Positions 1 through 64,000 of a stretch of DNA of 64,000 nucleotides are shown here, in pieces. The stretch's first letter is position 1. Each line of letters opens with the position of its first letter. Both the position numbers and the translations under genes were made by a program. The stretch is from Microbispora amethystogenes (GTDB lineage: Bacteria > Actinomycetota > Actinomycetes > Streptosporangiales > Streptosporangiaceae). The DNA lies in assembly GCF_016863015.1 (NCBI RefSeq), contig NZ_BOOB01000046.1, positions 62,001-126,000 on the forward strand. The letters are read 5' to 3'. A model generated the notes under the pieces. That model was not told the DNA's origin. It made no database searches and was given only the letters and a program-made list of their open reading frames with translations.

Positions 1-237
1 GACGACGTCCTTGGGCAGGTCCTGCGCAGCGCGGATCACGATGATCGACCTGTCGCCGAACAGCGAGGGCGAGGTGAGCCCGGTCAGCTCCCCGGGCTCC
101 ACCTTGCCCCCCTGGAGGTCGTGCACCTCCGCCCCCGGGTCCTCGGCGCGGACCGCCGCCACGACGGCCCGGACCGCCCGATCGGCCAGGAACTCCTCGT
201 CGCCGACGACCAGGGTCACGGGTGCTGCGTTCGCCAT
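1..237 (-). CDS. holA: DNA polymerase III subunit delta, N-terminal part (cut by window edge)
   Basis: Only the first 79 codons are inside the window. The delta subunit is the clamp-loader component that opens the beta sliding clamp at the replication fork. The visible N-terminus reads MANAAPVTLVVGDEEFL, and a later stretch reads LTSPSLFGDRSIIVIR; together they match the start of the HolA delta N-terminal domain. The ATG at 235-237 is preferred; an in-frame ATG at 247-249 is a possible alternative. holA downstream of comEC is the usual actinobacterial arrangement; here two small genes lie between them. The family call is firm, the rest of the gene cannot be judged. Confidence 0.85.
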   Translation of the reverse strand, partial: MANAAPVTLVVGDEEFLADRAVRAVVAAVRAEDPGAEVHDLQGGKVEPGELTGLTSPSLFGDRSIIVIRAAQDLPKDVV

Positions 238-423
238 GGCACGCAGCATGCCACGCCGGCCGGGCGGCGGCACACCCGGCGCCCGGCGCGTCCGTCCCGG
301 CATCGGCCGTCCGGCTCACGCCCGGCGGGACCGAACCGGACGGCCTGATGACGAGTGGCCCCGCCCCCAGCCCCGGCCCTGGCGGAACGCTCCCCCGGTC
401 GTCGACGTCGCCGTCGGCGCGGC

Positions 424-708
424 TCAGCCCCGGGTGGCCGCGGCGCGGCTCCGCGCCGGCGTCTGGGTGGCCGGCGTCTGGGTGGCGGTCTCCCTCGCCT
501 TCTCCCGCTCCTCCATCTCCTGCGTGCGGCGAGCTGTCCTGGAGAGGTCCTCCAGCTCGTGCGCGGTCTCCTGGAACTCCTGCGCGGCCTCCCTGGTCAT
601 CCTGCTGACGAGCCTGCGGCCGCGAAGAGCCATGTCCTCGTAGACCTCGTTGGCTTTGGCGATTGCGTAGGGGCCCACGCCGGCGAGGGCGCAGAATGGC
701 TTGGACAT
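424..708 (-). CDS. small hypothetical helical protein
   Basis: A 94-residue protein I do not recognise. The ATG at 706-708 follows an AGAGGATCACG ribosome-binding site, so it is preferred over an in-frame ATG nine codons upstream. The N-terminus (MSKPFCALAGVGPYAIAKAN) is hydrophobic but too short and interrupted for a clear signal peptide. Residues 20-75 are rich in Arg, Glu and Gln and look like one long amphipathic helix. The tail contains a TQTPATQTPA repeat and basic residues. It lies between comEC and holA on the same strand and could be co-transcribed with holA. A structural or membrane-associated role is possible but unsupported. Confidence 0.55.
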   Translation of the reverse strand: MSKPFCALAGVGPYAIAKANEVYEDMALRGRRLVSRMTREAAQEFQETAHELEDLSRTARRTQEMEEREKARETATQTPATQTPARSRAAATRG

Positions 709-1073
709 CGTGATCCTCTTGACCGGTGTCGTCACTTGGTCACTCTCCGTTAAGGTCGCTCTGGCGAGGCTGCTCGGTTCCGTCTGTTCTGGTCAGGGGA
801 GGAACGGCACGTCCGCGTCGGCAGGCGGGACGGGCCGGCGCTCTCCGGGTTCCGCCGGGGTCGTGCCTGGAGTGCGCGCCCGCTCCCCGACAGGCGAGCG
901 CACACCGGCACCATCCCCGCACTCGCCCCAAGGACACCGGGCAGGAAAGCAAGCGCGGATCAAAGAGCGGCCCCGCGAGTCCCGCCACGCTCACCCCACG
1001 GAACCCGAAGCACGTCACAGCGATCCACGAAACTCGGCACGGTTCAAGGATTCGAAGTCGTGAGCCGTACCGG
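709..1073. other. intergenic region, nothing recognised
   Basis: 365 bases between two minus-strand genes. I see no convincing reading frame with a ribosome-binding site, no tRNA cloverleaf and no strong terminator hairpin. It presumably holds the promoter of the small gene ending at 424. Confidence 0.4.
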
Positions 1074-1676
1074 CTAATCCCAGACGGTCACCGTTGCCGA
1101 GACTTGTTTATCGTCCAGTTCGTCGATGCTCAGGAGGGCGTACCGGCCCTGGTCGGTGAGCACGCAGGACGCATAGCCTCGGGCCACCCACGGTTCCGTG
1201 ACCAGCGGCGCGGTATAGAGCGTGGTCGCGCAATCCTCGTAGCTGTGAATAGGGGCTGCCTGCAATGGCGCGATGCTGGGTTGATCCTGGCGAGCCACGA
1301 TCGTCTTCATCTCGGGCCTGGGCTGGTATCCGACATCGTGGCCTCTCCAGCCGTTCGGGGTTCCGTTCCAGTCGGGTGCTTGGGAGTCAAGGTCATAGCC
1401 CCACCACCTCTTGAGCACGAGCCGCCCTTGACGTCGTACGACGTGTGCCACCCCTCCCGAGGGAGAGGCAGGCGGGGATGTCTGGAACGGCGCGTGAGTG
1501 GCCGACTCCGCGACCGACGAGGAGTCCTGATGTGACCAGACCTGCTGGATCAACGCGACCACGATGGTGCCCAGGACCGTTACCAGAGCGACCACGATGG
1601 CGCTCCTCGACTGTGCCGATATCTGCCGCGTCTCCTTGTCGTCCGCGGACCTCTGCCGTCGAGCCCGTCCTGCCAT
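1074..1676 (-). CDS. single-pass membrane protein with extracellular C-terminal domain, unknown function
   Basis: A 200-residue protein. The ATG at 1674-1676 follows GAGGGAGACG, a good ribosome-binding site. Residues 1-24 are basic and polar (cytoplasmic), residues about 26-47 form one membrane segment (AIVVALVTVLGTIVVALI), then a Ser/Pro-rich linker leads to an outside domain of about 120 residues. That domain has two cysteines (YEDCATTLY and YASCVLTDQG) that could form a disulfide. GC content is visibly lower than in neighbouring genes, which with its position between comEC and holA suggests a later insertion. A 14-bp palindrome lies 46 bases upstream of the start. No family recognised. Confidence 0.6.
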   Translation of the reverse strand: MAGRARRQRSADDKETRQISAQSRSAIVVALVTVLGTIVVALIQQVWSHQDSSSVAESATHAPFQTSPPASPSGGVAHVVRRQGRLVLKRWWGYDLDSQAPDWNGTPNGWRGHDVGYQPRPEMKTIVARQDQPSIAPLQAAPIHSYEDCATTLYTAPLVTEPWVARGYASCVLTDQGRYALLSIDELDDKQVSATVTVWD

Positions 1677-1721
1677 CGTCTCCCTCGCAAAGTCTCCCGC
1701 CTACATGATCGACCCGCATGT

Positions 1722-1735
1722 CCTGGACGTCCAGG
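1722..1735. promoter_or_regulatory. 14-bp perfect palindrome upstream of the membrane-protein gene
   Basis: CCTGGACGTCCAGG is its own reverse complement. It lies 46 bases upstream of the start at 1676, in the likely promoter zone, so a repressor operator is plausible. No bound protein can be named from sequence. Confidence 0.35.
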
Positions 1736-1964
1736 GCACAACTCAGGTTGACGAGGGACAAGCTCAGGGCAGCCTCCGGGGACTCCCGGCCATGCCCGGA
1801 GAACGAGTTCGACCACCTATGTGCCCTTGGCGGGCAGGGTGACGACGAGGCCCGGTCGCGCCGTTCCTCGATCCCCCACCGCGCGGTTCCCAACGCTACG
1901 CAAAAGCGGCCTCGCAGGTCCCTCCGCCCTCAGCCGCTGGTCGTGGGCCTCTGGCTGTGCTCGG

Positions 1965-4484
1965 TCATCTGCCGCGTACGACCACGGCGAAATGGCCGTG
2001 GGCGGCGACGACGGCGATGTCTCCGGACAGGTCCGTGCGGTAGGGCCGCATGCCGAGCCCGCGCAGGCGGCGGAGCGTCACCTGGGCGGGGTGTCCGTAG
2101 TCGTTGACCGCGCCGACGCTGACGAGGGCCACCCGGGCCCCCGTGGCGGCGAGGAACGCCGGCGCCTGTCTGGATGAACCATGATGGGGAACCTTCAACA
2201 CGTCCACCCGGGGGACGCCGTCACGCAGCAGGGCCTCCTGTGCCTCCGTCTCCAGATCTCCGGCGAGCAGGGCCGTGCCCAGGGGCGCTCCCTGATCTTC
2301 TTGGGCACCCGATGCGCCCTCCTCCTGTGCCCCGCCTCCCCGTGCCCCGTCCGTCGCCGGGGTGACCAAGGCCCCTCGTACCGCCGAGTTGCTTTCGGTC
2401 TGCTTGACCGCGTGGGCGGTGGCCGTTCCGGGCGTGTTGGACCAGCGGACGAGCAGCACGACGCTGGCGTTGTTGGCGATCGAGCCCTCTCCGGTGCCCT
2501 GGGGCGCGGTGCCGGGCTCCGGCGCCAGAACGGTGATCTCTGTGGGCCCGAACCGCCACCGCATGCCGCGCACGGCCCGCCACTCCGGGATCCGGGCCGC
2601 TTGGAGTTGCCGGGAGACCCGGCCAGCCTCCCCTTCCGGCAACCGGCCCGGGCTGACCACCACCGCGCCGACCGACCGGCCACGCAGCACCCCCGGGAGC
2701 CCGCCGACGTGATCGAGGTGCGGATGCGTGAGGACGACGAGCGGCACCTGCCGCACGCCGAGGGCACGCAGGCAGCGGTTGGCAGGACCGGGCGCCGGTC
2801 CCGCGTCCACCACCACCGCCCGGCCCGGACCGGCGGCCAGCACCAGAGCGTCTCCCTGGCCCACGTCGCAGGCGGCGAGCAGCCATCCGGGCGGGGGCCA
2901 CGGCGAGACCACCGGCACGGCCACGAGAGCGGTGAGCAGCGCCCCCGCCGCGAGCGCGGCCGCGAAGCGCCTGCGCGCACGGCCCCGGAGGACGACCCAG
3001 CCCACCAGAGCCATGGCCGCGAGCGCGGCCAGGCCCAGGGCTCCTCCCGGCCACTCGGCGGCGGCGAAGGGAAGGTCCGCGGCCCGCTCCGCCACCGCGA
3101 TGATCCAGCCGACCGCCCATCCCGCCGGACGCACCAGCAGCCGGGCCACATCCACGCTGATCGGCGCCGTCACCGCGGCGGCGAACCCCAGCACGGTCGC
3201 CGGAGGGACGGCGGGCTCGGCGAGCAGGTTGGCCGGGATCGCGGCCAGATCGAGCCGCCCGGACATCAGCACCAGCAGCGGCGTGACCGCCGCCTGCGCC
3301 GCGACCGTCACGGCCAGCGCCTCGGCGAGCAGACGGGGCATGCGGCGCTCCAGACGGTCACGCCAGCGCGGCGCGAGGACGAGGATGCCGCCTGTGGCGA
3401 AGACCGACAGCGCGAACCCCCACTCACGGGCCAGACCGGGTTCGAACACCAGGAGCCCGAGCACGGTGGCGGACAGGGCGGCCACCCCGTCCCTCGTCCG
3501 GCCCGTGCCGAGCGCGACAGCCGCGACCATGCCCATGACGAGGGCGCGCAGCACGCTCGGCGACGGCCTGGCCACGATCGAGAAAGCGATCATCGCGATG
3601 ACCGCGACGACCGCCCGGACGGCGAGAGGCAGCCCGGCGAAGCGGCTCAGCATGAGCACCGCACCCGCGACGATCGCCAAATTGGTCCCGGATACGGCCG
3701 TTAAGTGGCTGAGGCCCGCCGTCGTCATGTCGAGGCGCACCCCCTCGTCCATGCGGGACACGTCGCCGACGACCAGGCCCGGCAGCAGGCCGCGCTGATC
3801 GTCAGGCAACACGTCGCTCGCCTCGCGCAGGCCCGCGCGCAGCACCTCGGCCGCACGCTGCACGGCGGACGGGCCGCCGATCGGCTCGGGCGGCCCGCGG
3901 ACGAGCAGCACGGCCGCGACCGGCTCGCCCGGCCGCGCCGGGCCCAGCCTTCCGCGTACCCGCACCCGCTGGCTGGGCAGCAGTGAGCGCCATCCGGCGG
4001 CGGGGCCGAGCAGCACGACGGGGACGTCCACGACGTACCACTCCCGAGTGGCCGACACGAGCAGGGCCCTCGCCCGCACCACGGCCGTGTCGCGGCGGGT
4101 CACGCCGCCCGGGTGCGGCCGGATGCGCGGGTCGTCGGTGATCTCCGCCTCCACGGAAACTGCCGCCTGACGCCGGGCCAGGTCCGGCACCGGCCCGGTC
4201 GTCACCTCGTGCACTCTGAACGCCACCACGGTCGCGGTCACCGCCACGGACGCCAGCACGGCGAGACCGGCTCTCGCGGCTGCGCCTGGCCCTCCTCCTC
4301 TCCACCGCCGCCGGGACGCCGCCGTCCGGAGGGCGACGGCCGCGACGGCGGCGGTCAGCGCCACCGCCACCCCGGCGACGACCGGGCAGGTCAGCAGCAC
4401 GAGCGCGGCGAGCCAGGAGGCCAGCGCCGGAGCCACCAGAGCCACCGGACCCGCGCCGGGACGGCGGAAGGGCTGGGCGGGCAT
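1965..4484 (-). CDS. comEC: ComEC/Rec2-type DNA-uptake channel with metallo-beta-lactamase domain
   Basis: An 839-residue polytopic membrane protein, the inner-membrane channel for single-stranded DNA uptake. Residues 1-100 hold the first membrane segments and 105-200 the extracytoplasmic OB-like domain. The Competence core (about 215-525) contains GLSHLTAVSGTNLAIVAG. The C-terminal metallo-beta-lactamase domain (535-839) has HPHLDH at 587-592, DVGQGD at 540-545 and HHGSS at 767-771. Residues about 684-735 are a low-complexity Gly/Ala/Glu insert within that domain. Codon 261 is a rare TTA. Its start shares one base with the comEA stop (TGATG), so the two are translationally coupled. Whether this actinomycete is naturally competent cannot be inferred. 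Confidence 0.93.
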   Translation of the reverse strand: MPAQPFRRPGAGPVALVAPALASWLAALVLLTCPVVAGVAVALTAAVAAVALRTAASRRRWRGGGPGAAARAGLAVLASVAVTATVVAFRVHEVTTGPVPDLARRQAAVSVEAEITDDPRIRPHPGGVTRRDTAVVRARALLVSATREWYVVDVPVVLLGPAAGWRSLLPSQRVRVRGRLGPARPGEPVAAVLLVRGPPEPIGGPSAVQRAAEVLRAGLREASDVLPDDQRGLLPGLVVGDVSRMDEGVRLDMTTAGLSHLTAVSGTNLAIVAGAVLMLSRFAGLPLAVRAVVAVIAMIAFSIVARPSPSVLRALVMGMVAAVALGTGRTRDGVAALSATVLGLLVFEPGLAREWGFALSVFATGGILVLAPRWRDRLERRMPRLLAEALAVTVAAQAAVTPLLVLMSGRLDLAAIPANLLAEPAVPPATVLGFAAAVTAPISVDVARLLVRPAGWAVGWIIAVAERAADLPFAAAEWPGGALGLAALAAMALVGWVVLRGRARRRFAAALAAGALLTALVAVPVVSPWPPPGWLLAACDVGQGDALVLAAGPGRAVVVDAGPAPGPANRCLRALGVRQVPLVVLTHPHLDHVGGLPGVLRGRSVGAVVVSPGRLPEGEAGRVSRQLQAARIPEWRAVRGMRWRFGPTEITVLAPEPGTAPQGTGEGSIANNASVVLLVRWSNTPGTATAHAVKQTESNSAVRGALVTPATDGARGGGAQEEGASGAQEDQGAPLGTALLAGDLETEAQEALLRDGVPRVDVLKVPHHGSSRQAPAFLAATGARVALVSVGAVNDYGHPAQVTLRRLRGLGMRPYRTDLSGDIAVVAAHGHFAVVVRGR

Positions 4485-5548
4485 CAGACCGTGACCTTGT
4501 CGCGGAGTTCGGCGAACTTCCTCTCCCCGATGCCGGGGACGTCCTTCAACTGGTCGACGCTCTGGAAGCCCCCGCGGGCGTCGCGGTAGTCGACGATGCG
4601 TTGCGCGATCACACCCCCGACCCCGGGCAGCGCGTCGAGTTGCGCGGCGGTGGCGGTGTTGAGGTTGACGACTGCGCCTCCCGGCGTCCCCGCCCCTCCC
4701 GGCGGCGCGTCCGGACCGGCCGCCTCGGCGGACTGGGCCGGGCTCCCCACGGTGATCTGCTCGCCGTCCACCACGTGCCGGGCGAGGTTGACGCCGCCCG
4801 GACTCGCTCCCTTGCGGACGCCTCCCGCCGCCTCGATCGCGTCCGCCACCCGCGCGCCCGGCGGCAGGACGAACACCCCTGGCCTGCGGACCTTGCCGGT
4901 CACGTAGACCACGACCCGCGCCGCCGGCCCAGAGGACGGACCGCCGAATCCGCCCGCCCCCGGCGTGTAGGCGGTCGCGCCCGGCCCTCCGGTCCGCACC
5001 GAGTCCTGGTCCCGATCCGGACCCAGGCCCGGACTCGTGCCCGGACCTCGGCCCGCTGCCGGGTTCGGAGGCGCTGCTGGACGCGCACCTGGGTCAAGTT
5101 CCAGCTTGGCGGCGGCCGGGAGCGGGGGTGCGACGGGTTCGGCCACCGCCCGTGACCGCCACACGACCACCCCGGTGACGACGGCGGCGAGCAGGCCGGC
5201 GGCCACCAGCACCCGCAGACCCGGCACCCCCGGATCCATCCGCGCGAGAGCCCGGCCCAGCGACGCCCGCTCCAGCACGGGTTGCGCGTACGGCTCGCCG
5301 TCCTCCTCTTCCGGCGGCGGGACCGTCCCTCGGTGATCGCGGTCATCACGATCGCGGGCCTCCCCCGCCGGATGAGGGGCGCCGAACGACGGCGGCGGGC
5401 CGGGCGGGGACGGCACCGATCGCAGGCGTGCGGACGGCGGGACCGGGTCCGCCGGTCGCAGCAGCCCGCGCAGACGGGACTCACCGACGGCGACGTCGCG
5501 TGCGGTTCCGCGAAACTCCTTGCTCAGCACGCCATGGACGGTAGACAC
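4484..5548 (-). CDS. comEA: ComEA-type DNA-binding protein (SLBB plus helix-hairpin-helix)
   Basis: DNA receptor that hands double-stranded DNA to ComEC. Numbered from the GTG at 5546-5548 (354 residues): a charged cytoplasmic N-terminus (1-110), one membrane segment (about 113-130), a Pro/Gly/Asp-rich linker, an SLBB domain (about 212-270, GKVRRPGVFVLPPG) and a tandem helix-hairpin-helix domain (about 293-354, VNLNTATAAQLDALPGVG and DVPGIGERK). The frame stays open to an ATG at 5659, so the start is uncertain; no strong ribosome-binding site separates the candidates. It directly precedes and overlaps comEC. The N-terminal cytoplasmic part is longer than in Bacillus ComEA but ordinary for actinobacteria. 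Confidence 0.88.
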   Translation of the reverse strand: MSTVHGVLSKEFRGTARDVAVGESRLRGLLRPADPVPPSARLRSVPSPPGPPPSFGAPHPAGEARDRDDRDHRGTVPPPEEEDGEPYAQPVLERASLGRALARMDPGVPGLRVLVAAGLLAAVVTGVVVWRSRAVAEPVAPPLPAAAKLELDPGARPAAPPNPAAGRGPGTSPGLGPDRDQDSVRTGGPGATAYTPGAGGFGGPSSGPAARVVVYVTGKVRRPGVFVLPPGARVADAIEAAGGVRKGASPGGVNLARHVVDGEQITVGSPAQSAEAAGPDAPPGGAGTPGGAVVNLNTATAAQLDALPGVGGVIAQRIVDYRDARGGFQSVDQLKDVPGIGERKFAELRDKVTV

Positions 5549-5705
5549 GCGGCGTACGCCCGGCGGCTCCCGAACTCGGTTCTGTGGACAACTATCGGGC
5601 CTGCCGCTCCCCCGCCCGCGCGACGCCGCCGTAAGCCCGGAAAGCCGCGCGCCGGACACGCACCGCCTGCGGCACGAGAAAGCTCGGCCGCGTGTCCGGC
5701 GTGGA

Positions 5706-6560
5706 TCAGTCCGCGGCGCCGGGGGTGATGGTGACGCCGAGCACTCCGGGCCCGGTGTGGGCGCCGAGGACCGGCCCGATCTCGACCACCCACATCCGTA
5801 CGAGCCGGGGCAGCCGGGCCGTCAGGCCCTTCATGAGCGCCTCGGCCCGCTCGGCCGCCATCAGGTGCTGCACCGCGACGTCGACCGGCCGTTCGCCGGC
5901 CTCCTCCACCACCAGGTCCTCCAGGCGGGCGAGGGCGCGGCTCGCGGTGCGGACCTTCTCCAGCACGGTGATCTCGCCGTCGGCCAGACGCAGCAGCGGC
6001 TTGATCGACAACGCCGAGCCCAGCAGGTTGGCCACGCGGCCGATACGTCCGCCGCGACGGAGATATTCGAGCGTGTCGACGTAGAAGACCGTGTCGGAGG
6101 CGGCGGCTGTGCGGCTCGCCACCGCGGCCACCTCGGCGGCCGGGGCTCCGGCTCCGGCCGCCCGCGCGGCGGCGAGAACCGCCAACCCCAGTCCCATCGC
6201 GATCGACCGGCTGTCGACCACCTGGACCGGTACGGGCGCCTCACGGGCGGCGAGGCGTGCGGAGTCGACGGTGCCGGACAGCGCGCCGGACAGGTGGACG
6301 GAGACGATCTCGGTGGCGCCACCTGCGGCCGCCCGCTCGTACGCCTCGGCGAACCGCTCGGGGGACGGGCGGGAGGTGACGATCGGCGAGCGGCCCTGCA
6401 GTGCGTGGGTGAGGAGCCCGGCATCGAACGGCGTCACGTCGTCGATCTCGTGACCCCCGAGGATCACCTGGACCGGTACGACGGTCACGTTCCATCTGCC
6501 GGTCGCCTCGGCGCCGAGATACGCCGTGGAGTCGGTGACGACCGCGACGGATGGTGACAT
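5706..6560 (-). CDS. DegV family fatty-acid-binding protein
   Basis: A 284-residue cytoplasmic protein of the DegV/FakB family, which holds a fatty acid and can present it to a fatty-acid kinase. The N-terminal domain begins SVAVVTDSTAYLG, the family signature with an Asp-Ser pair, followed by VVPVQVILGG and the ligand-pocket loop TSRPSPERF. The Ser/Gly loop VHLSGALSGT near residue 90 is the fatty-acid carboxylate site in known structures. The end of the sequence (WVVEIGPVLGAHTGPGVLGV) is also characteristic. A degV gene just upstream of comEA-comEC is common in actinobacteria. No fakA-type kinase is present in the window. Confidence 0.9.
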   Translation of the reverse strand: MSPSVAVVTDSTAYLGAEATGRWNVTVVPVQVILGGHEIDDVTPFDAGLLTHALQGRSPIVTSRPSPERFAEAYERAAAGGATEIVSVHLSGALSGTVDSARLAAREAPVPVQVVDSRSIAMGLGLAVLAAARAAGAGAPAAEVAAVASRTAAASDTVFYVDTLEYLRRGGRIGRVANLLGSALSIKPLLRLADGEITVLEKVRTASRALARLEDLVVEEAGERPVDVAVQHLMAAERAEALMKGLTARLPRLVRMWVVEIGPVLGAHTGPGVLGVTITPGAAD

Positions 6561-6588
6561 ATCGCGAGATTACCCGGCGATGATCGCC

Positions 6589-6624
6589 TGGGAACCCGCC
6601 CGGGAACCCGTGCGTGAACCGCGC
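6589..6624. repeat. degenerate 12-bp tandem repeat between hutI and degV
   Basis: Three adjacent 12-base units (6589-6600, 6601-6612, 6613-6624) share a GGGAACCCG core, with decay in the third. They lie 11 bases beyond the hutI stop on the minus strand and belong to the class of gene-end duplications seen elsewhere in the window. Confidence 0.5.
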
Positions 6625-6634
6625 CGCACCGGCC

Positions 6635-7843
6635 TCACTGGACGGGGACGCCGCCCCGCCAGACGCGCCGCGGCTTGAGACCGAACGACCAGGCGAAGGC
6701 GCCCTCGTGATCGGCGTCCCACTGCACGATGTCGGCGAGGCGGCCGGGAGCGAGGATGCCGCGGTCCGGCGCGCCGAGGACCTGGGCGCCGCCCAGCGTG
6801 GCCGCCCGCAGAGCGTCGCCGACGCTCATCCCGAACGCCGCCACGGCCAGGCTGATCACCAGGGACATGGAGGTGATGCCGCAGTGGCCGGGATTGTGGT
6901 CGCTGCCGAGGGCCACGGACACGCCCTGGGCCAGCATCCGGCGCACCGGCGGGAGATGCCCCACCTGGAGCGCCGCGCCCGGGCACACGACCGCGGGCAC
7001 GCCGTACCTCGCCATGAGGGCGATGTCCTCGTCGGAGGCGTGGTGGAGCAGGTCGGCGGAGGCGCAGCCCATCTCGGCGGCGAGCTGGACGGCGCCGCGG
7101 CGGTTGTACGCGCCGGCGTGGACGCGCGGCAGGAGCCCGACGTTGCGGCCGGAGGCCAGCACCCAGCGGGCCTCCTCGGCGGTGAAGTGGCCGTCGTCGC
7201 AGTAGACGTCGACGCTGTCGGCCCCGGCTCCGGCGGCGTCCGCGCACCAGGAGGCGACCGCCTCGACGTAGTCGCGCTGGCGTCCGAAGTATTCCGGCGG
7301 CACCACGTGGGCGGCCAGGAACGTGACGTGGACCCGCGGCATCATCGGCTCTTTTTCGAGCTCGCGCAGGAGCCGCACGTCGGCGAGCTCGCCGTCACGG
7401 GTCAGGTGATAGCCGGTCTTGGCCTCGACGGTCGTGGTGCCGCTGAGCAGCCACTCGCGCAGCCGCTCCCGCACGCCGTTGCACAGGGTCCAGGGGTCGG
7501 TGCCGCGGGTCACGGTGACGGTGGAGCCGATGCCGCCGCCCGCCGCCGCGATGGCCGAGGAGCTGGAGCCGCCGGAGCGCATCGCCATCTCGGCGTAACG
7601 GTTGCCGGCGTAGACAGGATGGGTGTGCGCGTCGATGAGGCCGGGCGTGACGAGCGCTCCGCCGAGGTTCTCCACGTGGTCGACGTCGACGATGTCGTCG
7701 ACGACCCCCGGGACGCTCTGCGGGAGGTCGGCGGCGCGGCCCACCCAGGCGATGCGGTCGTTGTGCACCAGGATCGCGGCGTTGCTGCACACATCGTGCC
7801 CGGTCCACAGCCGGCCGATGTTGGTGAGAAGGCGAACGGTCAT
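6635..7843 (-). CDS. hutI: imidazolonepropionase
   Basis: A 402-residue metal-dependent amidohydrolase that opens 4-imidazolone-5-propionate to N-formimidoyl-glutamate in histidine degradation. The metal-binding HTH of DAHTHPVYAGNR lies at residues 73-75, and the family motifs TVEAKTGYHL, LLPRVHAGAYN, LLHHASDEDI and GSDHNPGHC follow in order. The start overlaps by ATGA the stop of a 30-codon upstream frame with its own strong ribosome-binding site (7840-7932), so its translation may be coupled. No other hut gene is present in the window, so its partners must be elsewhere. The family call is firm. Confidence 0.92.
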   Translation of the reverse strand: MTVRLLTNIGRLWTGHDVCSNAAILVHNDRIAWVGRAADLPQSVPGVVDDIVDVDHVENLGGALVTPGLIDAHTHPVYAGNRYAEMAMRSGGSSSSAIAAAGGGIGSTVTVTRGTDPWTLCNGVRERLREWLLSGTTTVEAKTGYHLTRDGELADVRLLRELEKEPMMPRVHVTFLAAHVVPPEYFGRQRDYVEAVASWCADAAGAGADSVDVYCDDGHFTAEEARWVLASGRNVGLLPRVHAGAYNRRGAVQLAAEMGCASADLLHHASDEDIALMARYGVPAVVCPGAALQVGHLPPVRRMLAQGVSVALGSDHNPGHCGITSMSLVISLAVAAFGMSVGDALRAATLGGAQVLGAPDRGILAPGRLADIVQWDADHEGAFAWSFGLKPRRVWRGGVPVQ

Positions 7844-7932
7844 CCGACCACCCGCCGGTCACCCCTGGACGTCGAGCGGCCCCAGCCGGTGGGCTCCGGG
7901 CCCGCCGTGTCCGCTTCGTATTCGGACGCCAT
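7840..7932 (-). CDS. possible 30-residue leader peptide translationally coupled to hutI
   Basis: An ATG at 7930-7932 preceded by GTCAGGAGACCCCCA (GGAG, eight bases before the ATG) opens a 30-codon frame. It begins MASEYEADTAGPEPTGWGRS, and its TGA overlaps the hutI ATG as ATGA. This ribosome-binding site is much better than anything directly before the hutI ATG. It could be a leader that couples hutI translation, or the remnant of an upstream hut gene. There is no histidine run, so classical His attenuation is not supported. Confidence 0.45.
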   Translation of the reverse strand: MASEYEADTAGPEPTGWGRSTSRGDRRVVG

Positions 7933-8335
7933 TGGGGGTCTCCTGACCTCATCGCGCACGGGGTTGTTGTGCGATGACACTACCGCCGGGGTGTCGAACC
8001 CGGGCGATTCAGTTCAGTTACGTTATTTCACGGGTGGGTTCGATGTACAGGGTTAACGACAAGAACCCACGTCAGCCTCGCGAGCACCGAGACATACCAG
8101 AAGTTTCACGCGCCGCAGTGAGGTTCGGATGCCCGGCTCCGACCTGCTTGTCCACGAGCGCCTGCGGATGGGTGACCACGCTGCCTGGAGACATATTCCA
8201 CCCGTACCATAAGGTCCCATTGGGCTTTCCTTATCGTACCAAGGGCATGCCTTGACGGGCCACCGACACGCCGGAGGCGGCCCGTCAGGAAATGGCGCGG
8301 ATCAGGCGGTCCGGATCTGGGCGATCCGGACCGGA
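7933..8335. promoter_or_regulatory. hutI upstream region with two inverted repeats
   Basis: A 403-base intergenic stretch, relatively AT-rich for the window, between hflX and the hutI leader. It holds TCGAACCC (7994-8001) facing GGGTTCGA (8036-8043), a perfect 8-bp inverted repeat with a 34-base spacer. It also holds an 11-bp inverted repeat with one mismatch (GTACCATAAGG at 8204-8214 facing CCTTATCGTAC at 8229-8239). Either could be an operator for the minus-strand hutI promoter; the second, nearer the hflX end, could instead be an hflX terminator. I see no gene here. Confidence 0.4.
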
Positions 8336-9748
8336 TCAGACGGTCTCGACGGGCTTCGCCACCCTGTCGAGCTCCGCGTACAGGTCGGCGAGGACCCGCG
8401 CGTGCAGGATCGTGCCGTCGCCGGTGTGCTCCAGCGACAACACCTCGCCCTCGCTGTGCGCCCGCGCGACGAGGTCGCCCCTGTCGTACGGCACCAGCAT
8501 CCTGACCTCGTGGTCGAGGCGGGGAAGCTCGCGCTCGATCATCGCCATCAGCTCGCCGATCCCGGCCCCGGTGCGCGCGGAGACGACGATGCTGTGCCGT
8601 TCCGTCATGGTCAGCCGGGTCAGCACGACCGGGTCGGCGGCGTCGGCCTTGTTCACGACGATGATCTCCGGGATGTCCCGGGCGCCCTCGATCTCCGCGA
8701 GCACCTCGCGGACGGCCGCGATCTGCGACTCGGGGTCGGGGTGCGATCCGTCCACCACGTGCAGGATCAGATCGGCGTCGGCCACCTCCTCCAGCGTCGA
8801 GCGGAACGCCTCGACGAGCTGGTGGGGCAGGTGCCGGACGAACCCGACGGTGTCGGCCAGCGTGAACAGCCGGCCCTCGGGCGTGCGCGCCTTCCGCACG
8901 GTGGGGTCGAGGGTCGCGAACAGGGCGTCCTCGACCAGCACGCCCGCGCCGGTCAGCCGGTTGAGCAGCGACGACTTACCGGCGTTGGTGTATCCGGCGA
9001 TCGCCACCCCGGGCACCTCGCGGGCCTGCCTGCGGTGCCGCATGGTCTGCCGGGCGGTGGACATCTCCTTGATCTGCCGCCGCAGCTTGGCCATGCGCTC
9101 GCGGATGCGCCGCCGGTCCAGCTCGATCTTGGTCTCGCCGGGGCCGCGGCCGCCGATGCCCACGCCGCCGGCGGCCCGGCCGCCGACCTGACGTGACAGG
9201 TTGCCACCCCAGCCGCGCAGGCGTGGCAGCAGGTACTGCAGCTGCGCCAGCTCGACCTGGGCCTTGCCCTCGCGGCTCTTGGCGTGCTGCGCGAAGATGT
9301 CGAGGATGAGCGCGGTCCGGTCGATGACCTTGACCTTGACGACCTCTTCGAGCTGGCGGAGCTGGCCGGGGGTCAGCTCGCCGTCGCAGATCACGGTGTC
9401 GGCCCCGCTGGCGGCCACGATGTCACGCAGCTCGACCGCCTTGCCGGAACCGATGTAGGTGGCGGGGTCGGGCCGGTCGCGGCGCTGGATCAGACCCTCC
9501 AGCACCTGGGATCCGGCGGTCTCGGCGAGGAGCTTCAGCTCCTGCAGCGAGTTCTCCGCGTCCACGGCGGTGCCGCCCGCCCAGACGCCCACCAGCACGA
9601 CGCGCTCCAGACGGAGCTGACGGTATTCGACTTCGGTGATGTCTTCGAGCTCTGTCGACAGACCCACCACGCGGCGGAGCGCCTGGCGCTCTTCCAGGTC
9701 GTAGTCGCCCACGGCGAGGTCTTCGGGCTCGTATCGCATATATGTCAT
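8336..9748 (-). CDS. hflX: GTPase HflX, ribosome-associated
   Basis: A 470-residue GTPase that binds the 50S subunit and splits stalled or hibernating ribosomes. The N-terminal HflX domain carries ATYIGSGKAVEL and DGELTPGQLRQLEE. A helical linker with GRGPGETKIELDRR precedes the GTPase domain, which has the P-loop GYTNAGKSSLLNRL, the switch segment ATLDPTVRK, ADTVGFVRHLPHQL and the NKAD specificity motif. The ATG at 9746-9748 is chosen; an ATG three codons later is equally possible, and the frame extends further upstream without a good signal. hflX is normally close to dapF and miaA in actinomycetes; here dapF is about 38 kb away on the same strand. Confidence 0.94.
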   Translation of the reverse strand: MTYMRYEPEDLAVGDYDLEERQALRRVVGLSTELEDITEVEYRQLRLERVVLVGVWAGGTAVDAENSLQELKLLAETAGSQVLEGLIQRRDRPDPATYIGSGKAVELRDIVAASGADTVICDGELTPGQLRQLEEVVKVKVIDRTALILDIFAQHAKSREGKAQVELAQLQYLLPRLRGWGGNLSRQVGGRAAGGVGIGGRGPGETKIELDRRRIRERMAKLRRQIKEMSTARQTMRHRRQAREVPGVAIAGYTNAGKSSLLNRLTGAGVLVEDALFATLDPTVRKARTPEGRLFTLADTVGFVRHLPHQLVEAFRSTLEEVADADLILHVVDGSHPDPESQIAAVREVLAEIEGARDIPEIIVVNKADAADPVVLTRLTMTERHSIVVSARTGAGIGELMAMIERELPRLDHEVRMLVPYDRGDLVARAHSEGEVLSLEHTGDGTILHARVLADLYAELDRVAKPVETV

Positions 9749-9841
9749 CTCTACTAGACAGAACAGTCGGACGCCCCGATGCCTTCCCGCACGGACGTCT
9801 TCTGTCGATGGTGACACGAGGCCCGGGAGTGCCGCACTCCC

Positions 9842-12800
9842 TTATGCCCGGAGCCGATCCAGGAGTCGCGCGCTCTGCCCGGCCCAGTAGCCGAGCTTCA
9901 GGCGGACGTGGGTCTCGTGGGCCCGGCGCGCGTGGTCCAGGGCCCGTTCGCGGTCGCCCGTCGCCTCCGCCAGCAGCGCCAGGGCCTGATGGACGGAGCC
10001 CCAGCCAGCCGTGCCGTGGCCGTGCAGGGCCAGCCGGTCCCCGTACGGCGCCAGCCTGTCGTACAGGCCAGAGGGATCGGGGACGCCGAGCTGGGCCGCC
10101 ACGTACGACCAGACGACGGCGACGAACTCCCCCGACCAGTCGTCGGGGATCGTCGTGCCCCATCGGGCGACCAGTTCCTCGGCCAGCTCGCGGTCGCCCA
10201 CGTCGAGCGCGGCGAGCACGGCTATGGGACGCAGCGGATCGTTGTGCGGCTGGGAGGCCGCCGTGACGATGTCGTCGAGGATCTCGGCGACCCTGCCCTG
10301 TCCCCGCCGGCAGGTGTAGAGCATGGTCGGCCGCACGTTGCCGAGGCCCCACATGCTGCTGTCGCCGAAGACCTCGCCGAGCTCGGCGACGAGGTCTTCG
10401 ACCTCGTCCCAGCGGCCCTCCAGGGTCAGCCGCGCCGCCTGGGCGATGCGCACCATGGCCGTCAGCTCGGCGCTCCTGACCTCCTGCAGCAGCTGCTCTG
10501 CGCGGGCCAGATCGCGGTCCCACTCGGCCAGCTCCCCCTCCCTGAACAGGCACGACATCCGGCGTACCCGGGCCACGACCTCGGCCGCCGCGGGAAGATC
10601 GGGCACCGCGAGCATCTCGTCGGCGGCGCGGCGGCGCTCGACTTCCCGCTCCGGCACCCAGGACGCGATCATGTAGTTGTTGAGCACCTGGAGGAGCAGG
10701 GCGGGGTCGCCTATCCTCCGGGCGATCTCCAGGGCCTCTACCACCATCGCCTCGCCCTCCGCCCGGCGCGGCCCGTAGTTGAGCTCGATGCCGAGAGTGC
10801 CGAGCAGCGCCGCCCGGTGGGCGTCGTCCAGCGGGCCCGCCAGCAGCTTCTCGAGCAGGGCGACCGTGTGGTCGTCGACCACGCCGTACGACCGCCAGTT
10901 CCAGACGCTGAGGGTGCCGAACACCGCCACGGCCTCCACCAGGGCCGCCCGGTCGCCGGTGTCCTCCGCCAGCCGGATGGCCTCCTCGAGTGCCGTCTGG
11001 GCCCGCAGGGCGTCCCCGACGACGCGCAGCGACCGGCCCAGCTCGATCAGCAGGCGGCACCGCCGGGCAGGGTCGCGCCTGCCGAGGGCGAGCAGCGCCT
11101 TGTCCCACAGCTCGACCGCCTCGTCGTACGCGCGCTGAGCGGTGGCCTGCCTGGCCGCCCGGGCGGCGTAGTCGACGGCCTTGTCCGCGCCGCCGACCCG
11201 CGCGGCCATGGCGAAGTGGTGGGCGAGGACGGGCAGGCGGGCCGTCCCGTCGCCGGCGGGCAGCGTCGTCGGCAGGGACTCCAGAGCCTCCGCCACGTGC
11301 AGGTGGAGCCGCGCCTTGTCGAGACGGCCGAGCCCGGCGTAGAGCGCGTCGCGCACCAGCGCGTGCGAGAAGCGGTAGTCGAAGCCGTCCGGCGCCTCGG
11401 CCAGGAGGCCCACGGCGACGGCGGGCTCCAGCAGCGACATCACCTCCTCGGCGGGGGTCCGCGTGAGCGCCTCCAGCACGTCGAGGCTGACGTCGCGGCC
11501 CAGGACGGCGGCGCGGCGCAGCAGTTCCGTGGTGGGCCCGGGCAGCCGCGCGACCCTCCTCCCGATGACCTCCATGACGCCTTCGGGCACGCCCAGCGAG
11601 GCGGCGTCGAGCCGGTGCTCGCTGCCGAGCAGCCGCAGCAGCTCGCCGAGGTAGAAGGGATTGCCGCCGGTGCGCCGGTAGAGCAGGTCGGCGAGTGCGG
11701 GGTCGGTCACGTCGTGCCGCCGCAGGAACGCCGCGACGTCCTCCGGGGTGAACGGCCTGAGCGTGAGGCGTTCGGCGCCGGGCTCGCGGGTGAGGGCGGC
11801 GAGGGCGTCACGCAGCCGCTCGGGCTCCCTGCCCGGCTCCGGCCGTACGGTGGCCAGCACCAGCACGGGCCTGCGGTGCAGCTCGGAGGCGAGGAAGCCG
11901 AGCAGCCGCAGCGAGGCCGCGTCGGCCGCGTGGAGGTCGTCCAGCACCACCAGCGTCGGTGTGCCGGACCGCGCGAGCGCGGCCAGCACTCCCTCGTACA
12001 GCTCGAAGAGCGCGGCCTCGGGGTCGGCGGGGGCGTCGGCGCCCTCGCCCGCGAGGAGCCGCGCCGCGGCCCTGCCCCGCTCCCCCAGCTCGCGCAGCGC
12101 CTGCAGCCACGGCCAGAACGGCGGGGCGGCCTCGGCCTCCACGCAACGGCCCCAGACGACCGCGACGCCGCGCGCCTCGGCCTCCTCGGCGGCGAGCTGG
12201 GCGAGCCTGGTCTTGCCGATCCCCGCCTCGCCGGTCACCAGCAGCACGCCGCCGCGTCCCCGCCGTACGGCGCCGAGCCGCTCGCCGAGACGGGCGAGCT
12301 CCTGCTCGCGGGCGATGAACGCCCCGTACGGCGACGCCGCGGGCGGTACCGGCTCGGGGGCCGGCTGGGACACCACGTGCCAGGAAGACGTTCGCAGGGA
12401 CGTTCCCTCCGCGGCCGCTCCCTGTTCAGACGGTCCCTGTTCAGACGGCCCCGGCGAGGACGGCGGCTGCGGGGACGACGCCTGCTCGAAGGACGCCTGC
12501 GGGGGCGCGTTCAGGGCCGCTTCCGGGGGCGCGGGCGCGTCCAGGGCCGCCGACTGCTCCAGCACGGCCTGCTCCAGCCGCCGCAGCTCCGGGCCGGGCT
12601 GGAGGCCCATCTCCTCGTCGAGCAGCGCGCGCACCCGGCGGAGCGCGCCTAGCGCGTCGGTCTGCCGGCCCGACCGGTAGAGGGCGAGGACGAGCAGGCT
12701 CCACAGCCGCTCGCGGTACGGGTACGCCTCGACCAGCCGCTCCAGGTCGGCCACGCAGGAGGCGCCGTCGCCCATCGCGAGCCTGGCGTCGAACCGGTCC

Positions 12801-13312
12801 TCGACCGCCACCGCCCGCAGTTCGCCCAGGCGCGCGATGACGGGCTGGGCGAACTCGTAGGCCGCGAACTCGGCGAGCGGCTCGCCCCGCCAGGTCTCCA
12901 GCGCGCGGTCGAGCAGCCCGAGCGCGGCGGCGTGCTCGCGCCGGCCGAGCGCCTTGCGGCCGTCCTCCACCCAGGAGACGAAGCGCGCCAGGTCGACCCG
13001 GATCGGCGCGACCGACAGCAGGTAGCCGGGCTCGCGGGTGAGCAGCACAGCCGGGGGCGTCCGCGGCCTGCGTCCCGGTTCCAGCGCCTTGCGCAGGTTC
13101 GAGACGTACGACTGGAGCGTCGCGGTGGCGCTGGAGGGCGGCTCGCCGGCCCACAGCTCGTCGATCAGCCGGTCGAGGGAGACGATCCTGCCGGGGTCCA
13201 GGGCGAGGACGGCGAGCACCGCCCGCTGCTTGCGCGGGCCGAGGTCGAGGACCCGGCCGTCGCCGTCGATCACCTCGAAGGGGCCGAGCAGCCGGAAGGA
13301 CAGCGAGTTCAT
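9842..13312 (-). CDS. BTAD-AAA+ (SARP/AfsR-like) large transcriptional activator, copy 1
   Basis: A protein of 1156 residues from the ATG at 13310-13312, a GGAG-preceded start just before FRLLGPFEV. The longer upstream frame would overlap the divergent gene. Residues 1-95 are an OmpR-type winged helix, 100-250 the bacterial transcriptional activation domain, and 255-330 a Pro/Ser/Gln linker with a SEQGPSEQG repeat. The AAA+/NTPase module has Walker A GEAGIGKT at 361-368 and Walker B VVLDDLHAAD at 455-464. The remaining 600 residues are helical repeats of TPR type. Such regulators usually activate adjacent genes after a signal acts on the ATPase-TPR part. It is divergent from an FAD oxidase and closely resembles the second copy at 15030-18386. 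Confidence 0.88.
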   Translation of the reverse strand: MNSLSFRLLGPFEVIDGDGRVLDLGPRKQRAVLAVLALDPGRIVSLDRLIDELWAGEPPSSATATLQSYVSNLRKALEPGRRPRTPPAVLLTREPGYLLSVAPIRVDLARFVSWVEDGRKALGRREHAAALGLLDRALETWRGEPLAEFAAYEFAQPVIARLGELRAVAVEDRFDARLAMGDGASCVADLERLVEAYPYRERLWSLLVLALYRSGRQTDALGALRRVRALLDEEMGLQPGPELRRLEQAVLEQSAALDAPAPPEAALNAPPQASFEQASSPQPPSSPGPSEQGPSEQGAAAEGTSLRTSSWHVVSQPAPEPVPPAASPYGAFIAREQELARLGERLGAVRRGRGGVLLVTGEAGIGKTRLAQLAAEEAEARGVAVVWGRCVEAEAAPPFWPWLQALRELGERGRAAARLLAGEGADAPADPEAALFELYEGVLAALARSGTPTLVVLDDLHAADAASLRLLGFLASELHRRPVLVLATVRPEPGREPERLRDALAALTREPGAERLTLRPFTPEDVAAFLRRHDVTDPALADLLYRRTGGNPFYLGELLRLLGSEHRLDAASLGVPEGVMEVIGRRVARLPGPTTELLRRAAVLGRDVSLDVLEALTRTPAEEVMSLLEPAVAVGLLAEAPDGFDYRFSHALVRDALYAGLGRLDKARLHLHVAEALESLPTTLPAGDGTARLPVLAHHFAMAARVGGADKAVDYAARAARQATAQRAYDEAVELWDKALLALGRRDPARRCRLLIELGRSLRVVGDALRAQTALEEAIRLAEDTGDRAALVEAVAVFGTLSVWNWRSYGVVDDHTVALLEKLLAGPLDDAHRAALLGTLGIELNYGPRRAEGEAMVVEALEIARRIGDPALLLQVLNNYMIASWVPEREVERRRAADEMLAVPDLPAAAEVVARVRRMSCLFREGELAEWDRDLARAEQLLQEVRSAELTAMVRIAQAARLTLEGRWDEVEDLVAELGEVFGDSSMWGLGNVRPTMLYTCRRGQGRVAEILDDIVTAASQPHNDPLRPIAVLAALDVGDRELAEELVARWGTTIPDDWSGEFVAVVWSYVAAQLGVPDPSGLYDRLAPYGDRLALHGHGTAGWGSVHQALALLAEATGDRERALDHARRAHETHVRLKLGYWAGQSARLLDRLRA

Positions 13313-13465
13313 GACGACGTGCTCCGATCGCTCTCCTGTGACCGCCGCGTGTAAGCGTAAAGCCGGGACAGGCCCAACCGGAACGGTCCATTCGGGACGC
13401 CACTTGGGGGCGACTTGGACGGTCTTCAAGCGGCGCTCATACCCGCCCCAATCCTCGTGTTCCAC

Positions 13466-13499
13466 GGTGGTTCCGCAGGGTGGTTCCGCACGGGGAACC
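13466..13499. promoter_or_regulatory. direct repeat and inverted repeat between regulator 1 and FAD oxidase 1
   Basis: GGTGGTTCCGCA occurs at 13466-13477 and again at 13479-13490, a 13-base period. The second copy overlaps the inverted repeat GGTTCC (13482-13487) and GGAACC (13494-13499). All lie 22-55 bases upstream of the oxidase ATG. SARP-type activators bind direct repeats near promoters, so this is a good operator candidate, although SARP boxes are usually spaced by about 11 or 22 bases. Confidence 0.4.
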
Positions 13500-13520
13500 C
13501 ACACATGTGGAGGGGAAGAC

Positions 13521-14885
13521 ATGAACCAGATCGAGGCGCTCGGCGCCGATCTCCGCCGGGTGGTGCGCGGCCGGGTGCTGACGCGCGGCGACGAGGGCTT
13601 CGACGGCGCCCGCCGCCCCTGGGACCTGGCCGTCGACCAGCGGGTCGCGGCGGTCGTCGAGGCGCGGGACGCCCAGGACGTCGCGGCCGTGGTCGGCTAC
13701 GCGGGGCTCGCCGGGCTGCGCGTCGCCACCCAGCCGAACGGGCACGCCCCCGCCGCCTTCGACGACGCGATCCTGCTGCGTACGGGGAACCTGCGGGGGC
13801 TCACCGTACGCCCCGGGGAGCGGGCGGCGCGGGTGGAGGCCGGTGTCTCGTGGGGCGAGGTGCTGACGGCGGCCGGAGAACACGGGCTGACGCCGCTGGC
13901 GGGCAGCACGGGGGTCGTCAGCGCCACCGGCTTCACCCTGGGCGGCGGCCTGGGCTGGTTCGGGCGCAAATACGGCTTCGCCGCCGACAGTGTGCGGGCC
14001 TTCGAGGTCGTGGACGCCTCCGGCGAGCAGGCGACCGTCACGGCGGACAGCGACCCGGAGCTGTTCTGGGCGCTGCGCGGCGGCGGCGGCGACTTCGCCG
14101 TGGTGACCGCGATGGAGCTCGACCTGCACCCGGCGCCCGTGCTGTACGGCGGGCGGATCCTGTGGCCGGCGAGGCGGGCCGCGGAGGTGCTGGCCGCCTT
14201 CCGCGCCGTCACGGCGGAGGCGCCCGAGGAGCTGACCGTCTGGTTCCACCTGCTGCAGTTCCCGCCGCTGCCCGAGCTGCCCGAGCCGCTGCGCGGCCTG
14301 TCGGCGGTGACGGTCGACGTCACCTATCTCGGCGACCCGGACGAGGCGCGGGCCCTGCTGCACCGGTTCGACCTGATTCCCGGCCCGATCTTCGACACGC
14401 GCGGCCGGATGCCGGTGGCGAACCTCGCGGACATCTGCGCGGAGCCGACCGATCCGACGCCCGCGCTGCTGCGCGCCGAACTGCTCCACGGGCTCGACGA
14501 CGCCACCGCGGCGGCGATGCTGGCCGCCGCCGGGCCCGGCACCGTCGCGCCGCTCGCCTCCGTGCAGATCCGCCACCTCGGCGGGGCGCTCGCCCGGGTG
14601 GACGAGAAGGGCGGGGCCTGCGGCCACATCGCGGAGCCGTACCTGCTGAGCGCGCTCGGCGTGCTCGCGGCGCCCGGCATGGAGGAGGCGATCCGGGAGC
14701 GGCAGTCGGCCGTCGCCGCGGCGGTGGCGGGGGCCGCGAGCGGCCGCAGGCCCTTCACCTTCCTCGGCCACGGCGAGCCGGCCGCGTCCGCCTTCCCCGC
14801 CGAGGTCCTGGCTCGCCTGCGCGAGATCAAGCGCCGCCGCGACCCGGACGGCGTGCTCACCGGCAACCACCCCGTCCTCGGGTGA
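13521..14885 (+). CDS. FAD-binding oxidoreductase, berberine-bridge-enzyme type, copy 1
   Basis: A 454-residue flavoenzyme of the FAD_binding_4/BBE family. The ATG at 13521 follows GGAGGGGAAG. The FAD domain spans about residues 35-205. QPNGHAP puts His75 at the usual site of 8-alpha-histidyl FAD attachment, although the preceding motif is NGH rather than GGH. FTLGGGLGWFGRKYG (139-152) and DPELFWALRGGGGDF are typical. The C-terminal BBE segment is RRRDPDGVLTGNHPV. Substrate unknown; relatives oxidise sugars, alkaloids and antibiotic intermediates. No signal peptide, so probably cytoplasmic. It is divergent from regulator 1 and has a second copy at 18540-19895. A G-rich tandem repeat begins at its stop codon. 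Confidence 0.86.
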   Translation: MNQIEALGADLRRVVRGRVLTRGDEGFDGARRPWDLAVDQRVAAVVEARDAQDVAAVVGYAGLAGLRVATQPNGHAPAAFDDAILLRTGNLRGLTVRPGERAARVEAGVSWGEVLTAAGEHGLTPLAGSTGVVSATGFTLGGGLGWFGRKYGFAADSVRAFEVVDASGEQATVTADSDPELFWALRGGGGDFAVVTAMELDLHPAPVLYGGRILWPARRAAEVLAAFRAVTAEAPEELTVWFHLLQFPPLPELPEPLRGLSAVTVDVTYLGDPDEARALLHRFDLIPGPIFDTRGRMPVANLADICAEPTDPTPALLRAELLHGLDDATAAAMLAAAGPGTVAPLASVQIRHLGGALARVDEKGGACGHIAEPYLLSALGVLAAPGMEEAIRERQSAVAAAVAGAASGRRPFTFLGHGEPAASAFPAEVLARLREIKRRRDPDGVLTGNHPVLG

Positions 14886-15010
14886 CGGGGACTGGGGTGA
14901 CGGGGACTGGGGTGATGGGGACTTGGGATGACGGGGACTGGGGGGACGGGGACTTGGGATGACGGGGACTGGGGGGACGGGGGTGGGGGGACGGGGACTG
15001 GGGGGACGGG
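14883..15010 (+). repeat. G-rich 15/16-bp tandem repeat starting at the oxidase stop codon
   Basis: About eight units built on TGACGGGGACTGGGG (14883-14897, 14898-14912, then variants with TTGGGA or an extra G) fill the gap between two convergent genes. The first unit begins with the TGA stop of FAD oxidase 1. Each unit has at least two runs of three or more G on the plus strand, so G-quadruplex formation is possible. It may also act as a convergent transcription barrier. Units differ by substitutions and one-base indels, as expected from slippage. Confidence 0.85.
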
Positions 15011-15029
15011 AGCCGCGGGTGAGGCGGGC

Positions 15030-18000
15030 TCAGCCGTCCAGCTCGGCGAGGAGACGCGCGCTCCGCCCCGCCCAGTGGTCCAGGCCCAGGCTCAGGTGCG
15101 TCTCGTGCGCCCGCCGCGCGTGACGCAGGGTGAGGTCGCGGCCGCCCGTGGCGTCCGCGAGTTCGGCCAGGACCAGGTGGGTCGAGCCCCATCCGGCGCC
15201 GCCCATGCCGCTCACCACGAGCCTTTCCCCGTACGGCGCGAGCCTGCGGTAAAGGGCGGCGGGATCGGGCACGCCGAGCCGGGCGGCGAGGTGGCCCCAC
15301 ACGACGACGAGGAACTCGGTGGTCCAGTCGTCGCGGATCTCCCCGCCCCAGCGTTCCGCCAGCCTACGGGCGAGGGCGGGGTCGCCCGCGTCGAGGGCGG
15401 CCAGCGCGGCGACCGGACGCAGCGGCACCATGTCGGGGTCGTGCGCCCGGGACACGAGCCGGTCGGCCACCTCCCCCACCCGGCCCTGCTCGCGGCGGCA
15501 GGTGTAGAGGGTGATCATGCCGGGATAGTCGAGGCCCCACATGCTGAAACCCGCGATCAGCGAGGTGAACTCGTCCGCGAGACGTTCGGCCGCGGCCCAG
15601 TCGCCCCGCATCGTGCGGCCGGCGGCCTCGGCGATGCGGGCCATCCCGGTCAGCTCGGGCCGCCTGATCTCGTCCGTCAGCCGCGTGCAGCGGGCCAGGT
15701 CGCGGTCCCACTCCGCGAGCTCGCCCGCCCGCAGCAGGTGGGCCATGCGGAAGACGCGGGCGACGGCCTCCTCCGCCGGGCCCAGGGGCAGGGCGAGCAT
15801 CTCCTCGACCGCGCGGCGGCGCTCGTCCTCCCTCTCGGAAACCCAGGCGGCGACCAGGTAGTTGTTGAGCGAGCGGGCCAGCAGGCGGGGGTCGCCGGTG
15901 CGGCGGGCCAGCCGCACGCCGTCGGCCGCCAGCCGCTCCCCCTCGGCTCTGCGCGGGGAGTAGTACAGCTCCATACCGAGGGTGCCCAGCAGGGTGGCGC
16001 GCTCCACGTCGCCGAGCGGCTCCCGCAGCAGGCGCTCCAGCAGGGCCACCGTCTCGCCGTCCACGACGCCGTAGTGGCGCCAGTTCCACACCGACATGCC
16101 GCCGAACGCGGTGACGGCCTCGATCAGCGTCGCGCGCTCGCCGATTCCCGCGGCGAGCACGATCGCCTCCTCCAGCGCCTTCCTCCCCCCGGCGACGTCG
16201 CCGACCACGCGCAGCGCCTCGCCTCGGCGCACCAGCAGCGCGCAGCGCCGGGCGGGGTCCCCCGAACCGAGCGCGTCGACGGCCCTGCCCCACCAGTCCG
16301 CCGCCTCGTCGTACGCGCAGCGGGCCGCGGCCTGCCGGGCGGCCCGGACGGCGTACTCCACGGCCTTGGCGGCGCCGCCCGCCCGGGAGGCCGCCACGAA
16401 GTGGTGCGCGAGGACGGACACCTCCACGCCGGGAAGGCTCTCCAGCGCCTCTCCGGCGCGCAGGTGCAGCCGCGCCGCGCGCGCCCGGCCGAGACCCGCG
16501 TAGAGGGCGTCGCGCACGAGGGCGTGTGAGAACCGGTAGTCGAAGCCGCCGGGCACCTCGACGAGCAGGCCCGTCGCCACGGCCGGTTCGAGGCGCAGCA
16601 TCACCTCCTCAGCGCCCAGGCCGCAGGCGGTCTCCAGCGCGTCGAAGCTCACCTCCCGGCCGAGCACGGCGGCCGTCTCCAGCAGCGCGCGGGTCTCCTC
16701 CGGCAGCCGTCCGACGCGGCGGCCGATGACCTCGCGCACGCCCTCGGGGACGCCGAGGGACGCGGCGTCCAGCCGGTGCTCGCTGTCCAGCAGCCGGATC
16801 AGCTCGCCCAGGTAGAAGGGGTTGCCCCCGGTGCGCTCGTGGAGCAGCGCGGCGAGCCGCCCGTCCGGCAGCTCCCGCCCGGCGAGGTAGGCGGCGACGT
16901 CCTCCCGCGTGAACGGCGGCAGCGTGAGCCGCTCCACGCCGCGTTCGCGGGCGAGCGCGGCCAGCGTGTCGCGGAGCTGCTCGGGGTCGCCGCCGGGCTC
17001 GGGACGGATCGTCGCCAGCACCAGCACCGGCGCCCGGTGCAGCTCCCCGGCCGCGAAGGCGAGCAGGCGCAGGGACGACGCGTCGGCCCAGTGCAGGTCG
17101 TCGAGGACGAGCAGCGCCGGACCCGCCGCCCCCAGCACGGCGGTCACGCGTTCGTGCAGCTCGAACAGGACCCTGCGGGGGTCGTCGCCGCCCTCCGCGT
17201 CGGCCGGGGCGTCATCGGGAGGGCCTCCGGACAGGGCGGCGAGCGCCTCCGCCACGTCCGCCCGCCGGTCCCGGCCGAGGTCGCGCAGGACTCCCAGCCA
17301 GGGCCAGAACGCGGGTGCGCCGGTGTCCTCCGCGCAGCGGCCCCAGGCGACCGTCATCCCCAGGGCGGCCGCCTCGCCGGCCGCCGCCTCGGCGAGACGG
17401 GTCTTGCCGATGCCCGCCTCCCCGGCGACCAGCAGCACGCCGCCGCGCCCCCGCCGCGCCTCGGCGAGCCGGGTGGCGACGCGGCCGGTCTGCTCGCGCC
17501 GGGCGACGAGCCCGGCGTGGACGACCGGCACCGACGTCGTCCCGGGCGGCACCACCGTCGTCCCGACCGGCACCGCCGCCCCCGGCTCGGCGGGCGGGGT
17601 GAGGAGGGCGGGCCCGGCGCCGTCGAGCTCGGGCGCCTGGCCGAAGACGGCCTGCTCCAGCCGGCGCAGCTCGGGGCCGGGCTCCAGGCCCAGCTCCCCG
17701 TCCAGCAGCGCCCGGACCCTGCGCAGCGCCGCGAGGGCGTCGGCCTGCCGGCCCGACCGGTAGAGGGCGAGCACGAGCAGTCCCCACAGCCGTTCCCGGT
17801 ACGGGTGATCCTCCACCAGGCGTTCGAGGTCGGGCACGCACGACGCCGCGTCACCGAGCGCCAGCCGGGCCTCGAACCAGTCCTCTGTCACGGCGGCCCG
17901 CAGCTCCGCCAGTCGCGCGACCACCGGCCGGCCGAACTCGTACGCCGTGAACTCGGCGAGCGGCTCGCCGCGCCACGTCTCCAGGGAGCGGCGCAGCAGG

Positions 18001-18386
18001 TCGGCCGCCTCGCCGGGCGCGCCCCTCGCCAGCATCCGGCGGCCGTCCTCGGCCAGCGCGGCGAAGCGGGCCAGGTCCACCTGGCCCGGCGCGATGGCCA
18101 GCAGGTAGCCGGGCTCGCGGGTGAGCAGGACCCGCGGCGGCGTGCGCGGCGCCCTGCCGGGCTCCAGCGCCCGGCGAAGCTGGGAGATGTACGCCTGCAG
18201 GGTCCCGGTGGCGCTGGCGGGCGCCTCCCCCGACCACAGTTCGTCGATGAGGCGATCGAGCGAGACGACGCGTCCGGGTTCCAGGGCGAGCATGGCCAGC
18301 ACGGCGCGCCGCTTGGGGGTGCCGACGTCGACGGCACGGCCGGACGAGTCGACGACCTCCAGCGGGCCGAACAGGCGAAAGTCCAT
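15030..18386 (-). CDS. BTAD-AAA+ (SARP/AfsR-like) large transcriptional activator, copy 2
   Basis: 1118 residues from the ATG at 18384-18386, preceded by GGGGAAAA. Architecture matches copy 1: winged helix (1-95), BTAD (100-245), a shorter Pro/Val linker (255-290), Walker A GEAGIGKT at 322-329, Walker B LLVLDDLHWADASSLRLL, then TPR-type repeats to a common end (HARRAHETHLSLGLDHWAGR). Long blocks are near-identical to copy 1, for example SLDRLIDELW and LTREPGYLL, so the pair is a duplication. The linker and ATPase loops have diverged most, consistent with different signals or targets. It is divergent from FAD oxidase 2, with two inverted repeats in the shared 153-base gap. Confidence 0.88.
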   Translation of the reverse strand: MDFRLFGPLEVVDSSGRAVDVGTPKRRAVLAMLALEPGRVVSLDRLIDELWSGEAPASATGTLQAYISQLRRALEPGRAPRTPPRVLLTREPGYLLAIAPGQVDLARFAALAEDGRRMLARGAPGEAADLLRRSLETWRGEPLAEFTAYEFGRPVVARLAELRAAVTEDWFEARLALGDAASCVPDLERLVEDHPYRERLWGLLVLALYRSGRQADALAALRRVRALLDGELGLEPGPELRRLEQAVFGQAPELDGAGPALLTPPAEPGAAVPVGTTVVPPGTTSVPVVHAGLVARREQTGRVATRLAEARRGRGGVLLVAGEAGIGKTRLAEAAAGEAAALGMTVAWGRCAEDTGAPAFWPWLGVLRDLGRDRRADVAEALAALSGGPPDDAPADAEGGDDPRRVLFELHERVTAVLGAAGPALLVLDDLHWADASSLRLLAFAAGELHRAPVLVLATIRPEPGGDPEQLRDTLAALARERGVERLTLPPFTREDVAAYLAGRELPDGRLAALLHERTGGNPFYLGELIRLLDSEHRLDAASLGVPEGVREVIGRRVGRLPEETRALLETAAVLGREVSFDALETACGLGAEEVMLRLEPAVATGLLVEVPGGFDYRFSHALVRDALYAGLGRARAARLHLRAGEALESLPGVEVSVLAHHFVAASRAGGAAKAVEYAVRAARQAAARCAYDEAADWWGRAVDALGSGDPARRCALLVRRGEALRVVGDVAGGRKALEEAIVLAAGIGERATLIEAVTAFGGMSVWNWRHYGVVDGETVALLERLLREPLGDVERATLLGTLGMELYYSPRRAEGERLAADGVRLARRTGDPRLLARSLNNYLVAAWVSEREDERRRAVEEMLALPLGPAEEAVARVFRMAHLLRAGELAEWDRDLARCTRLTDEIRRPELTGMARIAEAAGRTMRGDWAAAERLADEFTSLIAGFSMWGLDYPGMITLYTCRREQGRVGEVADRLVSRAHDPDMVPLRPVAALAALDAGDPALARRLAERWGGEIRDDWTTEFLVVVWGHLAARLGVPDPAALYRRLAPYGERLVVSGMGGAGWGSTHLVLAELADATGGRDLTLRHARRAHETHLSLGLDHWAGRSARLLAELDG

Positions 18387-18405
18387 TTTTCCCCATAAGA
18401 GCGGA

Positions 18406-18435
18406 GGGTCCGGTTCGTAGCGTATTGCCGGACCC
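18406..18435. promoter_or_regulatory. 8-bp perfect inverted repeat upstream of regulator 2
   Basis: GGGTCCGG (18406-18413) faces CCGGACCC (18428-18435) with a 14-base spacer, giving 22 bases centre to centre, two helical turns. It lies 20 bases from the regulator start in the divergent promoter region, a likely operator for self-control or for the divergent pair. Confidence 0.5.
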
Positions 18436-18497
18436 GCCACCGCACGAACAGCGCGCGACTAGCCGTCTCCTAATCGACCGCAAGCCTTCCCTCGCAG

Positions 18498-18523
18498 GAT
18501 GTTCTCCGACTCCCCGGAACATC
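18498..18523. promoter_or_regulatory. 7-bp perfect inverted repeat just upstream of FAD oxidase 2
   Basis: GATGTTC (18498-18504) faces GAACATC (18517-18523) across 12 bases, ending 16 bases before the oxidase ATG. A TTC/GAA-type inverted repeat also lies upstream of FAD oxidase 1 (13482-13499), so the two promoters may share a regulator-binding logic. Confidence 0.45.
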
Positions 18524-18539
18524 GAGCGGAAGGACGAGC

Positions 18540-19895
18540 ATGTCTACCTTGGAAAGCGATCTGCGGCGGATGGTGCGCGGCCAGGTCCACGTGCCCGGCG
18601 ACCCGATCTTCGAGACCGCCCGGCTGCCCTGGAACCGAGCGGTCGACCAGCGGGTCCGGGCGGTCGTGGAGATCGAGGACGCGGCCGACGCCGCCGTCGT
18701 CGTCCGGCACGCGGCGCTCGCGGGTTTGGCCGTGGCGGCGCAGCCGGGCGGGCACGGCGCCACGACCAGCCTGGACGGGACGATCCTGGTGCGCACCGGC
18801 CGGCTGCGCGGTATCGAGGTCGATCCGGAGCGCCGTGTCGCCAGAGTCGGGGCCGGCGTGCAGTGGGGCGAGCTGCTCACGGCGACGGGCAAACACGGGC
18901 TGACGGGCCTGCCCGGAAGCTCCCCCGTGGTGAGCGTCGTGGGCTACACCCTCGGCGGCGGGTTGAGCTGGTTCGCCCGCAGGTACGGCTGGGCCGCCGA
19001 CGGCGTGCGCGCCTTCGAGACGGTCGGCGCCGACGGCGTGCCCGCCCGCGTCACGGCCGACTCCGACCCCGACCTGTTCTGGGCGCTGCGCGGCGGCGGC
19101 GGCGACTTCGCGCTGGTGACCGCGGTCGAGCTGGACCTGCACCCCGTGCCCCGGCTGTACGGAGGACGGATGCTGTGGCCCGCCGACCGGGCCCCCGAGC
19201 TGCTCGCCGCGTTCCGGGAGGTGACGGCCGGCGCCCCCGCGGAGCTGACCGTCTGGTTCACGATGGTGAGGTTCCCCCCGGTGCCGCAGGTCCCCGAGCC
19301 GCTGCGCGGCCTGGCCGCGGTCGCAGTGGACACGACGTTCCTCGGCGGCGAGGAGGAGGGACGCGCCCTGCTCCGGCGGTTCGAGGACGTTCCCGGCCTG
19401 CTGCTCGACAGCCGTACCGCCATGCCGCTGGACGAGCTCGGCGGCATCTGCGCCGAGCCGACGCAGCCGGTGCCCGGGGCGGGCCGCGGCGAGCTGCTGA
19501 CCGGTCTCGACGACACCGTGGCGGGCGATCTGCTCGCCGCCGTCGGCGACATCGCGCCGCTGGCGAGCGTGCAGGTGCGTCACCTGGGTGGCGCGCTGCG
19601 CCGGCCGGCCGCCGGCGGCGGCGCGTGCGGGCACATCGCCGAGCCGTACGCCCTGGGCATGATCGGGCCGATCATGTCGCCCGAGGGCGGGCGGGCGGTG
19701 CACGCGCGGCTGGCGGAGATCGCCCGCTCCGTGGCGCCGCACACGACCGGCCGCAAGCCGTTCACCTATCTCCACGCGGACGAGACCGCCGCCTCCGCGT
19801 TCGACGCGGAGACGCTGGCCCGCCTGCGCGAGATCAAGCGCCGCCGGGACCCGCACGGCGTCTTCCGCAGCAACAAGCCGGTGTCCGCCCAGTAG
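18540..19895 (+). CDS. FAD-binding oxidoreductase, berberine-bridge-enzyme type, copy 2
   Basis: A 451-residue paralogue of the oxidase at 13521-14885, from the ATG at 18540 after GGAAGGACGAGC. QPGGHGA places His72 in the canonical GGH site for covalent FAD. YTLGGGLSWFARRYG (136-150) and DPDLFWALRGGGGDF follow, and the C-terminus ends IKRRRDPHGVFRSNKPV, close to copy 1. The mid-domain (about 215-330, the substrate domain) also aligns throughout. The GGH here against NGH in copy 1 is a concrete active-site difference. The gene ends with two consecutive TAG codons. Function presumably parallels copy 1; substrate unknown. Confidence 0.86.
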   Translation: MSTLESDLRRMVRGQVHVPGDPIFETARLPWNRAVDQRVRAVVEIEDAADAAVVVRHAALAGLAVAAQPGGHGATTSLDGTILVRTGRLRGIEVDPERRVARVGAGVQWGELLTATGKHGLTGLPGSSPVVSVVGYTLGGGLSWFARRYGWAADGVRAFETVGADGVPARVTADSDPDLFWALRGGGGDFALVTAVELDLHPVPRLYGGRMLWPADRAPELLAAFREVTAGAPAELTVWFTMVRFPPVPQVPEPLRGLAAVAVDTTFLGGEEEGRALLRRFEDVPGLLLDSRTAMPLDELGGICAEPTQPVPGAGRGELLTGLDDTVAGDLLAAVGDIAPLASVQVRHLGGALRRPAAGGGACGHIAEPYALGMIGPIMSPEGGRAVHARLAEIARSVAPHTTGRKPFTYLHADETAASAFDAETLARLREIKRRRDPHGVFRSNKPVSAQ

Positions 19896-19902
19896 TAGCG
19901 CC

Positions 19903-19938
19903 GGTCACAGCGATGATCACAGCGGCGATCAGAGCTTG
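19903..19938. repeat. 12-bp tandem repeat containing the lipoprotein stop codon
   Basis: Three adjacent 12-base units (19903-19914, 19915-19926, 19927-19938) share G-TCA-AGC. The stop codon of the minus-strand lipoprotein lies inside the third unit. It fills the gap between two convergent genes. Confidence 0.55.
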
Positions 19939-20615
19939 CGCACCTCGGCGTCGCCCGAGCCCGCCCTGACGACGATCTTGTTCGGCGCCGAGTCGTCCTC
20001 CGCGAAGTCGACCCGGCGGTCGCCGCTTCCCGTCGTCGCGTCGATGGCGTAGGCGCCGTCCGGGAGCCAGACCTTGCCGTCGCCCGAGCCCGTCACGGCC
20101 CGCACCTCGGCGGGGACCGCCGTGAAGCGGAGCGTGACGTCACCGGACCCGGTCCGGGCGTTGACCTCCTTCGCGGCGAGACCGCGGGCGTCGACGTCGC
20201 CGGAGCCGGTCGACGCCTCGACCTGGCCGGTCAGGTTCCGCAGGGTCAGGTCCCCCGAGCCGGTGTCGATCTTGACGGCCAGCCCGCGCGGCACCTCCAC
20301 CTTGTAGTCCACCGAGCACCGGCCGCACTTGTACTTCAGCGTGAGCGTGCCGCCGTCCACGGAGTGGCCGTCCTCGGTCTTCGGCCTGATCCCCCACCAG
20401 TGCAGGGTCTCGGTGACGTGGATCCCGGACCGGTCGCTCTCGCTCACCACGACGTCGCCCGAGCCGGTGTGCGCGTCGACGAGGGTCACCGCGTCCTTCA
20501 CGTCGTAGGACTGCAGGGCCTGTTCCCCGCCGAAGCCCAGCGTCCCGCCGCACGCCGTCACGGTCAGGGTCAGCCCCAGGGCGGCCCCCGCGACGGCCAG
20601 GGTTGTCTTCTTCAT
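19929..20615 (-). CDS. lipoprotein with DUF4097-type beta-helix repeats
   Basis: A 228-residue secreted lipoprotein: basic start MKKTTLAVAG, hydrophobic core, and lipobox LTVTAC with the lipidated Cys22. The mature part is a repetitive parallel-beta protein in which TGSGD recurs about every 20-25 residues (HTGSGDV, DTGSGDL, STGSGDV, RTGSGDV, VTGSGDG, TTGSGDR), the pattern of the DUF4097 adhesin-like family. KYKCGRCSVDYK adds two cysteines. Probably an envelope-anchored protein of unknown role. It is divergent from aceB across 145 bases and may share control with it, though nothing functionally links the two. Confidence 0.8.
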   Translation of the reverse strand: MKKTTLAVAGAALGLTLTVTACGGTLGFGGEQALQSYDVKDAVTLVDAHTGSGDVVVSESDRSGIHVTETLHWWGIRPKTEDGHSVDGGTLTLKYKCGRCSVDYKVEVPRGLAVKIDTGSGDLTLRNLTGQVEASTGSGDVDARGLAAKEVNARTGSGDVTLRFTAVPAEVRAVTGSGDGKVWLPDGAYAIDATTGSGDRRVDFAEDDSAPNKIVVRAGSGDAEVRKL

Positions 20616-20724
20616 GGTCCCGATCCTCCGGCACGCGTGCGCCGGCTCCCATCAGGGAAGGCCCTAGGCCGTCCCTGGTGCGGCCCTCACGTTGACCCCC
20701 GGCCACACCCTGACGTAGCGTCGA

Positions 20725-20769
20725 TTCCACCATTCAGAATAACTTTTCCGGAGGGTGGAAATGGTGGAA
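20725..20769. promoter_or_regulatory. 10-bp perfect inverted repeat spanning the aceB start
   Basis: TTCCACCATT (20725-20734) is the exact reverse complement of AATGGTGGAA (20760-20769), which contains the aceB ATG. The ribosome-binding site GGAGGG (20750-20755) lies in the 25-base loop. In the mRNA this hairpin would sequester the start codon. In DNA, TTCC/GGAA arms also resemble IclR-type operators, and an IclR gene closes this operon. Which reading is right depends on the transcription start. Confidence 0.5.
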
Positions 20770-22350
20770 GGTGTCGAGATCACAGGACCCCTGCTGGACC
20801 GGTTCGACGAGATCCTCACCCCCGAGGCCCTCGGCTTCGTGGCCACCCTGCAGCGCGAGTTCGACCCCCGGCGGCGGGAGCTGCTCGCCGCCCGCCGGGC
20901 ACGGCAGGCGGAGCTGTCCGCGGGGGGCACGCTCGACTTCCTTCCCGGGACCGCCCACCTCCGGGCGGCCGAATGGCGGGTCGCCCCGCCCGCCCCCGGA
21001 CTGGAGGACCGCCGGGTCGAGATCACCGGGCCGGTCGACCGCAAGATGACGATCAACGCGCTCAACTCGGGCGCCAAGGTCTGGCTCGCCGACTTCGAGG
21101 ACGCCAACTCCCCGACCTGGGAGAACACGGTCAACGGCCAGCTCAATCTGCGCGACGCCCTCGACCGTACGATCGACTTCGAGTCGGGCGGCAAGACGTA
21201 CGCGCTGCGGCCGGACGAGGAGCTGGCGACGGTCGTGGTCCGTCCGCGCGGCTGGCACCTGCCGGAGAAGCACATCCTGGCGGACGGCGCGGAGATGTCC
21301 GCGTCGCTGGTCGACTTCGGGCTCTACTTCTTCCACTGCGCCGCGCGGCAGATCGGCAAGGGCCGCGGGCCGTACTTCTACCTGCCGAAGATGGAGTCGC
21401 ACCTGGAGGCGCGGCTCTGGAACGACGTGTTCGTCCGGGCCCAGGAACTGCTCGGCGTTCCCCGGGGCACGATCCGGGCGACCGTGCTGATCGAGACGTA
21501 CCCGGCGGCGTTCGAGATGGAGGAGATCCTCTACGAGCTGCGCGAGCACTCGGCGGGCCTCAACGCCGGCCGCTGGGACTACCTGTTCAGCGTCATCAAG
21601 AAGTTCCGCACCCGGGGCCGGGAGTTCCTGCTCCCCGAGCGCAACGCGGTGACGATGACCGCGCCGTTCATGCGGGCCTACACCGAACTGCTGGTGCGCA
21701 CCTGCCACAAGCGCGGCGCGCACGCGATCGGCGGCATGGCGGCCTTCATCCCCTCCCGCCGCGACCCCGAGGTCAACAGGGTCGCGCTGGAGAAGGTGCG
21801 GGCCGACAAGACGCGCGAGTCGGGCGACGGCTTCGACGGCTCCTGGGTGGCCCACCCCGACCTCGTCCCGATCTGCCGGGAGGTGTTCGACGGCGTGCTC
21901 GGCGACCGGCCCAACCAGCTCGACCGGCTGCGCGAGGACGTCAACGTCACCGCCGAGGACCTGCTGTCGGTGTCGAAGACCCCCGGCGAGATCACCGAGG
22001 CGGGGCTGCGCGGCAACGTGGACGTCGGCCTGCGCTACCTCGCGGCCTGGATGGGCGGCAACGGCGCCGCGGCGATCCACAACCTCATGGAGGACGCCGC
22101 GACCGCCGAGATCTCCCGCTCCCAGGTCTGGCAGTGGATCCACAACGACATCACCCTGGCCGACACGGGCGAGGTGGTGACACGCGATCTGGTCGAGCGG
22201 ATCATCGAGGAGGAGCTCGCCGGCATCGCCGCCGAACCGGGCTACGACGAGGAGCTCTACCGGCAGGCCACGGCGCTGTTCAAGGAGGTCGCCCTTGACG
22301 ACGACTTCGCGGAGTTCCTCACGCTTCCCGCGTACCGGCGGATGCCGTGA
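20761..22350 (+). CDS. aceB: malate synthase A
   Basis: 529 residues from the ATG at 20761, with GGAGGG five bases upstream; a GTG two codons earlier overlaps that site. It condenses glyoxylate with acetyl-CoA to malate. Length and motifs fit the A isoform: [20 protein letters not shown] followed by [26 protein letters not shown] with the catalytic Arg, [31 protein letters not shown], and [16 protein letters not shown]. First gene of an apparent operon aceB-glcD-glcE-glcF-iclR. In this context it consumes the glyoxylate made by glycolate oxidase; no isocitrate lyase is present in the window. The hairpin over the start may control it. Confidence 0.95.
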
Positions 22351-22374
22351 CGACGTGAGCGAGAGCGAGAACAG

Positions 22375-23826
22375 ATGTCCGTGCTCGAACGGCTGACGGC
22401 GCGGCTGACCGCCGTGCTCCCGCCGGACGCGGTGGTGACCGACCCGGTGCGGCTGCGCACCTACGAGTGCGACGGGCTGACCGTCCACCGGGCCACCCCC
22501 GGCGTGGTCGTGTTACCCGAGACCACCGAGCAGGTCGCGGCCGTCGTACGGCTGTGCCGCGAGCACGGCGTGCCGTTCGTCGCGCGGGGATCGGGCACGG
22601 GTCTGTCGGGCGGCGCCCTCCCCCGCGCGGACGGCGTGCTGGTCGTCACCTCCCGCATGCGGCGGATCGTCGAGATCGACATCCCGGGCCGGCGGGCCGT
22701 GGTGGAGCCCGGGGTGACGAACCTCGCGATCACCGAGGCCGTCCGCGACCAGGGCTACTACTACGCCCCCGACCCCTCCAGCCAGCAGATCTGCTCGATC
22801 GGCGGGAACGTGGCGGAGAACTCGGGCGGCGCCCACTGCCTCAAGTACGGCTTCACGGTGAACCACGTGCTCGCCGCCGAGATCGTCACGCCCGACGGGG
22901 ACGTCGTGGAGCTGTCCGCCGGCGATCCCGGCTACGACCTGCTCGGCGCGTTCGTCGGCTCGGAGGGCACGCTCGGCATCGCGACGAAGATCACCGTACG
23001 GCTGTCACGGGCGCCGGAGGCGGTGACGACCCTGCTCGCCGCCTTCACCGGCATCGAGGCCGGCGGCCGGGCGGTGTCGGCGATCATCGCGGCGGGCGTG
23101 GTCCCCGCCGCGATCGAGATGATGGACGCGCTGGCGATCGAGGCGGCGGAGGCCGCCGTCCGCTGCGGCTACCCGGCCGGGGCGGGAGCGGTGCTGGTGG
23201 TCGAGCTGGACGGGCCGCGCGCCGAGGTGGAGCACCAGTTCGCGGCCGTCGAACGCATCTGCCGCGACAGCGGCGCCTTCGAGATCCGGACGGCCGCCTC
23301 CGCCGAGGAGCGCGCGGCGATCTGGAAGGGCCGCAAGTCGGCGTTCGCGGCCGTCGGCCGGATCAGCCCGGCGTACATCGTGCAGGACGGGGTGGTGCCG
23401 CGGACCGCGCTGCCGCGCGTGCTCGCGGGCATCGACCGGCTGCAGGAGGAGTACGGCATCCGGGTGGCGAACGTCTTCCACGCGGGCGACGGCAACCTCC
23501 ATCCCCTCGTGCTGTTCGACGACGCCGTGCCCGGTGAGCGCGAGCGCGCCGAGATCGTCAGCGGGCGCATCCTCGACCTGTGCGTCGAGCACGGCGGCTC
23601 GATCACCGGGGAGCACGGCGTGGGCGTGGACAAGGCCCGCTACATGCCCCGGATGTTCACCGAGGACGACCTCGGCACGATGCAGCTTCTGCGGTGCGCG
23701 TTCGACCCGGAGGGCCTGGCCAATCCCGGCAAGGTCTTCCCCACCCCCCGGCTGTGCGGGGAGGCGCCGGGAGTGCGCACGGGCGTGCACCCGCTGGTGG
23801 AGGCCGGTCTGGCGGAGCAGTTCTGA
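22375..23826 (+). CDS. glcD: glycolate oxidase, FAD subunit GlcD
   Basis: A 483-residue flavoprotein that oxidises glycolate (or D-lactate-like 2-hydroxy acids) to the 2-oxo acid. The FAD-binding loop is VARGSGTGLSGGALP, followed by VEPGVTNLAITEAVRDQGYYYAPDPSSQ and GGNVAENSGGAHCLKYG. The C-terminal FAD-oxidase domain carries VFHAGDGNLHPLVLFD and ITGEHGVGVDKA. One rare TTA codon lies at 22513. The start is 24 bases after the aceB stop; its stop overlaps the glcE start (TGATG). Because glcE and glcF follow, glycolate oxidase is more likely than a stand-alone D-lactate dehydrogenase. Confidence 0.93.
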   Translation: MSVLERLTARLTAVLPPDAVVTDPVRLRTYECDGLTVHRATPGVVVLPETTEQVAAVVRLCREHGVPFVARGSGTGLSGGALPRADGVLVVTSRMRRIVEIDIPGRRAVVEPGVTNLAITEAVRDQGYYYAPDPSSQQICSIGGNVAENSGGAHCLKYGFTVNHVLAAEIVTPDGDVVELSAGDPGYDLLGAFVGSEGTLGIATKITVRLSRAPEAVTTLLAAFTGIEAGGRAVSAIIAAGVVPAAIEMMDALAIEAAEAAVRCGYPAGAGAVLVVELDGPRAEVEHQFAAVERICRDSGAFEIRTAASAEERAAIWKGRKSAFAAVGRISPAYIVQDGVVPRTALPRVLAGIDRLQEEYGIRVANVFHAGDGNLHPLVLFDDAVPGERERAEIVSGRILDLCVEHGGSITGEHGVGVDKARYMPRMFTEDDLGTMQLLRCAFDPEGLANPGKVFPTPRLCGEAPGVRTGVHPLVEAGLAEQF

Positions 23827-25229
23827 TGCACGGAGAAGGGACGCCCGACCCCCTGGACCCCTCGGCTGTCACGAGCCACCCCGGCCCGGACGCCGGGGAC
23901 ACGCCCGGCGCGCGGAGCGCTCTGGAGCCGAGCGGGGCGGGAGACGCGCTCGCGGCGACCGGCGTGACCGTGCGCGAGGCGGGCGACGGGGACGAGGTCG
24001 CGGGCGTCCGGCCGCGCTGGGTCGCCCTGCCCGAGTCGGCCGAGGAGATCGCGGCCGTCCTGCGCGCCTGCGCGGCGCACGACCTGGCGGCCGTCGCGAC
24101 GGGCGGCCGGACCAAGCTGCACTGGGCCGCCCCGCCCGAGCGCTGCGACGTGCTCGTGGACCTGGGCCGCATGAACCGGGTGCTGGAGCACACGCCGGGC
24201 GACCTGGTCGTACGGGTCCAGGCCGGGGTGACCGCGGAGGCGCTGGCGAGCGCCCTCGCGGCGGAGAACCAGGAGCTCGCGCTCGACGTGCCGGTGCCGG
24301 GCACCACGGTCGGCGGGCTGCTGGCGACCGGGATCGCCGGGCCGCGCGGGTTCCGTCACGGCACCGCGCGCGACCTGCTCATCGGGATCACCGTCGTGCT
24401 GGCCGACGGCACGATCGCCAGGTCCGGCGGGAAGGTCGTCAAGAACGTCGCCGGGTATGACCTCGGCAAGCTCTTCACCGGCTCGTACGGCACCCTCGGG
24501 ATCATCGCGGACGCCACCTTCCGCCTGCGACCGCTGCCCGCCGCCCGCGCCTGGGTGACGGCGTCCGTCGGACGGCCGGTGACGGAGACCGCCACGCCCT
24601 ATGCGTACGAGGGGCAGACGCTCGACACCACCTCCACCGACGTGGCCGCCGCGCTACGGGCGATGGTGCCCGCGATCACCGAGTCGCCGCTGGAGCCGAG
24701 CGCCGTCGAGGTCGACTGGCCCGACGTGGACGGCCCCTGCTGGGTGGCGGTCCTCGTCGAGGGTTCCGCCGCCGCCGAGCGCGCCAAGGCCCTGTCGGCC
24801 CTGATGGGCGGCACGGCCGAGGTGAGCGAGCAGCCGCCACCCTGGTGGGGACGCCTGCCCGAGCCAGACGACACCCTGCTGGAGCTCAGGGTCGGGGCCT
24901 CCTCGCTTCTCCACCTGCTCCCCGCCCTGAGAGATGCCGCTCACGCGTCGGGGGCGCACCCGGTGATCCGCGGCTCGCTCGCCGCCGGGATCCTGCACAT
25001 CGGTCTGCGAGGCACGCCCGGTGAGGTCGCCGGGTTCGTGGGCCTGGTGCGCGACGACGCCGAGGGGACGTACGACGGCCGGGTGGTCGTGCTTTGTGCG
25101 CCGGTGGAGGCCGCGCGCCGTCTGGACCGGTGGGGGCGCGTCGGCGCGCTGCCGCTGATGCGGCGGGTCAAGGAGCGGTTCGATCCCGGCCGCCGGCTCT
25201 CCCCCGGCCGCTTCGTCGGAGGGATCTGA
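23826..25229 (+). CDS. glcE: glycolate oxidase, FAD-binding subunit GlcE
   Basis: 467 residues from the ATG at 23826 overlapping the glcD stop. The first 50 residues are a Pro/Gly/Asp-rich tail; the FAD domain then begins VALPESAEEIAAVL. ATGGRTKLHWAAPPERCD is the FAD loop, then VQAGVTAEALASALA, GTTVGGLLATGIAGPRGF and GGKVVKNVAGYDLGKLFTG, all GlcE features. The C-terminus (RRVKERFDPGRRLSPGRF) is typical. It forms the membrane-associated complex with GlcD and GlcF. GlcE is usually about 350-400 residues, so the N-terminal tail is an extension. The glcF start overlaps its stop by one base. Confidence 0.92.
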   Translation: MHGEGTPDPLDPSAVTSHPGPDAGDTPGARSALEPSGAGDALAATGVTVREAGDGDEVAGVRPRWVALPESAEEIAAVLRACAAHDLAAVATGGRTKLHWAAPPERCDVLVDLGRMNRVLEHTPGDLVVRVQAGVTAEALASALAAENQELALDVPVPGTTVGGLLATGIAGPRGFRHGTARDLLIGITVVLADGTIARSGGKVVKNVAGYDLGKLFTGSYGTLGIIADATFRLRPLPAARAWVTASVGRPVTETATPYAYEGQTLDTTSTDVAAALRAMVPAITESPLEPSAVEVDWPDVDGPCWVAVLVEGSAAAERAKALSALMGGTAEVSEQPPPWWGRLPEPDDTLLELRVGASSLLHLLPALRDAAHASGAHPVIRGSLAAGILHIGLRGTPGEVAGFVGLVRDDAEGTYDGRVVVLCAPVEAARRLDRWGRVGALPLMRRVKERFDPGRRLSPGRFVGGI

Positions 25230-26500
25230 TGGACCCCGAGCTGATCAAGGATTGCGTGCACTGCGGGTTCTGCCTGCCCACCTGTCCGACGTACGTGCTG
25301 TGGGGCGAGGAGATGGACTCACCGCGCGGGCGCATCCATCTGATGGGGCAGCACGCCGAGGGCACCCCGCTCACCGGCGCGATGGCCGGGCACTTCGACG
25401 CCTGCCTGGGCTGCATGGCGTGCGTCACCGCGTGCCCGTCCGGGGTGCGCTACGACCGGCTGATCGAGCAGACGAGGGCAGTGGTCGAGCGGGAGCACGT
25501 GCGCCGCCCGGACGAGCGGGCGGTCAGGGCCCTGGTGTTCGCTTTGTTCCCCTACCGGCGCAGGCTGCGGGCGATGCGGCTGCCGATGCGGCTGGGCAGG
25601 CGTCTCCAGCCGTTCCTGGAGCGGGTGAACCCCTCTCTCGGCGCGATGGCCGAACTCGCCCCCGCCGCCGTCCCCCGGGCCGTACGGCTGCCGCCGCTGG
25701 TCCGGGCGCGGGGGCCGCGCAGGGCCAGGGTCGGGCTGCTCACCGGCTGCGTGCAGGGTGAGTTCTTCCCGCAGGTCAACGCGGCCACGGCGCGGGTGCT
25801 CGCGCTGGAGGGCTGCGACGTGGTGATCCCGCCCCGGCAGGGCTGCTGCGGCGCGCTGTCGCTGCACTCCGGCCGCGAGGCCGAGGCGAGGCGGTTCGCC
25901 CGTCGTACGGTCGCGGTGTTCGGCCGGGCGGGTGTGGACGCGGTCGTCGTCAACGCCGCCGGTTGCGGGTCGAGCATGAAGACCTACGCCGAGGTGCTCG
26001 CGGACGAGCCCGCCTGGGCGGCCCGTGCCCGGGCGCTGCCGGTCCGCGACCTGGCGGAGTTCCTGGCCGAGCTCGGACCGGCCGCCGAGCGGCGCCCACT
26101 GCCGGTCTCGATCGCCTACCACGACGCCTGCCACCTGGCCCACGCCCAGGGCGTGCGCGCGCAGCCGCGCGACCTGCTGCGCGCCGTCCCCGGGCTGGAG
26201 TTACGGGAGGTCGCCGACTCGGCGATCTGCTGCGGGTCGGCGGGCACCTACAACCTCTTCCAGCCGGCGGCGGCCAGGGAACTGGGCGACCGCAAGGCGG
26301 AGCGGGTGCTCGCGACCGGCGCCGGCGTGCTGGTGTCGGCCAACCCGGGATGCTCCATGCAGATCGCGGCGGCGGTCCGCAGGGCGGGCGGCGGCGAGAT
26401 CCGGGTCGCGCACACGGCCGAGGTGCTCGACGCCTCGCTGCGCGGGCTCGATCCCGATGTGCTGGGACGGCCCCCGAAGCCCAGGAGGATGATGCGGTGA
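25229..26500 (+). CDS. glcF: glycolate oxidase, iron-sulfur subunit GlcF
   Basis: 423 residues. It passes electrons from the flavin subunits to the quinone pool. Two 4Fe-4S ligand sets lie at the N-terminus: Cys9, 12, 15, 19 (CVHCGFCLPTC) and Cys59, 62, 65, 69 (CLGCMACVTAC). Two CCG domains follow (RQGCCGALSLHSG; ICCGSAGTYNLF) with YHDACHLAHAQGVR, as in GlcF and LutA-like proteins. A rare TTA codon is at 26201-26203. The start shares a base with the glcE stop, and its stop overlaps the iclR GTG start, so glcDEF and iclR are one tightly coupled unit. Confidence 0.93.
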   Translation: MDPELIKDCVHCGFCLPTCPTYVLWGEEMDSPRGRIHLMGQHAEGTPLTGAMAGHFDACLGCMACVTACPSGVRYDRLIEQTRAVVEREHVRRPDERAVRALVFALFPYRRRLRAMRLPMRLGRRLQPFLERVNPSLGAMAELAPAAVPRAVRLPPLVRARGPRRARVGLLTGCVQGEFFPQVNAATARVLALEGCDVVIPPRQGCCGALSLHSGREAEARRFARRTVAVFGRAGVDAVVVNAAGCGSSMKTYAEVLADEPAWAARARALPVRDLAEFLAELGPAAERRPLPVSIAYHDACHLAHAQGVRAQPRDLLRAVPGLELREVADSAICCGSAGTYNLFQPAAARELGDRKAERVLATGAGVLVSANPGCSMQIAAAVRRAGGGEIRVAHTAEVLDASLRGLDPDVLGRPPKPRRMMR

Positions 26501-27231
26501 GCGTGCAGAGCGTCGACCGGGCGCTTGACGTCCTGGAGGCCCTGGCGGAGCAGGGCGGCCAGGCCGGGCTGTCGGAGATCGCGGCGCGGACCGGCCTGCC
26601 GTACGGAACGATCCACCGGTTGTTACAGACGCTGCTCGCCCGGGGGTACGTCCGGCAGGAGTCCGACCGGCGGTACGCCCTGGGCGGCGCGCTGGTGCGG
26701 ATCGGCGGGGTGGCGGAGCGGATGCTGGCGGTCTGGGCCGAGCCGTACCTCACCCGGCTGGTCGAGCTGTCCGGGGAGACGGCCAACCTCGCCGTGCTGG
26801 AGGGGGACTTCGTCGTCTACGTGGCCCAGGTGCCCTCGCCGCGCAGGCTGCGGATGTTCGCCGAGGTCGGCCGCCGGGTGCTGCCGCACAGCACGGCCGT
26901 GGGCAAGGCGCTGCTGGCCGGGCGCGCCGACGCGGCGGCGGTGTTCCGGCGCACCGGCCTGCCCCGCCGTACGGACCGGACGATCACGGTGCCGGAGGAG
27001 ATGCTGGCGGAGCTCGGCCGGGTCCGCTCCCGGGGGTACGCGCTGGACCTGGGCGAGGAGGAGAGCGGCGTGCACTGCATGGCCGTACCGGTCCATGACG
27101 GCGGGCGGACCTTCGCGGCGCTGTCGGTGTCGGGCCCGGCCGAGCGCATCGACGCGATCGACCGCGAGGAACTGGCCGCGATGCTGCGCAAGGTCGCCGA
27201 GGACTTCGGCGCCGCCGTCTTCCGCTCCTGA
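26497..27231 (+). CDS. IclR family transcriptional regulator
   Basis: 244 residues from the GTG at 26497, which overlaps the glcF stop and follows AGGAGG at good spacing. The N-terminal winged helix (about 1-65) reads VQSVDRALDVLEAL then GLSEIAARTGLPYGTIHRLL. The effector domain contains LPHSTAVGKALLAG, a loop typical of glyoxylate/allantoin-type IclR proteins, and the final signature VSGPAERIDA. As last gene of aceB-glcDEF it most likely controls the operon in response to glyoxylate or glycolate, probably as an autoregulated repressor; this is inferred from context. A TTA codon at 26623 sits in the recognition-helix region. Its stop lies in a 14-bp tandem repeat. Confidence 0.9.
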   Translation: MSVQSVDRALDVLEALAEQGGQAGLSEIAARTGLPYGTIHRLLQTLLARGYVRQESDRRYALGGALVRIGGVAERMLAVWAEPYLTRLVELSGETANLAVLEGDFVVYVAQVPSPRRLRMFAEVGRRVLPHSTAVGKALLAGRADAAAVFRRTGLPRRTDRTITVPEEMLAELGRVRSRGYALDLGEEESGVHCMAVPVHDGGRTFAALSVSGPAERIDAIDREELAAMLRKVAEDFGAAVFRS

Positions 27232-27292
27232 CCCGACGCTCCTGACCCGGCACTCCTGGATCGATGCACCTGGTTCGACGCACCTGGTTCGA
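27223..27292 (+). repeat. five-unit 14-bp tandem repeat containing the iclR stop codon
   Basis: Five consecutive 14-base units: 27223-27236 (CGCTCCTGACCCGA), 27237-27250, 27251-27264, 27265-27278 and 27279-27292 (CGCACCTGGTTCGA). Units decay progressively away from the gene, the first two differing by one base. The TGA stop of iclR is in unit 1. Confidence 0.75.
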
Positions 27293-27334
27293 CGTCGCCG
27301 ACCGGGACGGCCTCGGATGGGTCAGTATGGGCTC

Positions 27335-27571
27335 ATGTGCCGAAGCATCAAGACCCTGCGCCCGCCCTTCACCGACGAGGTGACCGAGGAGGACATCCGG
27401 GCGGCGGCCCTGCAGTACGTACGGAAGATCTCCGGCTTCCGCGCGCCCGCCGCGCACAACGCCGAGGCGTTCGACCACGCCGTGGAGGAGATCACGCGGG
27501 TCAGCGCCGAACTGCTGGCGTCCCTGCGGGTCCGCGGGACGCCCGCCCCCGCCTCTCCCGCGCAGGGGTGA
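27335..27571 (+). CDS. DUF2277 family small protein
   Basis: 78 residues from the ATG at 27335. MCRSIKTLRPPF, EVTEEDIRAAALQYVRKISG and APAAHNAEAFDHAVEEIT match the DUF2277 family, small cytoplasmic proteins common in actinobacteria with no established function. The invariant Cys2 and the LRPP motif are present. No partner gene is obvious: it follows the glyoxylate operon after about 100 bases of repeat-containing spacer and precedes the FHA-flavoprotein gene. Confidence 0.85.
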   Translation: MCRSIKTLRPPFTDEVTEEDIRAAALQYVRKISGFRAPAAHNAEAFDHAVEEITRVSAELLASLRVRGTPAPASPAQG

Positions 27572-27674
27572 GAAGCGGCGATCGCCTGTCCTGACTGGGA
27601 CGCTTTGCGGCAGCCGGGAAGCATGTCACGATTAATGATCGCATCGGCGTTTCCGAGGGAGAGGGGGCGGACCG

Positions 27675-29663
27675 GTGCCACCTGCGATCGTCGGGCATGA
27701 AGGTCCACTTGCCGGCCAGCGTTTCCCGATCGACGACAAGCCGATCACGTTCGGTCGCAGAGGCGACAACAGTGTGGTGATCACCAGCGAGAGAGCCTCC
27801 CGCTTCCACGCGGAGGTGCGCCGGGAGGCCGAGGGCTACGTGCTCCAGGACCGGGGCAGCAGCAACGGGACGCTGGTCAACGGCAGGCGTGTCACCACGC
27901 ATGTGCTCCGGCCCGGCGACACGATCGCCATCGGAGGGGAGACGTTCCGCTTCGAGGCGTTCGACGACTCCGAGACGGTCATGGACACCTCCCTGATGCA
28001 ACGGTTCCGCCGGGCGGTCCCGGACGTCGAACCGGAGCAGGTGCTGCACGTCACCGTCTCCGGCGGCGGGCCCGTCGGGCTGGCCTTCGCCCTGCTCCTC
28101 GAACACCTCATGGGGCACCGGGTCGCCATCACGATCTACGACGGCCGCTGGACCGAGGACGGGCCGCGGATCGTGTGGAAGGACGCCACGCAGGGCAACA
28201 ACCGGCGGCAGCAGGTCGTGACGGTGCAGAGCCGCCAGTATCTGAACCTTCCGGAGGACGTCCAGTCGCGGCTGTTCACCGAGGGGTCCTACAGCGAGAT
28301 GTGGCCGGCCGGTCCGGACTCGATCCGCGGCTACGGCCCGCGGAACATCCGCATCGCCTACATCGAGGACACCCTGCTGGAGATGGCGAACGAGAGGTCC
28401 GCCCGCATCCGCCTGGTGCCCGAGAGATTCGACCCCGCCGAGCGCCAGGACGCCGTGGCCAGGGACCACGTGCTCGCCATCTGCGAGGGAGGGCGCTCGC
28501 GGACCCGCGAGCACTTCACCGACAGGTTCGGCCGGGCCGACGACTCGATCTTCTCGCTCGACGGCCGGCACGTGCAGGACGTGGTGCTGGGGCTGCGGGT
28601 GAAGTCCGCCCTGCCCGACCCGGCGATCGTGCTGCTGACCGTGGCGCAGAACCGGTTCCTCCTGAACTCGCTGCGCGGCGAGGGCTTCCTGAACATGCGC
28701 CTCACCGACGACGAGGCCGCGGAGGTCGTCGGCATCGACCCCGTCCGGCACGTGTTCGAGGAGTGCGTCGCCTCCAGTCCCTGCCTGATGGAGCGCACCG
28801 AGGACGGCGACTTCCACTGCTCGACCCACCACACGCTGTTCCTGCCCGCCCTGATCAGGGGTTCGGCGCTGTGGCGGCGGGCGAAGGAGGGGCTCGCGCT
28901 CTTCGGCGTCGCCGACGGCGACGTGAGCGCGGTCACCGCCTTCCGGCTGGACATGGTGCAGCGGCCGCGGTTCACCGCCCGGTTGTACTCCCCCACGTCC
29001 ACCACCCCGGGGACGTACGGGTTCCTCCTGGGGGACGCTGCCAACGCGATCCACTTCTGGCCGGGACGAGGCCTCAACAGCGGGCTCGCGTCGGCCATCT
29101 CGCTGGCCCGGTCGCTCAACCGCAACTGGCGCGGCAGGCCGCTCCGCGACGCCGACTTCGTACGGCACGAGGCGGCGATGTCGATGCTGCAGTATCGGCA
29201 CAAGAGCCGCGCGTGGAACGCGATGGTGACCACCGACGAGCAGGGGGTCACCCGGGCGATCAAGGACACGATCGTCCAGGGCATCGAGGAGGGCCGCGCC
29301 GGTTCGGACCGGGACGCGGACATCGACGCCCTGATGGAGCGCCTGCGGCAGATCCGCGACCGGCTGTCCCCACGCATCCCCGGCATGCCCGACGACGCGA
29401 CCCTCCTCCGGCACCTGCGCGAACTGCGGACCGAGACGCTGCGCACCCTGCTGGTGAGCGGAGCCTGGGAGACGCTGACGGTCGGCGGCGAGGAGGTCGA
29501 CATCGACATCTTCGACCAGCCCGTCTCCGCGGCGGCGCCCCCCGCGGCGTCCGCCGTGCCGCCTCCCGCCGAGAGGCCGCTCGTCACGCGGCGGGCGGAC
29601 GCGCAGGCCGGGCCGCCCGGAAGGGTCGCCGGAGGACCGGGCGACACGCTGCCCTCCGGCTGA
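27675..29663 (+). CDS. FHA domain fused to FAD-dependent monooxygenase-like flavoprotein
   Basis: 662 residues from the GTG at 27675, preceded by GAGGGAGAGGGGG. Residues 1-100 form an FHA phosphothreonine-binding domain with its key residues: FGRRGDNSVV (Gly27, Arg28), SRFHAEV (Ser42, His45) and SSNGT (62-66). Residues about 122-500 are a class A flavin monooxygenase-like fold, with the dinucleotide motif VSGGGPVGLAFALLLEHL (128-145), and GDAANAIHFWPGRGLNSGLA (453-472), the second FAD motif with its Gly-Asp. The C-terminal 160 residues are helical, then a disordered Pro/Ala tail. No membrane segment. A phosphopeptide reader joined to a flavoenzyme suggests regulation by a Ser/Thr kinase, but none is in the window. 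The fusion is unfamiliar to me. Confidence 0.8.
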   Translation: MPPAIVGHEGPLAGQRFPIDDKPITFGRRGDNSVVITSERASRFHAEVRREAEGYVLQDRGSSNGTLVNGRRVTTHVLRPGDTIAIGGETFRFEAFDDSETVMDTSLMQRFRRAVPDVEPEQVLHVTVSGGGPVGLAFALLLEHLMGHRVAITIYDGRWTEDGPRIVWKDATQGNNRRQQVVTVQSRQYLNLPEDVQSRLFTEGSYSEMWPAGPDSIRGYGPRNIRIAYIEDTLLEMANERSARIRLVPERFDPAERQDAVARDHVLAICEGGRSRTREHFTDRFGRADDSIFSLDGRHVQDVVLGLRVKSALPDPAIVLLTVAQNRFLLNSLRGEGFLNMRLTDDEAAEVVGIDPVRHVFEECVASSPCLMERTEDGDFHCSTHHTLFLPALIRGSALWRRAKEGLALFGVADGDVSAVTAFRLDMVQRPRFTARLYSPTSTTPGTYGFLLGDAANAIHFWPGRGLNSGLASAISLARSLNRNWRGRPLRDADFVRHEAAMSMLQYRHKSRAWNAMVTTDEQGVTRAIKDTIVQGIEEGRAGSDRDADIDALMERLRQIRDRLSPRIPGMPDDATLLRHLRELRTETLRTLLVSGAWETLTVGGEEVDIDIFDQPVSAAAPPAASAVPPPAERPLVTRRADAQAGPPGRVAGGPGDTLPSG

Positions 29664-29685
29664 CCTCGCCTTCGGCATCGTCATG

Positions 29686-29709
29686 GAGATCGTCTTCGAG
29701 ATCGTCTTC
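29686..29709 (+). repeat. 12-bp tandem duplication downstream of the FHA-flavoprotein gene
   Basis: GAGATCGTCTTC occurs twice back to back (29686-29697, 29698-29709), preceded by a decayed copy at 29674-29685. It starts 22 bases after the stop codon, another gene-end duplication. Confidence 0.6.
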
Positions 29710-29805
29710 GAGAACCATGGAACCGGCCCGGGCCGTCCGGCGGAGTAGGGGTGAAGGGCGCGACGGCGCCCACGGAAGGATTCCCCCTATGAACGGACAC
29801 AACGG

Positions 29806-30546
29806 GTGGTGAGGACGGTCTCCGGCGGCACCCGCCTCCCCTCGGCCGCGGCGGATCGCCGGCCCGGCGGCGCCCGCGACGCCGACGAGGCGAACGGCGG
29901 CGGGCCGGACGAAGGCGAGCCGGAGCACGCCCTGACGACGCATCCCGGCGTGCAGAGCGGCGGGCCGGAGGACCATCAACCGGACGACGGCGAGCCGAGC
30001 GACGCCCGGCTGATCGAGGCGTCGCTGAGCGCGCCCGAGCGGTTCGCCGGCGTCTTCGACCGGCACGCGGACGAGATCCACGCCTACGCCGGTCGCCGTC
30101 TCGGACCTGAGCACGCCGACGACGTCACCGCGGAGACGTTCTTCGTGGCGTTCCGGAAGCGGCACCGCTACGACACCTCCCGGCCGGACGCCCGGCCCTG
30201 GTTGTACGGCATCGCGGGCAACCTCATCTCCGGGCACCGCCGGGCGGAGGTCCGCCGCTTGCGGGCGCTGGCCCGCGCTCCGCGCGACGCCGGCGAGCGC
30301 GGCGCCCACGAGGAGGAGCGCGGAGCGGAGCGGGCGAGCGCCGCAGCGCTGCGGCCCGCCCTCGCGGCCGCCCTGGCAAGGCTGTCGTCCGCCGAACGCG
30401 ACCTGCTCCTGCTGGTCGCCTGGGCCGACCTCTCCTACGAGGAGGCGGCCGAGGCGCTGCGGATCCCCATCGGCACGGTGCGCTCGCGCCTGCACCGCGT
30501 GCGCGCGAAGCTGCGCCGCCATCTCGACCTTCCCGAGGAGGACTGA
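29806..30546 (+). CDS. ECF family RNA polymerase sigma factor
   Basis: 246 residues from a GTG at 29806; the first 65-70 residues are a disordered Gly/Asp/Glu-rich tail, so an internal start is possible. Sigma region 2 (about 80-150) reads VFDRHADEIHAYAGRRLG then DDVTAETFFVAF and WLYGIAGNLI. Region 4 (about 185-240) reads LSSAERDLLLLVAWADLSYE then IPIGTVRSRLHRVRAKL. The next gene begins two bases after its stop and encodes a one-pass CU044_5270-type membrane protein, the usual partner of this sigma group, which may act as its anti-sigma factor. A seven-codon frame (29790-29813) with its own GGAAGGA site overlaps the start. Confidence 0.88.
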   Translation: MVRTVSGGTRLPSAAADRRPGGARDADEANGGGPDEGEPEHALTTHPGVQSGGPEDHQPDDGEPSDARLIEASLSAPERFAGVFDRHADEIHAYAGRRLGPEHADDVTAETFFVAFRKRHRYDTSRPDARPWLYGIAGNLISGHRRAEVRRLRALARAPRDAGERGAHEEERGAERASAAALRPALAAALARLSSAERDLLLLVAWADLSYEEAAEALRIPIGTVRSRLHRVRAKLRRHLDLPEED

Positions 30547-30548
30547 TC

Positions 30549-31571
30549 ATGATCGACGAGATCGACCTGGTGGGCCGGGAGCGGCCGCAGGCGCCGCCCT
30601 ACTCCCTCGCCGCCAAGGCGGCCGTACGGCGGCGGCTGACCGGCCCGGGCAGGCCGCCGGTTCGCTCGCGCCCGTACGCGCTCCTGGCGGGCGGGGCCGC
30701 GCTGCTCGCCGGGGCGGGGGTCGTCGCCGTCGCCGCCGCCGGGCCCGGCCGGCCCGCGCACCCGACACGAGCCGGTGAGGTGGTCGTGACCCTGCCGAAG
30801 GTGTCGGCCATGTCGGCGGAGGAGGTGCTGGGCAAAGCGGCCGACGCCGTGACCGACCTGTCCCCGCGCGACGACCAGTTCGTCAAGGTCGGCTCGCAGA
30901 CGATGTACGAGGCCTCCATAGTGGGCGAGAACGAGAAGGAGTCCCGCTACCTCTACCGGACGAAGCGGACGATCTGGCTGTCCGCCGACGGCACGAGGGA
31001 CGGCGCACTCAAGATCGAACACCTGGAGCCCCGCGCCTATCCGGGATGGCCGATCCCGCCGGAGGCGTACCAGGAGAAGGGCACGGAGTGGGTCGGGCTC
31101 CCGACCTGCGACAAGGTGAGCGACACCGCCTACACGATGCTGAAGAAGCTGCCCGCGGACACGGAGAGGATGCGGTCCTACCTGTACGCCCGGCCGCACG
31201 GCGACGTCCCGTCCGACGCGGGGGCGTGGACGGCCGTGGGCGACCTGCTGCGGGAGACGTACGTGCCGGCGCCGCAGCGGGCGGCGCTGTTCAAGGCCGC
31301 CGCGACGATCCCCGGGGTCACGGTGAACGAGAACGTGGGGGACGCGGCGGGCCGAACCGGCATCGGCGTCGGCCGGGTCTCGAACGGCGTGCGCGAGGAG
31401 ATCATCTTCGACCCTGCCACGTACGAGCTGCTCGGCGAGCGCGGCGTCGTGGTGAACGCGCAGGAGGCCAAGGCGCCCGCCGGCAGTCTTGTGGCCTCCA
31501 CCGCGCAACTGGAGGTCACGGTCGACGACGCGGCGCCCGAGGTGAAGGACCCCCGCGGCGGCTGCCTCTGA
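30549..31571 (+). CDS. CU044_5270 family membrane protein, candidate anti-sigma partner
   Basis: 340 residues. A cytoplasmic N-terminus of about 40 residues (MIDEIDLVGRERPQAPPYSL) is followed by one membrane segment (about 43-64) and a large extracytoplasmic domain. That domain contains FVKVGSQTMYEA, RTIWLSADGTRDG and LLRETYVPAPQRAALFKAA, the pattern of the actinobacterial CU044_5270 family encoded after ECF sigma genes. Two cysteines (LPTCDKV and the penultimate Cys) could pair outside. The start is two bases after the sigma stop, so they form an operon. No zinc-binding ZAS motif is visible at the N-terminus, so anti-sigma function is a guess from context. Confidence 0.8.
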   Translation: MIDEIDLVGRERPQAPPYSLAAKAAVRRRLTGPGRPPVRSRPYALLAGGAALLAGAGVVAVAAAGPGRPAHPTRAGEVVVTLPKVSAMSAEEVLGKAADAVTDLSPRDDQFVKVGSQTMYEASIVGENEKESRYLYRTKRTIWLSADGTRDGALKIEHLEPRAYPGWPIPPEAYQEKGTEWVGLPTCDKVSDTAYTMLKKLPADTERMRSYLYARPHGDVPSDAGAWTAVGDLLRETYVPAPQRAALFKAAATIPGVTVNENVGDAAGRTGIGVGRVSNGVREEIIFDPATYELLGERGVVVNAQEAKAPAGSLVASTAQLEVTVDDAAPEVKDPRGGCL

Positions 31572-31652
31572 TCCCCCGCCCGCGGAGCCCGCCGTACGCC
31601 CGGTTGGCTCCGCGGGCGCGAATTGTCGGTGGTGATCTCTAGCCTCCGGCAC

Positions 31653-33065
31653 ATGACAAACGCGACGCAGGCGTACAGCTACGCTGCGCCTTCGATGCTG
31701 GTGGACGGACGTCTCGGGCTGTCGACGTCCGGTGGCAGGGCCCTCCGCGGCCCCGCCGTCGCGCCGAGGTTCTTCAGCGGGGTGGTGACCCAGGCGGCGC
31801 CCGCGGCGGCGGGCCTGCTGGGCGTGGCCGACGTGGCCCTCACCCGCTATCACCAGCCGCGCCCCGGATGGACGCGCGACCCGGTCGTCACCTGCGGCGG
31901 CGACCGGCTGCGCTTCGAGTCGTTCTCCGCCTGCGGCGGCGTGTACGCCCGGCTCGACCTGCTGGGCGGCGCCCTCGACGGCGAGGTGTTCGACCGGGGG
32001 ACGACCAACGTCGACGTCAACGGCCCGCTGCGGGAGGCGCTGGCCCGGGTGGGCGCGCGCGACCCGCTGCACCTCGGAGTCGGCGCGGACGAGCTCACCG
32101 TGACCACACTCGACGGCGCGGTGGTGGAGAAGAAGGTGCCGCTGCCCGAGCGGTGGCTGCGGGGGTTCGCCGAGGTACAGGTGATCGCGGCGCGCATGGA
32201 CCTGCGGGCCGAGCTGCCCGGGATGAGCGCGGTGCGGTTCCTTCGGTCCCTGCCCAAGCGGGCGGCGGCCGACCTGTGGGTCGCTCCCGCGGGCCGCGAC
32301 CTGCGGGTCACCGACCGGCCCGGCCCGGGAGCGGTGTGCCTGTCCGGCGTGGGCCGCCTGGCGACGCTGCTGCCCCTGCTCCGCTTCGTCAGAAGCCTCA
32401 AGGTCTACGGCCCGGCCGCGCCCGGCGGCCCGGCGTCGAGCGCGTGGGAGCTGGAGCTGCCCGGCATGCGTTACACGCTGGTCCTGTCCCCCGAGCGCTG
32501 GCGCGGCTTCTCCGGCGAGGGCGCGGTGCTGGCCGACCTCGCCACCGACGAGGCCGAGGCCGACGCCGACGTGATGGGCATGCTGCTCAACTTCGAACCC
32601 GAGGTGGAGATCGGCCTGCTCGCCGACCGCGCCGGGCTGTCCACCACGCGCGTACGGGCCGCCCTGACCCAGCTCGGCACGGCCGGGCGGGTCGGCTACG
32701 ACCTGAACGAGGCGGCGCACTTCCACCGCGAGCTGCCCTACGACAGGGAGCACGTGCAGCACCTCAACCCGCGGCTGACGGCCGCGCGGGCGCTGGCCGA
32801 GTCGGGCGCCGTGGAGATCGCGGGCGACACGGCCCGCGTACGGACCGACGGCGGGGTGCGCGAGGTCGGCCTGGCCGACGGATCGTGCACCTGCCCCTGG
32901 TGGTGGGACCACCACGGCTCGCGCGGCCCGTGCAAGCACGTGCTCGCGGCCAGGATCGTCGCGAGGGCCACGCCCACGCTGTCCACCGTGGAGAGCGGCA
33001 TGGAGAGCGGCATGGAGAGCGGCCTGGAGAGCGGCCTGGAGAGCGGCGCGGAGACGGCCCGATGA
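31653..33065 (+). CDS. SWIM zinc-finger protein
   Basis: 470 residues from the ATG at 31653; an in-frame GTG at 31623 is an alternative and neither has a strong ribosome-binding site. Near the C-terminus CTCPWWWDHHGSRGPCKH (about 412-429) is a complete CxC...CxH SWIM zinc finger. The preceding 400 residues have the mixed fold of bacterial SWIM proteins found beside MolR/YehI-like genes, including a helix-turn-helix-like stretch (GLLADRAGLSTTRVRAALTQ). The end carries five copies of a Glu-Ser-Gly-(Met/Leu) repeat from a 12-bp duplication. The next gene overlaps by ATGA. It may bind nucleic acid or protein; the biological role of these pairs is unclear. Confidence 0.82.
   Translation: MTNATQAYSYAAPSMLVDGRLGLSTSGGRALRGPAVAPRFFSGVVTQAAPAAAGLLGVADVALTRYHQPRPGWTRDPVVTCGGDRLRFESFSACGGVYARLDLLGGALDGEVFDRGTTNVDVNGPLREALARVGARDPLHLGVGADELTVTTLDGAVVEKKVPLPERWLRGFAEVQVIAARMDLRAELPGMSAVRFLRSLPKRAAADLWVAPAGRDLRVTDRPGPGAVCLSGVGRLATLLPLLRFVRSLKVYGPAAPGGPASSAWELELPGMRYTLVLSPERWRGFSGEGAVLADLATDEAEADADVMGMLLNFEPEVEIGLLADRAGLSTTRVRAALTQLGTAGRVGYDLNEAAHFHRELPYDREHVQHLNPRLTAARALAESGAVEIAGDTARVRTDGGVREVGLADGSCTCPWWWDHHGSRGPCKHVLAARIVARATPTLSTVESGMESGMESGLESGLESGAETAR
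32991..33046 (+). repeat. in-frame 12-bp tandem repeat at the 3' end of the SWIM gene
   Basis: Four full units of GAGAGCGGC(A/C)TG (32991-33002, 33003-33014, 33015-33026, 33027-33038) plus eight bases of a fifth, encoding repeated Glu-Ser-Gly-Met/Leu. The array ends 17 bases before the stop codon. Confidence 0.85.
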
Positions 33066-36000
33066 GCGCCTGGCAGGAGGTGCGCGATCTCGTCACCGCG
33101 CGTGAGACGAAGAAGCTGGCCGACCGTGTGATCGCCCTCACCGAGGCCGAGCGTGCCGAGGTGGCGAGACGGCTGCCGGGCTTCCTCAAGGAGATGCGGG
33201 ACACCGCCGCGGGGATGGCCCGGGAGAGCCAGGAGGCCGACGACCGCGACGCCCTGAACGGCTTCGACGACGCGTGGCTCGCCTGGGAGCGCCGCCGGAC
33301 GGTGCGGAACGCCCTCGCCGAGTTCGGCGCGCCCCTGCGGATCGCGGGCGCGGGGACGATCTCCGGGCCCGCCGCCGCGGCGGCCTGGCTGACCCGCCGC
33401 GAGCTCTACCCCGAGTGGGGTCCGGCTCCGGACCCGGCCGAAGTGGTCCGCGTGCTGGTCACCCGGCCGGCCGAGTGGCAGGCCGACGTGGCGGGCCGGC
33501 TCGCCGGGAAGATCCGCAGGGCGAACGACGACCGGGTCGCCCCGCTGGTGCTCGCGCTGCTGCGGGCCTCGGGTGTGACGCCGCCGTCGCACGATCCGCT
33601 CGTGGTCGCGTGGCTGACCGGCCCGGCGCTGGACGGCGATCCGCTGCTCGGCCCGCTGCTGCCGCGGATCTTCGAGGCCGAGGGCGCGGGCCGCGCCCTG
33701 CGTGCGGAACGGCTCACGCCGTCGCCCACACCGTGGCTCTCCCTGATCCGGCGGCTCCTGGACGCCGGGCGCGTGTCGCGGGCCGAACTCCTGGACGGCT
33801 GCGTGAGCCGGTTCCTGCGCGGGGGCGACGCCGCGGACCTGCGCTTCTTCGTACGACTGCACGAAATGGTCGACCCGGTGCCACAGGAGGCGGCCGAACG
33901 GGCCCGGGACTACCTGCGGCTGCTCCCCGCCGCCCCCGGCCCGGTCGCCGAGCTGGCCCTGGCCCAGATCAGCCGCACCGGCCCCCACGACGACGCCGAC
34001 GTGCAGGAGGCGATCGAGGCGCTGACCTTCAGGCCGGAGGCCAAGCTGGCCCGCGCCGGCCTGAGCCGGCTGGACCAGGAGGTGCGGCAGCGGCCCGCAC
34101 GCGCCGGGGAGCTGGCTCCCGCGCTCGTCACGGCGCTCGCTCACGCTTCCGATGACGTACGGCGGCGAGCCGTCCGGATCGCGCTCAGGCACGCCACCGC
34201 GCTGGGCGCGGACGCCGAGCTGATCGCCGGCGCGGTCCCGCTGCTGCCGGCCGATCTCGGCCGGGAACTCGCCGCCGTGTTCGGGGGCGAGGTCACGGCC
34301 GAGGGAACGCCTGAGCCGTTCGCTCCCGCGCCGCTGCCCGTCCTCCCAGAACCGGGCCCGTTCCCCGCACCGGCGGTGGATCAGACCACGGGGGATCTCC
34401 ACGGGTGGATGGCGTGCGAGCAGTGGCTCGCCGGTTTCGTCGAGCGGGTGGGCAGGGACCGCGCGGCCCTGCGCGGGAGGCTCACCCCCGTCTTCCAGAA
34501 CTCCTTTCCCTATCTGTACGACATGGAGCGCTGGCTCGATCCGGGTGCCTGGATCGCCGCCCTGGCGAAGGAGGTGATCGCTCCCGGTACGGATCCCGGC
34601 GTGCCCGATCCCGAGCCCGTCGATCCCTGGGCGGGGTCGAGCTTCTCCGTACGCGTCACGGCCGTGCCGCCCGAGGATGCCGACGACCACGAGCCCGGGC
34701 CGGTGGACGAGGCCGGGCCGGAAGGCGAAGACGACTCGGAGGAGGGGGCCGTGCCCGGGCAGGCCTTCGGCGACCTGCCAGAGCACGTCCGGGAGGAGAT
34801 CTTCCGCCAGATGCTCGAGATCGGGGTCTCCGCCGATCGGGTGGCGGCGATGCGCGACGGCCTGCCCGAGCTTCCCTCGCACCCCGGCGACCCCGACTTC
34901 CAGGTGTGGATCACGTACTCGGGCTTCCGGCCGCTGTTCGGCGAGCCGGAGGAGCCGGACCCCGCGGTGGAGTTCCGCCGGCGGAACCGGCTGCCGGAAC
35001 CCATGCAGGTCTCCACGCCGCACAGGTTCCTGCTGCACCGGCTCAGCGAGATCTACCGGGCGCTGAGAGAAGGGACGTTGCCACCGGTCCTGCTGGCGAC
35101 GCCGACGGTGATGACCGGGCACCTCGACCCCGGCGTGCTGGTGGACCGGCTGGAGCTGTGCGCCGCCGCGGGCGCGGAACCGCTGCCGGCCGACCTGCAG
35201 CAGGCGTTGCTGCGGCTGCCGAGGGGAGCGCACCCCCTCGCCGCCGAACGCGCCGGGCGCGTGCGATCACAGGCGGCGCCGGCCGTCGCCGCCTGGCTCG
35301 CCCGGGGCGGCCTGCCCGATCCGGAGGCGGGCCTGAAGTGGGGTTACCTCGAGGGCGGGGACGAGCACCTGTTCGAGGAGCGCGACCCGGGGCACAACGG
35401 GCAGGTGCGGCTGGTGCCGGTCTTGCGAGCGGAGCCGACCGGGCACCACCTCATCGACGAACTGCTGAGCGCGCCGCCGAAGTGGCGGTGGGAGGATCAC
35501 GGCCACGTGATGGGCTGGTGGCCGTCGATCCTGCCGTCGCACCGTGAGGTCGTCTCGGTCCACTATCTACCCCACCTGCTCTACCAGTGGAATCAGCCGG
35601 GGGTCTGTCCGGCGTACCTGGAGGCCGTGGCGGACGCCGACGGCCCGCTCGGGGAGGCGACCGCGCTCATCCTGGCCTACTTCCTGGCCGAGCGCCGGCC
35701 GGACCCGGTTCCGGTGCTGCTGCGGATGACGAGCCGGGGAGACCTGCCCGCCGGGGCGATCGGCCGTCAGCTCGCACTGCTGATCCGCCGCACCTGGTTC
35801 GAGACCCGGCCGGTGCTGGCATCCCTGCGGGAGGCCGCGCATCAGGGAGCGCACGAGCAGGTCTGGGAGATCGTACGGGCTCTGCTGCCGGATCTGCTGC
35901 CCTCCGCCGGAGGGCGGCCGAACGTCACGCACACCGAGGCGGTGACGTTCGCGGCCGACGTGGCCGCCTGGGTGGGAGCCCGCGGCGAGATCCCGGCCGT

Positions 36001-36088
36001 GTCGGCGCACGCCGCCACCGGCAGGGCGAGCCGGGGAAGCCGCTTCGCCCGCGAGTGCGCGCGCCTGTGTGACCTGCTCACCGGATGA
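33062..36088 (+). CDS. large DUF6493-like (MolR/YehI-related) helical-repeat protein
   Basis: 1008 residues from the ATG at 33062 overlapping the SWIM stop as ATGA. Almost entirely alpha-helical: the N-terminal 90 residues (LADRVIALTEAERAEVARRL) precede HEAT-like repeats to about residue 410, a Pro-rich break, then a Trp-rich C-terminal region (WMACEQWLAGFVERV, HHLIDELLSAPPKWRWEDHG, VMGWWPSILP). The SWIM plus large helical protein pair matches the SWIM/DUF6493 neighbours seen in actinomycetes, and resembles yehQ/yehI. Those loci often also encode a MoxR-type AAA+ ATPase and a VWA protein; neither is present here. The family assignment is from memory of the pattern and is moderate. Confidence 0.7.
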   Translation: MSAWQEVRDLVTARETKKLADRVIALTEAERAEVARRLPGFLKEMRDTAAGMARESQEADDRDALNGFDDAWLAWERRRTVRNALAEFGAPLRIAGAGTISGPAAAAAWLTRRELYPEWGPAPDPAEVVRVLVTRPAEWQADVAGRLAGKIRRANDDRVAPLVLALLRASGVTPPSHDPLVVAWLTGPALDGDPLLGPLLPRIFEAEGAGRALRAERLTPSPTPWLSLIRRLLDAGRVSRAELLDGCVSRFLRGGDAADLRFFVRLHEMVDPVPQEAAERARDYLRLLPAAPGPVAELALAQISRTGPHDDADVQEAIEALTFRPEAKLARAGLSRLDQEVRQRPARAGELAPALVTALAHASDDVRRRAVRIALRHATALGADAELIAGAVPLLPADLGRELAAVFGGEVTAEGTPEPFAPAPLPVLPEPGPFPAPAVDQTTGDLHGWMACEQWLAGFVERVGRDRAALRGRLTPVFQNSFPYLYDMERWLDPGAWIAALAKEVIAPGTDPGVPDPEPVDPWAGSSFSVRVTAVPPEDADDHEPGPVDEAGPEGEDDSEEGAVPGQAFGDLPEHVREEIFRQMLEIGVSADRVAAMRDGLPELPSHPGDPDFQVWITYSGFRPLFGEPEEPDPAVEFRRRNRLPEPMQVSTPHRFLLHRLSEIYRALREGTLPPVLLATPTVMTGHLDPGVLVDRLELCAAAGAEPLPADLQQALLRLPRGAHPLAAERAGRVRSQAAPAVAAWLARGGLPDPEAGLKWGYLEGGDEHLFEERDPGHNGQVRLVPVLRAEPTGHHLIDELLSAPPKWRWEDHGHVMGWWPSILPSHREVVSVHYLPHLLYQWNQPGVCPAYLEAVADADGPLGEATALILAYFLAERRPDPVPVLLRMTSRGDLPAGAIGRQLALLIRRTWFETRPVLASLREAAHQGAHEQVWEIVRALLPDLLPSAGGRPNVTHTEAVTFAADVAAWVGARGEIPAVSAHAATGRASRGSRFARECARLCDLLTG

Positions 36089-36188
36089 CGCGAGACACCC
36101 CGCTCGCCGCGTACGCCGGGCGGAGGCGAACGCCAGGTGCCGTGACCCCTGGCCGCGGGCGCTGTCGTCTACCGGTGAGCCGGGCGGA

Positions 36189-36968
36189 TCACTTGCACTG
36201 CTCCAGCATCGCGTCCTTGTCGGCGGAGGTCACCGGGAGGTCGTACTTGAGGGCGACCTGGGCGAACCGCACGGCGTAGGAGCAGCGGATGTCGCGGCGG
36301 GGCGGCAGCCAGGTGGCCGGGCCGGAGTCGCCCTTGGAGCCGTTGGTGGAGCCGTCCACGGGCATGAGGTTGAGCGGGTCGTTGGCGATCTGCTTGCGCT
36401 TGCTCTCGCTCCACCGCGACGCGCCCATCTGCCAGTCGTACGACAGGGGCATGACGTGGTCGATCTGGACCTTCGAGGCCTCCGACTTGCTCCAGTCGAT
36501 CTTCTTGCCGGTGTACGGGTCGTACAGCTTCATGGTGACGATGACGCAGTTCGACCCGCCGCGGTACTCGATGTTCTCGCCGTCCCGCTTGAGCATGTCG
36601 TTGCGGGTGTCGCAGCCGTTGCGCCCCCAGGGGATGCCGTCCACGTTGTCGGCCCAGGCGTAGCCGAACTTCTCCCGGTCGTAGCCGGTCTTCGCGCCGC
36701 GGCCCTTCGTCGCCACCTTGCCGATGAGGTCGCGGGCCTTCGCCCGGTCCTTGTCCGCGGTGAGGGCCATCAGCCCGGGGCCGGTGCCGTCGGGGTTGTC
36801 GAGCGGGTTGACGCCGCGGTCCTCGCCCGATCCGCCGCTTCCGCCGTTCTGGCCGCCGCCGTTCTGGCCCGCGGGCTCCGCGGCGAGATCGCCTATCCGC
36901 CCGCATCCCGTCAGCAACGCCAGCGCCGCCGCGGTAGCGGCGATCAATCGGGTACCTCGCCCGCTCAA
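36189..36968 (-). CDS. secreted lipoprotein HNH endonuclease (DUF1524-type)
   Basis: 259 residues from a TTG at 36966-36968 preceded by AGGGGTAGC. This start gives a clean lipoprotein signal, MSGRGTRLIAATAAALALL ending at TGC. The open frame continues upstream into AT-rich sequence to 37037, but that would put an improbable hydrophobic stretch before the signal. After a Gly/Asn linker, the nuclease domain shows VQIDHVMPLSYDWQMGASRW (HNH first His) and NDPLNLMPVDGSTNGSKGD (Asn and following residues), as in actinobacterial HNH/DUF1524 secreted nucleases. It probably degrades extracellular nucleic acid. A predicted nuclease and a comEC/comEA set occur in the same window, but 30 kb apart. Confidence 0.83.
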   Translation of the reverse strand: MSGRGTRLIAATAAALALLTGCGRIGDLAAEPAGQNGGGQNGGSGGSGEDRGVNPLDNPDGTGPGLMALTADKDRAKARDLIGKVATKGRGAKTGYDREKFGYAWADNVDGIPWGRNGCDTRNDMLKRDGENIEYRGGSNCVIVTMKLYDPYTGKKIDWSKSEASKVQIDHVMPLSYDWQMGASRWSESKRKQIANDPLNLMPVDGSTNGSKGDSGPATWLPPRRDIRCSYAVRFAQVALKYDLPVTSADKDAMLEQCK

Positions 36969-37040
36969 AGCTACCCCTAAGTAAAGAAATATCTGAAATA
37001 TCCCACCCAGGTATAGCAAAGTGTAAAAAGCTGGCAAAGG
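36969..37040 (-). promoter_or_regulatory. AT-rich promoter region of the HNH nuclease gene
   Basis: About 70 bases rich in A and T, in strong contrast to the flanks. On the minus strand it contains TTTTTACACTTTGC followed by GGGATATTTC and then the AGGGG ribosome-binding site. TTTACA and GATATT are plausible -35 and -10 elements with a slightly long spacer. The base composition shift is certain; exact promoter boxes are a guess. Confidence 0.4.
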
Positions 37041-37133
37041 AGGCGCGCCTAGAGATCTACACGGGCGGCCGGGGCCATGCGACGGCAGCAGAGGGCCTCA
37101 TTGGCATTCGGTGCGATCAGGCGGCAGCGTCGG

Positions 37134-37988
37134 TCAAAGCTGTAGTGACTGGGTGCCCAGGACGATGGCGAGGGCCAGGCGGTCGGCGTCCTCGGTGCCG
37201 GGCTCGGCGGTGTAGACGGTGATGCGCAGGTCGTCCAGGGCGACGAACAGCGTGTCGCAGTCGAGGGTGATCGGGCCGGCCGCCGGGTGGTCGACGGTCT
37301 TCCGCCGGGACGTGTCGGTCGAGGGCGGCGGGGCCGGGGCGTCCCAGAGTTCGGCGAAGCGCGGGCTGCCGGAGGTCAGGTCGATGATCAAACGTCGCAG
37401 GGTACGGTCGGCGGGGTAGCGCGAGGCCGTCAGGCGCAGGTCGGCCACGAGCCGGGCTTCGTGCACGGCCTGCTCCTGCGGGGTGTGCACCACCCGCGAG
37501 GGCAGGCGTGCGACGTTGCGCCAGACGGCGTTGCGTTCCAGGCCGCGCCAGCTGGTCGTCTCGCCCATGAGCGCGTCGTAGGGCTCGTTGGCCAGCACGA
37601 GGGTCCAGCTGGCGTCGTACACGACGACCGGGGTGTGCGACAGCCGGTCGAGCAGGCGTTGCACGCTCGGGGCGACGCGCGACGGCACGATGTCCGGGCC
37701 GGGCGCGGCATGCCCGGCCAGCCGGTAGAGCAGGTCGCGTTCGGCGTCGGGCAGGCGCAGCGCTCGGGCCAGCGATTCCACGACTTGCGCCGACGGCGCG
37801 GTCGCGCGCCCCTGCTCCAGGCGGGTCAGGTAGTCGGCCGAGATGCCGGCGAGCGCGGCCAGTTCCTCGCGGCGCAACCCGCTGGCCCGCCGCCGGCGGC
37901 CCACCCGCACGCCCACGGCCTCGGGCGCCACCCGGTCGCGCCAGCGGCGCACCGTCCGGCCGAACTCCCACGTTTCCACACCTTGCAT
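37134..37988 (-). CDS. XRE-type helix-turn-helix regulator with MmyB-like PAS domain
   Basis: 284 residues from the ATG at 37986-37988. The helix-turn-helix spans about 25-80, with LRREELAALAGISADYLTRL then EQGRATAPSAQVVESLARAL. The C-terminal domain from about residue 110 (HTPVVVYDASWTLVLANEPY; LRRLIIDLTSGSPRFAELWD) is the MmyB-like ligand-binding PAS fold common in actinobacteria, which can bind fatty-acid-like ligands. It is divergent from an SDR gene 93 bases away, the most frequent context for this family, so it most likely represses that gene and itself. The specific ligand cannot be inferred. Confidence 0.88.
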   Translation of the reverse strand: MQGVETWEFGRTVRRWRDRVAPEAVGVRVGRRRRASGLRREELAALAGISADYLTRLEQGRATAPSAQVVESLARALRLPDAERDLLYRLAGHAAPGPDIVPSRVAPSVQRLLDRLSHTPVVVYDASWTLVLANEPYDALMGETTSWRGLERNAVWRNVARLPSRVVHTPQEQAVHEARLVADLRLTASRYPADRTLRRLIIDLTSGSPRFAELWDAPAPPPSTDTSRRKTVDHPAAGPITLDCDTLFVALDDLRITVYTAEPGTEDADRLALAIVLGTQSLQL

Positions 37989-38081
37989 TCTGCGGGCATC
38001 CGCACGGGTTGTCCTGGCCCTGGCAGTCCTACGAAAACCGGACGGCTGCCTACGGCCCGATCGGTCCCGCAGGCTGGCACC

Positions 38082-39026
38082 ATGACCGAACCCGGAACCG
38101 TTCTGATCACCGGCCCGACCCGCAACCTGGGCCGTCACGCCACGCTGGCCATGGCCGGCCGCCCGGAGGGGCGGCAACCTGACCTGCTGCTGGTGGGCCG
38201 CGCCGGGCGGGACCTGACGGCGGTCGCCGGTGAGGCCCGTGCGCGCGGCGCCAACGTCCGCGAGATCGGCTGCGACCTGTCGCGTCTGGCCGACGTCCGT
38301 GCCGCCGCGGCCACCGTGCGGAACCTGCTCGCCACCGGCGTCGTACGGCCGCTGCGCGCGCTCGTCGCCAACGCCGGAACCATGTCGAGCGACACCCGGC
38401 GGGCCTCGTCCGACGGCTACGAGCTGACCTTCGCCGTCAACTACCTCGCCCACGCCCAACTCATCGGCGACCTGCTCGGTTCGTTCACCGCGCCGGCGCG
38501 GGTCGTGCTGCTCGGCTCGAACACCTATCACGCCAACTTCTGGCGCAAGCTGCTCCGCGTGCCCGAGGCCCAGTGGGCCGATCCCGTCGAGCTCGCCCGC
38601 CCGGCCACCGGTGAGCGGGCCTCGGGCCTGGCCGCGTCCGGTCTCGCCTACTCCAACGCCAAGCTGGCGATCCTGTACTACGCCCATGAGCTGCAGCGTC
38701 GCGTCGGCGCCGGGATCAACGTGTCGGTGTTCGAACCGGGCTGGATGCCCGGCACCGCGCTGGGCCGTGGCGCCCCCCAGGCGTTTCAGGCGATGAGCCG
38801 CGCCCTGGGCCGGGTACCCGGCGTGTCGAAGCCGCGACGCTCGGGGCCGCTGCTGGCCGCGATGACCCTCGACGACGAGTGGGCGCACCTGCGCGGGGGC
38901 GCGTTCGTGGTGAAAACCAAGCTGACCGAGGTACGGCCAGTCGCTCACGATCGCGACCGGGAGCGGCGCCTGTGGGAGGCGACCACAGAGTTGCTGGAAC
39001 AGGCGGGCGAGATCGTTCAGGGTTGA
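38082..39026 (+). CDS. SDR family NAD(P)-dependent oxidoreductase
   Basis: 314 residues from the ATG at 38082. The Rossmann motif VLITGPTRNLGRHATLAM (7-24) is a slightly atypical TGxxxxxG with Asn. LVANAGTMSS is the NAG motif, and the catalytic Tyr-Lys pair is YSNAK, with a preceding Ser in LLGSNTYHANFW. Residues 150-185 form an insertion (WRKLLRVPEAQWADPVELAR) typical of extended light-dependent protochlorophyllide-reductase-like SDRs. Divergent from the MmyB-type regulator, which probably controls it. The substrate is unknown. Confidence 0.9.
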   Translation: MTEPGTVLITGPTRNLGRHATLAMAGRPEGRQPDLLLVGRAGRDLTAVAGEARARGANVREIGCDLSRLADVRAAAATVRNLLATGVVRPLRALVANAGTMSSDTRRASSDGYELTFAVNYLAHAQLIGDLLGSFTAPARVVLLGSNTYHANFWRKLLRVPEAQWADPVELARPATGERASGLAASGLAYSNAKLAILYYAHELQRRVGAGINVSVFEPGWMPGTALGRGAPQAFQAMSRALGRVPGVSKPRRSGPLLAAMTLDDEWAHLRGGAFVVKTKLTEVRPVAHDRDRERRLWEATTELLEQAGEIVQG

Positions 39027-39102
39027 CGAGGCGCGGGCGCGAGTGCGCAAGGAGCACGGGGTTGAGGACCCCAGGAACAGCTGTCACCCATGTCTTGGGA
39101 CC

Positions 39103-39119
39103 GGAGTGTCAAGCACTCC
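39103..39119 (+). terminator. small hairpin downstream of the SDR gene
   Basis: GGAGTG (39103-39108) and CACTCC (39114-39119) form a perfect 6-bp stem with a 5-base loop, 77 bases past the SDR stop. There is no T tract, so termination is uncertain. The rest of the 315-base convergent gap 39027-39341 holds no recognisable gene, only this hairpin and the stronger one at 39297-39319. Confidence 0.3.
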
Positions 39120-39296
39120 CGGGACACGACAATGGCCCGCTATGGGTGACCGAGGTTAGGTCGAGTGAACGCCTCGCGCTCGTCCGGCGGGGTCCGTAGC
39201 TCCGGTCAGGGCAACGGGATGGGGCGGCCGGCGTCGGCTGCCTCGGCGAATGCGCGAAGCCGCTCGGGAGCGGGGAGCGGCGAGCGGAACGACGAA

Positions 39297-39319
39297 GGGC
39301 GCGGCATCGCGCCGCGCCC
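39297..39319 (-). terminator. terminator hairpin of the betaine-type ABC operon
   Basis: GGGCGCGGC (39297-39305) and GCCGCGCCC (39311-39319) form a perfect 9-bp GC stem with a 5-base loop. On the minus strand it lies 22 bases after the stop of the last binding-protein gene and is followed by TTCGTCGTTC. A weak T tail is normal for high-GC actinobacterial terminators. Confidence 0.6.
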
Positions 39320-39341
39320 CTCGATCAGATGGTCGCAAGGA

Positions 39342-40301
39342 TCAGGTGGGGATCCAGTCCTGCCAGACGATCTTGTTGGCCTCGACCCACTTCCGGGCGG
39401 CGTTCTCGGCGCTCATCTTGTTCTCCGCCATGTCGAAGGCGACGGCGTTCTGGTCGTCGTTGGTCCAGACGAAGTTCTTGATCAGTTCGTACGCCTTGCC
39501 GCCGCTCTTGGCGAACTTCACGCTGACGATCTTGTCCAGCAGGTACGGCGGGTAGTCGCACTTGACCGTCTTGACGTCGGCGTCGCACCCGATCGCGTAC
39601 GGCGGAAGGTTGATCTTGACGAGCTTGAGCTGGTTGAACAGCCACTGGGGCTCGTAGAAGTACATGAGCAGCGGGGTCTCGTTCTCGGTGGCCTTGCGGG
39701 CCGCCGCGATCAGCGCGTCCTCGCTGCCGGAGTAGACCACCTTGTACGGCAGGTGCAGGTTCCTGATCAGCGCCTCGTCGTTGGTCACGAAGGACTTGTC
39801 ACCGGCGAGGTACTGCCCCAGGTTGCCGCTCTTGTCGGTCTTGAACAGGTCCTTGTACTTGACCAGGTTGTGCCAGTCGGTGATGTCCGGATACTTCTTG
39901 ACCATCCACTCGGGGACATACCACCCGATGACGCCCTTGTTGCCGTTCTCCCCCGCCGTGACGGCGACCTTCTTCTGCTCGATGAACTCCTTCTTCAGCT
40001 CAGGATGGGCCCAGTTCTCGAGGACCACGTCGACCGTGCCCTTCTCGAAGCCCTTCCAGGAGTCCGCCTCGCCGCTCTCGATCTTCTCCACCTTGTAGCC
40101 GAGCTCGTGCTCCAGGAGGTAGTCGACGACCGCCGCGCTGGCCTCGTAGCCGATCCAGGGGTTGATCGCCATCCTCACCGTCTTCGAGCCGCCCGCCGCT
40201 CCCGCTCCGGCGGCGTCCGAACTCCCACTCGAACTCCCGCCGCTGCAGGCGGTCATGACCAGCGCGAGCGACAGCACGCCGGTAAGGAGACGGATCCTCA
40301 T
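39342..40301 (-). CDS. glycine-betaine/choline-type ABC transporter substrate-binding lipoprotein, copy 1
   Basis: 319 residues from the ATG at 40299-40301, with GAGG six bases upstream; an ATG four codons earlier is possible. Signal and lipobox are MRIRLLTGVLSLALVMTAC. The mature protein is an OpuAC/ProX-type binding protein: MAINPWIGYEASAAVVDYLL, GTVDVVLENWAHPELK, NKGVIGWYVPEWMVKKYPDI, and MYFYEPQWLFNQLKLVKINL with aromatic residues suited to a quaternary-ammonium cage. Closely related in sequence to the next gene (40486-41466), clearly a tandem duplicate. It is separated from that copy by a 28-bp palindrome, which could reduce its expression or give it a separate mRNA end. Confidence 0.9.
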   Translation of the reverse strand: MRIRLLTGVLSLALVMTACSGGSSSGSSDAAGAGAAGGSKTVRMAINPWIGYEASAAVVDYLLEHELGYKVEKIESGEADSWKGFEKGTVDVVLENWAHPELKKEFIEQKKVAVTAGENGNKGVIGWYVPEWMVKKYPDITDWHNLVKYKDLFKTDKSGNLGQYLAGDKSFVTNDEALIRNLHLPYKVVYSGSEDALIAAARKATENETPLLMYFYEPQWLFNQLKLVKINLPPYAIGCDADVKTVKCDYPPYLLDKIVSVKFAKSGGKAYELIKNFVWTNDDQNAVAFDMAENKMSAENAARKWVEANKIVWQDWIPT

Positions 40302-40427
40302 ATCTGACCTCATCTGATGTCGTACGGGCGGCGACCGCGAGCGGTGGGGCCGCGGCGACACCGGGAGAGTATTCCACAACGGGCCGGACGGTCCGCGATC
40401 TCCGCAGATCACGGCCAGGAGGAACGT

Positions 40428-40455
40428 CCCGCGCCCCGTCCGGACGGGGCGCGGG
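40428..40455. terminator. 28-bp perfect palindrome between the two binding-protein genes
   Basis: Bases 40428-40455 are exactly self-complementary (14-bp arms, core GTCCGGAC, GC-rich). It lies 31 bases beyond the stop of the upstream binding-protein gene on the minus strand, so it can act as a terminator or attenuator between the paralogues. With no unpaired loop the RNA hairpin would open at the centre. Confidence 0.5.
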
Positions 40456-40485
40456 AGGCGGCCCTCGGGTGCTCGGACCCTCAGG

Positions 40486-41466
40486 TCACTTGGGCATCCA
40501 CGCCTGCCACTTGGCCGCGTTGGCCTCGACCCACTTCTTGGCCGCGTCCTCGGCGGACATGCCGTTGTTGGTCATGTCGTCGGCGACCGAGTTCTGGTCG
40601 TCGTTCGTCCACTGGAAGTTCTTGACGAGGTCGAACGCCTTGCCGCCGGTGTCGGCGAACTTCTTGCTCACGATCTTGTCGAGGTCGTACGGCGGGTAGT
40701 CGCAGGCGACCTTCTTGGGGTCGCTGTCGCAGCCCTCCTCCCAGACGGGGAGGTTGATCTTGACGAGCTTGACCTGGTTGAACAGCCACTGCGGCTCGTA
40801 GAAGTACATGAGCAGGGGCTTCTTCTGGTCGGTCGCCTGCTTGGCGGCCTTGATCAGCGCGGCCTCGCTGCCGGCGTACACGACCTTGTAGTCGAGCTTG
40901 AGGTTCTTGACCAGCGCCTCGTCGTTGGTGACGTAGGAGGGGTCGCCGTCGAGAAGCTGGCCCTTGCCGCCCGACTCCGAGGTCTTGAACAGGTCGGCGT
41001 ACTTGTTCAGGTTCTTGTAGTCGGTGATGTCGGGGTACTTCTGCGCCATCCACTCCGGCACGTACCAGCCGATGACACCCTTGTTGCCGGTGCTGCCCGC
41101 CTCGACGGCGACCTTCTTCTCCTCGATGTACTTCTTCTTGAGGTCCTCGTGACCCCAGTTCTCGATGACGACGTCGACGTCACCCGACTCCATGCCCTGC
41201 CAGGACGGCTCCTCGGCGAGCGTCACCTTCTCGACCTTGTAGCCGAGCTCGTGCTCCATCAGGTACGCCAGCACGGCGGCGTCGGCCTCGTAACCCACCC
41301 AGGGGTTGATGGCGATCTTGACGGTGCCGGCCGCGGACGCGGCCGCCGAGCCCGCCGCGCTCGCACTCGGGGCGGCGTTCGAGTCGTCCTCTACCTTGGC
41401 GCCTCCGCAGGCGTTCGCGGCGAGGCCGAGAGCGATGACCCCTGCGATCAGGCGTAGCTTCTTCAT
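40486..41466 (-). CDS. glycine-betaine/choline-type ABC transporter substrate-binding lipoprotein, copy 2
   Basis: 326 residues from the ATG at 41464-41466, which overlaps the permease stop as ATGA. Lipoprotein signal MKKLRLIAGVIALGLAANAC. Binding-protein motifs match copy 1: IAINPWVGYEADAAVLAYLM, GDVDVVIENWGHEDLK, NKGVIGWYVPEWMAQKYPDI, MYFYEPQWLFNQVKLVKINL. Differences concentrate in surface Lys/Glu positions and in the loop near WEEGCDSDPKKVACDY, which keeps the same two cysteines. Translational coupling to the permease marks this as the primary binding protein of the transporter; copy 1 may widen substrate range. Confidence 0.92.
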   Translation of the reverse strand: MKKLRLIAGVIALGLAANACGGAKVEDDSNAAPSASAAGSAAASAAGTVKIAINPWVGYEADAAVLAYLMEHELGYKVEKVTLAEEPSWQGMESGDVDVVIENWGHEDLKKKYIEEKKVAVEAGSTGNKGVIGWYVPEWMAQKYPDITDYKNLNKYADLFKTSESGGKGQLLDGDPSYVTNDEALVKNLKLDYKVVYAGSEAALIKAAKQATDQKKPLLMYFYEPQWLFNQVKLVKINLPVWEEGCDSDPKKVACDYPPYDLDKIVSKKFADTGGKAFDLVKNFQWTNDDQNSVADDMTNNGMSAEDAAKKWVEANAAKWQAWMPK

Positions 41467-43424
41467 GCGTTCCTCTTCTTGTGGGGAGAGCGGCGCCCGT
41501 TGGCGCCTTGCGTGATCCGGTCGAGCATCACGCCGAGGAGGACCAGGGCGACGCCGGCGGCGAAGCCTTTGCCGTAGTCCTCCTGCTGGGCGATTCCGGC
41601 CACGACGTCGTATCCGAGGGCGCCCGCGCCGACGAGCGCACCGATCACCACCATCGCCAGCGTCATGACGATGCCCTGGTTCGCCGCGAGCAGCAGCGAG
41701 TTGCGGGCCATCGGCAGCTGGACCTTCCACAGCACCTGCCGGTCGGTGGAGCCCGCCGACCTGGCCGCCTCGATCACGGTGGCGGGCACCGCGCGCAGGC
41801 CGTCCTCGACGAGGCGGGCGACCACCGGCACCGCGTAGATGAGCGAGGCCACGATCGCGGTGAAGCGGCCGTTACTGAACAGCGCCACGGCCGGCAGCAG
41901 GTAGGAGAACGACGGCATCGTCTGCGCGGCGTCGAGGACGGGTCGCAGCCCGGCGGCGAACCACCGGGATCGCGCCGCCGCCACGCCGAGCGCGAGCCCC
42001 ACCGCGATCGTGATCAGCGAGGCGACCAGCACGATCGTCAGCGTCTCCATGCCGTGCTCCCACAGGTGCAGCGCGGCGACGCCCACCAGGCAGGCGGCGG
42101 CGACCAGACCGGCCGCGGGACCGCTCACCCGCCAGGCGAACGCCAGCACCGCCGCCGTGACCAGCCACCAGGGAGCGCTGGTCAGCACGTCCTGCAGCGG
42201 GTTGAGCAGCCCGTACGCCACCGTGTCGTTGAGGAAGCCGGTGAAGACGTACCAGTGCCCCTCGATCCAGTCGACCACGTCGTTGATGGGCCGGACGACC
42301 TGCACCTGCCACTGCTCGGGGAACTCCGTCGCGAGCGCCGGGGTCAGGGCGATCCCGGCGGCGGTCAGGACGGCGAACCCGCCCCAGCGGACGGCCCTCG
42401 CCCGGCGCCCGCCCTCGCGGCGCCGCGCCGCCGACCTGGTGACCCGGTCGAGCACGATGGCGATCAGCACGATCGCGACGCCGGGCACCAGCGCGGCGCC
42501 CACGTTGACCCGCGCGAGCGCCCGGATCAGGTCGACGCCCAGCCCGGGCGCGGCGATCAGCGCGACGAGCGGCACCATCGACAGCGCCGCGGCGATCGTC
42601 TGGTTGACGCCCAGCATGATCGTGTTCAGCGCCAGCGGCAGGCGCACCTTCAGCAGCGTCTGCAGGCCGGTCGCGCCGAGCGACTCCGACGCCTCGACCG
42701 TCACTCCGGGCACCCGCTGGACGGCCAGCGCGGTGATCCTGATCGCCGGCGGCATCGCGTAGATCATCGTGGCGATCGTCGCGGACGCCGGCCCGATCAG
42801 GAACAGCAGCAGGATCGGCGACAGGTACGAGAAGGTCGGCATGATCTGCATCACGTCGAGCACCGGGGTGACGATCCGGCGGACGCGGGCCGAGCGGCCG
42901 GCCCAGATCCCCAGGGGGATGCCGATCAGCAGCGAGAGCGTCACCGCCGACAGCGTCAGCGCGAGCGTGTCGACGCTCGCCTCCCAGAAGCCGAGCACAC
43001 CGACGCCGGCGAAGCCGGCCGCCGCGACGAGCGCGATCCGCCACCCGCCGGCAAGCCAGCCGAGACCGGCGGCGAGGCCGATGAGCCCGGGCCAGCCCAG
43101 CGCGACCAGCCCGCCCTGGACCAGCGTGTAGAGCTCCGCCACACCCAGCCGGATGTAGTTGACGACGTACAGGAAGATCGGGCTGCTGTTGCGGTTGGCG
43201 TCCACCCAGTCGCGGGCGTCGTTGAGCCAGTGGAACAGGGCGGCGTCGTCGTCGTGCGGCAGCACGGCGGTGCCGCGGAAGGCCGCGTAGAGCGCCACCA
43301 CCGCGACCACTCCCGCGGCGGGCCCGGCCCATCGCACGAGGCGCCGGGCCCGCGCCGGGCCGGGCACGGGCGGCGCGGGGGGCGGCATGGGGGGCGGCGC
43401 CGTCCGCACGGGTGCGCTCACCAC
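41463..43424 (-). CDS. double-length ABC permease (two fused ProW-type units)
   Basis: 653 residues from a GTG at 43422-43424 that shares a base with the ATPase TAG stop; a second GTG follows at once. After a Pro-rich cytoplasmic tail and one hydrophobic segment come two complete binding-protein-dependent permease domains. Unit 1 has SYLSPILLLFLIGPASATIA and EASESLGATGLQTLLKVRLP (EAA loop). Unit 2 has SFSYLLPAVALFSNGRFTAI and EAARSAGSTDRQVLWKVQLP. Each has about five to six membrane helices. Ordinary ProW/OpuAB permeases carry one unit and homodimerise; here one polypeptide supplies both halves. It sits between the ATPase and binding proteins in one minus-strand operon. Confidence 0.9.
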   Translation of the reverse strand: MVSAPVRTAPPPMPPPAPPVPGPARARRLVRWAGPAAGVVAVVALYAAFRGTAVLPHDDDAALFHWLNDARDWVDANRNSSPIFLYVVNYIRLGVAELYTLVQGGLVALGWPGLIGLAAGLGWLAGGWRIALVAAAGFAGVGVLGFWEASVDTLALTLSAVTLSLLIGIPLGIWAGRSARVRRIVTPVLDVMQIMPTFSYLSPILLLFLIGPASATIATMIYAMPPAIRITALAVQRVPGVTVEASESLGATGLQTLLKVRLPLALNTIMLGVNQTIAAALSMVPLVALIAAPGLGVDLIRALARVNVGAALVPGVAIVLIAIVLDRVTRSAARRREGGRRARAVRWGGFAVLTAAGIALTPALATEFPEQWQVQVVRPINDVVDWIEGHWYVFTGFLNDTVAYGLLNPLQDVLTSAPWWLVTAAVLAFAWRVSGPAAGLVAAACLVGVAALHLWEHGMETLTIVLVASLITIAVGLALGVAAARSRWFAAGLRPVLDAAQTMPSFSYLLPAVALFSNGRFTAIVASLIYAVPVVARLVEDGLRAVPATVIEAARSAGSTDRQVLWKVQLPMARNSLLLAANQGIVMTLAMVVIGALVGAGALGYDVVAGIAQQEDYGKGFAAGVALVLLGVMLDRITQGANGRRSPHKKRNA

Positions 43425-44494
43425 TACGCCTCCCCGCTCACGCCCGCGGAGACCGGCGGGACCGGCGGGGCCTCGGTCCTGGGCCGCACCGCGCCGAGGA
43501 TGTCGACCCGGCTCACCACGCCGACCAGTTCGCCGCCGTCGACGACGCGGATCGGCCGGTCCGATCCCATCGCGGCCGGAACCGCGTCGTGGATGACGGT
43601 GCCGGCGGGAAGCTCTGGACCGTCGAGCGGCTCTCCCGGCTCGGGGTCCCGGCAGATCCAGCGCAGCGACAGCACCTGGGAACGGGGGACGTCCCGCACG
43701 AAGTCGGCCACGTAGTCGTCCGCGGGCGCCCCCACCAGCTCCTCGGGGGTGCCGACCTGCACGATCGCGCCGGCCCGCATGATCGCGATCCGCTCGCCCA
43801 GCTTCAGGGCCTCGGACAGGTCGTGGGTGATGAAGACCATGGTCTTGCCGACCTCGCGGTGCAGCCGGATGACCTCGGCCTGCATGTCGCGCCGGATCAG
43901 CGGGTCGAGCGCGCTGAACGGCTCGTCGAACAGCAGCACCTCCGGGTCGACGGCCAGCGCGCGGGCCAGGCCGACCCGCTGCTGCATGCCGCCGGACAAC
44001 TGCTCGGGATAGGAGTCCTCATGGCCCTCCAGCCCGACCAGCGAGAGGATCCGTCCGGCCTTCTCGTGCCGCTCGGCCTTGCCCATGCCCTGGATCTCCA
44101 GGCCGTACGCGACGTTGTCCACGACCCTGCGGTGCGGGAGGAGACCGAAGTGCTGGAAGACCATGCTGACCCGATGGCGGCGCAGATCCCGCAGTTGCCT
44201 GGCCGACATGGCGCACACGTCCTGGCCGTCGATCAGCAGTTCGCCCGCCGTCGGCTCGATCAGCCGGGTGAGGCAGCGCACGAGCGTCGACTTGCCGCTG
44301 CCCGACAGGCCCATGACGACGAAGACCTCGCCCGGCCGCACCTGGAAGCTGACGTCCCTGACGGCGGCGGTGCAGCCCGTCTTCGCCCGCAGCTGCGCGG
44401 GCTCAAGATCGGCGTCGGGGCTGCCGATGATCCTGCCGGCCTTGGGACCGAAGATCTTCCAGAGCCCGCGAACCTCGATCGCGGCTGTGCCCAC
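43424..44494 (-). CDS. glycine-betaine/choline-type ABC transporter ATPase
   Basis: 356 residues from a GTG at 44492-44494 after GAGGGGAAATCACA. ProV/OpuAA-type: an N-terminal extension ([20 protein letters not shown]) before Walker [10 protein letters not shown] (62-70), Q-loop [10 protein letters not shown], signature LSGGMQQR (166-173), Walker B VLLFDEP (186-192) and the switch His in ITHDLSEAL. The C-terminus (about 280-340) has CBS-like sequence ([20 protein letters not shown]) but only enough for about one CBS motif rather than the usual pair, so ionic-strength sensing may be altered. First gene of the operon ATPase-permease-binding proteins. Confidence 0.9.
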
Positions 44495-45004
44495 TGTGAT
44501 TTCCCCTCACTTCGCGGTCGCCCGCGAGGCGGCGTGGACGCCCGGAAACGCCACAGCACGGCGCGGAGGCTGCCGCTCACACGCCGTGGATGAAGAGCGG
44601 GGGGCCAACGACTCCTCAGGGCACACGCACAGGCGTTGCTCAATTCGCAACACGGATCCTGTTTGACAACAGGACTGAGGCTAGGCCCCAAACGCCCCAC
44701 TTATGGGGAAAAACGCCTTCTGCTCGCCATATCGTGACCGTCCGGTGATCTTTACAATCACCGGTCGTTCCGGGCGGTGAAGACATGGCAGCGGGCGGTG
44801 AAAGCACGACGGCACGGGGTGAGGACCCGGTCACGTGAGTGAAGCGCAGCGGTGGAAGCGGGGCCGAGAGCGCTGCGGTGAAAGCGCGAGGGTGGAAGCT
44901 TGGGGCCGAGAGGGCGGCGGTTGGAGCGCGGCGGTGCGCCGCGGGTGCGGCCGCCCCGGCGGGACGGCGCACCAACGGCGCACCGGTGGCGCCCCGGCCT
45001 CCCG
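44495..45004 (-). promoter_or_regulatory. 510-base region upstream of the betaine-type operon with hairpins
   Basis: Holds no convincing gene. On the strand of the ABC operon it offers three hairpins: CCGGTGAT/ATCACCGG (44742-44749 and 44757-44764, perfect 8-bp arms, 7-base loop), CCTGTT/AACAGG (44658-44663 and 44668-44673, 4-base loop) and GTTGC/GCAAC (44635-44639 and 44647-44651). The region around 44635-44765 is AT-richer than its flanks and probably carries the promoter and an operator. I cannot match it to a known riboswitch. Confidence 0.45.
44774..44945. repeat. degenerate GCGGTGAAAGC-type repeats beyond the helical-repeat gene
   Basis: The motif (G/A/T)GCGGTG(A/G)AAGC recurs irregularly (around 44775, 44796, 44849, 44876, 44922 and 44934), together with two copies of GGGGCCGAGAG. 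It lies downstream of the stop at 45005 on the minus strand and is another degenerate duplication cluster at a gene end. Confidence 0.4.
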
Positions 45005-47320
45005 TCAGAGGCCGTACTCCTTGGAGATCCGCTCGTGCCGCTCGGCCTCGATGCCGACCTCGCGGGCGAGGTCGAGCCAGGCCAGCGGGTGGGACCACTG
45101 CTCGGTGACGTCGTCCAGGACGGCGTCCAGATCCGCGGGCCGTACGGCGGGCGGGATCGCGATCCAGCCGAACACACCGGGAAGCTGCTCGCCGCTGGCG
45201 GGGTGGGTGACGCGGTAGTTCTCGTCGCTGTAGACCCACATCGGCCAGCCGCGCTCGGCCAGGACCTCGTTGAACTCGGTCCACTCGTCCTCCGACGGCG
45301 CGGCGCCGTCGAAGAACCAGCTCGTGTAGCCGCCGGGACGCAGCATCGTCACCCCGGCGAAGGGGATCACGAAGCTCTCCCGCTCCTCCTCGCCCTCCGG
45401 GATCGGCTCCAGCGGCCGGGGGTCGATCACGACCACGTCGCCCGCGTTGTACTCCATGCCGCGCGGCTGCGGGATCGCGAGGCGGGCGGTGGCCGGGCCG
45501 GTCCGTACGGCGAGGACCTCACGCTGGCTGCCGTCGGGGGCGGGGAGGATCACCCGGACGAGGTGCCACTCCTCCTCGATCGGCCCCTCACCCTGCTCGA
45601 TCGGCATGCCGAGCCCGGTCGCGGCGGCCCGTACGGTCGCCCAGTCCTCCACGGCGGTGGACATGACGATGACCCGCCAGACGTCCTCCTCCTCGGCCTC
45701 GCCCGTCTCCAGCAGCGGCTTGAGGATCTCGGCCGCCTTGCCGTTCTCGCCGAGCTGCTGGACGGCGCCCGACCACAGGCGGCGCGCCTCCAGCCCGCCG
45801 CCGTTGGCGACCGCCAGCTCCGCCTCGGCCGCCGTCTGCTCCCACCGCTCACGCGCGCGGTGCAGGCGGGCGAGCGCGAGGTGGGAGGCGGTCTGCGGCA
45901 GGCGGGCCGCGAGGCTCTCCACCCGCTCGTCCTGACGGGCCTCGATCAGCAGGCCGGTGAGGTAGGCGAGGTCCTCCTCGCCCGCGGCGGCCGGGTCGGC
46001 GTCCTCGGCGAGCGCCTTCCAGTAGATGTCGGCGCCCACCCCGGGGTAGCCGAGGAACCCGAGGGTGGTGGTGTGCCGGCGGGTGGCCTCCAGGTCGGTG
46101 CCCGACAGCGGCCACAACCAGCCCACCCAGCGCTCGGGGTCGGCCGAGCTGCCGTCGGCGGCGTCGAAGTAGGCCACCAGCTCGTCGCGCGGGCCGGGCG
46201 CCGGCGCCTCCTTGGCCGCGTCGGCCGCGGCGCGCAGCTCGGCCACCCGGTCCGCCAGGCCCTCGGTCGCGCGGAGGCCGGCGAGGGCCGCCTCCGCCTC
46301 GTCCGCGAGCAGGCGGGCCTGCCACAGGCCCTGCCGGGCGACGGCCAGGTGCCCGGCGGTGAGGGCGAGCTCGAAGCGGGCGCGGTGGCCGCCCATCGTC
46401 TCGAAGTACGTCATCCACTGGCGCAGGATGCGGCCGAGCTGCCAGCTGTTGGCGATCGAGCCGCCGCCGGCGACCAGCATGCGGACGGTGTGCGCCCACT
46501 CGACCCACTCCCGCGGGTGGTCCCCCACCACGTCGAGGTCGGGCAGGGCCTCCACGGCCTCCTGCGTGCGGTCGAGCGTGACCAGCACCAGCGACCGGAG
46601 CAGGGCCTCACGGCGGCCCTTCGCGACCGGGTCGTCGGGCTTGAAGCCGGTCGAGGCGTCCAGCGCGGTCAGCGCGTCGCCGGGACGTCCGGCGGCGAGC
46701 AGCGCCCGCGCCGAGGCGGCGCCCAGCTCCCAGCTCGCCTCGCGCCCGGCCCCGCGCAGCCGCTCGACGGCCGCCTCCGCGTACGCCACGCCCTCGGCCG
46801 CCTGGCCGGCGTCGACGAGCGCCAGGACATACTGCGTGGCCAGTCCGGAGAAGGCCAGCGAGTCGGGACCCACGCCGTCGAGCGCGGCGCCGAGCGAGCT
46901 CAGCCGGGTGGCCGCGTAGCCGGGACCGTCGGTGTTGGCCTGGGTGACAGCCAGGATCTCCACGCCGCCGGGGGCGGCGGGGCACTCGCTGACGTCGCCC
47001 CGCTCCGCGAACTCCGCCAGCGCGGCGGCGTCGTCGAGCGCGACGGCGCCCATGGCGCGGTCGCCCACCCGCCCCAGCAGGTGCCAGTAGCGGGCGAAGA
47101 GCTCCAGCCACGGCTTCTCGAGGGACTCGGCGTGCTGTGTGATGGCCGGCGCCACGACGTCCAGCTGGGCGAAACGGCCCTCGAGCGCCTGCGCGGGCAC
47201 GTCGCCCAGCGCCATGGCGAGCCCCGTGTTGCCCGCCTCGTGCAGTTCACGCTGGGTGCCGCCGACCCAGGCCCAGATGTCCACGTCCATGGGCAGCCAG
47301 TCTGCCAGGTCGCCGACCAT
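45005..47320 (-). CDS. large helical-repeat (TPR-like) protein of unknown function
   Basis: 771 residues from the ATG at 47318-47320; an ATG ten codons later is equally possible, and the frame extends upstream only as an artefact under the neighbouring gene. Residues about 20-530 are Ala/Leu/Glu-rich paired helices resembling TPR/HEAT repeats (ALVDAGQAAEGVAYAEAAVE; LAVANGGGLEARRLWSGAVQ). Residues about 540-771 form a different, aromatic-rich domain (TARLAIPQPRGMEYNAGDVV; GGYTSWFFDGAAPSEDEW; GVFGWIAIPPAVRPADLDAV). No signal peptide or membrane segment, so cytoplasmic. I do not recognise the C-terminal domain. A scaffold or interaction role is the most that can be said. The stop is followed by a degenerate repeat cluster. 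Confidence 0.72.
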   Translation of the reverse strand: MVGDLADWLPMDVDIWAWVGGTQRELHEAGNTGLAMALGDVPAQALEGRFAQLDVVAPAITQHAESLEKPWLELFARYWHLLGRVGDRAMGAVALDDAAALAEFAERGDVSECPAAPGGVEILAVTQANTDGPGYAATRLSSLGAALDGVGPDSLAFSGLATQYVLALVDAGQAAEGVAYAEAAVERLRGAGREASWELGAASARALLAAGRPGDALTALDASTGFKPDDPVAKGRREALLRSLVLVTLDRTQEAVEALPDLDVVGDHPREWVEWAHTVRMLVAGGGSIANSWQLGRILRQWMTYFETMGGHRARFELALTAGHLAVARQGLWQARLLADEAEAALAGLRATEGLADRVAELRAAADAAKEAPAPGPRDELVAYFDAADGSSADPERWVGWLWPLSGTDLEATRRHTTTLGFLGYPGVGADIYWKALAEDADPAAAGEEDLAYLTGLLIEARQDERVESLAARLPQTASHLALARLHRARERWEQTAAEAELAVANGGGLEARRLWSGAVQQLGENGKAAEILKPLLETGEAEEEDVWRVIVMSTAVEDWATVRAAATGLGMPIEQGEGPIEEEWHLVRVILPAPDGSQREVLAVRTGPATARLAIPQPRGMEYNAGDVVVIDPRPLEPIPEGEEERESFVIPFAGVTMLRPGGYTSWFFDGAAPSEDEWTEFNEVLAERGWPMWVYSDENYRVTHPASGEQLPGVFGWIAIPPAVRPADLDAVLDDVTEQWSHPLAWLDLAREVGIEAERHERISKEYGL

Positions 47321-47373
47321 GACCCAAACAGCACGCCGACCCGAACAGCGCGCGCCCGTGCTCGGGCTCCCTC

Positions 47374-48141
47374 TCAGCGGGTGAGGGCCACCTCGGACGC
47401 CTGCCCGAGCAGCGCCGTGAGCTCGGCCAGCTCCGCCGGGCCGAGCACGGAGAAGGCGCGGGCGAGCAGGTCGTCGGTGAGCTCCTCCGCCCTGGCCCTG
47501 CGCTCCACCGCCTCGGGCGAGGGCTGCGGGTACGGCTCGGGCCACGCGAGGAACCTGGCGAAGTCGGACGTGCGGTCGAACGAGACGGGCGCCCCCACGC
47601 CGTCCCCGGCGACGAGCGTGGCCTCCAGCGGGCCGACACCGCAGCTCACCACGGCCACCGCGTGGAGAGCGCCGCGCAGTTCCCGTACGACGTGGAGCAG
47701 GTGGGCCGTCAGGGCCGGCCCGCCGTCCGGGCGGGGCATGGCCCGCCACCCCGCGAACAGCGGCGCGCAGAAGGGGTCGGACCGGTCGGCGACGACGGCG
47801 AGGAGCTCCGACAGCCGGTCGGCCTCCCGCAGCCCGGCGAGCCTGCGCCGTCCCCAGTCGTGGCAGGCGGAGGCGTAGAGCGCGGCGGCCTCCTCGGCCG
47901 CGATCTTGCGCCCGCCCTCCCACGACTCGCGGACGTGCCCGGGGTGGAAGAAGACGACCGCGGCGACCACGACGTCCGCGTCCACCTCGCCGAGGACCCC
48001 GCACCTGCCCCGGAAGTACATCTCACGGCCGCCGAGGCCGTGGCGCTCGCACAGCGCCTTGACCTCCCGCGAGAGCATGAAGCCTCCGCCGAGACTCCCG
48101 ATCGCCGCCTTCGTCGTCACCACCGCGTCACGCGGATCCAT
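47374..48141 (-). CDS. SCO6745-like family protein
   Basis: 255 residues from the ATG at 48139-48141, with AGGAGGGG five bases upstream. An all-alpha cytoplasmic protein with EMYFRGRCGVLGEV, VVVAAVVFFHPGHVRESWEG, SDPFCAPLFAGWRAMPRPDG and ELRGALHAVAVVSCGVGPLE, matching the actinobacterial SCO6745 family (four-helix-like proteins of unknown biochemical function, found in some biosynthetic clusters). It lies 54 bases upstream of the helical-repeat gene on the same strand and could be co-transcribed with it. It sits directly downstream of dapF, where other actinomycetes would soon reach hflX. Confidence 0.7.
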   Translation of the reverse strand: MDPRDAVVTTKAAIGSLGGGFMLSREVKALCERHGLGGREMYFRGRCGVLGEVDADVVVAAVVFFHPGHVRESWEGGRKIAAEEAAALYASACHDWGRRRLAGLREADRLSELLAVVADRSDPFCAPLFAGWRAMPRPDGGPALTAHLLHVVRELRGALHAVAVVSCGVGPLEATLVAGDGVGAPVSFDRTSDFARFLAWPEPYPQPSPEAVERRARAEELTDDLLARAFSVLGPAELAELTALLGQASEVALTR

Positions 48142-48212
48142 CCACCCCTCCTAGGTCCAGATGTGAGACTCAGAGTGAAGGATCAGAACAAGGTTCCGCA
48201 AGCGTCCGGGAC

Positions 48213-48254
48213 GATCAGAGGCCGGCGGTCAGAGGACGGCGGTCAGAGGACGGC
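48213..48254. repeat. 14-bp tandem repeat containing the dapF stop codon
   Basis: Three adjacent 14-base units: GATCAGAGGCCGGC (48213-48226), GGTCAGAGGACGGC (48227-48240) and the same again (48241-48254). The dapF stop (48243-48245, minus strand) lies in the third, so each unit provides a TGA on that strand. Confidence 0.75.
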
Positions 48255-49055
48255 GGGCCACTCGCCCGAGGCCACCAGGACAGCGGGACCGGCCAGGTGG
48301 CTCGTCTCCTCGGTGAGCGTGACGGTCACCGTGCCACCGAGCACCCGGACCTCCCAGGTGCCGGTCGTCTCGCCGGCCGCGCGGGCGGCCGCGACGGCCG
48401 TCGCGACGGCGCCGGTGCCGCACGAGCGCGTCTCCCCCGACCCCCGCTCGTGCACGCGCATCGACACCGTACGGCCGCCCACGGCGTTGAAGATCTCGAC
48501 GTTGACGCCCTCCGGGTAGACCCCCCGGTCGAACTCGGGCTCCCGGCCGAGGTCGAACCCGGCCACCGGCTCCTCGACCAGGCACGCCAGGTGGGGGTTG
48601 CCCATGTTCACGTTGACGCCGCGATATTCGCGCCCGTCCACGACCGCGCGGCTCTCCCCCAGCACCCGCGGCCTGCCCATGTCGATCGAGACGTCGCCCG
48701 ACACGCCGAGCCGTACGCGCTTGACTCCCCCGCGCGTCGCGACGGCGAACTCGCCGGGCGCCGCGAGCCCCGCGTCCACCAGATAGCGGGCGAAGACCCG
48801 GAGGCCGTTGCCGCACATCTCGGCGAGGCTGCCGTCGGCGTTGCGGTAGTCCATGAACCACTCGGCCTCGCCGGACTGCTCGGCCGCCTCCTGGCACAGC
48901 TTGGCGCGGACGACGCGCAGCACGCCGTCGGCCCCGATGCCCGTGCGCCGGTGACACAGCGCCGCGACCTGCGGAGTGGACAGGTCGAGCCGGGCGTCCG
49001 GGTCCGGCAGGATGACGAAGTCGTTCTCGGTGCCGTGCCCCTTCAGAAACCGCAT
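48243..49055 (-). CDS. dapF: diaminopimelate epimerase
   Basis: 270 residues from the ATG at 49053-49055. Converts LL- to meso-diaminopimelate for lysine and peptidoglycan synthesis. The two catalytic cysteines are in MCGNGLRVFA and SCGTGAVATA; MRFLKGHGTENDFVIL and NMGNPHLACLVEE are family landmarks. The length is normal. It follows miaA by about ten bases on the same strand, the standard actinobacterial order. The expected downstream hflX is displaced by about 38 kb, with an SCO6745-like gene next instead. The stop codon lies in a 14-bp tandem repeat. Confidence 0.95.
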   Translation of the reverse strand: MRFLKGHGTENDFVILPDPDARLDLSTPQVAALCHRRTGIGADGVLRVVRAKLCQEAAEQSGEAEWFMDYRNADGSLAEMCGNGLRVFARYLVDAGLAAPGEFAVATRGGVKRVRLGVSGDVSIDMGRPRVLGESRAVVDGREYRGVNVNMGNPHLACLVEEPVAGFDLGREPEFDRGVYPEGVNVEIFNAVGGRTVSMRVHERGSGETRSCGTGAVATAVAAARAAGETTGTWEVRVLGGTVTVTLTEETSHLAGPAVLVASGEWPAVL

Positions 49056-49064
49056 GGCAGCAGT

Positions 49065-49976
49065 CTAGGAGGCGCCGGTGATCACGGTGATCGCGCGGTC
49101 GGCCAGATCGGGCGCGTCGAAGGGCAGCCAGACCACCCGCGGATCGCGGCGGAACCACGACTCCTGCCGCCGCGCGAACCTGCGGGTGGCGCGCACCGTC
49201 TCCGCCCGCGCCTGCTCCTCGGTCCACTCCCCGGCGAGGAACCGCAGCACCTGCGCGTAGCCGAGCGCCCGCCCGGCCGTCCTGCCCTCGGCCAGGCCGC
49301 GCGCGGCGAGCGCGCGCACCTCGTCCACCAGCCCGGCCTCCCACATGCGGGCGACCCGGAGCTCGATCCGCTCGTCCAGGACCGGCCGCGGCACCTCGAC
49401 GCCGATCTGCACGCTGTCGTAGACCGCGTCGTACGACGGCATGGTCGCGGAGAACGGCCGCCCGGACAGCTCGATGACCTCCAGCGCGCGGACGATCCTG
49501 CGGCCGTTGCTCGGCAGGATGTTCTCGGCGGCCACCGGGTCGAGGCTCTTCAACCGGTCGTAGAGAGGCGCCGGGCCGGTCTCGGCGAGTTCCTTCTCCA
49601 GGCGCTCCCGCGCGTCGGGGTCCGTGCCGGGGAACTCCAGGTCGTCGAGGACGGCCCGCACGTAGAGCCCGGAACCGCCCGCCAGGACGGGCGCGCTGCC
49701 GCGCGAGCGCAGGTCCTCGACCAGCGGCCGGGCGAGCCGCTGGTATTCGGCCACGCTGGCCGTCCGGGTCACCGGCCAGATGTCCAGCAGGTGGTGCGGC
49801 ACCCCACGCCGCTCCTGGAGCGACAGCTTCGCGGTGCCGATGTCCATACCCTCGTAGAGCTGCATGGAGTCGGTGTTGATCACTTCGCCGCCCAGGCGGA
49901 GCGCGAGCTCGACGGCCAGGTCGGACTTGCCCGCCGCGGTCGCGCCCACGACGGCGATCACAGGTAGCTGCCCCAC
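49065..49976 (-). CDS. miaA: tRNA dimethylallyltransferase
   Basis: 303 residues from a GTG at 49974-49976 (GGAGGG is only two bases away, so a GTG five codons later is an alternative). Transfers dimethylallyl to A37 of tRNAs reading codons that start with U. P-loop GATAAGKSDL (11-20), NTDSMQLYEGMDIGTAK with the substrate Asp/Ser, GGSGLYVRAVLDDLEFPGTD, and NGRRIVRALEVIELSGRPFS. MiaB, the enzyme that methylthiolates the MiaA product, is encoded about 4 kb away on the same strand (53550-55073), so both steps of ms2i6A37 synthesis are in the window. Confidence 0.96.
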   Translation of the reverse strand: MGQLPVIAVVGATAAGKSDLAVELALRLGGEVINTDSMQLYEGMDIGTAKLSLQERRGVPHHLLDIWPVTRTASVAEYQRLARPLVEDLRSRGSAPVLAGGSGLYVRAVLDDLEFPGTDPDARERLEKELAETGPAPLYDRLKSLDPVAAENILPSNGRRIVRALEVIELSGRPFSATMPSYDAVYDSVQIGVEVPRPVLDERIELRVARMWEAGLVDEVRALAARGLAEGRTAGRALGYAQVLRFLAGEWTEEQARAETVRATRRFARRQESWFRRDPRVVWLPFDAPDLADRAITVITGAS

Positions 49977-50004
49977 ACCCTCCAGTGTCCCAGGGACGGG
50001 GAGG

Positions 50005-50538
50005 TCACAGGTCCCAGTCGAGGGTGGGCGGCAGATGGCCTTCGAGGGTCAGCAGCCACCGCTTGGACTCGACGCCGTCGCCGCCGCTGAACCCGCCGAG
50101 GCCGTTGCTCGCCACGACCCGGTGACACGGCACGATGATCGGGATCGCGTTGCCGCCCATGATCGAGCCGATGGCCCGGGCCGGGACGCCCGTGCCGCTG
50201 CGCGCCGCCAGTTCGCCGTACGTCACCACCTCGCCGTACGGGACGGTGGCGTGCAGCGTGCCGAGGACCTGCCGCTGGAGGGGCGACATGAGCCGCCAGT
50301 CGACCGGGGCGCGGAACTCCTTCAGCTCGCCCCGGAAGTACGCGGCCAGCTCCTCGCGGACGGCGGCCGTACGGACCGGGTCGTCGGCGGCGGGCATGCC
50401 GAGGCGGGCGGCGATGCGTGCCCTGACCCGGCTGCCGTCCCGGAAGTGGGTGGCGGCGACCCCGTCCGCGGTGACGGCGGCGAGCACGTCGCCCAGCCGG
50501 GTCGGGACGGTCGCGAACGCCACCGTGCTGCTGTCCAT
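50005..50538 (-). CDS. ogt: methylated-DNA--protein-cysteine methyltransferase
   Basis: 177 residues from the ATG at 50536-50538. A suicide enzyme that transfers O6-alkyl groups from guanine to its own Cys in IVPCHRVVASNGLGGFSGG. The DNA-binding domain has QRQVLGTLHATVPYGEVVTY then ARAIGSIMGGNAIPII. The N-terminal RNase-H-like domain is short but complete. The start lies in the second copy of a 17-base-period duplication, so two similar ATG contexts occur; the upstream one is out of frame. It lies just upstream of miaA on the same strand; no ada-type regulator is adjacent. Confidence 0.93.
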   Translation of the reverse strand: MDSSTVAFATVPTRLGDVLAAVTADGVAATHFRDGSRVRARIAARLGMPAADDPVRTAAVREELAAYFRGELKEFRAPVDWRLMSPLQRQVLGTLHATVPYGEVVTYGELAARSGTGVPARAIGSIMGGNAIPIIVPCHRVVASNGLGGFSGGDGVESKRWLLTLEGHLPPTLDWDL

Positions 50539-50567
50539 ACGTCCATTCTGCCCATACGTCCAATCTG
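50535..50567. repeat. tandem duplication over the ogt start codon
   Basis: CCATACGTCCATTCTG (50535-50550) recurs with one mismatch at 50552-50567, a 17-base period. The ogt start is in the first copy and a second ATG, out of frame, in the other. Confidence 0.6.
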
Positions 50568-50598
50568 TGGGGGTGAACGGGCCGGGTAGGGTGATCGG

Positions 50599-51306
50599 GT
50601 GCTGGTCGCCGCGGCCGTCTGCCCGCATCCTCCGCTGCTCGTCCCGCAGGTCGCCGGTGCCGCCGCGGCCGAGCTCGACGCTTTGCGCGCGGCCTGCGCC
50701 GAGGCGGTGCGGTCGCTCGCCGACGCCGGTCCCGGCGTGCTCGTGGTGACCGGCGGCGACGGCTCCCCGGCGTCCTTTCCCGGCGACGCCGCCGGGTCGC
50801 TGCGCCCCTGGGGGCCCGACGTCAGGGTCGGCCCGGCGGGCGGGGAGCCGGTGCTGCCGCTGTCGCTCACGATCGGCCGCTGGCTGCTGGAACACTCCGC
50901 CGGCGTTCCCGAAGCGCGGTTCCCTCTGCGGTTCGAGGCGGTCGCCTCCGACGCGCCGGCGGCCGGGTGCGCCGCGCTGGGCCGCCGCCTGGCCGGCTCG
51001 GCGGATCGGGTGGCGCTGCTGGTCATGGGAGACGGCTCGGCCCGGCGCACGGAGAAGTCGCCCGGTTACGTGCATCCGGACGCGGTGCCGTACGACGACA
51101 TGATCGCCGCGGCGCTCGCGTCCGGTGACTCCGGCGCGCTCCTCGCGCTGGACCCGGCCCGGGCCGCGGAGTTGCAGGTGGCCGGCCGGGCCGCCTTCCA
51201 GGTCCTGGGCGGGGCGGCGGAGGGCGCGCCGCCGCCCGCCGCCGAACTGCTGCGCGACGAGGCGCCGTACGGCGTGGGGTATTTCGTGGCGCGCTGGCTC
51301 TGGTGA
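50599..51306 (+). CDS. class III extradiol dioxygenase subunit B-like protein
   Basis: 235 residues from a GTG at 50599, after AGGGTGATCG. The sequence opens LVAAAVCPHPPLLVPQVAGA, with the His of the LigB/MEMO metal site, and continues VLVVTGGDGSPASF, LLVMGDGSARRTEKSPGYVH and ELLRDEAPYGVGYFVARWLW, as in the actinobacterial LigB-like genes found beside miaA and dapF. Whether the metal site is complete is unclear. No ring-cleavage pathway is nearby, so catalysis should not be assumed. It is divergent from ogt by 60 bases and convergent with rnz, four bases apart. Confidence 0.83.
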   Translation: MLVAAAVCPHPPLLVPQVAGAAAAELDALRAACAEAVRSLADAGPGVLVVTGGDGSPASFPGDAAGSLRPWGPDVRVGPAGGEPVLPLSLTIGRWLLEHSAGVPEARFPLRFEAVASDAPAAGCAALGRRLAGSADRVALLVMGDGSARRTEKSPGYVHPDAVPYDDMIAAALASGDSGALLALDPARAAELQVAGRAAFQVLGGAAEGAPPPAAELLRDEAPYGVGYFVARWLW

Positions 51307-51310
51307 GCGG

Positions 51311-52249
51311 TCAGCCGCCCGCCTCGGCGCTCCGCTTCGGCACGGGCACCCGCATCAGATCGCGGGCCGTCACCACCTCGCCCGAGTAGGCCTTGCGCAC
51401 CTCGTCCACGAACCTGGGCTCGTCGGCCGTCGTGTACCTCTCGGAGAAGTGGGTGAGCACCAGGCACCGCACCCCGCCGGCCGCCGCGATCCGCCCGGCC
51501 TGCGCCGCCGTCAGGTGCCCGTACTGCGCGGCCATCACGCTCTCACCCGACAGGAACGTCGACTCGATCACCAGCAGGTCGACCCCCTCGGCCAGGGCGA
51601 ACGCGCCGTCGCAGAGGCGGGTGTCCATCACGAAGGCGGCGCTCTGCCCCGGCCGGGGCGCGCTGCAGTCCTCCAGCGTGACCACCGACCCGTCGGGGAG
51701 GGTCAGCGAGCCGCGCCGCTGGAGCTCTCCGATCATCGGCCCGCGCACGCCCCGCCGTTCCAGCTCGCCGGGCAGCATGCGGCGCCCGCCGGGCTCGTCC
51801 ACGCGGTAGCCGTACGACTGGACGGGGTGCGACAGCGGGCGCGCGGTCAGCGTCACCGGCCCCGCCGGCCACCGCGTCAGCTCGCCGGAGACCGGCCGGG
51901 GAGTGATCACGTCCGTGTCCGCGAAGGCCGACGCGTTGCGCAGCCTGCGCCAGTACGTCTCGCCGCCCGCGGGATAGGCCGCCCGCACCTCGTGGGTCAC
52001 CTTGTCTCTGGCGATCCGCTGGACGACGCCGGGGACCCCCAGGCAGTGGTCTCCGTGGAAGTGGGTGACGCAGATCCACGTGACGTCGTGGGCGCTCACC
52101 CCGGCGTGCAGCATCTGCCGCTGCGTGCCCTCCCCCGGGTCGAACAGGAACCCCTCGCCGTCCCAGCGCAGCAGATAGCCGTTGTGGTTGCGGTGGCGCG
52201 TGGGCACGGCGCTGGAGGTGCCGAGGACGACGAGTTCACGTACGGACAC
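51311..52249 (-). CDS. rnz: ribonuclease Z family metallo-hydrolase
   Basis: 312 residues from the GTG at 52247-52249 ([20 protein letters not shown]); a longer upstream frame is rejected because homology starts here. tRNA 3' processing endonuclease fold: [27 protein letters not shown] with the zinc-binding HxHx[30 protein letters not shown] and VLTHFSERY. It lacks a long exosite insertion beyond the short [11 protein letters not shown] loop. In a tRNA-modification neighbourhood (miaA, miaB) a role in tRNA maturation fits. Its stop is four bases from the stop of the convergent dioxygenase-like gene. Confidence 0.9.
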
Positions 52250-52433
52250 ACCGCCGATGCTAAGTCCCGCGCTCGGACTTCGTTCAGGCCGACTTACGAG
52301 GATATTTATCGAATTCCGCTGGAAGCGGCATATCTGGAGTTCCCGGAAATCGGGGGAACCGGCGCTGGACTCCGTACGGGGCGGGCAAAATGAGGGTCGA
52401 GACCGACACACTGTCACATGGAAGAAAACGACC

Positions 52434-53396
52434 TTGCCGGAAAACTCCCCCACCCCACGGCATCGGCGCGGCAGTAGCACCGTTCTCGCCCTGACGGGCG
52501 CGATCGGTGTGACCGCGATCGCCGGACTCGGCGTCGTCCTGGCCGTCATGCCCGGTCAGGACCTGGCGGCGTCCTCCGCCGCCCACTCACCCACCGCCGG
52601 CCCGCGCTTCGGACGAGAAGGGTCTTTCGACGCCGCGGCACCGGGCATCCCCGGCTCCGGGCCATTCTTCTCACAGTCCGGAAATCCACAATCATCCGCG
52701 CCTGCGGATATTTCGGGAGATGCGACGCTGGAGCGCCCGAAAACGGCTCCGGACATCGCGTCGGAACTGTCCGGCGATTCGGCCGAGGAAGCGGGATACG
52801 AGGCGGCCGGAGACGGCACGGCTGAGCAGGAGCGGTCGTCGGCCGAGCAAGGGGCACTGCCCCCGGGTCACGAGACCGGCGGGCCGGGGTCTCCCGGGCG
52901 TGCTGTCCGGGCGACCGGCCCCTCCCGCCCGCCTGCGTGGTCCGCACGTCTCGCCGGGAACAGCGCCACCGGCTCGGCGAGCCGTTCCGGGACGAGGGAC
53001 GCCGACCGGCGGCGATCCGCGCGCACCGCTCCGCCCGAAGGTGCGAAGCCGGTCACGCATGAGCCGGACGCTCAGGGCTCCACCGATCGGGACAGCGCCG
53101 CACGAGGATTCGGCGCTCGTGGGTCTGTCGCTCGTGGGTCTGGCGCGGGCGACGCCACGCCCCGGAACCCGGCGACCGGAGCCACTCCTGCCGGAAGCGC
53201 ACCGACCGGGAACGCGGCGGCCAACGGCACGGCGGACAGGAACACGGCTGGCCAGGACGCGGGCGCGGGGACCTCGGCCGCGTCCCGCGCCGAGGCGGCC
53301 GCTGCGGCGCGCACCCGGATGCGGGATGCCTGCCTGCGGTTCCACGATCTGCGCCGCGCCTACTGCTACCAGGTGCTGCGCCGCTTTTCTCAGTGA
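52434..53396 (+). CDS. single-pass membrane-anchored protein with long disordered domain
   Basis: 320 residues from a TTG at 52434, with GGAAGA about ten bases upstream; the frame is open further upstream, so the start is uncertain. A basic N-terminus ([10 protein letters not shown]) precedes one membrane segment (about 21-43, [20 protein letters not shown]). About 240 residues of Ser/Thr/Ala/Gly/Pro-rich disordered sequence follow, with short repeats ([18 protein letters not shown]). The last 35 residues are different: a helix [20 protein letters not shown] then [13 protein letters not shown], with two cysteines. Probably a cell-wall-spanning or secreted anchor of unknown role. The upstream 180 bases are AT-richer. 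The stop codon lies in a 14-bp tandem repeat. Confidence 0.6.
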
Positions 53397-53435
53397 CCCG
53401 CTCTCAGTGACCCGCGCGTTTTCTCAGTGACCCGC
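53388..53435 (+). repeat. 14-bp repeat containing the stop codon
   Basis: TCTCAGTGACCCGC occurs three times: 53388-53401, directly adjacent at 53402-53415, and at 53422-53435. The TGA of the upstream membrane-anchored protein is in the first copy. Confidence 0.8.
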
Positions 53436-53437
53436 GC

Positions 53438-53461
53438 GCGGCCCGCACCCGCGCGGGCCGC
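53438..53461. terminator. terminator hairpin between two convergent genes
   Basis: GCGGCCCGC (53438-53446) and GCGGGCCGC (53453-53461) form a perfect 9-bp stem with a 6-base loop, between the repeats at the end of the plus-strand gene and those at the end of miaB. It can serve both directions. Confidence 0.6.
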
Positions 53462-53483
53462 CCTCGCAGATCAGGTCAACCGT

Positions 53484-53541
53484 CTGATCAGACACGGCTC
53501 TGATCAGACATGGTCCTGATCAGGCGCGCGGTTCTGATCAG
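53484..53541. repeat. four regularly spaced CTGATCAG palindromes beyond miaB
   Basis: CTGATCAG occurs at 53484-53491, 53500-53507, 53516-53523 and 53534-53541, with start-to-start spacings of 16, 16 and 18 bases. The last ends eight bases before the miaB stop. Flanks are also similar (GTCTGATCAGA, GCGC), so this is a degenerate 16-bp tandem repeat as well as a palindrome array. Confidence 0.7.
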
Positions 53542-53549
53542 GCGCGGGT

Positions 53550-55073
53550 TCAGACGGCCGAGCAGGCGGACGACTGCGCGGGCAGCGGAGCCGGGCGGCC
53601 GACGGTGGGCATGCCCAGGCTGACCGCGGCGCCCTGTCGCGGAGCCGCCTGCCGGGCCTCCCAGGCGTCACCGGCGCGGGTCCGCCGTACGGACAGCACC
53701 TTGTCGGCCACCAGGTGGTGCGGCGCGGCGTAGGTGACCTCGACGGTGACCATGTCGCCGGGCCGGGCCCCGGCCGCGGCATCGGTGGCCGCGAGGTGGA
53801 CGAGGCGGTTGTCGGCGGCGCGGCCGGACAGGCGGTGCGTGGCGTCGTCCTTGCGGCCCTCGCCCTCGGCGACCAGCACCTCGAGGGTCCGCCCGACCTG
53901 CGTCCTGTTCTCCGCCCAGGAGATCTCCTCCTGGAGCGCCACCAGGCGTTCGTACCTCTCCTGCACGACGGCCTTGGGCACCTGGTCCTCCATCGTCGCG
54001 GCGGGGGTGCCGGGGCGGATGGAGTACTGGAACGTGAACGCGTTGGCGAAGCGCGACTGCCGTACGACGTCGAGGGTCTGCTGGAAGTCCTCCTCGGTCT
54101 CGCCGGGGAAGCCCACGATGATGTCGGTCGAGATCGCGGCGTCCGGCATCGCGGCGCGCACCCGCTCGATGATCCCGAGGTAGCGCTCGGACCGGTACGA
54201 CCGGCGCATGGCCTTGAGGACCCGGTCGGAGCCGGACTGCAGCGGCATGTGCAGCTGGTGCATCACGTTCGGCGTCTCGGCCATCGCGGCGATCACGTCG
54301 TCGGTGAAGGCGGCGGGGTGGGGCGAGGTGAAGCGGACCCGCTCCAGGCCCTCGACGTCGCCGCAGGCCCGGAGCAGCTTGCCGAACGCCAGCCGGTCGC
54401 CGAACTCCACGCCGTAGGTGTTGACGTTCTGCCCCAGCAGGGTGATCTCCAGGACGCCCTGGTCGACGAGGGTCCGCACCTCGTTCAGGACGTCGCCGGG
54501 ACGGCGGTCCTTCTCCTTGCCGCGCAGCGACGGCACGATGCAGAACGTGCAGGTGTTGTTGCACCCGACCGAGATCGCCACCCAGGCCGCGTACGCCGAC
54601 TCACGGCGGCTCGGCAGTGTGGAGGGGAACGTCTCCAGCGACTCCTTGATCTCGACCTGGGCCTCTTCGGCGATCCGGGCGCGCTCCAGCAGCACCGGCA
54701 GCGAGCCGATGTTGTGGGTGCCGAAGACGACGTCCACCCAGGGGGCGCGGCGGACGATCTCGCCCTGGTCCTTCTGCGCCAGGCATCCGCCGACCGCGAT
54801 CTGCATGCCCTCGCGGGCCATCTTGATCGGCCGCAGGTGCCCCAGGTTGCCGTAGAGCCGGTTGTCGGCGTTCTCGCGTACGGCGCAGGTGTTGAACACC
54901 ACGACGTCCGGCGTCTGCCCCTCGGCGGCCCGGACGTATCCGGCGTCCTCCAGCAGCCCGGAGAGCCGCTCGGAGTCGTGCACGTTCATCTGGCAGCCGT
55001 AGGTCCGCACCTCGTAGGTCCGGGTCGCGCCCTCGGCGTCCTGTGTGGTCACAGTCTGTGTGGTCCCAGTCAT
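53550..55073 (-). CDS. miaB: tRNA-2-methylthio-N6-dimethylallyladenosine synthase
   Basis: 507 residues from the ATG at 55071-55073. Radical-SAM methylthiotransferase acting on i6A37 tRNA. The N-terminal UPF0004 domain carries the auxiliary-cluster cysteines ([39 protein letters not shown]). The radical-SAM cysteines are in [16 protein letters not shown], followed by [19 protein letters not shown] and [17 protein letters not shown]. The C-terminal TRAM domain holds [17 protein letters not shown] and [11 protein letters not shown]. The first codons lie in a 15-bp tandem duplication. Partner of miaA at 49065. It is divergent from the Uma2-type gene. Confidence 0.96.
55041..55070. repeat. 15-bp tandem duplication at the start of miaB
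   Basis: CTGTGTGGTCACAGT (55041-55055) is followed directly by CTGTGTGGTCCCAGT (55056-55070), then the start codon. It is in frame and encodes codons 2-11 ([10 protein letters not shown]), upstream of the conserved domain. Confidence 0.7.
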
Positions 55074-55214
55074 CGCACTACAAGGGTAGGCGCTTCCCAC
55101 CCCCACCCGTACGAAAACCCTTCGCACTCGACCACACACGGAAAGCGACGATAGGATGCGGCGGCGAACGCATGCGACACTGAGAACGGACCTGTCGGTG
55201 AGAGGTGAGCCTCG

Positions 55215-55862
55215 ATGGCGATGCCCGCACGATCCACGGAGGCGCCGATGCAGGCCCGCGAGGCGCGGGCGGCCAGGAGCCCCTGGCGTGTCCCGGGTGA
55301 GCTTGAGGTCGAGGAATGGTTCGAGCTCAACACGCAGGCGGACGACGGCAGCCGCTACGAGCTCATCGACGGGAGTCTCATCGTGTCCCCCGCACCACTC
55401 CCGATGCACCAGTGGATCGGTGACAACCTCCGCGCGGCCCTTCAGGAGGCCGCGCCCGAGGACCTGGTGGCGATCACTGCGACCGGCCTGCTTCTGGACG
55501 GTAGACCTGGGGTGATTCCGGACATCATGGTCGTCGACCGGCAGCCCGTACGCGACGGTGCGTCGGTCATCCGGCCCGAGTGGGTGCGTCTGGTCGTGGA
55601 GATCGTTTCGCGGTCCACCACCATGACCGATCGGGTGGTGAAGCCCGCGAAATACGCCGAGGCCGGGATTCCCGGTTTCTGGCGGATCGAGACCCATCCG
55701 TTCCGCGGGCAGGCTGACGAGCGGCTTCCTGTCGTCTTCACCTACCGGCTGGGCGAGGACGGCCAGTACCAGCTGATCCACCGGGTGGGGGCGGGCGAGG
55801 TGGTGGCTGTGGGCGAGCCGTTCAAGGTGGCGGTGGATCCCGAGGCGTTCGCGCGGGTGTGA
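55215..55862 (+). CDS. Uma2 family endonuclease-like protein
   Basis: 215 residues from the ATG at 55215, with AGGTGAG upstream; an ATG eleven codons later is possible. PD-(D/E)xK-type fold of the Uma2/DUF820 family: [34 protein letters not shown] (catalytic Pro-Asp), [20 protein letters not shown] (Glu and Lys positions) and [14 protein letters not shown]. Members are abundant in actinobacteria and cyanobacteria and usually unlinked to restriction systems; their substrate is unknown. Alone here, between miaB and the two-component system. Confidence 0.88.
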
Positions 55863-56017
55863 CGGGTGGGCGGACCCGCCGCGACGTCCGGACGTCCTGG
55901 GACATTGTCCTGTTCGTCTGGGCATATCGGTCGCTAGCCTGAGCCCGATCTAGTGGCCGCGCCGGAGGCGGGCGGAGGCGGGGCGTGCGCCGGGGAGGCG
56001 CGCGGAGGAGGCGGGCG

Positions 56018-58354
56018 GTGCGGCGTACGGCGTGGGCGGTCTGCGCGCTCAGCCTGCTCCTGATCGCCGCGGCCCTGGTGCTCGGCCACCGCAACGGCGC
56101 GGGGCTGTTCGCCCAGAGTCACCTCCTCTTCGTCGCCGCCTGCGCGCTGGTCGGCGGCCTGATCGCCGCGGCCCGCCCGGGCAACGCCGTCGGGTGGCTG
56201 ATGGCGGTCTGCGGGCTGTGCTTCGCGCTGCTGGACGCGACCGGGCACTACGCGCTCGCCGGACTGCCGTTCGCGACCCCGATGGCGTGGCCGCAGACGT
56301 GGCTGTGGGTGCCCGCCAACCTGTCGGTCGCCGCCGTGCCGGCGTTCTTCCCGTCGGGACGGCCGTCGTCGCCCCGGTGGCGGGCGGCCCTGTGGACGAT
56401 CGCCGGGGTCTCCGCCGTGATGACGGCGGTGAGCGCCCTCCTGCCCGGCCCCAGCCACCAGGTCGGCTGGGGCACGCCGCTGCCCAACCCCCTCGCGGTG
56501 CCCGCGCTCGCCGCCGCAGCCCCGTTCGTCGAGCCGCTGACGACCGCGCTCATGGGCGCGCTGTTCCTGGCGGGCGCGGGCGATCTCGTACGGCGGGCCC
56601 GGCGCGGCGACGCCGGCGAACGGGCCCAGCTCAAGTGGCTCGCGTACGCCGCCGGGCTCGCCGGGCTGATCGTCGCGGGCCGGCTGGCCGCGGGGCTCTC
56701 CGACGGCGACCCGCGCTCCATCTGGCCCGTCACCAGCGCGTTCTGGGAGGTCATGGGGACGTTCGCGGCCTGCCTGCTGCCGGCCGCCGCCGCCGTCGCG
56801 GTGCTGCGGCACGGCCTGTTCGACATCGACCTCGTGATCAACCGCACGCTCGTCTACGTGCTGCTGTCGGCCTGCGTGTTCGGCGGCTACGTGCTCGTGG
56901 TCACCTACCTCGGCGCGGTGTTCCGCGCGGCGGACGGCCTGCCGGTGTCGGTGGCCGCCGCCGGGGTGGTCGCCGTCGTCTTCGCCCCGCTGCGCGAGCG
57001 GCTGCAACGCGCCGTCAACCTCGTGATGTACGGCAGGCGGGACGATCCGTACGCGGCGCTGGCCCTGCTGGGCAGGCGCCTGGAGGAGGCGGCGGAGCCG
57101 GGTGCGGTGCTCGCCGCGGCGGCCCGGTCGGTGGCGGAGGCGCTGCGCCTGCCGCACGTCGCGGTCGAGGTGGCCGGCGGGCCGACCCACGCCTACGGCG
57201 TGCCCTCCCCCGGTTCCGTACGGCTGCCGCTCGTGCACCGGGGCGAACCGGTGGGCGACCTGGTCCTGTCCCCGCGCCCGGGTGAGAGCGAGCTCGGCGG
57301 GAGGGACCGCCGGGTCCTCGCCGACCTCGCGCGGCAGACGGGGATCGCCGTGCACGCCGTACGGCTGTCGGCCGACCTGCAGCGCTCGCGCGAACGGCTG
57401 GTCGCGGCGCGTGAGGAGGAACGGCGGCGGCTGCGGCGCGACCTGCACGACGGCCTCGGGCCGACCCTGGCCGCGCTGACCATGCGGGCGGAGGCCGTGC
57501 AGGACATGGTGCAGGACATGGTGCGGGACCCGGACGCCCTGGCGATGCTCGAAGAGATCATGACGGACGCCCGCACGGCGATGGCCGACGTACGGACGCT
57601 GGTGGAGGGACTGCGGCCGCCGGCCCTCGACACGCTGGGCCTGGCCGGGGCGATCAGGTCGCACGCGGCCCGGCTGCCCGGCGCCGAGGTCGGCGTCGAG
57701 ATCGAGGGCACCCTGCCGGCGCTGCCCGCCGCCGTCGAGGTGGCGGCGTACCGGATCGCGGCCGAGGCGCTGGCGAACGCGCGCCGTCACGCCGGGGCCG
57801 GGCGGGTGCGCGTACGGCTCGGCATGGCGGGCGGAGGCCGCGCGGACGTGCTCGAACTGGAGGTCGCCGACGAGGGCGGCGAGCCGTACGCGGCGGACAC
57901 GGCAGACATGGCGGGCACGGCGGGCACGGCGGACGTGGCGGGCACGGGCGCCGGTGATCCGGCGGCCGCCCGGCCCGGGGTGGGCACGGCGTCGATGCGC
58001 GAGCGGGCGGCCGAGCTGGGCGGCACCTGCCACATCGGCCCGCGGCCCGGAGGCGGGACCCGGGTCCTGGCCCGCCTGCCGGTCCACGACACCGCTCCGG
58101 ACACGGCGCGGAACACCGTCCGGGACACCGCCCTGAGCACGGCGCGGGACACCGCCCTGAGCACGGCGCGGAACACAGCCCTGAGCACGGCGCGGAACAC
58201 AGCCCTGAGCACGGCGCGGGACACAGCCGGGGACACGACCCGGGCCATCGCGCCGGACATGCCGCAGGACCTGGTGCGGGGCTCAGGGCGGGACTCGGGA
58301 CATCACTCAGGACGGGAGGCGGGCGATGGAGCCGATCCGCGTGCTGCTGGTTGA
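56018..58354 (+). CDS. membrane sensor histidine kinase (NarL/LuxR-type pair)
   Basis: 778 residues from the GTG at 56018 after GGAGGAGG; a GTG eleven codons earlier lacks that site. Multiple membrane helices occupy about residues 5-325. A GAF-like domain (about 340-450) precedes the HisKA_3 dimerisation domain, EERRRLRRDLHDGLGPTLAA with the phospho-acceptor His at 477. The HATPase domain has RIAAEALANARRHAGAGRV and GVGTASMRERAAELGG. The last 90 residues are a repeat tail of TALSTAR(D/N) units from a 24-bp duplication, so the C-terminus extends 29 bases into the response-regulator gene. Stimulus unknown. It acts on the regulator encoded next. Confidence 0.9.
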   Translation: MRRTAWAVCALSLLLIAAALVLGHRNGAGLFAQSHLLFVAACALVGGLIAAARPGNAVGWLMAVCGLCFALLDATGHYALAGLPFATPMAWPQTWLWVPANLSVAAVPAFFPSGRPSSPRWRAALWTIAGVSAVMTAVSALLPGPSHQVGWGTPLPNPLAVPALAAAAPFVEPLTTALMGALFLAGAGDLVRRARRGDAGERAQLKWLAYAAGLAGLIVAGRLAAGLSDGDPRSIWPVTSAFWEVMGTFAACLLPAAAAVAVLRHGLFDIDLVINRTLVYVLLSACVFGGYVLVVTYLGAVFRAADGLPVSVAAAGVVAVVFAPLRERLQRAVNLVMYGRRDDPYAALALLGRRLEEAAEPGAVLAAAARSVAEALRLPHVAVEVAGGPTHAYGVPSPGSVRLPLVHRGEPVGDLVLSPRPGESELGGRDRRVLADLARQTGIAVHAVRLSADLQRSRERLVAAREEERRRLRRDLHDGLGPTLAALTMRAEAVQDMVQDMVRDPDALAMLEEIMTDARTAMADVRTLVEGLRPPALDTLGLAGAIRSHAARLPGAEVGVEIEGTLPALPAAVEVAAYRIAAEALANARRHAGAGRVRVRLGMAGGGRADVLELEVADEGGEPYAADTADMAGTAGTADVAGTGAGDPAAARPGVGTASMRERAAELGGTCHIGPRPGGGTRVLARLPVHDTAPDTARNTVRDTALSTARDTALSTARNTALSTARNTALSTARDTAGDTTRAIAPDMPQDLVRGSGRDSGHHSGREAGDGADPRAAG
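58125..58220 (+). repeat. in-frame 24-bp tandem repeat at the 3' end of the kinase gene
   Basis: Four units of ACACCGCCCTGAGCACGGCG plus CGG(G/A) at 58125-58148, 58149-58172, 58173-58196 and 58197-58220, with partial copies on both sides. They encode an eight-residue repeat, TALSTAR plus Asp or Asn. Confidence 0.9.
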
Positions 58355-58964
58355 CGACCACGCGGCCTTCCGGGCGGGGCTCCGCGCGCTCCTGCGGCCG
58401 GTGGAGGAGGTGGAGGTCGCCGATGAAGCGGCGAGCGGTGAGCAGGCCCTCGCCCTCCTGCCCCGCGTGCAGCCCGACGTCGTGCTGATGGACCTCGCCA
58501 TGCCCGGCATGGGCGGGGTGGCCGCGACCGAGCGTGTCACCAGGGACCATCCGCACGTGCGGGTCCTCGTGCTCAGCATGGCGGACGACGACGACGCGGT
58601 CTTCGCGGCGGTGCGCGCCGGTGCGCGGGGCTACGTGCTCAAGGGCGCGCGGCGGGCCGAGCTCGTCCGGGCGATCCGGGCCGTGGCCGAGGGCGAGGCG
58701 ATCTTCGGCCCCGCCCTCGCCGGGCGGCTGATGGGTTACTTCTCCGACCTCGGCAGGGCGCCCGAGCCCAGCTTCCCCGAGCTCACCCCGCGTGAGCGGG
58801 AGATCCTGGGCCTGGTCGCCGGTCACCTGACGAACGGCCAGATCGCGGCCCGGCTCGGGCTGAGCCAGAAGACCGTGCGCAACCACGTGTCCAGCGTCTT
58901 CGCGAAACTGCGCGTGGCCGACCGGGCCGAGGCGATCATGCGGGCCAGGGAGTCTGGCCTCTGA
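58326..58964 (+). CDS. LuxR/NarL-type response regulator
   Basis: 212 residues from the ATG at 58326, with GGGAGG upstream, inside the kinase 3' end. Receiver domain (1-120): acidic pair in RVLLVDDHAAFRAGL, phospho-acceptor Asp in VVLMDLAMPGMGG, then Ser in LVLSMADD and Lys in GYVLKGARRAEL. LuxR-type helix-turn-helix (about 148-205): ELTPREREILGLVAGHLTNG then IAARLGLSQKTVRNHVSSVF. It is phosphorylated by the adjacent kinase; targets are unknown, the nearest candidate being the convergent membrane protein at 58987. Confidence 0.95.
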   Translation: MEPIRVLLVDDHAAFRAGLRALLRPVEEVEVADEAASGEQALALLPRVQPDVVLMDLAMPGMGGVAATERVTRDHPHVRVLVLSMADDDDAVFAAVRAGARGYVLKGARRAELVRAIRAVAEGEAIFGPALAGRLMGYFSDLGRAPEPSFPELTPREREILGLVAGHLTNGQIAARLGLSQKTVRNHVSSVFAKLRVADRAEAIMRARESGL

Positions 58965-58986
58965 CGGGCTCCGTGGCCGCGGGCGC

Positions 58987-59631
58987 TCAGGCGGCCCGCC
59001 AGTCGTCCACGGGCATGCGCAGGATCTTCAGGGCGACCGTGCCGAAGGCGGCGAGGTGGAACAGCGACCCGATGGCCTGGACGGCCGGCGGCTGCCCGAG
59101 CGTGAGGAACGGCCCGCAGACGCCCGCGAGCGCCGCGACCGGGACCCACCACGGCGCCCGCCGCACCGCCGCCAGGCCCGTCAGGAGCACCAGCAGGCCC
59201 ACGTGGGTGAGAAACCCCGGCAGCAGGATGCCGTACACGAAGCCGCCGAGCGCGCCCGCCACCTCGGTCACCCGGGCGGCCTGGGCGTCGGGGAGGCTGA
59301 GCGCCAGCGCCAGGTCGTAGAAGTCGGTCATGAACAGGCAGGCGGCGGTGACCGCGCCGGTCAGGCCGAGCGCCGCGCCGATGTTGCCGGTGCGCGGCGC
59401 GCGGCCGCGCAGCAGATGGGCGAGCCCGAGGATCACCGGGACCAGGCAGGCGGTCGCCCATTGGAACAGCAGCGCGCTGGCCTGCACCTGTACGGGGCTC
59501 GCGCGGAACACGGCGGGAGTGTGCTCGGTGCCCGGCGGCGAGGTGACGAAGGCCAGGCCGAGCAGGACGGGCCACACCAGCATGGCCGCCGCCGCCACGG
59601 TCTTCCTGAACAGATCCGGATTTTTCAGCAT
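58987..59631 (-). CDS. multi-pass membrane protein of unknown function
   Basis: 214 residues from the ATG at 59629-59631, with AGGAG five bases upstream. About six membrane helices: AAAAMLVWPVLLGLAFV, SALLFQWATACLVPVILGLA, GAALGLTGAVTAACLFM, ALGGFVYGILLPGFLTHVGL, WWVPVAALAGVCGPFLT and IGSLFHLAAFGTVALKIL. Short charged loops, no catalytic motif recognised. It is convergent with the response regulator, 22 bases apart, and divergent from the glutamate transporter operon. A target of the two-component system is conceivable but only by position. Confidence 0.7.
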   Translation of the reverse strand: MLKNPDLFRKTVAAAAMLVWPVLLGLAFVTSPPGTEHTPAVFRASPVQVQASALLFQWATACLVPVILGLAHLLRGRAPRTGNIGAALGLTGAVTAACLFMTDFYDLALALSLPDAQAARVTEVAGALGGFVYGILLPGFLTHVGLLVLLTGLAAVRRAPWWVPVAALAGVCGPFLTLGQPPAVQAIGSLFHLAAFGTVALKILRMPVDDWRAA

Positions 59632-59805
59632 CTGGACTCCTACGCGATCAGAGGGTCGGCAGGAGCCAACCGGGACCGCGTCCCGGGCCGCATGGGCGGG
59701 CCGTCCGGACAAACCGGGAGAGATGTCCTGAGCAGCCGGGATGTGATCTGATCGGTACCGGCCCGTTAGTGACGGCGCGACGTTGACCCCCCTACGTTGT
59801 TGACC

Positions 59806-60561
59806 ATGACGGAGATCAGTGGTCCCGATCCGCTTGTCAGGCTGGAGGGAGTCAACAAGCACTTCGGTCCCCTGCACGTGCTCCAGGACATCGACCTGAG
59901 CGTGGGCCGGGGCGAGGTGGTCGTCGTCATCGGCCCGTCCGGCAGCGGCAAGTCCACGCTGTGCCGGGTGCTCAACCGCCTGGAGACCATCGACTCCGGC
60001 AGCATCGTCTTCGACGGGCGGGAACTGCCCGCGGAGGGCAGGGCGCTGGCCCGGCTGCGCTCCGAGGTCGGGATGGTGTTCCAGTCCTTCAACCTCTTCG
60101 CCCACAAGACGATCCTGGAGAACGTCACGCTCGGCCCGACCAGGGTGCGGAAGGTCCCCCGGCAGCAGGCCGAGCAGCGGGGCATGGAACTCCTCGAACG
60201 GGTCGGCATCGCCTCGCAGGCGGGGAAGTATCCCGCCCAGCTCTCCGGCGGCCAGCAGCAGCGGACGGCCATCGCCCGCGCGCTGGCGATGGACCCCAAG
60301 ATGATCCTCTTCGACGAGCCCACCTCGGCCCTCGACCCGGAGATGGTCCAGGAGGTGCTCGACGTGATGGTCGGCCTGGCCAAGGACGGCATGACGATGA
60401 TGGTCGTCACCCACGAGATGGGCTTCGCCCGCCGTGCGGCCAACCGCATCGTGTTCATGGCCGACGGCCAGATCGTCGAGGAGGGGTCGCCCTCGGAGTT
60501 CTTCACGCAGCCGAGCACCGAGCGCGCCCGCGACTTCCTCTCCAAGATCCTCACGCACTGA
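59806..60561 (+). CDS. gluA: glutamate-type amino acid ABC transporter ATPase
   Basis: 251 residues from the ATG at 59806. No ribosome-binding site is visible, so a leaderless mRNA or an upstream TTG is possible. Polar-amino-acid ATPase: Walker A GPSGSGKST (43-51), Q-loop VFQSFNLFAHKTILENV, signature LSGGQQQR (146-153), Walker B ILFDEPTSALDPEM and the switch His in VTHEMGFARRAANR. First gene of an operon encoding ATPase, binding protein, two permeases and a second binding protein, the actinobacterial GluABCD order. The glutamate assignment rests on this order and overall similarity; other acidic or amide amino acids are possible. Confidence 0.9.
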   Translation: MTEISGPDPLVRLEGVNKHFGPLHVLQDIDLSVGRGEVVVVIGPSGSGKSTLCRVLNRLETIDSGSIVFDGRELPAEGRALARLRSEVGMVFQSFNLFAHKTILENVTLGPTRVRKVPRQQAEQRGMELLERVGIASQAGKYPAQLSGGQQQRTAIARALAMDPKMILFDEPTSALDPEMVQEVLDVMVGLAKDGMTMMVVTHEMGFARRAANRIVFMADGQIVEEGSPSEFFTQPSTERARDFLSKILTH

Positions 60562-60569
60562 TCGTGCCT

Positions 60570-60601
60570 ATGACAGCCCCAGCTCATGACAGTCCCAGCT
60601 C
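60570..60601 (+). repeat. 16-bp tandem duplication between gluA and gluB
   Basis: ATGACAGCCCCAGCTC (60570-60585) is followed at once by ATGACAGTCCCAGCTC (60586-60601), one mismatch. It fills the short gap after the gluA stop. Confidence 0.75.
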
Positions 60602-60635
60602 ACGAAATGCTCCACAAAAGCGAAAGGTGATGCGG

Positions 60636-61469
60636 ATGCGATTCGCAGCCGGCTTGCTCGCGCTCGCCGCCCTGGCCACCGGCCTGACGGCCTGCGGCGG
60701 TTCCGGGTCGAGCTCGATCGTCGACAAGGCGAAGGACGACAAGAAGCTCACGATCGGTGTCAAGATCGATCAGCCGGGCTGGGGACTGAAGAAGCCCGAC
60801 GGCGGCTTCGCCGGGTTCGACGTCGACGTGGCGAAGTACGTCGCCAAGGAGCTCGGCGTGCCGGAGAGCGGCATCACGTTCAAGGAGGCCCAGTCGGCCA
60901 ACCGCGAGCCGTTCATCCAGCAGGGCCAGGTCGACATGGTCATCGCGACCTACTCGATCACGGACGAGCGGAAGAAGAAGATCTCCTTCGCCGGGCCGTA
61001 CCTCGTCACCGGGCAGGACATCCTCGTCCGCGCCGACGACACCTCGATCACCGGGGTCGAGTCGCTCAAGGACAAGAAGGTCTGCGGCGCGCAGGGGTCG
61101 TCGTCGCCCAAGCGGCTCGCGGACAAGTTCGGTCCCGACTGGGAGGCCAAGAACCTCACCCAGCAGCAGGGGTACGGCGCCTGCCTGCCGCTGCTGGAGA
61201 ACAAGCAGGTCGACGCGATCTCCACCGACGCCACGATCCTCGCCGGGTTCGCCGCCCAGTTCCCCGGCAAGTTCAAGCTGGTCGGCCAGCCGTTCAGCGA
61301 GGAGAGGTACGGCATCGGCATCAAGCTGGACGACAAGGCCGGGCGCGACGCGATCAACAACGCCATCGAGAAGTTCTTCAAGGACGGAAGCTGGCGCAAG
61401 GCCATCGACACGAACCTCGGCGAGTTCGGCAAGTACTTCACGACCCCGCCGTCCGTCGACCGGTACTAG
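60636..61469 (+). CDS. gluB: glutamate-type ABC transporter substrate-binding lipoprotein
   Basis: 277 residues from the ATG at 60636, best spaced from AAAGG; an ATG at 60630 and a GTG at 60627 are alternatives. Lipoprotein signal RFAAGLLALAALATGLTAC with Cys20. The SBP_bac_3 domain reads KLTIGVKIDQPGWGLKKPDG then FAGFDVDVAKYVAKELGV, QVDMVIATYSITDERKKKIS and FAGPYLVTGQDILVRADD. Two further cysteines (KKVCGAQGSS and GYGACLPLLEN) probably form a disulfide. It delivers the amino acid to the GluC/GluD permease. A shorter paralogue closes the operon at 63121-63858. Confidence 0.9.
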   Translation: MRFAAGLLALAALATGLTACGGSGSSSIVDKAKDDKKLTIGVKIDQPGWGLKKPDGGFAGFDVDVAKYVAKELGVPESGITFKEAQSANREPFIQQGQVDMVIATYSITDERKKKISFAGPYLVTGQDILVRADDTSITGVESLKDKKVCGAQGSSSPKRLADKFGPDWEAKNLTQQQGYGACLPLLENKQVDAISTDATILAGFAAQFPGKFKLVGQPFSEERYGIGIKLDDKAGRDAINNAIEKFFKDGSWRKAIDTNLGEFGKYFTTPPSVDRY

Positions 61470-61502
61470 AGCACCGACAGCGGCACTGGAAGGAGGCCGG
61501 CG

Positions 61503-62171
61503 GTGGAGGCCGTCGTCGACGAGCTTCCCGTCATCCTCGGCGCGTTCTGGCTGACGGTGAAGCTCACGGTGGTCAGCGGGCTGATCTCGCTGGTCTGGGG
61601 GATCGCGCTGGCCGCCATGCGGGTGAGCCCGCTGCCGGTGCTGCGGGGGGCGGGCGCGCTGTACGTCAACGTGCTGCGCAACACGCCCCTCACACTGATC
61701 ATCGTGTTCTGCGGCCTCGGCCTCGGCACGGTGATGGACGTCCAGTTCTCCGACAACCTGTCGCTCAACAGCTTCTGGCTGTCGATCATCGGGTTGTCGG
61801 CCTACACCTCCGCCTTCGTCTGTGAGGTCGTACGGGCCGGGATCAACACCGTGCCCCTCGGCCAGGCGGAGGCGGCCCGCGCGATCGGCCTGACGTTCCT
61901 GCAGACGCTCCGCCTGGTGATCCTCCCCCAGGCGGTGCGCACGGTCATCGCGCCCCTCGGGAGCCTGCTGAACGCGCTGGTCAAGAACACGACGGTCGCC
62001 GCGGCGATCGGCGTCATGGAGGCGGCGCTGCGGATGAAGAACCTGTTCGACGCCCACGGAGACGCGATCATTCCCATCTTCCTCGGCTTCGCCGCCGGGT
62101 TCGTCGTGCTGACCCTCCCCCTGAACCTGCTGTCCGGTCGGCTGGCGCGGCGCCTGGCGGTGGTCCGATGA
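61503..62171 (+). CDS. gluC: glutamate-type ABC transporter permease, first subunit
   Basis: 222 residues from a GTG at 61503, with GGAAGGAGG upstream. A His/Glu/Gln-permease family integral membrane protein with about five helices. LRNTPLTLIIVFCGLGL and EVVRAGINTVPLGQAEAARA then IGLTFLQTLRLVILPQAVR form the ATPase-contacting EAA loop, followed by NALVKNTTVAAAIGVMEA. Its stop overlaps the gluD start as ATGA. Confidence 0.92.
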   Translation: MEAVVDELPVILGAFWLTVKLTVVSGLISLVWGIALAAMRVSPLPVLRGAGALYVNVLRNTPLTLIIVFCGLGLGTVMDVQFSDNLSLNSFWLSIIGLSAYTSAFVCEVVRAGINTVPLGQAEAARAIGLTFLQTLRLVILPQAVRTVIAPLGSLLNALVKNTTVAAAIGVMEAALRMKNLFDAHGDAIIPIFLGFAAGFVVLTLPLNLLSGRLARRLAVVR

Positions 62172-63043
62172 CCGAGCGCGGCGCCACCGTCCTCTACGAC
62201 GTCCCGGGCCCGCGCACCCGGCTGCGCAACAACGCGCTGACCCTCGCGTTCGGCGTCGTCCTGCTGCTGGTCGCGTTCTTCGTCTGGACGAAGTTCGACG
62301 AGAAGGGCCAGTGGGACGGCAAGCTGTGGCAGCCGTTCCTGCGGGCCGACACCTGGACCGAGCTGATCCTGCCCGGGCTGCTCAACACGCTGGTCGCCGC
62401 GGCACTCGCCGCGGTGCTCGCGCTGCTGTTCGGGGCCGTGTTCGGCATCGCCCGCCTGTCGGACCACCGCTGGGTGCGGATCCCGGCCGCGGTGGTCGTC
62501 GAGGCCTTCCGCGCGGTCCCGGTGCTCATGCTGATCTTCTTCGCCCAGTACGGCGGGAGCCTGGCCGGGCTGGTCGTGACCGAGTTCACGGCCGTGGTCT
62601 TCGGTCTCACGGTCTACAACGGGTCGGTCCTGGCCGAGATCGTCCGCGCGGGCATCCTGGCGGTTCCGCGCGGCCAGGCCGAGGCGGGCTACGCGATCGG
62701 CCTGCGCAAGAACCAGGTGATGCGGGTGATCCTGCTGCCGCAGGCGGTGACCGCGATGATGCCCGCGATCGTGAGCCAGCTCGTGGTGCTGCTCAAGGAC
62801 ACCGCGCTCGGGTTCGTCGTGGCGTACGCCGACCTGCTCAACGCGGGCGCCCGCGTCGTGCCGGCCAACTACGCCAACCTGATCCCCTCGGTGATCGTCA
62901 TCGCCGTGGTCTACATCGCGATCAACCTGGCGCTCGGCTATCTCGCCGCCTGGCTGGAACGGCGCAGCCGGCGCAGCAGGAAGGTCACGGCCGACCCGGC
63001 CGCCGCCGAGCAGGCGGGCGGCGAGGTCGCCTTCGTCCGCTGA
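62168..63043 (+). CDS. gluD: glutamate-type ABC transporter permease, second subunit
   Basis: 291 residues from the ATG at 62168 overlapping gluC. Longer than GluC because of an N-terminal extension with an extra helix (NNALTLAFGVVLLLVAFFVW) and a periplasmic segment. The permease core has FRAVPVLMLIFFAQYGG, EIVRAGILAVPRGQAEAGYA then IGLRKNQVMRVILLPQAVT (EAA loop) and QLVVLLKDTALGFVVAYADL. It forms the heterodimeric channel with GluC. A 13-codon frame and then the second binding protein follow. Confidence 0.92.
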   Translation: MTERGATVLYDVPGPRTRLRNNALTLAFGVVLLLVAFFVWTKFDEKGQWDGKLWQPFLRADTWTELILPGLLNTLVAAALAAVLALLFGAVFGIARLSDHRWVRIPAAVVVEAFRAVPVLMLIFFAQYGGSLAGLVVTEFTAVVFGLTVYNGSVLAEIVRAGILAVPRGQAEAGYAIGLRKNQVMRVILLPQAVTAMMPAIVSQLVVLLKDTALGFVVAYADLLNAGARVVPANYANLIPSVIVIAVVYIAINLALGYLAAWLERRSRRSRKVTADPAAAEQAGGEVAFVR

Positions 63044-63074
63044 TCCCGCGCTCCCCGGTCAAGGGAGTTTTGCC

Positions 63075-63116
63075 GTGTCGCTGCTGGCGGCGGCGCGTAC
63101 GCGACCTCGATATTGA
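63075..63116 (+). CDS. possible 13-residue leader peptide before the second binding protein
   Basis: GTG at 63075 after GGGAG (seven-base spacing) opens a 13-codon frame, MSLLAAARTRPRY, ending TGA at 63114-63116, four bases before the GTG of the next gene. It owns the only good ribosome-binding site in the gap, so the next gene may be read by coupling. Alternatively that gene starts at TTG 63070 in another frame and this peptide does not exist. Confidence 0.3.
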   Translation: MSLLAAARTRPRY

Positions 63117-63120
63117 GCGC

Positions 63121-63858
63121 GTGTGGCGTGGCCTCGCCGTGATCGGCGTCCTGGCGGCCGGATGCCTCGCGGGGTGCGGGGGCGACGGCAGGCTGGTGAT
63201 CGGCGTGCGCCCGGGGCAGCCGGGGCTGGTCGCCCGGATGCCCGACGGGCACTTCGGCGGCTTCGACGTCGAGGTCGCGCACTACGTGGCGCGGGCCCTC
63301 GGCTACCGCGACGACCAGATCGTCTACACGGCCGACACGGCCCACGCGGACCTCGTCGTCGGTGTCACCGGCCCGGCGCGCTCCCGGCCGATCGCGGGGC
63401 CGTATCTCGTCACCAGCACCGACGTGCTCGTCCGGGCCGACGACCTGTCGATCACGCGGCCCCGCGACCTCGCCCGCAAGCGGGTCTGCGCCACGCGGGA
63501 GTCCGCCGGGCCGCTGGTGGCGAGGTTCGGCGCCCGCTGGCGGCAGTTCTTCCTCGCCGAGGCGAACCTGCCGGCCGCCTGCGCGCCGCTGCTCGCCCGT
63601 GGCGGCACCGACGCCATCGTGGCCGACGCGCCCGTGCTCGCCGGGCTGTCGTCTCAGTATCCCGGCAGGTTCCGGTTCAGCGGCAGGCCGCTGTCGACCG
63701 AGGAGTACGGCATCGCCACCAGCACGGCCGCCCTGCGCGACCAGGTGAACGACGCGCTGCGCCGGATGTTCGAGGACGGCAGCTGGAAGCGGGCCGTCAT
63801 CGACCAGCTCGGCGTCCTCGCCACCCGCTACACCACTCCCCCGTCGCTGAAGTGGTGA
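63121..63858 (+). CDS. second, shorter SBP_bac_3 binding lipoprotein of the glutamate-type operon
   Basis: 245 residues from the GTG at 63121 (a TTG at 63070 is an alternative). Signal WRGLAVIGVLAAGCLAGC; the lipidated Cys could be either of the two. The domain runs parallel to GluB: RLVIGVRPGQPGLVARMPDG, HFGGFDVEVAHYVARALGY, IAGPYLVTSTDVLVRADDLS, then KRVCATRESAGP and LPAACAPLLARGG, keeping the GluB cysteine pair, and ending LGVLATRYTTPPS. Residues in the ligand pocket region (HADLVVGVTGPARSRP) depart from GluB. It may bind a different amino acid for the same permease or act as a sensor. Confidence 0.82.
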   Translation: MWRGLAVIGVLAAGCLAGCGGDGRLVIGVRPGQPGLVARMPDGHFGGFDVEVAHYVARALGYRDDQIVYTADTAHADLVVGVTGPARSRPIAGPYLVTSTDVLVRADDLSITRPRDLARKRVCATRESAGPLVARFGARWRQFFLAEANLPAACAPLLARGGTDAIVADAPVLAGLSSQYPGRFRFSGRPLSTEEYGIATSTAALRDQVNDALRRMFEDGSWKRAVIDQLGVLATRYTTPPSLKW

Positions 63859-63940
63859 CGGGGGGATCCGCGGCGTGCCGGGGGCGGGCTACCGGATTCG
63901 TCCGCAGTGCTCCGGCCTTGCCGGGGGTGAAGTGGACTGT

Positions 63941-63984
63941 CCCGCGTAGCGGGGCGGGGAAAGCTGATTCGCCGTCAGGCGGAT
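63941..63984 (+). terminator. hairpins at the end of the glutamate-type operon
   Basis: CCCGC/GCGGG (63941-63945 and 63949-63953, 3-base loop) and ATTCGCC/GGCGGAT (63967-63973 and 63978-63984, one G-T pair, 4-base loop) lie 82-126 bases after the last stop. They are modest hairpins without T tracts. Nothing else is recognisable in 63859-64000. Confidence 0.35.
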
Positions 63985-64000
63985 CGGCGTCTTAGCAGAT

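Follow-up and report, generated by a model that had tools for sequence, protein, structure and literature searches.

Tandem divergent units of a large SARP regulator and an McrA/EncM-type flavin oxidase in Microbispora: probable one-activator/one-enzyme circuits with diverged operators

Results

Two neighbouring divergent units

The window analysed is a stretch of 64,000 nucleotides from the soil actinobacterium Microbispora amethystogenes. Two neighbouring divergent units occupy positions 9842-19895, each consisting of a regulator on the minus strand and a flavin oxidase on the plus strand (Table 1). The open reading frames of the original prediction were confirmed at their positions; codon scoring and alignment indicate that the frames 9842-13522 and 15030-18440 begin upstream of the probable regulator starts. 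Eight flanking genes were checked, encoding an HflX-like GTPase, an amidohydrolase, a DUF4097 protein, malate synthase, two FAD_binding_4 proteins, an Fe-S protein and IclR, and none of the eight was biosynthetic. The two units are a large-SARP cassette adjoining housekeeping-type genes. A third paralogous unit, in which regulator and oxidase are again paired, lies at a separate place in the genome (regulator 53% and oxidase 39% identity).

Table 1 Features of the two units in the window
Feature	Position	Strand	Description
Regulator 1	9842..13312	-	1156 aa; OmpR-like DNA-binding domain, BTAD, AAA_16 NTPase, helical TPR-like C-terminal part
AAGCGTA on + (TACGCT on -)	13353..13359	-	Probable -10 of regulator 1; predicted function
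ACTTGG-N5-ACTTGG	13401..13421	.	Two units 11 bp apart; minus-strand reading faces regulator 1
TTCAAGC/CTCATAC/CCCAATC	13425..13453	+	Three weak units at 11-bp spacing, found by eye, presumed to face oxidase 1
CACGGT	13463..13468	+	Possible -10 of oxidase 1, placed by spacing alone
Oxidase 1	13521..14885	+	454 aa; FAD_binding_4, McrA/EncM-like
Regulator 2	15030..18386	-	1118 aa; architecture as regulator 1
TAGCGTATT on +	18418..18426	-	Probable -10 region of regulator 2, resembling that of copy 1; predicted function
CTAGCCG/CTAATCG/CAAGCCT	18459..18487	+	Three units at 11-bp spacing, presumed to face oxidase 2
CAGGAT	18495..18500	+	Possible -10 of oxidase 2, 7 bp past the last unit
Oxidase 2	18540..19895	+	451 aa; FAD_binding_4, model fits McrA 9R43

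The regulators have the architecture of large SARPs

Both partners are paralogous along their full length, as had been predicted: the regulators are 61% identical over 1167 columns and the oxidases 62% over 450 columns. Regulator identity was lowest in the linker (33%), followed by the C-terminal part (59%), the NTPase (63%), the stretches 620-760 (64%) and 470-620 (71%), the DNA-binding domain (72%) and BTAD (73%). The linker is indeed the most divergent region, as had been noted, and the NTPase is no more diverged than the C-terminal part.

Pfam Trans_reg_C, BTAD and AAA_16 scored over cut-off in both proteins, giving the OmpR-like DNA-binding domain, BTAD and NTPase (NB-ARC/AAA, STAND) of a large SARP. 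No Pfam TPR family was reported in either regulator, and the TPR feature of large SARPs was found in the predicted structure only, where the C-terminal part was modelled as an all-helical superhelix (pLDDT 94.1) whose listed PDB matches were mostly of TPR type (LGN, Tom71, APC/C subunits; E ~1e-5, TM 0.15-0.64). Orthology to AfsR was rejected, the regulators scoring 170 and 156 bits against the cut-off of 1430 for the AfsR equivalog NF053617.

The oxidases resemble McrA and EncM

FAD_binding_4 was found in both oxidases by Pfam. The enzymes had been described as BBE-type, but the Pfam BBE domain fell just under cut-off in oxidase 2 (20.4 versus 20.6) and was not reported in oxidase 1. The cysteine of bicovalent FAD attachment in the BBE family, which we take to be the third residue of GSS/GST, was present in none of 88 oxidase rows; a cysteine two residues earlier occurred in four (L042, L091, L093, L096). 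An assignment to the true BBEs was rejected on these grounds. The nearest relative is McrA, homologous over the full length (9R43; 36% identity, TM 0.90/0.92 for the oxidase 2 model), followed by EncM (27-28% identity); 6-hydroxy-D-nicotine oxidase (22%) has the same fold and sequence superfamily. With a PCMH FAD domain, a predicted attachment histidine and a modelled full-length fold, the oxidases have the predicted make-up of McrA/EncM-type flavin enzymes. The nearest named NCBIfam families were BagK/FevA1 and BagG/FevA2, with matches of 300-321 bits against cut-offs of 800-850; assignment to BagK/FevA1 was rejected, the oxidases scoring 314 and 321 bits against 800 for NF041226.

The NGH of one oxidase and GGH of the other had been read as specialisation of the FAD-attachment motif. 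The letters do differ, but the histidine, presumably the FAD-attachment residue of the PCMH domain, is invariant in 88/88 rows and the preceding residue varies freely, so the argument fails and, judged from the alignment, the difference looks neutral.

Regulator and oxidase are recurrent neighbours

A divergent regulator was found at 21 of 78 oxidase-anchored loci, in eight genera, among the best 80 of 114 relatives, and the regulator was without a call at the other 57. The 21 include the loci of five regions left out of the Mantel test described below, and exclude one locus with a fragmented regulator (L098) and one with a weaker divergent BTAD match of 133 bits (L143). At L099 and L149, BTAD relatives lay upstream on the same strand. 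When close regulators were taken as the anchor, 25 of 27 in 120 family genomes adjoined an oxidase, one of the others lying at a contig end and one being without an oxidase. The predicted recurrence of the pair is therefore borne out.

Regulators have also been lost. Regulator 2 is deleted in one genome (G005), in which oxidase 2 and its operator are kept beside an intact unit 1; Herbidospora galbida is without regulator 1 and H. mongoliensis without most of regulator 2, and both species keep both oxidases. Since the oxidase is retained in several relatives after its regulator was lost or decayed, the enzyme may be useful alone or be served in trans, and strict one-to-one control is not required everywhere.

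The units share descent and predate Microbispora

Regulator and oxidase trees were broadly concordant, and their distances were correlated over 25 pairs (Mantel r 0.906, falling to 0.763 with partners swapped in five two-copy genomes); this test omits five of 30 divergent regions with partial or broken regulators (L080 unit 1, L092, L096 unit 2, L100 and L111). Both partners were thus copied as a unit, as originally proposed. A recent origin did not hold. Constraining Microbispora regulators 1 and 2 to one clade was rejected by the AU test (p-AU 1.4e-65), which covered the regulators, and nearer kin of each copy were found in other genera in both trees. The gene pair therefore appears old, and a Microbispora-specific duplication of the regulators is rejected on the sequence evidence.

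Support for the base of clade 1 was 48/61 in a careful regulator tree built without the distant outgroup (omitting L098, L100, L099 and six distant own regulators) and 97 in a quick tree with the outgroup (omitting regulators under 451 aa or 400 bits). Herbidospora joined copy 2 in the regulator tree (99/99), whereas among the oxidases the copy-2-like sequences of Herbidospora and Acrocarpospora grouped by themselves (placement fork 88/87). Counted from the HflX-like gene, the order is unit 1 then 2 in Microbispora and 2 then 1 in Herbidospora.

Eleven-bp repeats characterise the promoter regions as a set

SARPs follow a rule of 11-bp direct repeats close to the -10, according to the part of a published account available (PMC10936776). 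A best-three-unit score over 28 regions gave a mean z of 2.47 for period 11, against -0.46 to 0.62 for periods 7-10 and 12-20. The period-11 mean was 2.70 in pair regions (n=25) versus 0.42 in other divergent regions (n=159), and 0.34 in oxidase regions without a regulator (n=18). The larger control was used in place of an earlier one of 63 regions (mean z 0.86), from which cassette regions had been imperfectly excluded. These tests omit L111, which has a regulator remnant, and were limited to the last 260 bp in the third unit; L113 was too short and is absent from the period-11 mean. Individually, 11 of 29 regions reached p ≤0.01. Neither window promoter was significant singly (p 0.16 for copy 1, 0.12 for copy 2), other copy-1 regions gave 0.023 (L081) and 0.037 (L087), and in Microbispora copy 1 period 10 rivals period 11 (z 4.9 and 4.0). 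The repeats expected of large-SARP targets are thus present over the region set, not in either window copy alone. A regular expression for the spacing to the -10 fitted only 3 of 13 regions and was set aside.

Operator units differ by copy: those of copy 1 are of CTTGG type, those of copy 2 of CTAATCG type and those of the third unit of CTTGG/CTAGG type. ACTTGG-N5-ACTTGG plus the next unit gave a single genome match at ≤2 mismatches (reversed-pattern control 1), as did CTAGCCG/CTAATCG/CAAGCCT at ≤3 (control 0). The CTAG within the middle repeat of the third unit is retained in 9/9 genomes with the small-frame/regulator side, among them L162, whose contig ends inside the small frame; it is gone in 2/2 genomes without that side, and the two losses are perhaps one event. 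AGCGTA, within the probable regulator -10, occurred in 6/6 Microbispora copy-1 regions and in 5/7 copy-2 regions (six Microbispora and Sphaerimonospora; missing in L081 and L082).

The position aligned with AfsR R92 is N or H in clade 1 versus Q in clade 2. Q also occurs in some third-unit regulators, whose operator differs; a recognition-helix code at this position was therefore rejected as suggestive only, and the position does not explain the protein side of specificity.

Discussion

Pairing, co-descent, 11-bp repeats and differing operator units indicate that these are probably one-activator/one-enzyme circuits that were copied whole and whose operators then diverged. We favour, with reasonable though not high confidence, a reading in which a large SARP and an McrA/EncM-type oxidase form an inducible circuit, the unit having duplicated before Microbispora arose and the operators having then diverged. 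Each unit would be self-contained: the NTPase and helical C-terminal part would restrain the N-terminal activator domain until a ligand or partner is sensed, and the freed SARP part would bind the 11-bp direct repeats in the common promoter region and recruit RNA polymerase to the oxidase promoter, probably also to its own. The substrate oxidised by the stand-alone oxidase would most likely be a small compound, either redox-active or of phenolic/quinol type, and similarity suggests a possible role in detoxification. The original proposal of duplication followed by specialisation stands for duplication; specialisation is limited to the operator differences, and strict one-to-one control is not universal.

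The strongest competitor, which we regard as rather unlikely, is one cross-regulated system in which either regulator drives both oxidases, duplication providing dosage or back-up. It would accommodate G005, H. galbida and H. mongoliensis, with their oxidases kept after regulator loss, and the probable regulator -10 common to both copies; the operator units are nevertheless unlike, and at the stringency applied the 8.13-Mb genome contains one match to each full pattern. It is improbable that the oxidase instead acts as an orphan enzyme in tailoring a secondary metabolite, with the regulators activating that pathway chiefly through targets at other places. SARPs are described as biosynthetic-cluster activators in the portions of the literature available, and the nearest named oxidase families come from SARP-containing clusters, but the NCBIfam scores lie far under cut-off, the flanking genes are of the HflX-like GTPase, amidohydrolase, DUF4097 and malate synthase kind, and the full operator patterns, as distinct from two-unit sites, have no second genomic match. 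That the repeats are compositional and the pairing inherited synteny without regulation is very improbable, for although the window repeats are singly weak and the HflX-malate synthase block is conserved in synteny, the period specificity, the control regions and the pairing of the third unit at another place argue against it.

Compared with the favoured circuit reading, a broader proposal is more tentative: there may be a family of portable one-sensor/one-enzyme circuits that lie apart from biosynthetic clusters, each with a large SARP that responds to a redox-active compound by inducing a single McrA-like oxidase, tandem copies being insulated by operator divergence. If true, the insulated copies would be a natural series for the splitting of activator-operator specificity after whole-cassette duplication. 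The cassette is minimal and has a single likely target. Its natural variants differ in the number of paralogous units (two or three), in whether operators are retained or decayed and in the loss of regulators, and it would offer a small system in which to test sensing and operator specificity. In the portions available, inducer binding by the AfsR C-terminal part is called elusive (PMC10936776), and a review treats large SARPs as antibiotic-cluster switches.

No description of a large AfsR-type activator with a single flavoenzyme as a standard module was found in the literature searched, which agrees with the original prediction, but SARP genes near relatives of the oxidase are known from the bag/fev, gri and nsp clusters. 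There, related FAD oxygenases (FevA1/FevA2, BagK/BagG, GriA, NspA) share a locus with a SARP (FevR, BagI, GriR, NspR); those loci differ in having a BagI/FevR-type SARP (model of 315 positions) within biosynthetic clusters, and the present oxidases score far under the family cut-offs. McrA, the mitomycin radical oxidase, reoxidises mitomycin hydroquinone according to the partial sources available, and in the literature searched, available in part, it was not found paired with a large SARP. EncM and 6-hydroxy-D-nicotine oxidase share the fold and superfamily but differ in substrate. The large SARPs AfsR, PolY and RslR3 resemble both regulators in DNA-binding domain, BTAD, NTPase and TPR-like part, and the promoters targeted by large SARPs carry 11-bp direct repeats, as does the cassette region set. 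The regulators described here differ from these three: they are not AfsR orthologues, none of the eight flanking genes checked is biosynthetic, and each adjoins one divergent enzyme.

A tandem pair of divergent regulator-oxidase units

Within the 8.13 Mb, 167-contig genome, the window carries two units in tandem, each a large BTAD-NTPase-TPR-like regulator divergent from a PCMH-type flavin oxidase. The regulators share 61% identity and the oxidases 62%. An HflX-like GTPase and an amidohydrolase lie on one side; on the other are a DUF4097 protein, malate synthase, two FAD_binding_4 proteins, an Fe-S protein and an IclR regulator. Gene order in both flanks is conserved in relatives.

Coordinates of the units and of other features discussed (L-numbers, fetched loci; C-numbers, contigs; G-numbers, relatives' genomes)
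Feature	Location	Position	Strand	Families
Regulator 1	window	13312-9842	-	Trans_reg_C, BTAD, AAA_16
Oxidase 1	window	13521-14885	+	FAD_binding_4
Regulator 2	window	18386-15030	-	Trans_reg_C, BTAD, AAA_16
Oxidase 2	window	18540-19895	+	FAD_binding_4
Upstream of malate synthase	window	20616-20760		
Upstream of malate synthase	L087	12070-12229		
Upstream of malate synthase	L088	10124-10287		
Upstream of malate synthase	L090	12040-12187		
Upstream of malate synthase	L093	13445-13590		
Tandem regulators with HHE genes	L044 (own genome, C37)	5652-14287		
Single regulator with HHE gene	L047 (own genome, C7)	5975-10990		
Opposed arrays	L205 (G072)	4915-5219		
Oxidase-less regulator	L206 (G041, C90)	5712-9014		

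Recurrence of the pair

Searching with oxidase 2 as anchor gave 114 relatives, from which 78 distinct named loci were kept. In 21 of these the oxidase has a complete or partial cassette regulator as its divergent neighbour; the genera are Microbispora, Sphaerimonospora, Herbidospora, Microtetraspora, Sphaerisporangium, Acrocarpospora, Actinomadura and Nonomuraea. Within Microbispora, 12 of 15 genomes have oxidase 2 (at 79% or more) and 8 of 15 have oxidase 1, which is 61-63% identical to oxidase 2. From the regulator side, a survey of 120 family genomes, with six candidates scored per genome, returned 27 regulators in 19 genomes at E of 1e-210 or better. An oxidase adjoins 25 of the 27, with or without a small reading frame between, so that regulator and oxidase are recurrent neighbours, in agreement with the original prediction. 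The remaining two are a G002 regulator (C31) that apparently runs to the contig end and a G041 regulator (C90) that has no oxidase alongside and, by eye, follows an MFS-like gene. G041 also has a regulator-less oxidase (L088), and 11-bp repeats still score in its promoter. The oxidase is present in 47 of the 120 genomes at E of 1e-105; the enzyme is therefore commoner than the pair.

Descent of the units and loss of regulators

In an 88-row oxidase tree, a group of 13 rows (100/99) unites Microbispora oxidase 1 with sequences from Microtetraspora, Sphaerisporangium, Herbidospora and Acrocarpospora, and one of 10 rows (100/100) unites oxidase 2 with Sphaerimonospora; a further group, made up of Herbidospora and Acrocarpospora sequences, has no firm placement. 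In the regulator trees copy 1 joins Microtetraspora (100/100) and copy 2 joins Sphaerimonospora and Herbidospora (99/99). Constraining Microbispora regulators 1 and 2 to one clade was rejected, at a cost of 359 log units (p-AU 1.4e-65). Regulator and oxidase distances correlate across 25 pairs (Mantel r 0.906, against a best of 0.366 in 2000 permutations, which ignore relatedness), and r falls to 0.763 once partners are swapped in the five two-copy genomes. The trees, constraint test and correlation together indicate that duplication most likely took in the whole unit, as originally predicted, and preceded the genus Microbispora. Unit order differs between Microbispora and Herbidospora, which makes rearrangement or a more complex history likely.

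In several relatives a regulator is lost or decayed. G005 retains oxidase 2 without regulator 2, whose first codons and operator are still present (by eye); in G013 regulator 2 has no start and a disrupted frame, and in Herbidospora mongoliensis it is reduced to its ends. H. galbida has two oxidases without regulator 1 between them. In M. rosea, M. hainanensis and M. bryophytorum, unit 1 and regulator 2 are missing and the HflX-like gene adjoins oxidase 2 (as read by eye, with BLAST used in G001 and G009).

A third unit and further regulators

Contig C14 of the same genome holds another close pair, whose regulator shares 53% identity with regulator 2 and whose oxidase shares 39% with oxidase 2. 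The small frame between its genes matched no Pfam family; by eye, it might be guessed to be GNAT-like. Among ten third-oxidase loci from further Microbispora genomes (L160-L169), seven show oxidase, small frame and regulator, one stops at a contig end and two lack the regulator; in an eleventh, L170, the oxidase is more distant. In three Herbidospora genomes (g34) the third regulator directly faces its oxidase, which may therefore be the older arrangement. Where the third regulator was lost, in two genomes, the middle operator repeat is altered in both; it is kept in all nine others. The two losses may be one event.

Six more full-length regulator relatives (36-39%) occur in the same genome. 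At L044, two more large BTAD regulators form a tandem; a hemerythrin-HHE gene follows each of them, and an F420H2_quin_red family gene ends the series. This is a second redox-partnered, duplicated arrangement. At L047 a large BTAD regulator is flanked by an HHE gene and an F420H2_quin_red/hemerythrin-domain gene, all on one strand.

Promoter repeats

The regulator/oxidase intergenic regions contain direct repeats with an 11-bp period. The best three-unit score gave a mean z of 2.47 at period 11 over 28 regions, while every other period tested between 7 and 20 gave a value of -0.46 to 0.62. In a cleaner control at period 11, pair regions scored 2.70 (n=25) versus 0.42 for the remaining divergent regions in these loci (n=159; periods 9, 10, 12 and 13 gave 0.16-0.30 there). 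Oxidase regions without a regulator averaged 0.34 (n=18), with L101 (2.6) and L088 (2.4) as exceptions. Eleven of 29 regions reached p of 0.01 or less; taken singly, the window regions did not (p 0.16 for copy 1, 0.12 for copy 2). A simpler scan peaked at periods 10 and 11 for Microbispora copy 1 and at 11 for copy 2 and other loci.

Repeat units in Microbispora are ACTTGG (copy 1), CTAGCCG/CTAATCG (copy 2) and CTTGG/CTAGG (third unit); Actinomadura and Nonomuraea have CCCAGCTCGAC-like units, Sphaerimonospora CTCCTAATCGG-like arrays and G072 three CTAGGA units. The full copy-1 pattern (up to 2 mismatches) and copy-2 pattern (up to 3) each match once in the genome, with one and no matches for the reversed-pattern controls, respectively.

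According to PMC10936776, SARP sites are direct repeats spaced 11 or 22 bp, the last 8 bp from the -10 element, and AfsR contacts bases through T88 and R92. The aligned residues are S/N in regulator 1 and A/Q in regulator 2, and no residue-operator recognition code was valid across all units.

Gene order places four of the six highest-scoring control regions upstream of malate synthase, where another SARP-type operator is possible; the window counterpart (20616-20760) was identified by reading. At L205, two separate 11-bp arrays run in opposite directions between third-unit oxidase and small frame (by eye), which suggests a two-sided operator.

Enzyme, putative sensor and known systems

Among solved structures the oxidase is closest to McrA (9R43; 36%, TM 0.90/0.92), then to EncM, with 6-hydroxy-D-nicotine oxidase more remote. 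McrA is described in PMC9570651 as converting mitomycin hydroquinone back to the quinone, conferring self-resistance. The attachment histidine is conserved in all 88 oxidase rows; at the position two residues ahead of it, N, S, G, T, L, Y, E, A and R all occur.

For the last 440 residues of regulator 2, structure modelling gives a helical superhelix (pLDDT 94.1), whose matches are largely TPR-type with modest TM-scores. In AfsR, according to PMC10936776, the SARP part is inhibited by the NTPase and TPR parts and relieved by ATP; similar inhibition and relief may operate in these regulators.

A literature search, with most subscription journals outside its scope, listed no paper on a large SARP and one dedicated flavin oxidase as a pair. 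The nearest report, PMC6692506, concerns the fev/bag, gri and nsp clusters, in which a SARP and a related FAD oxygenase share a common cluster.
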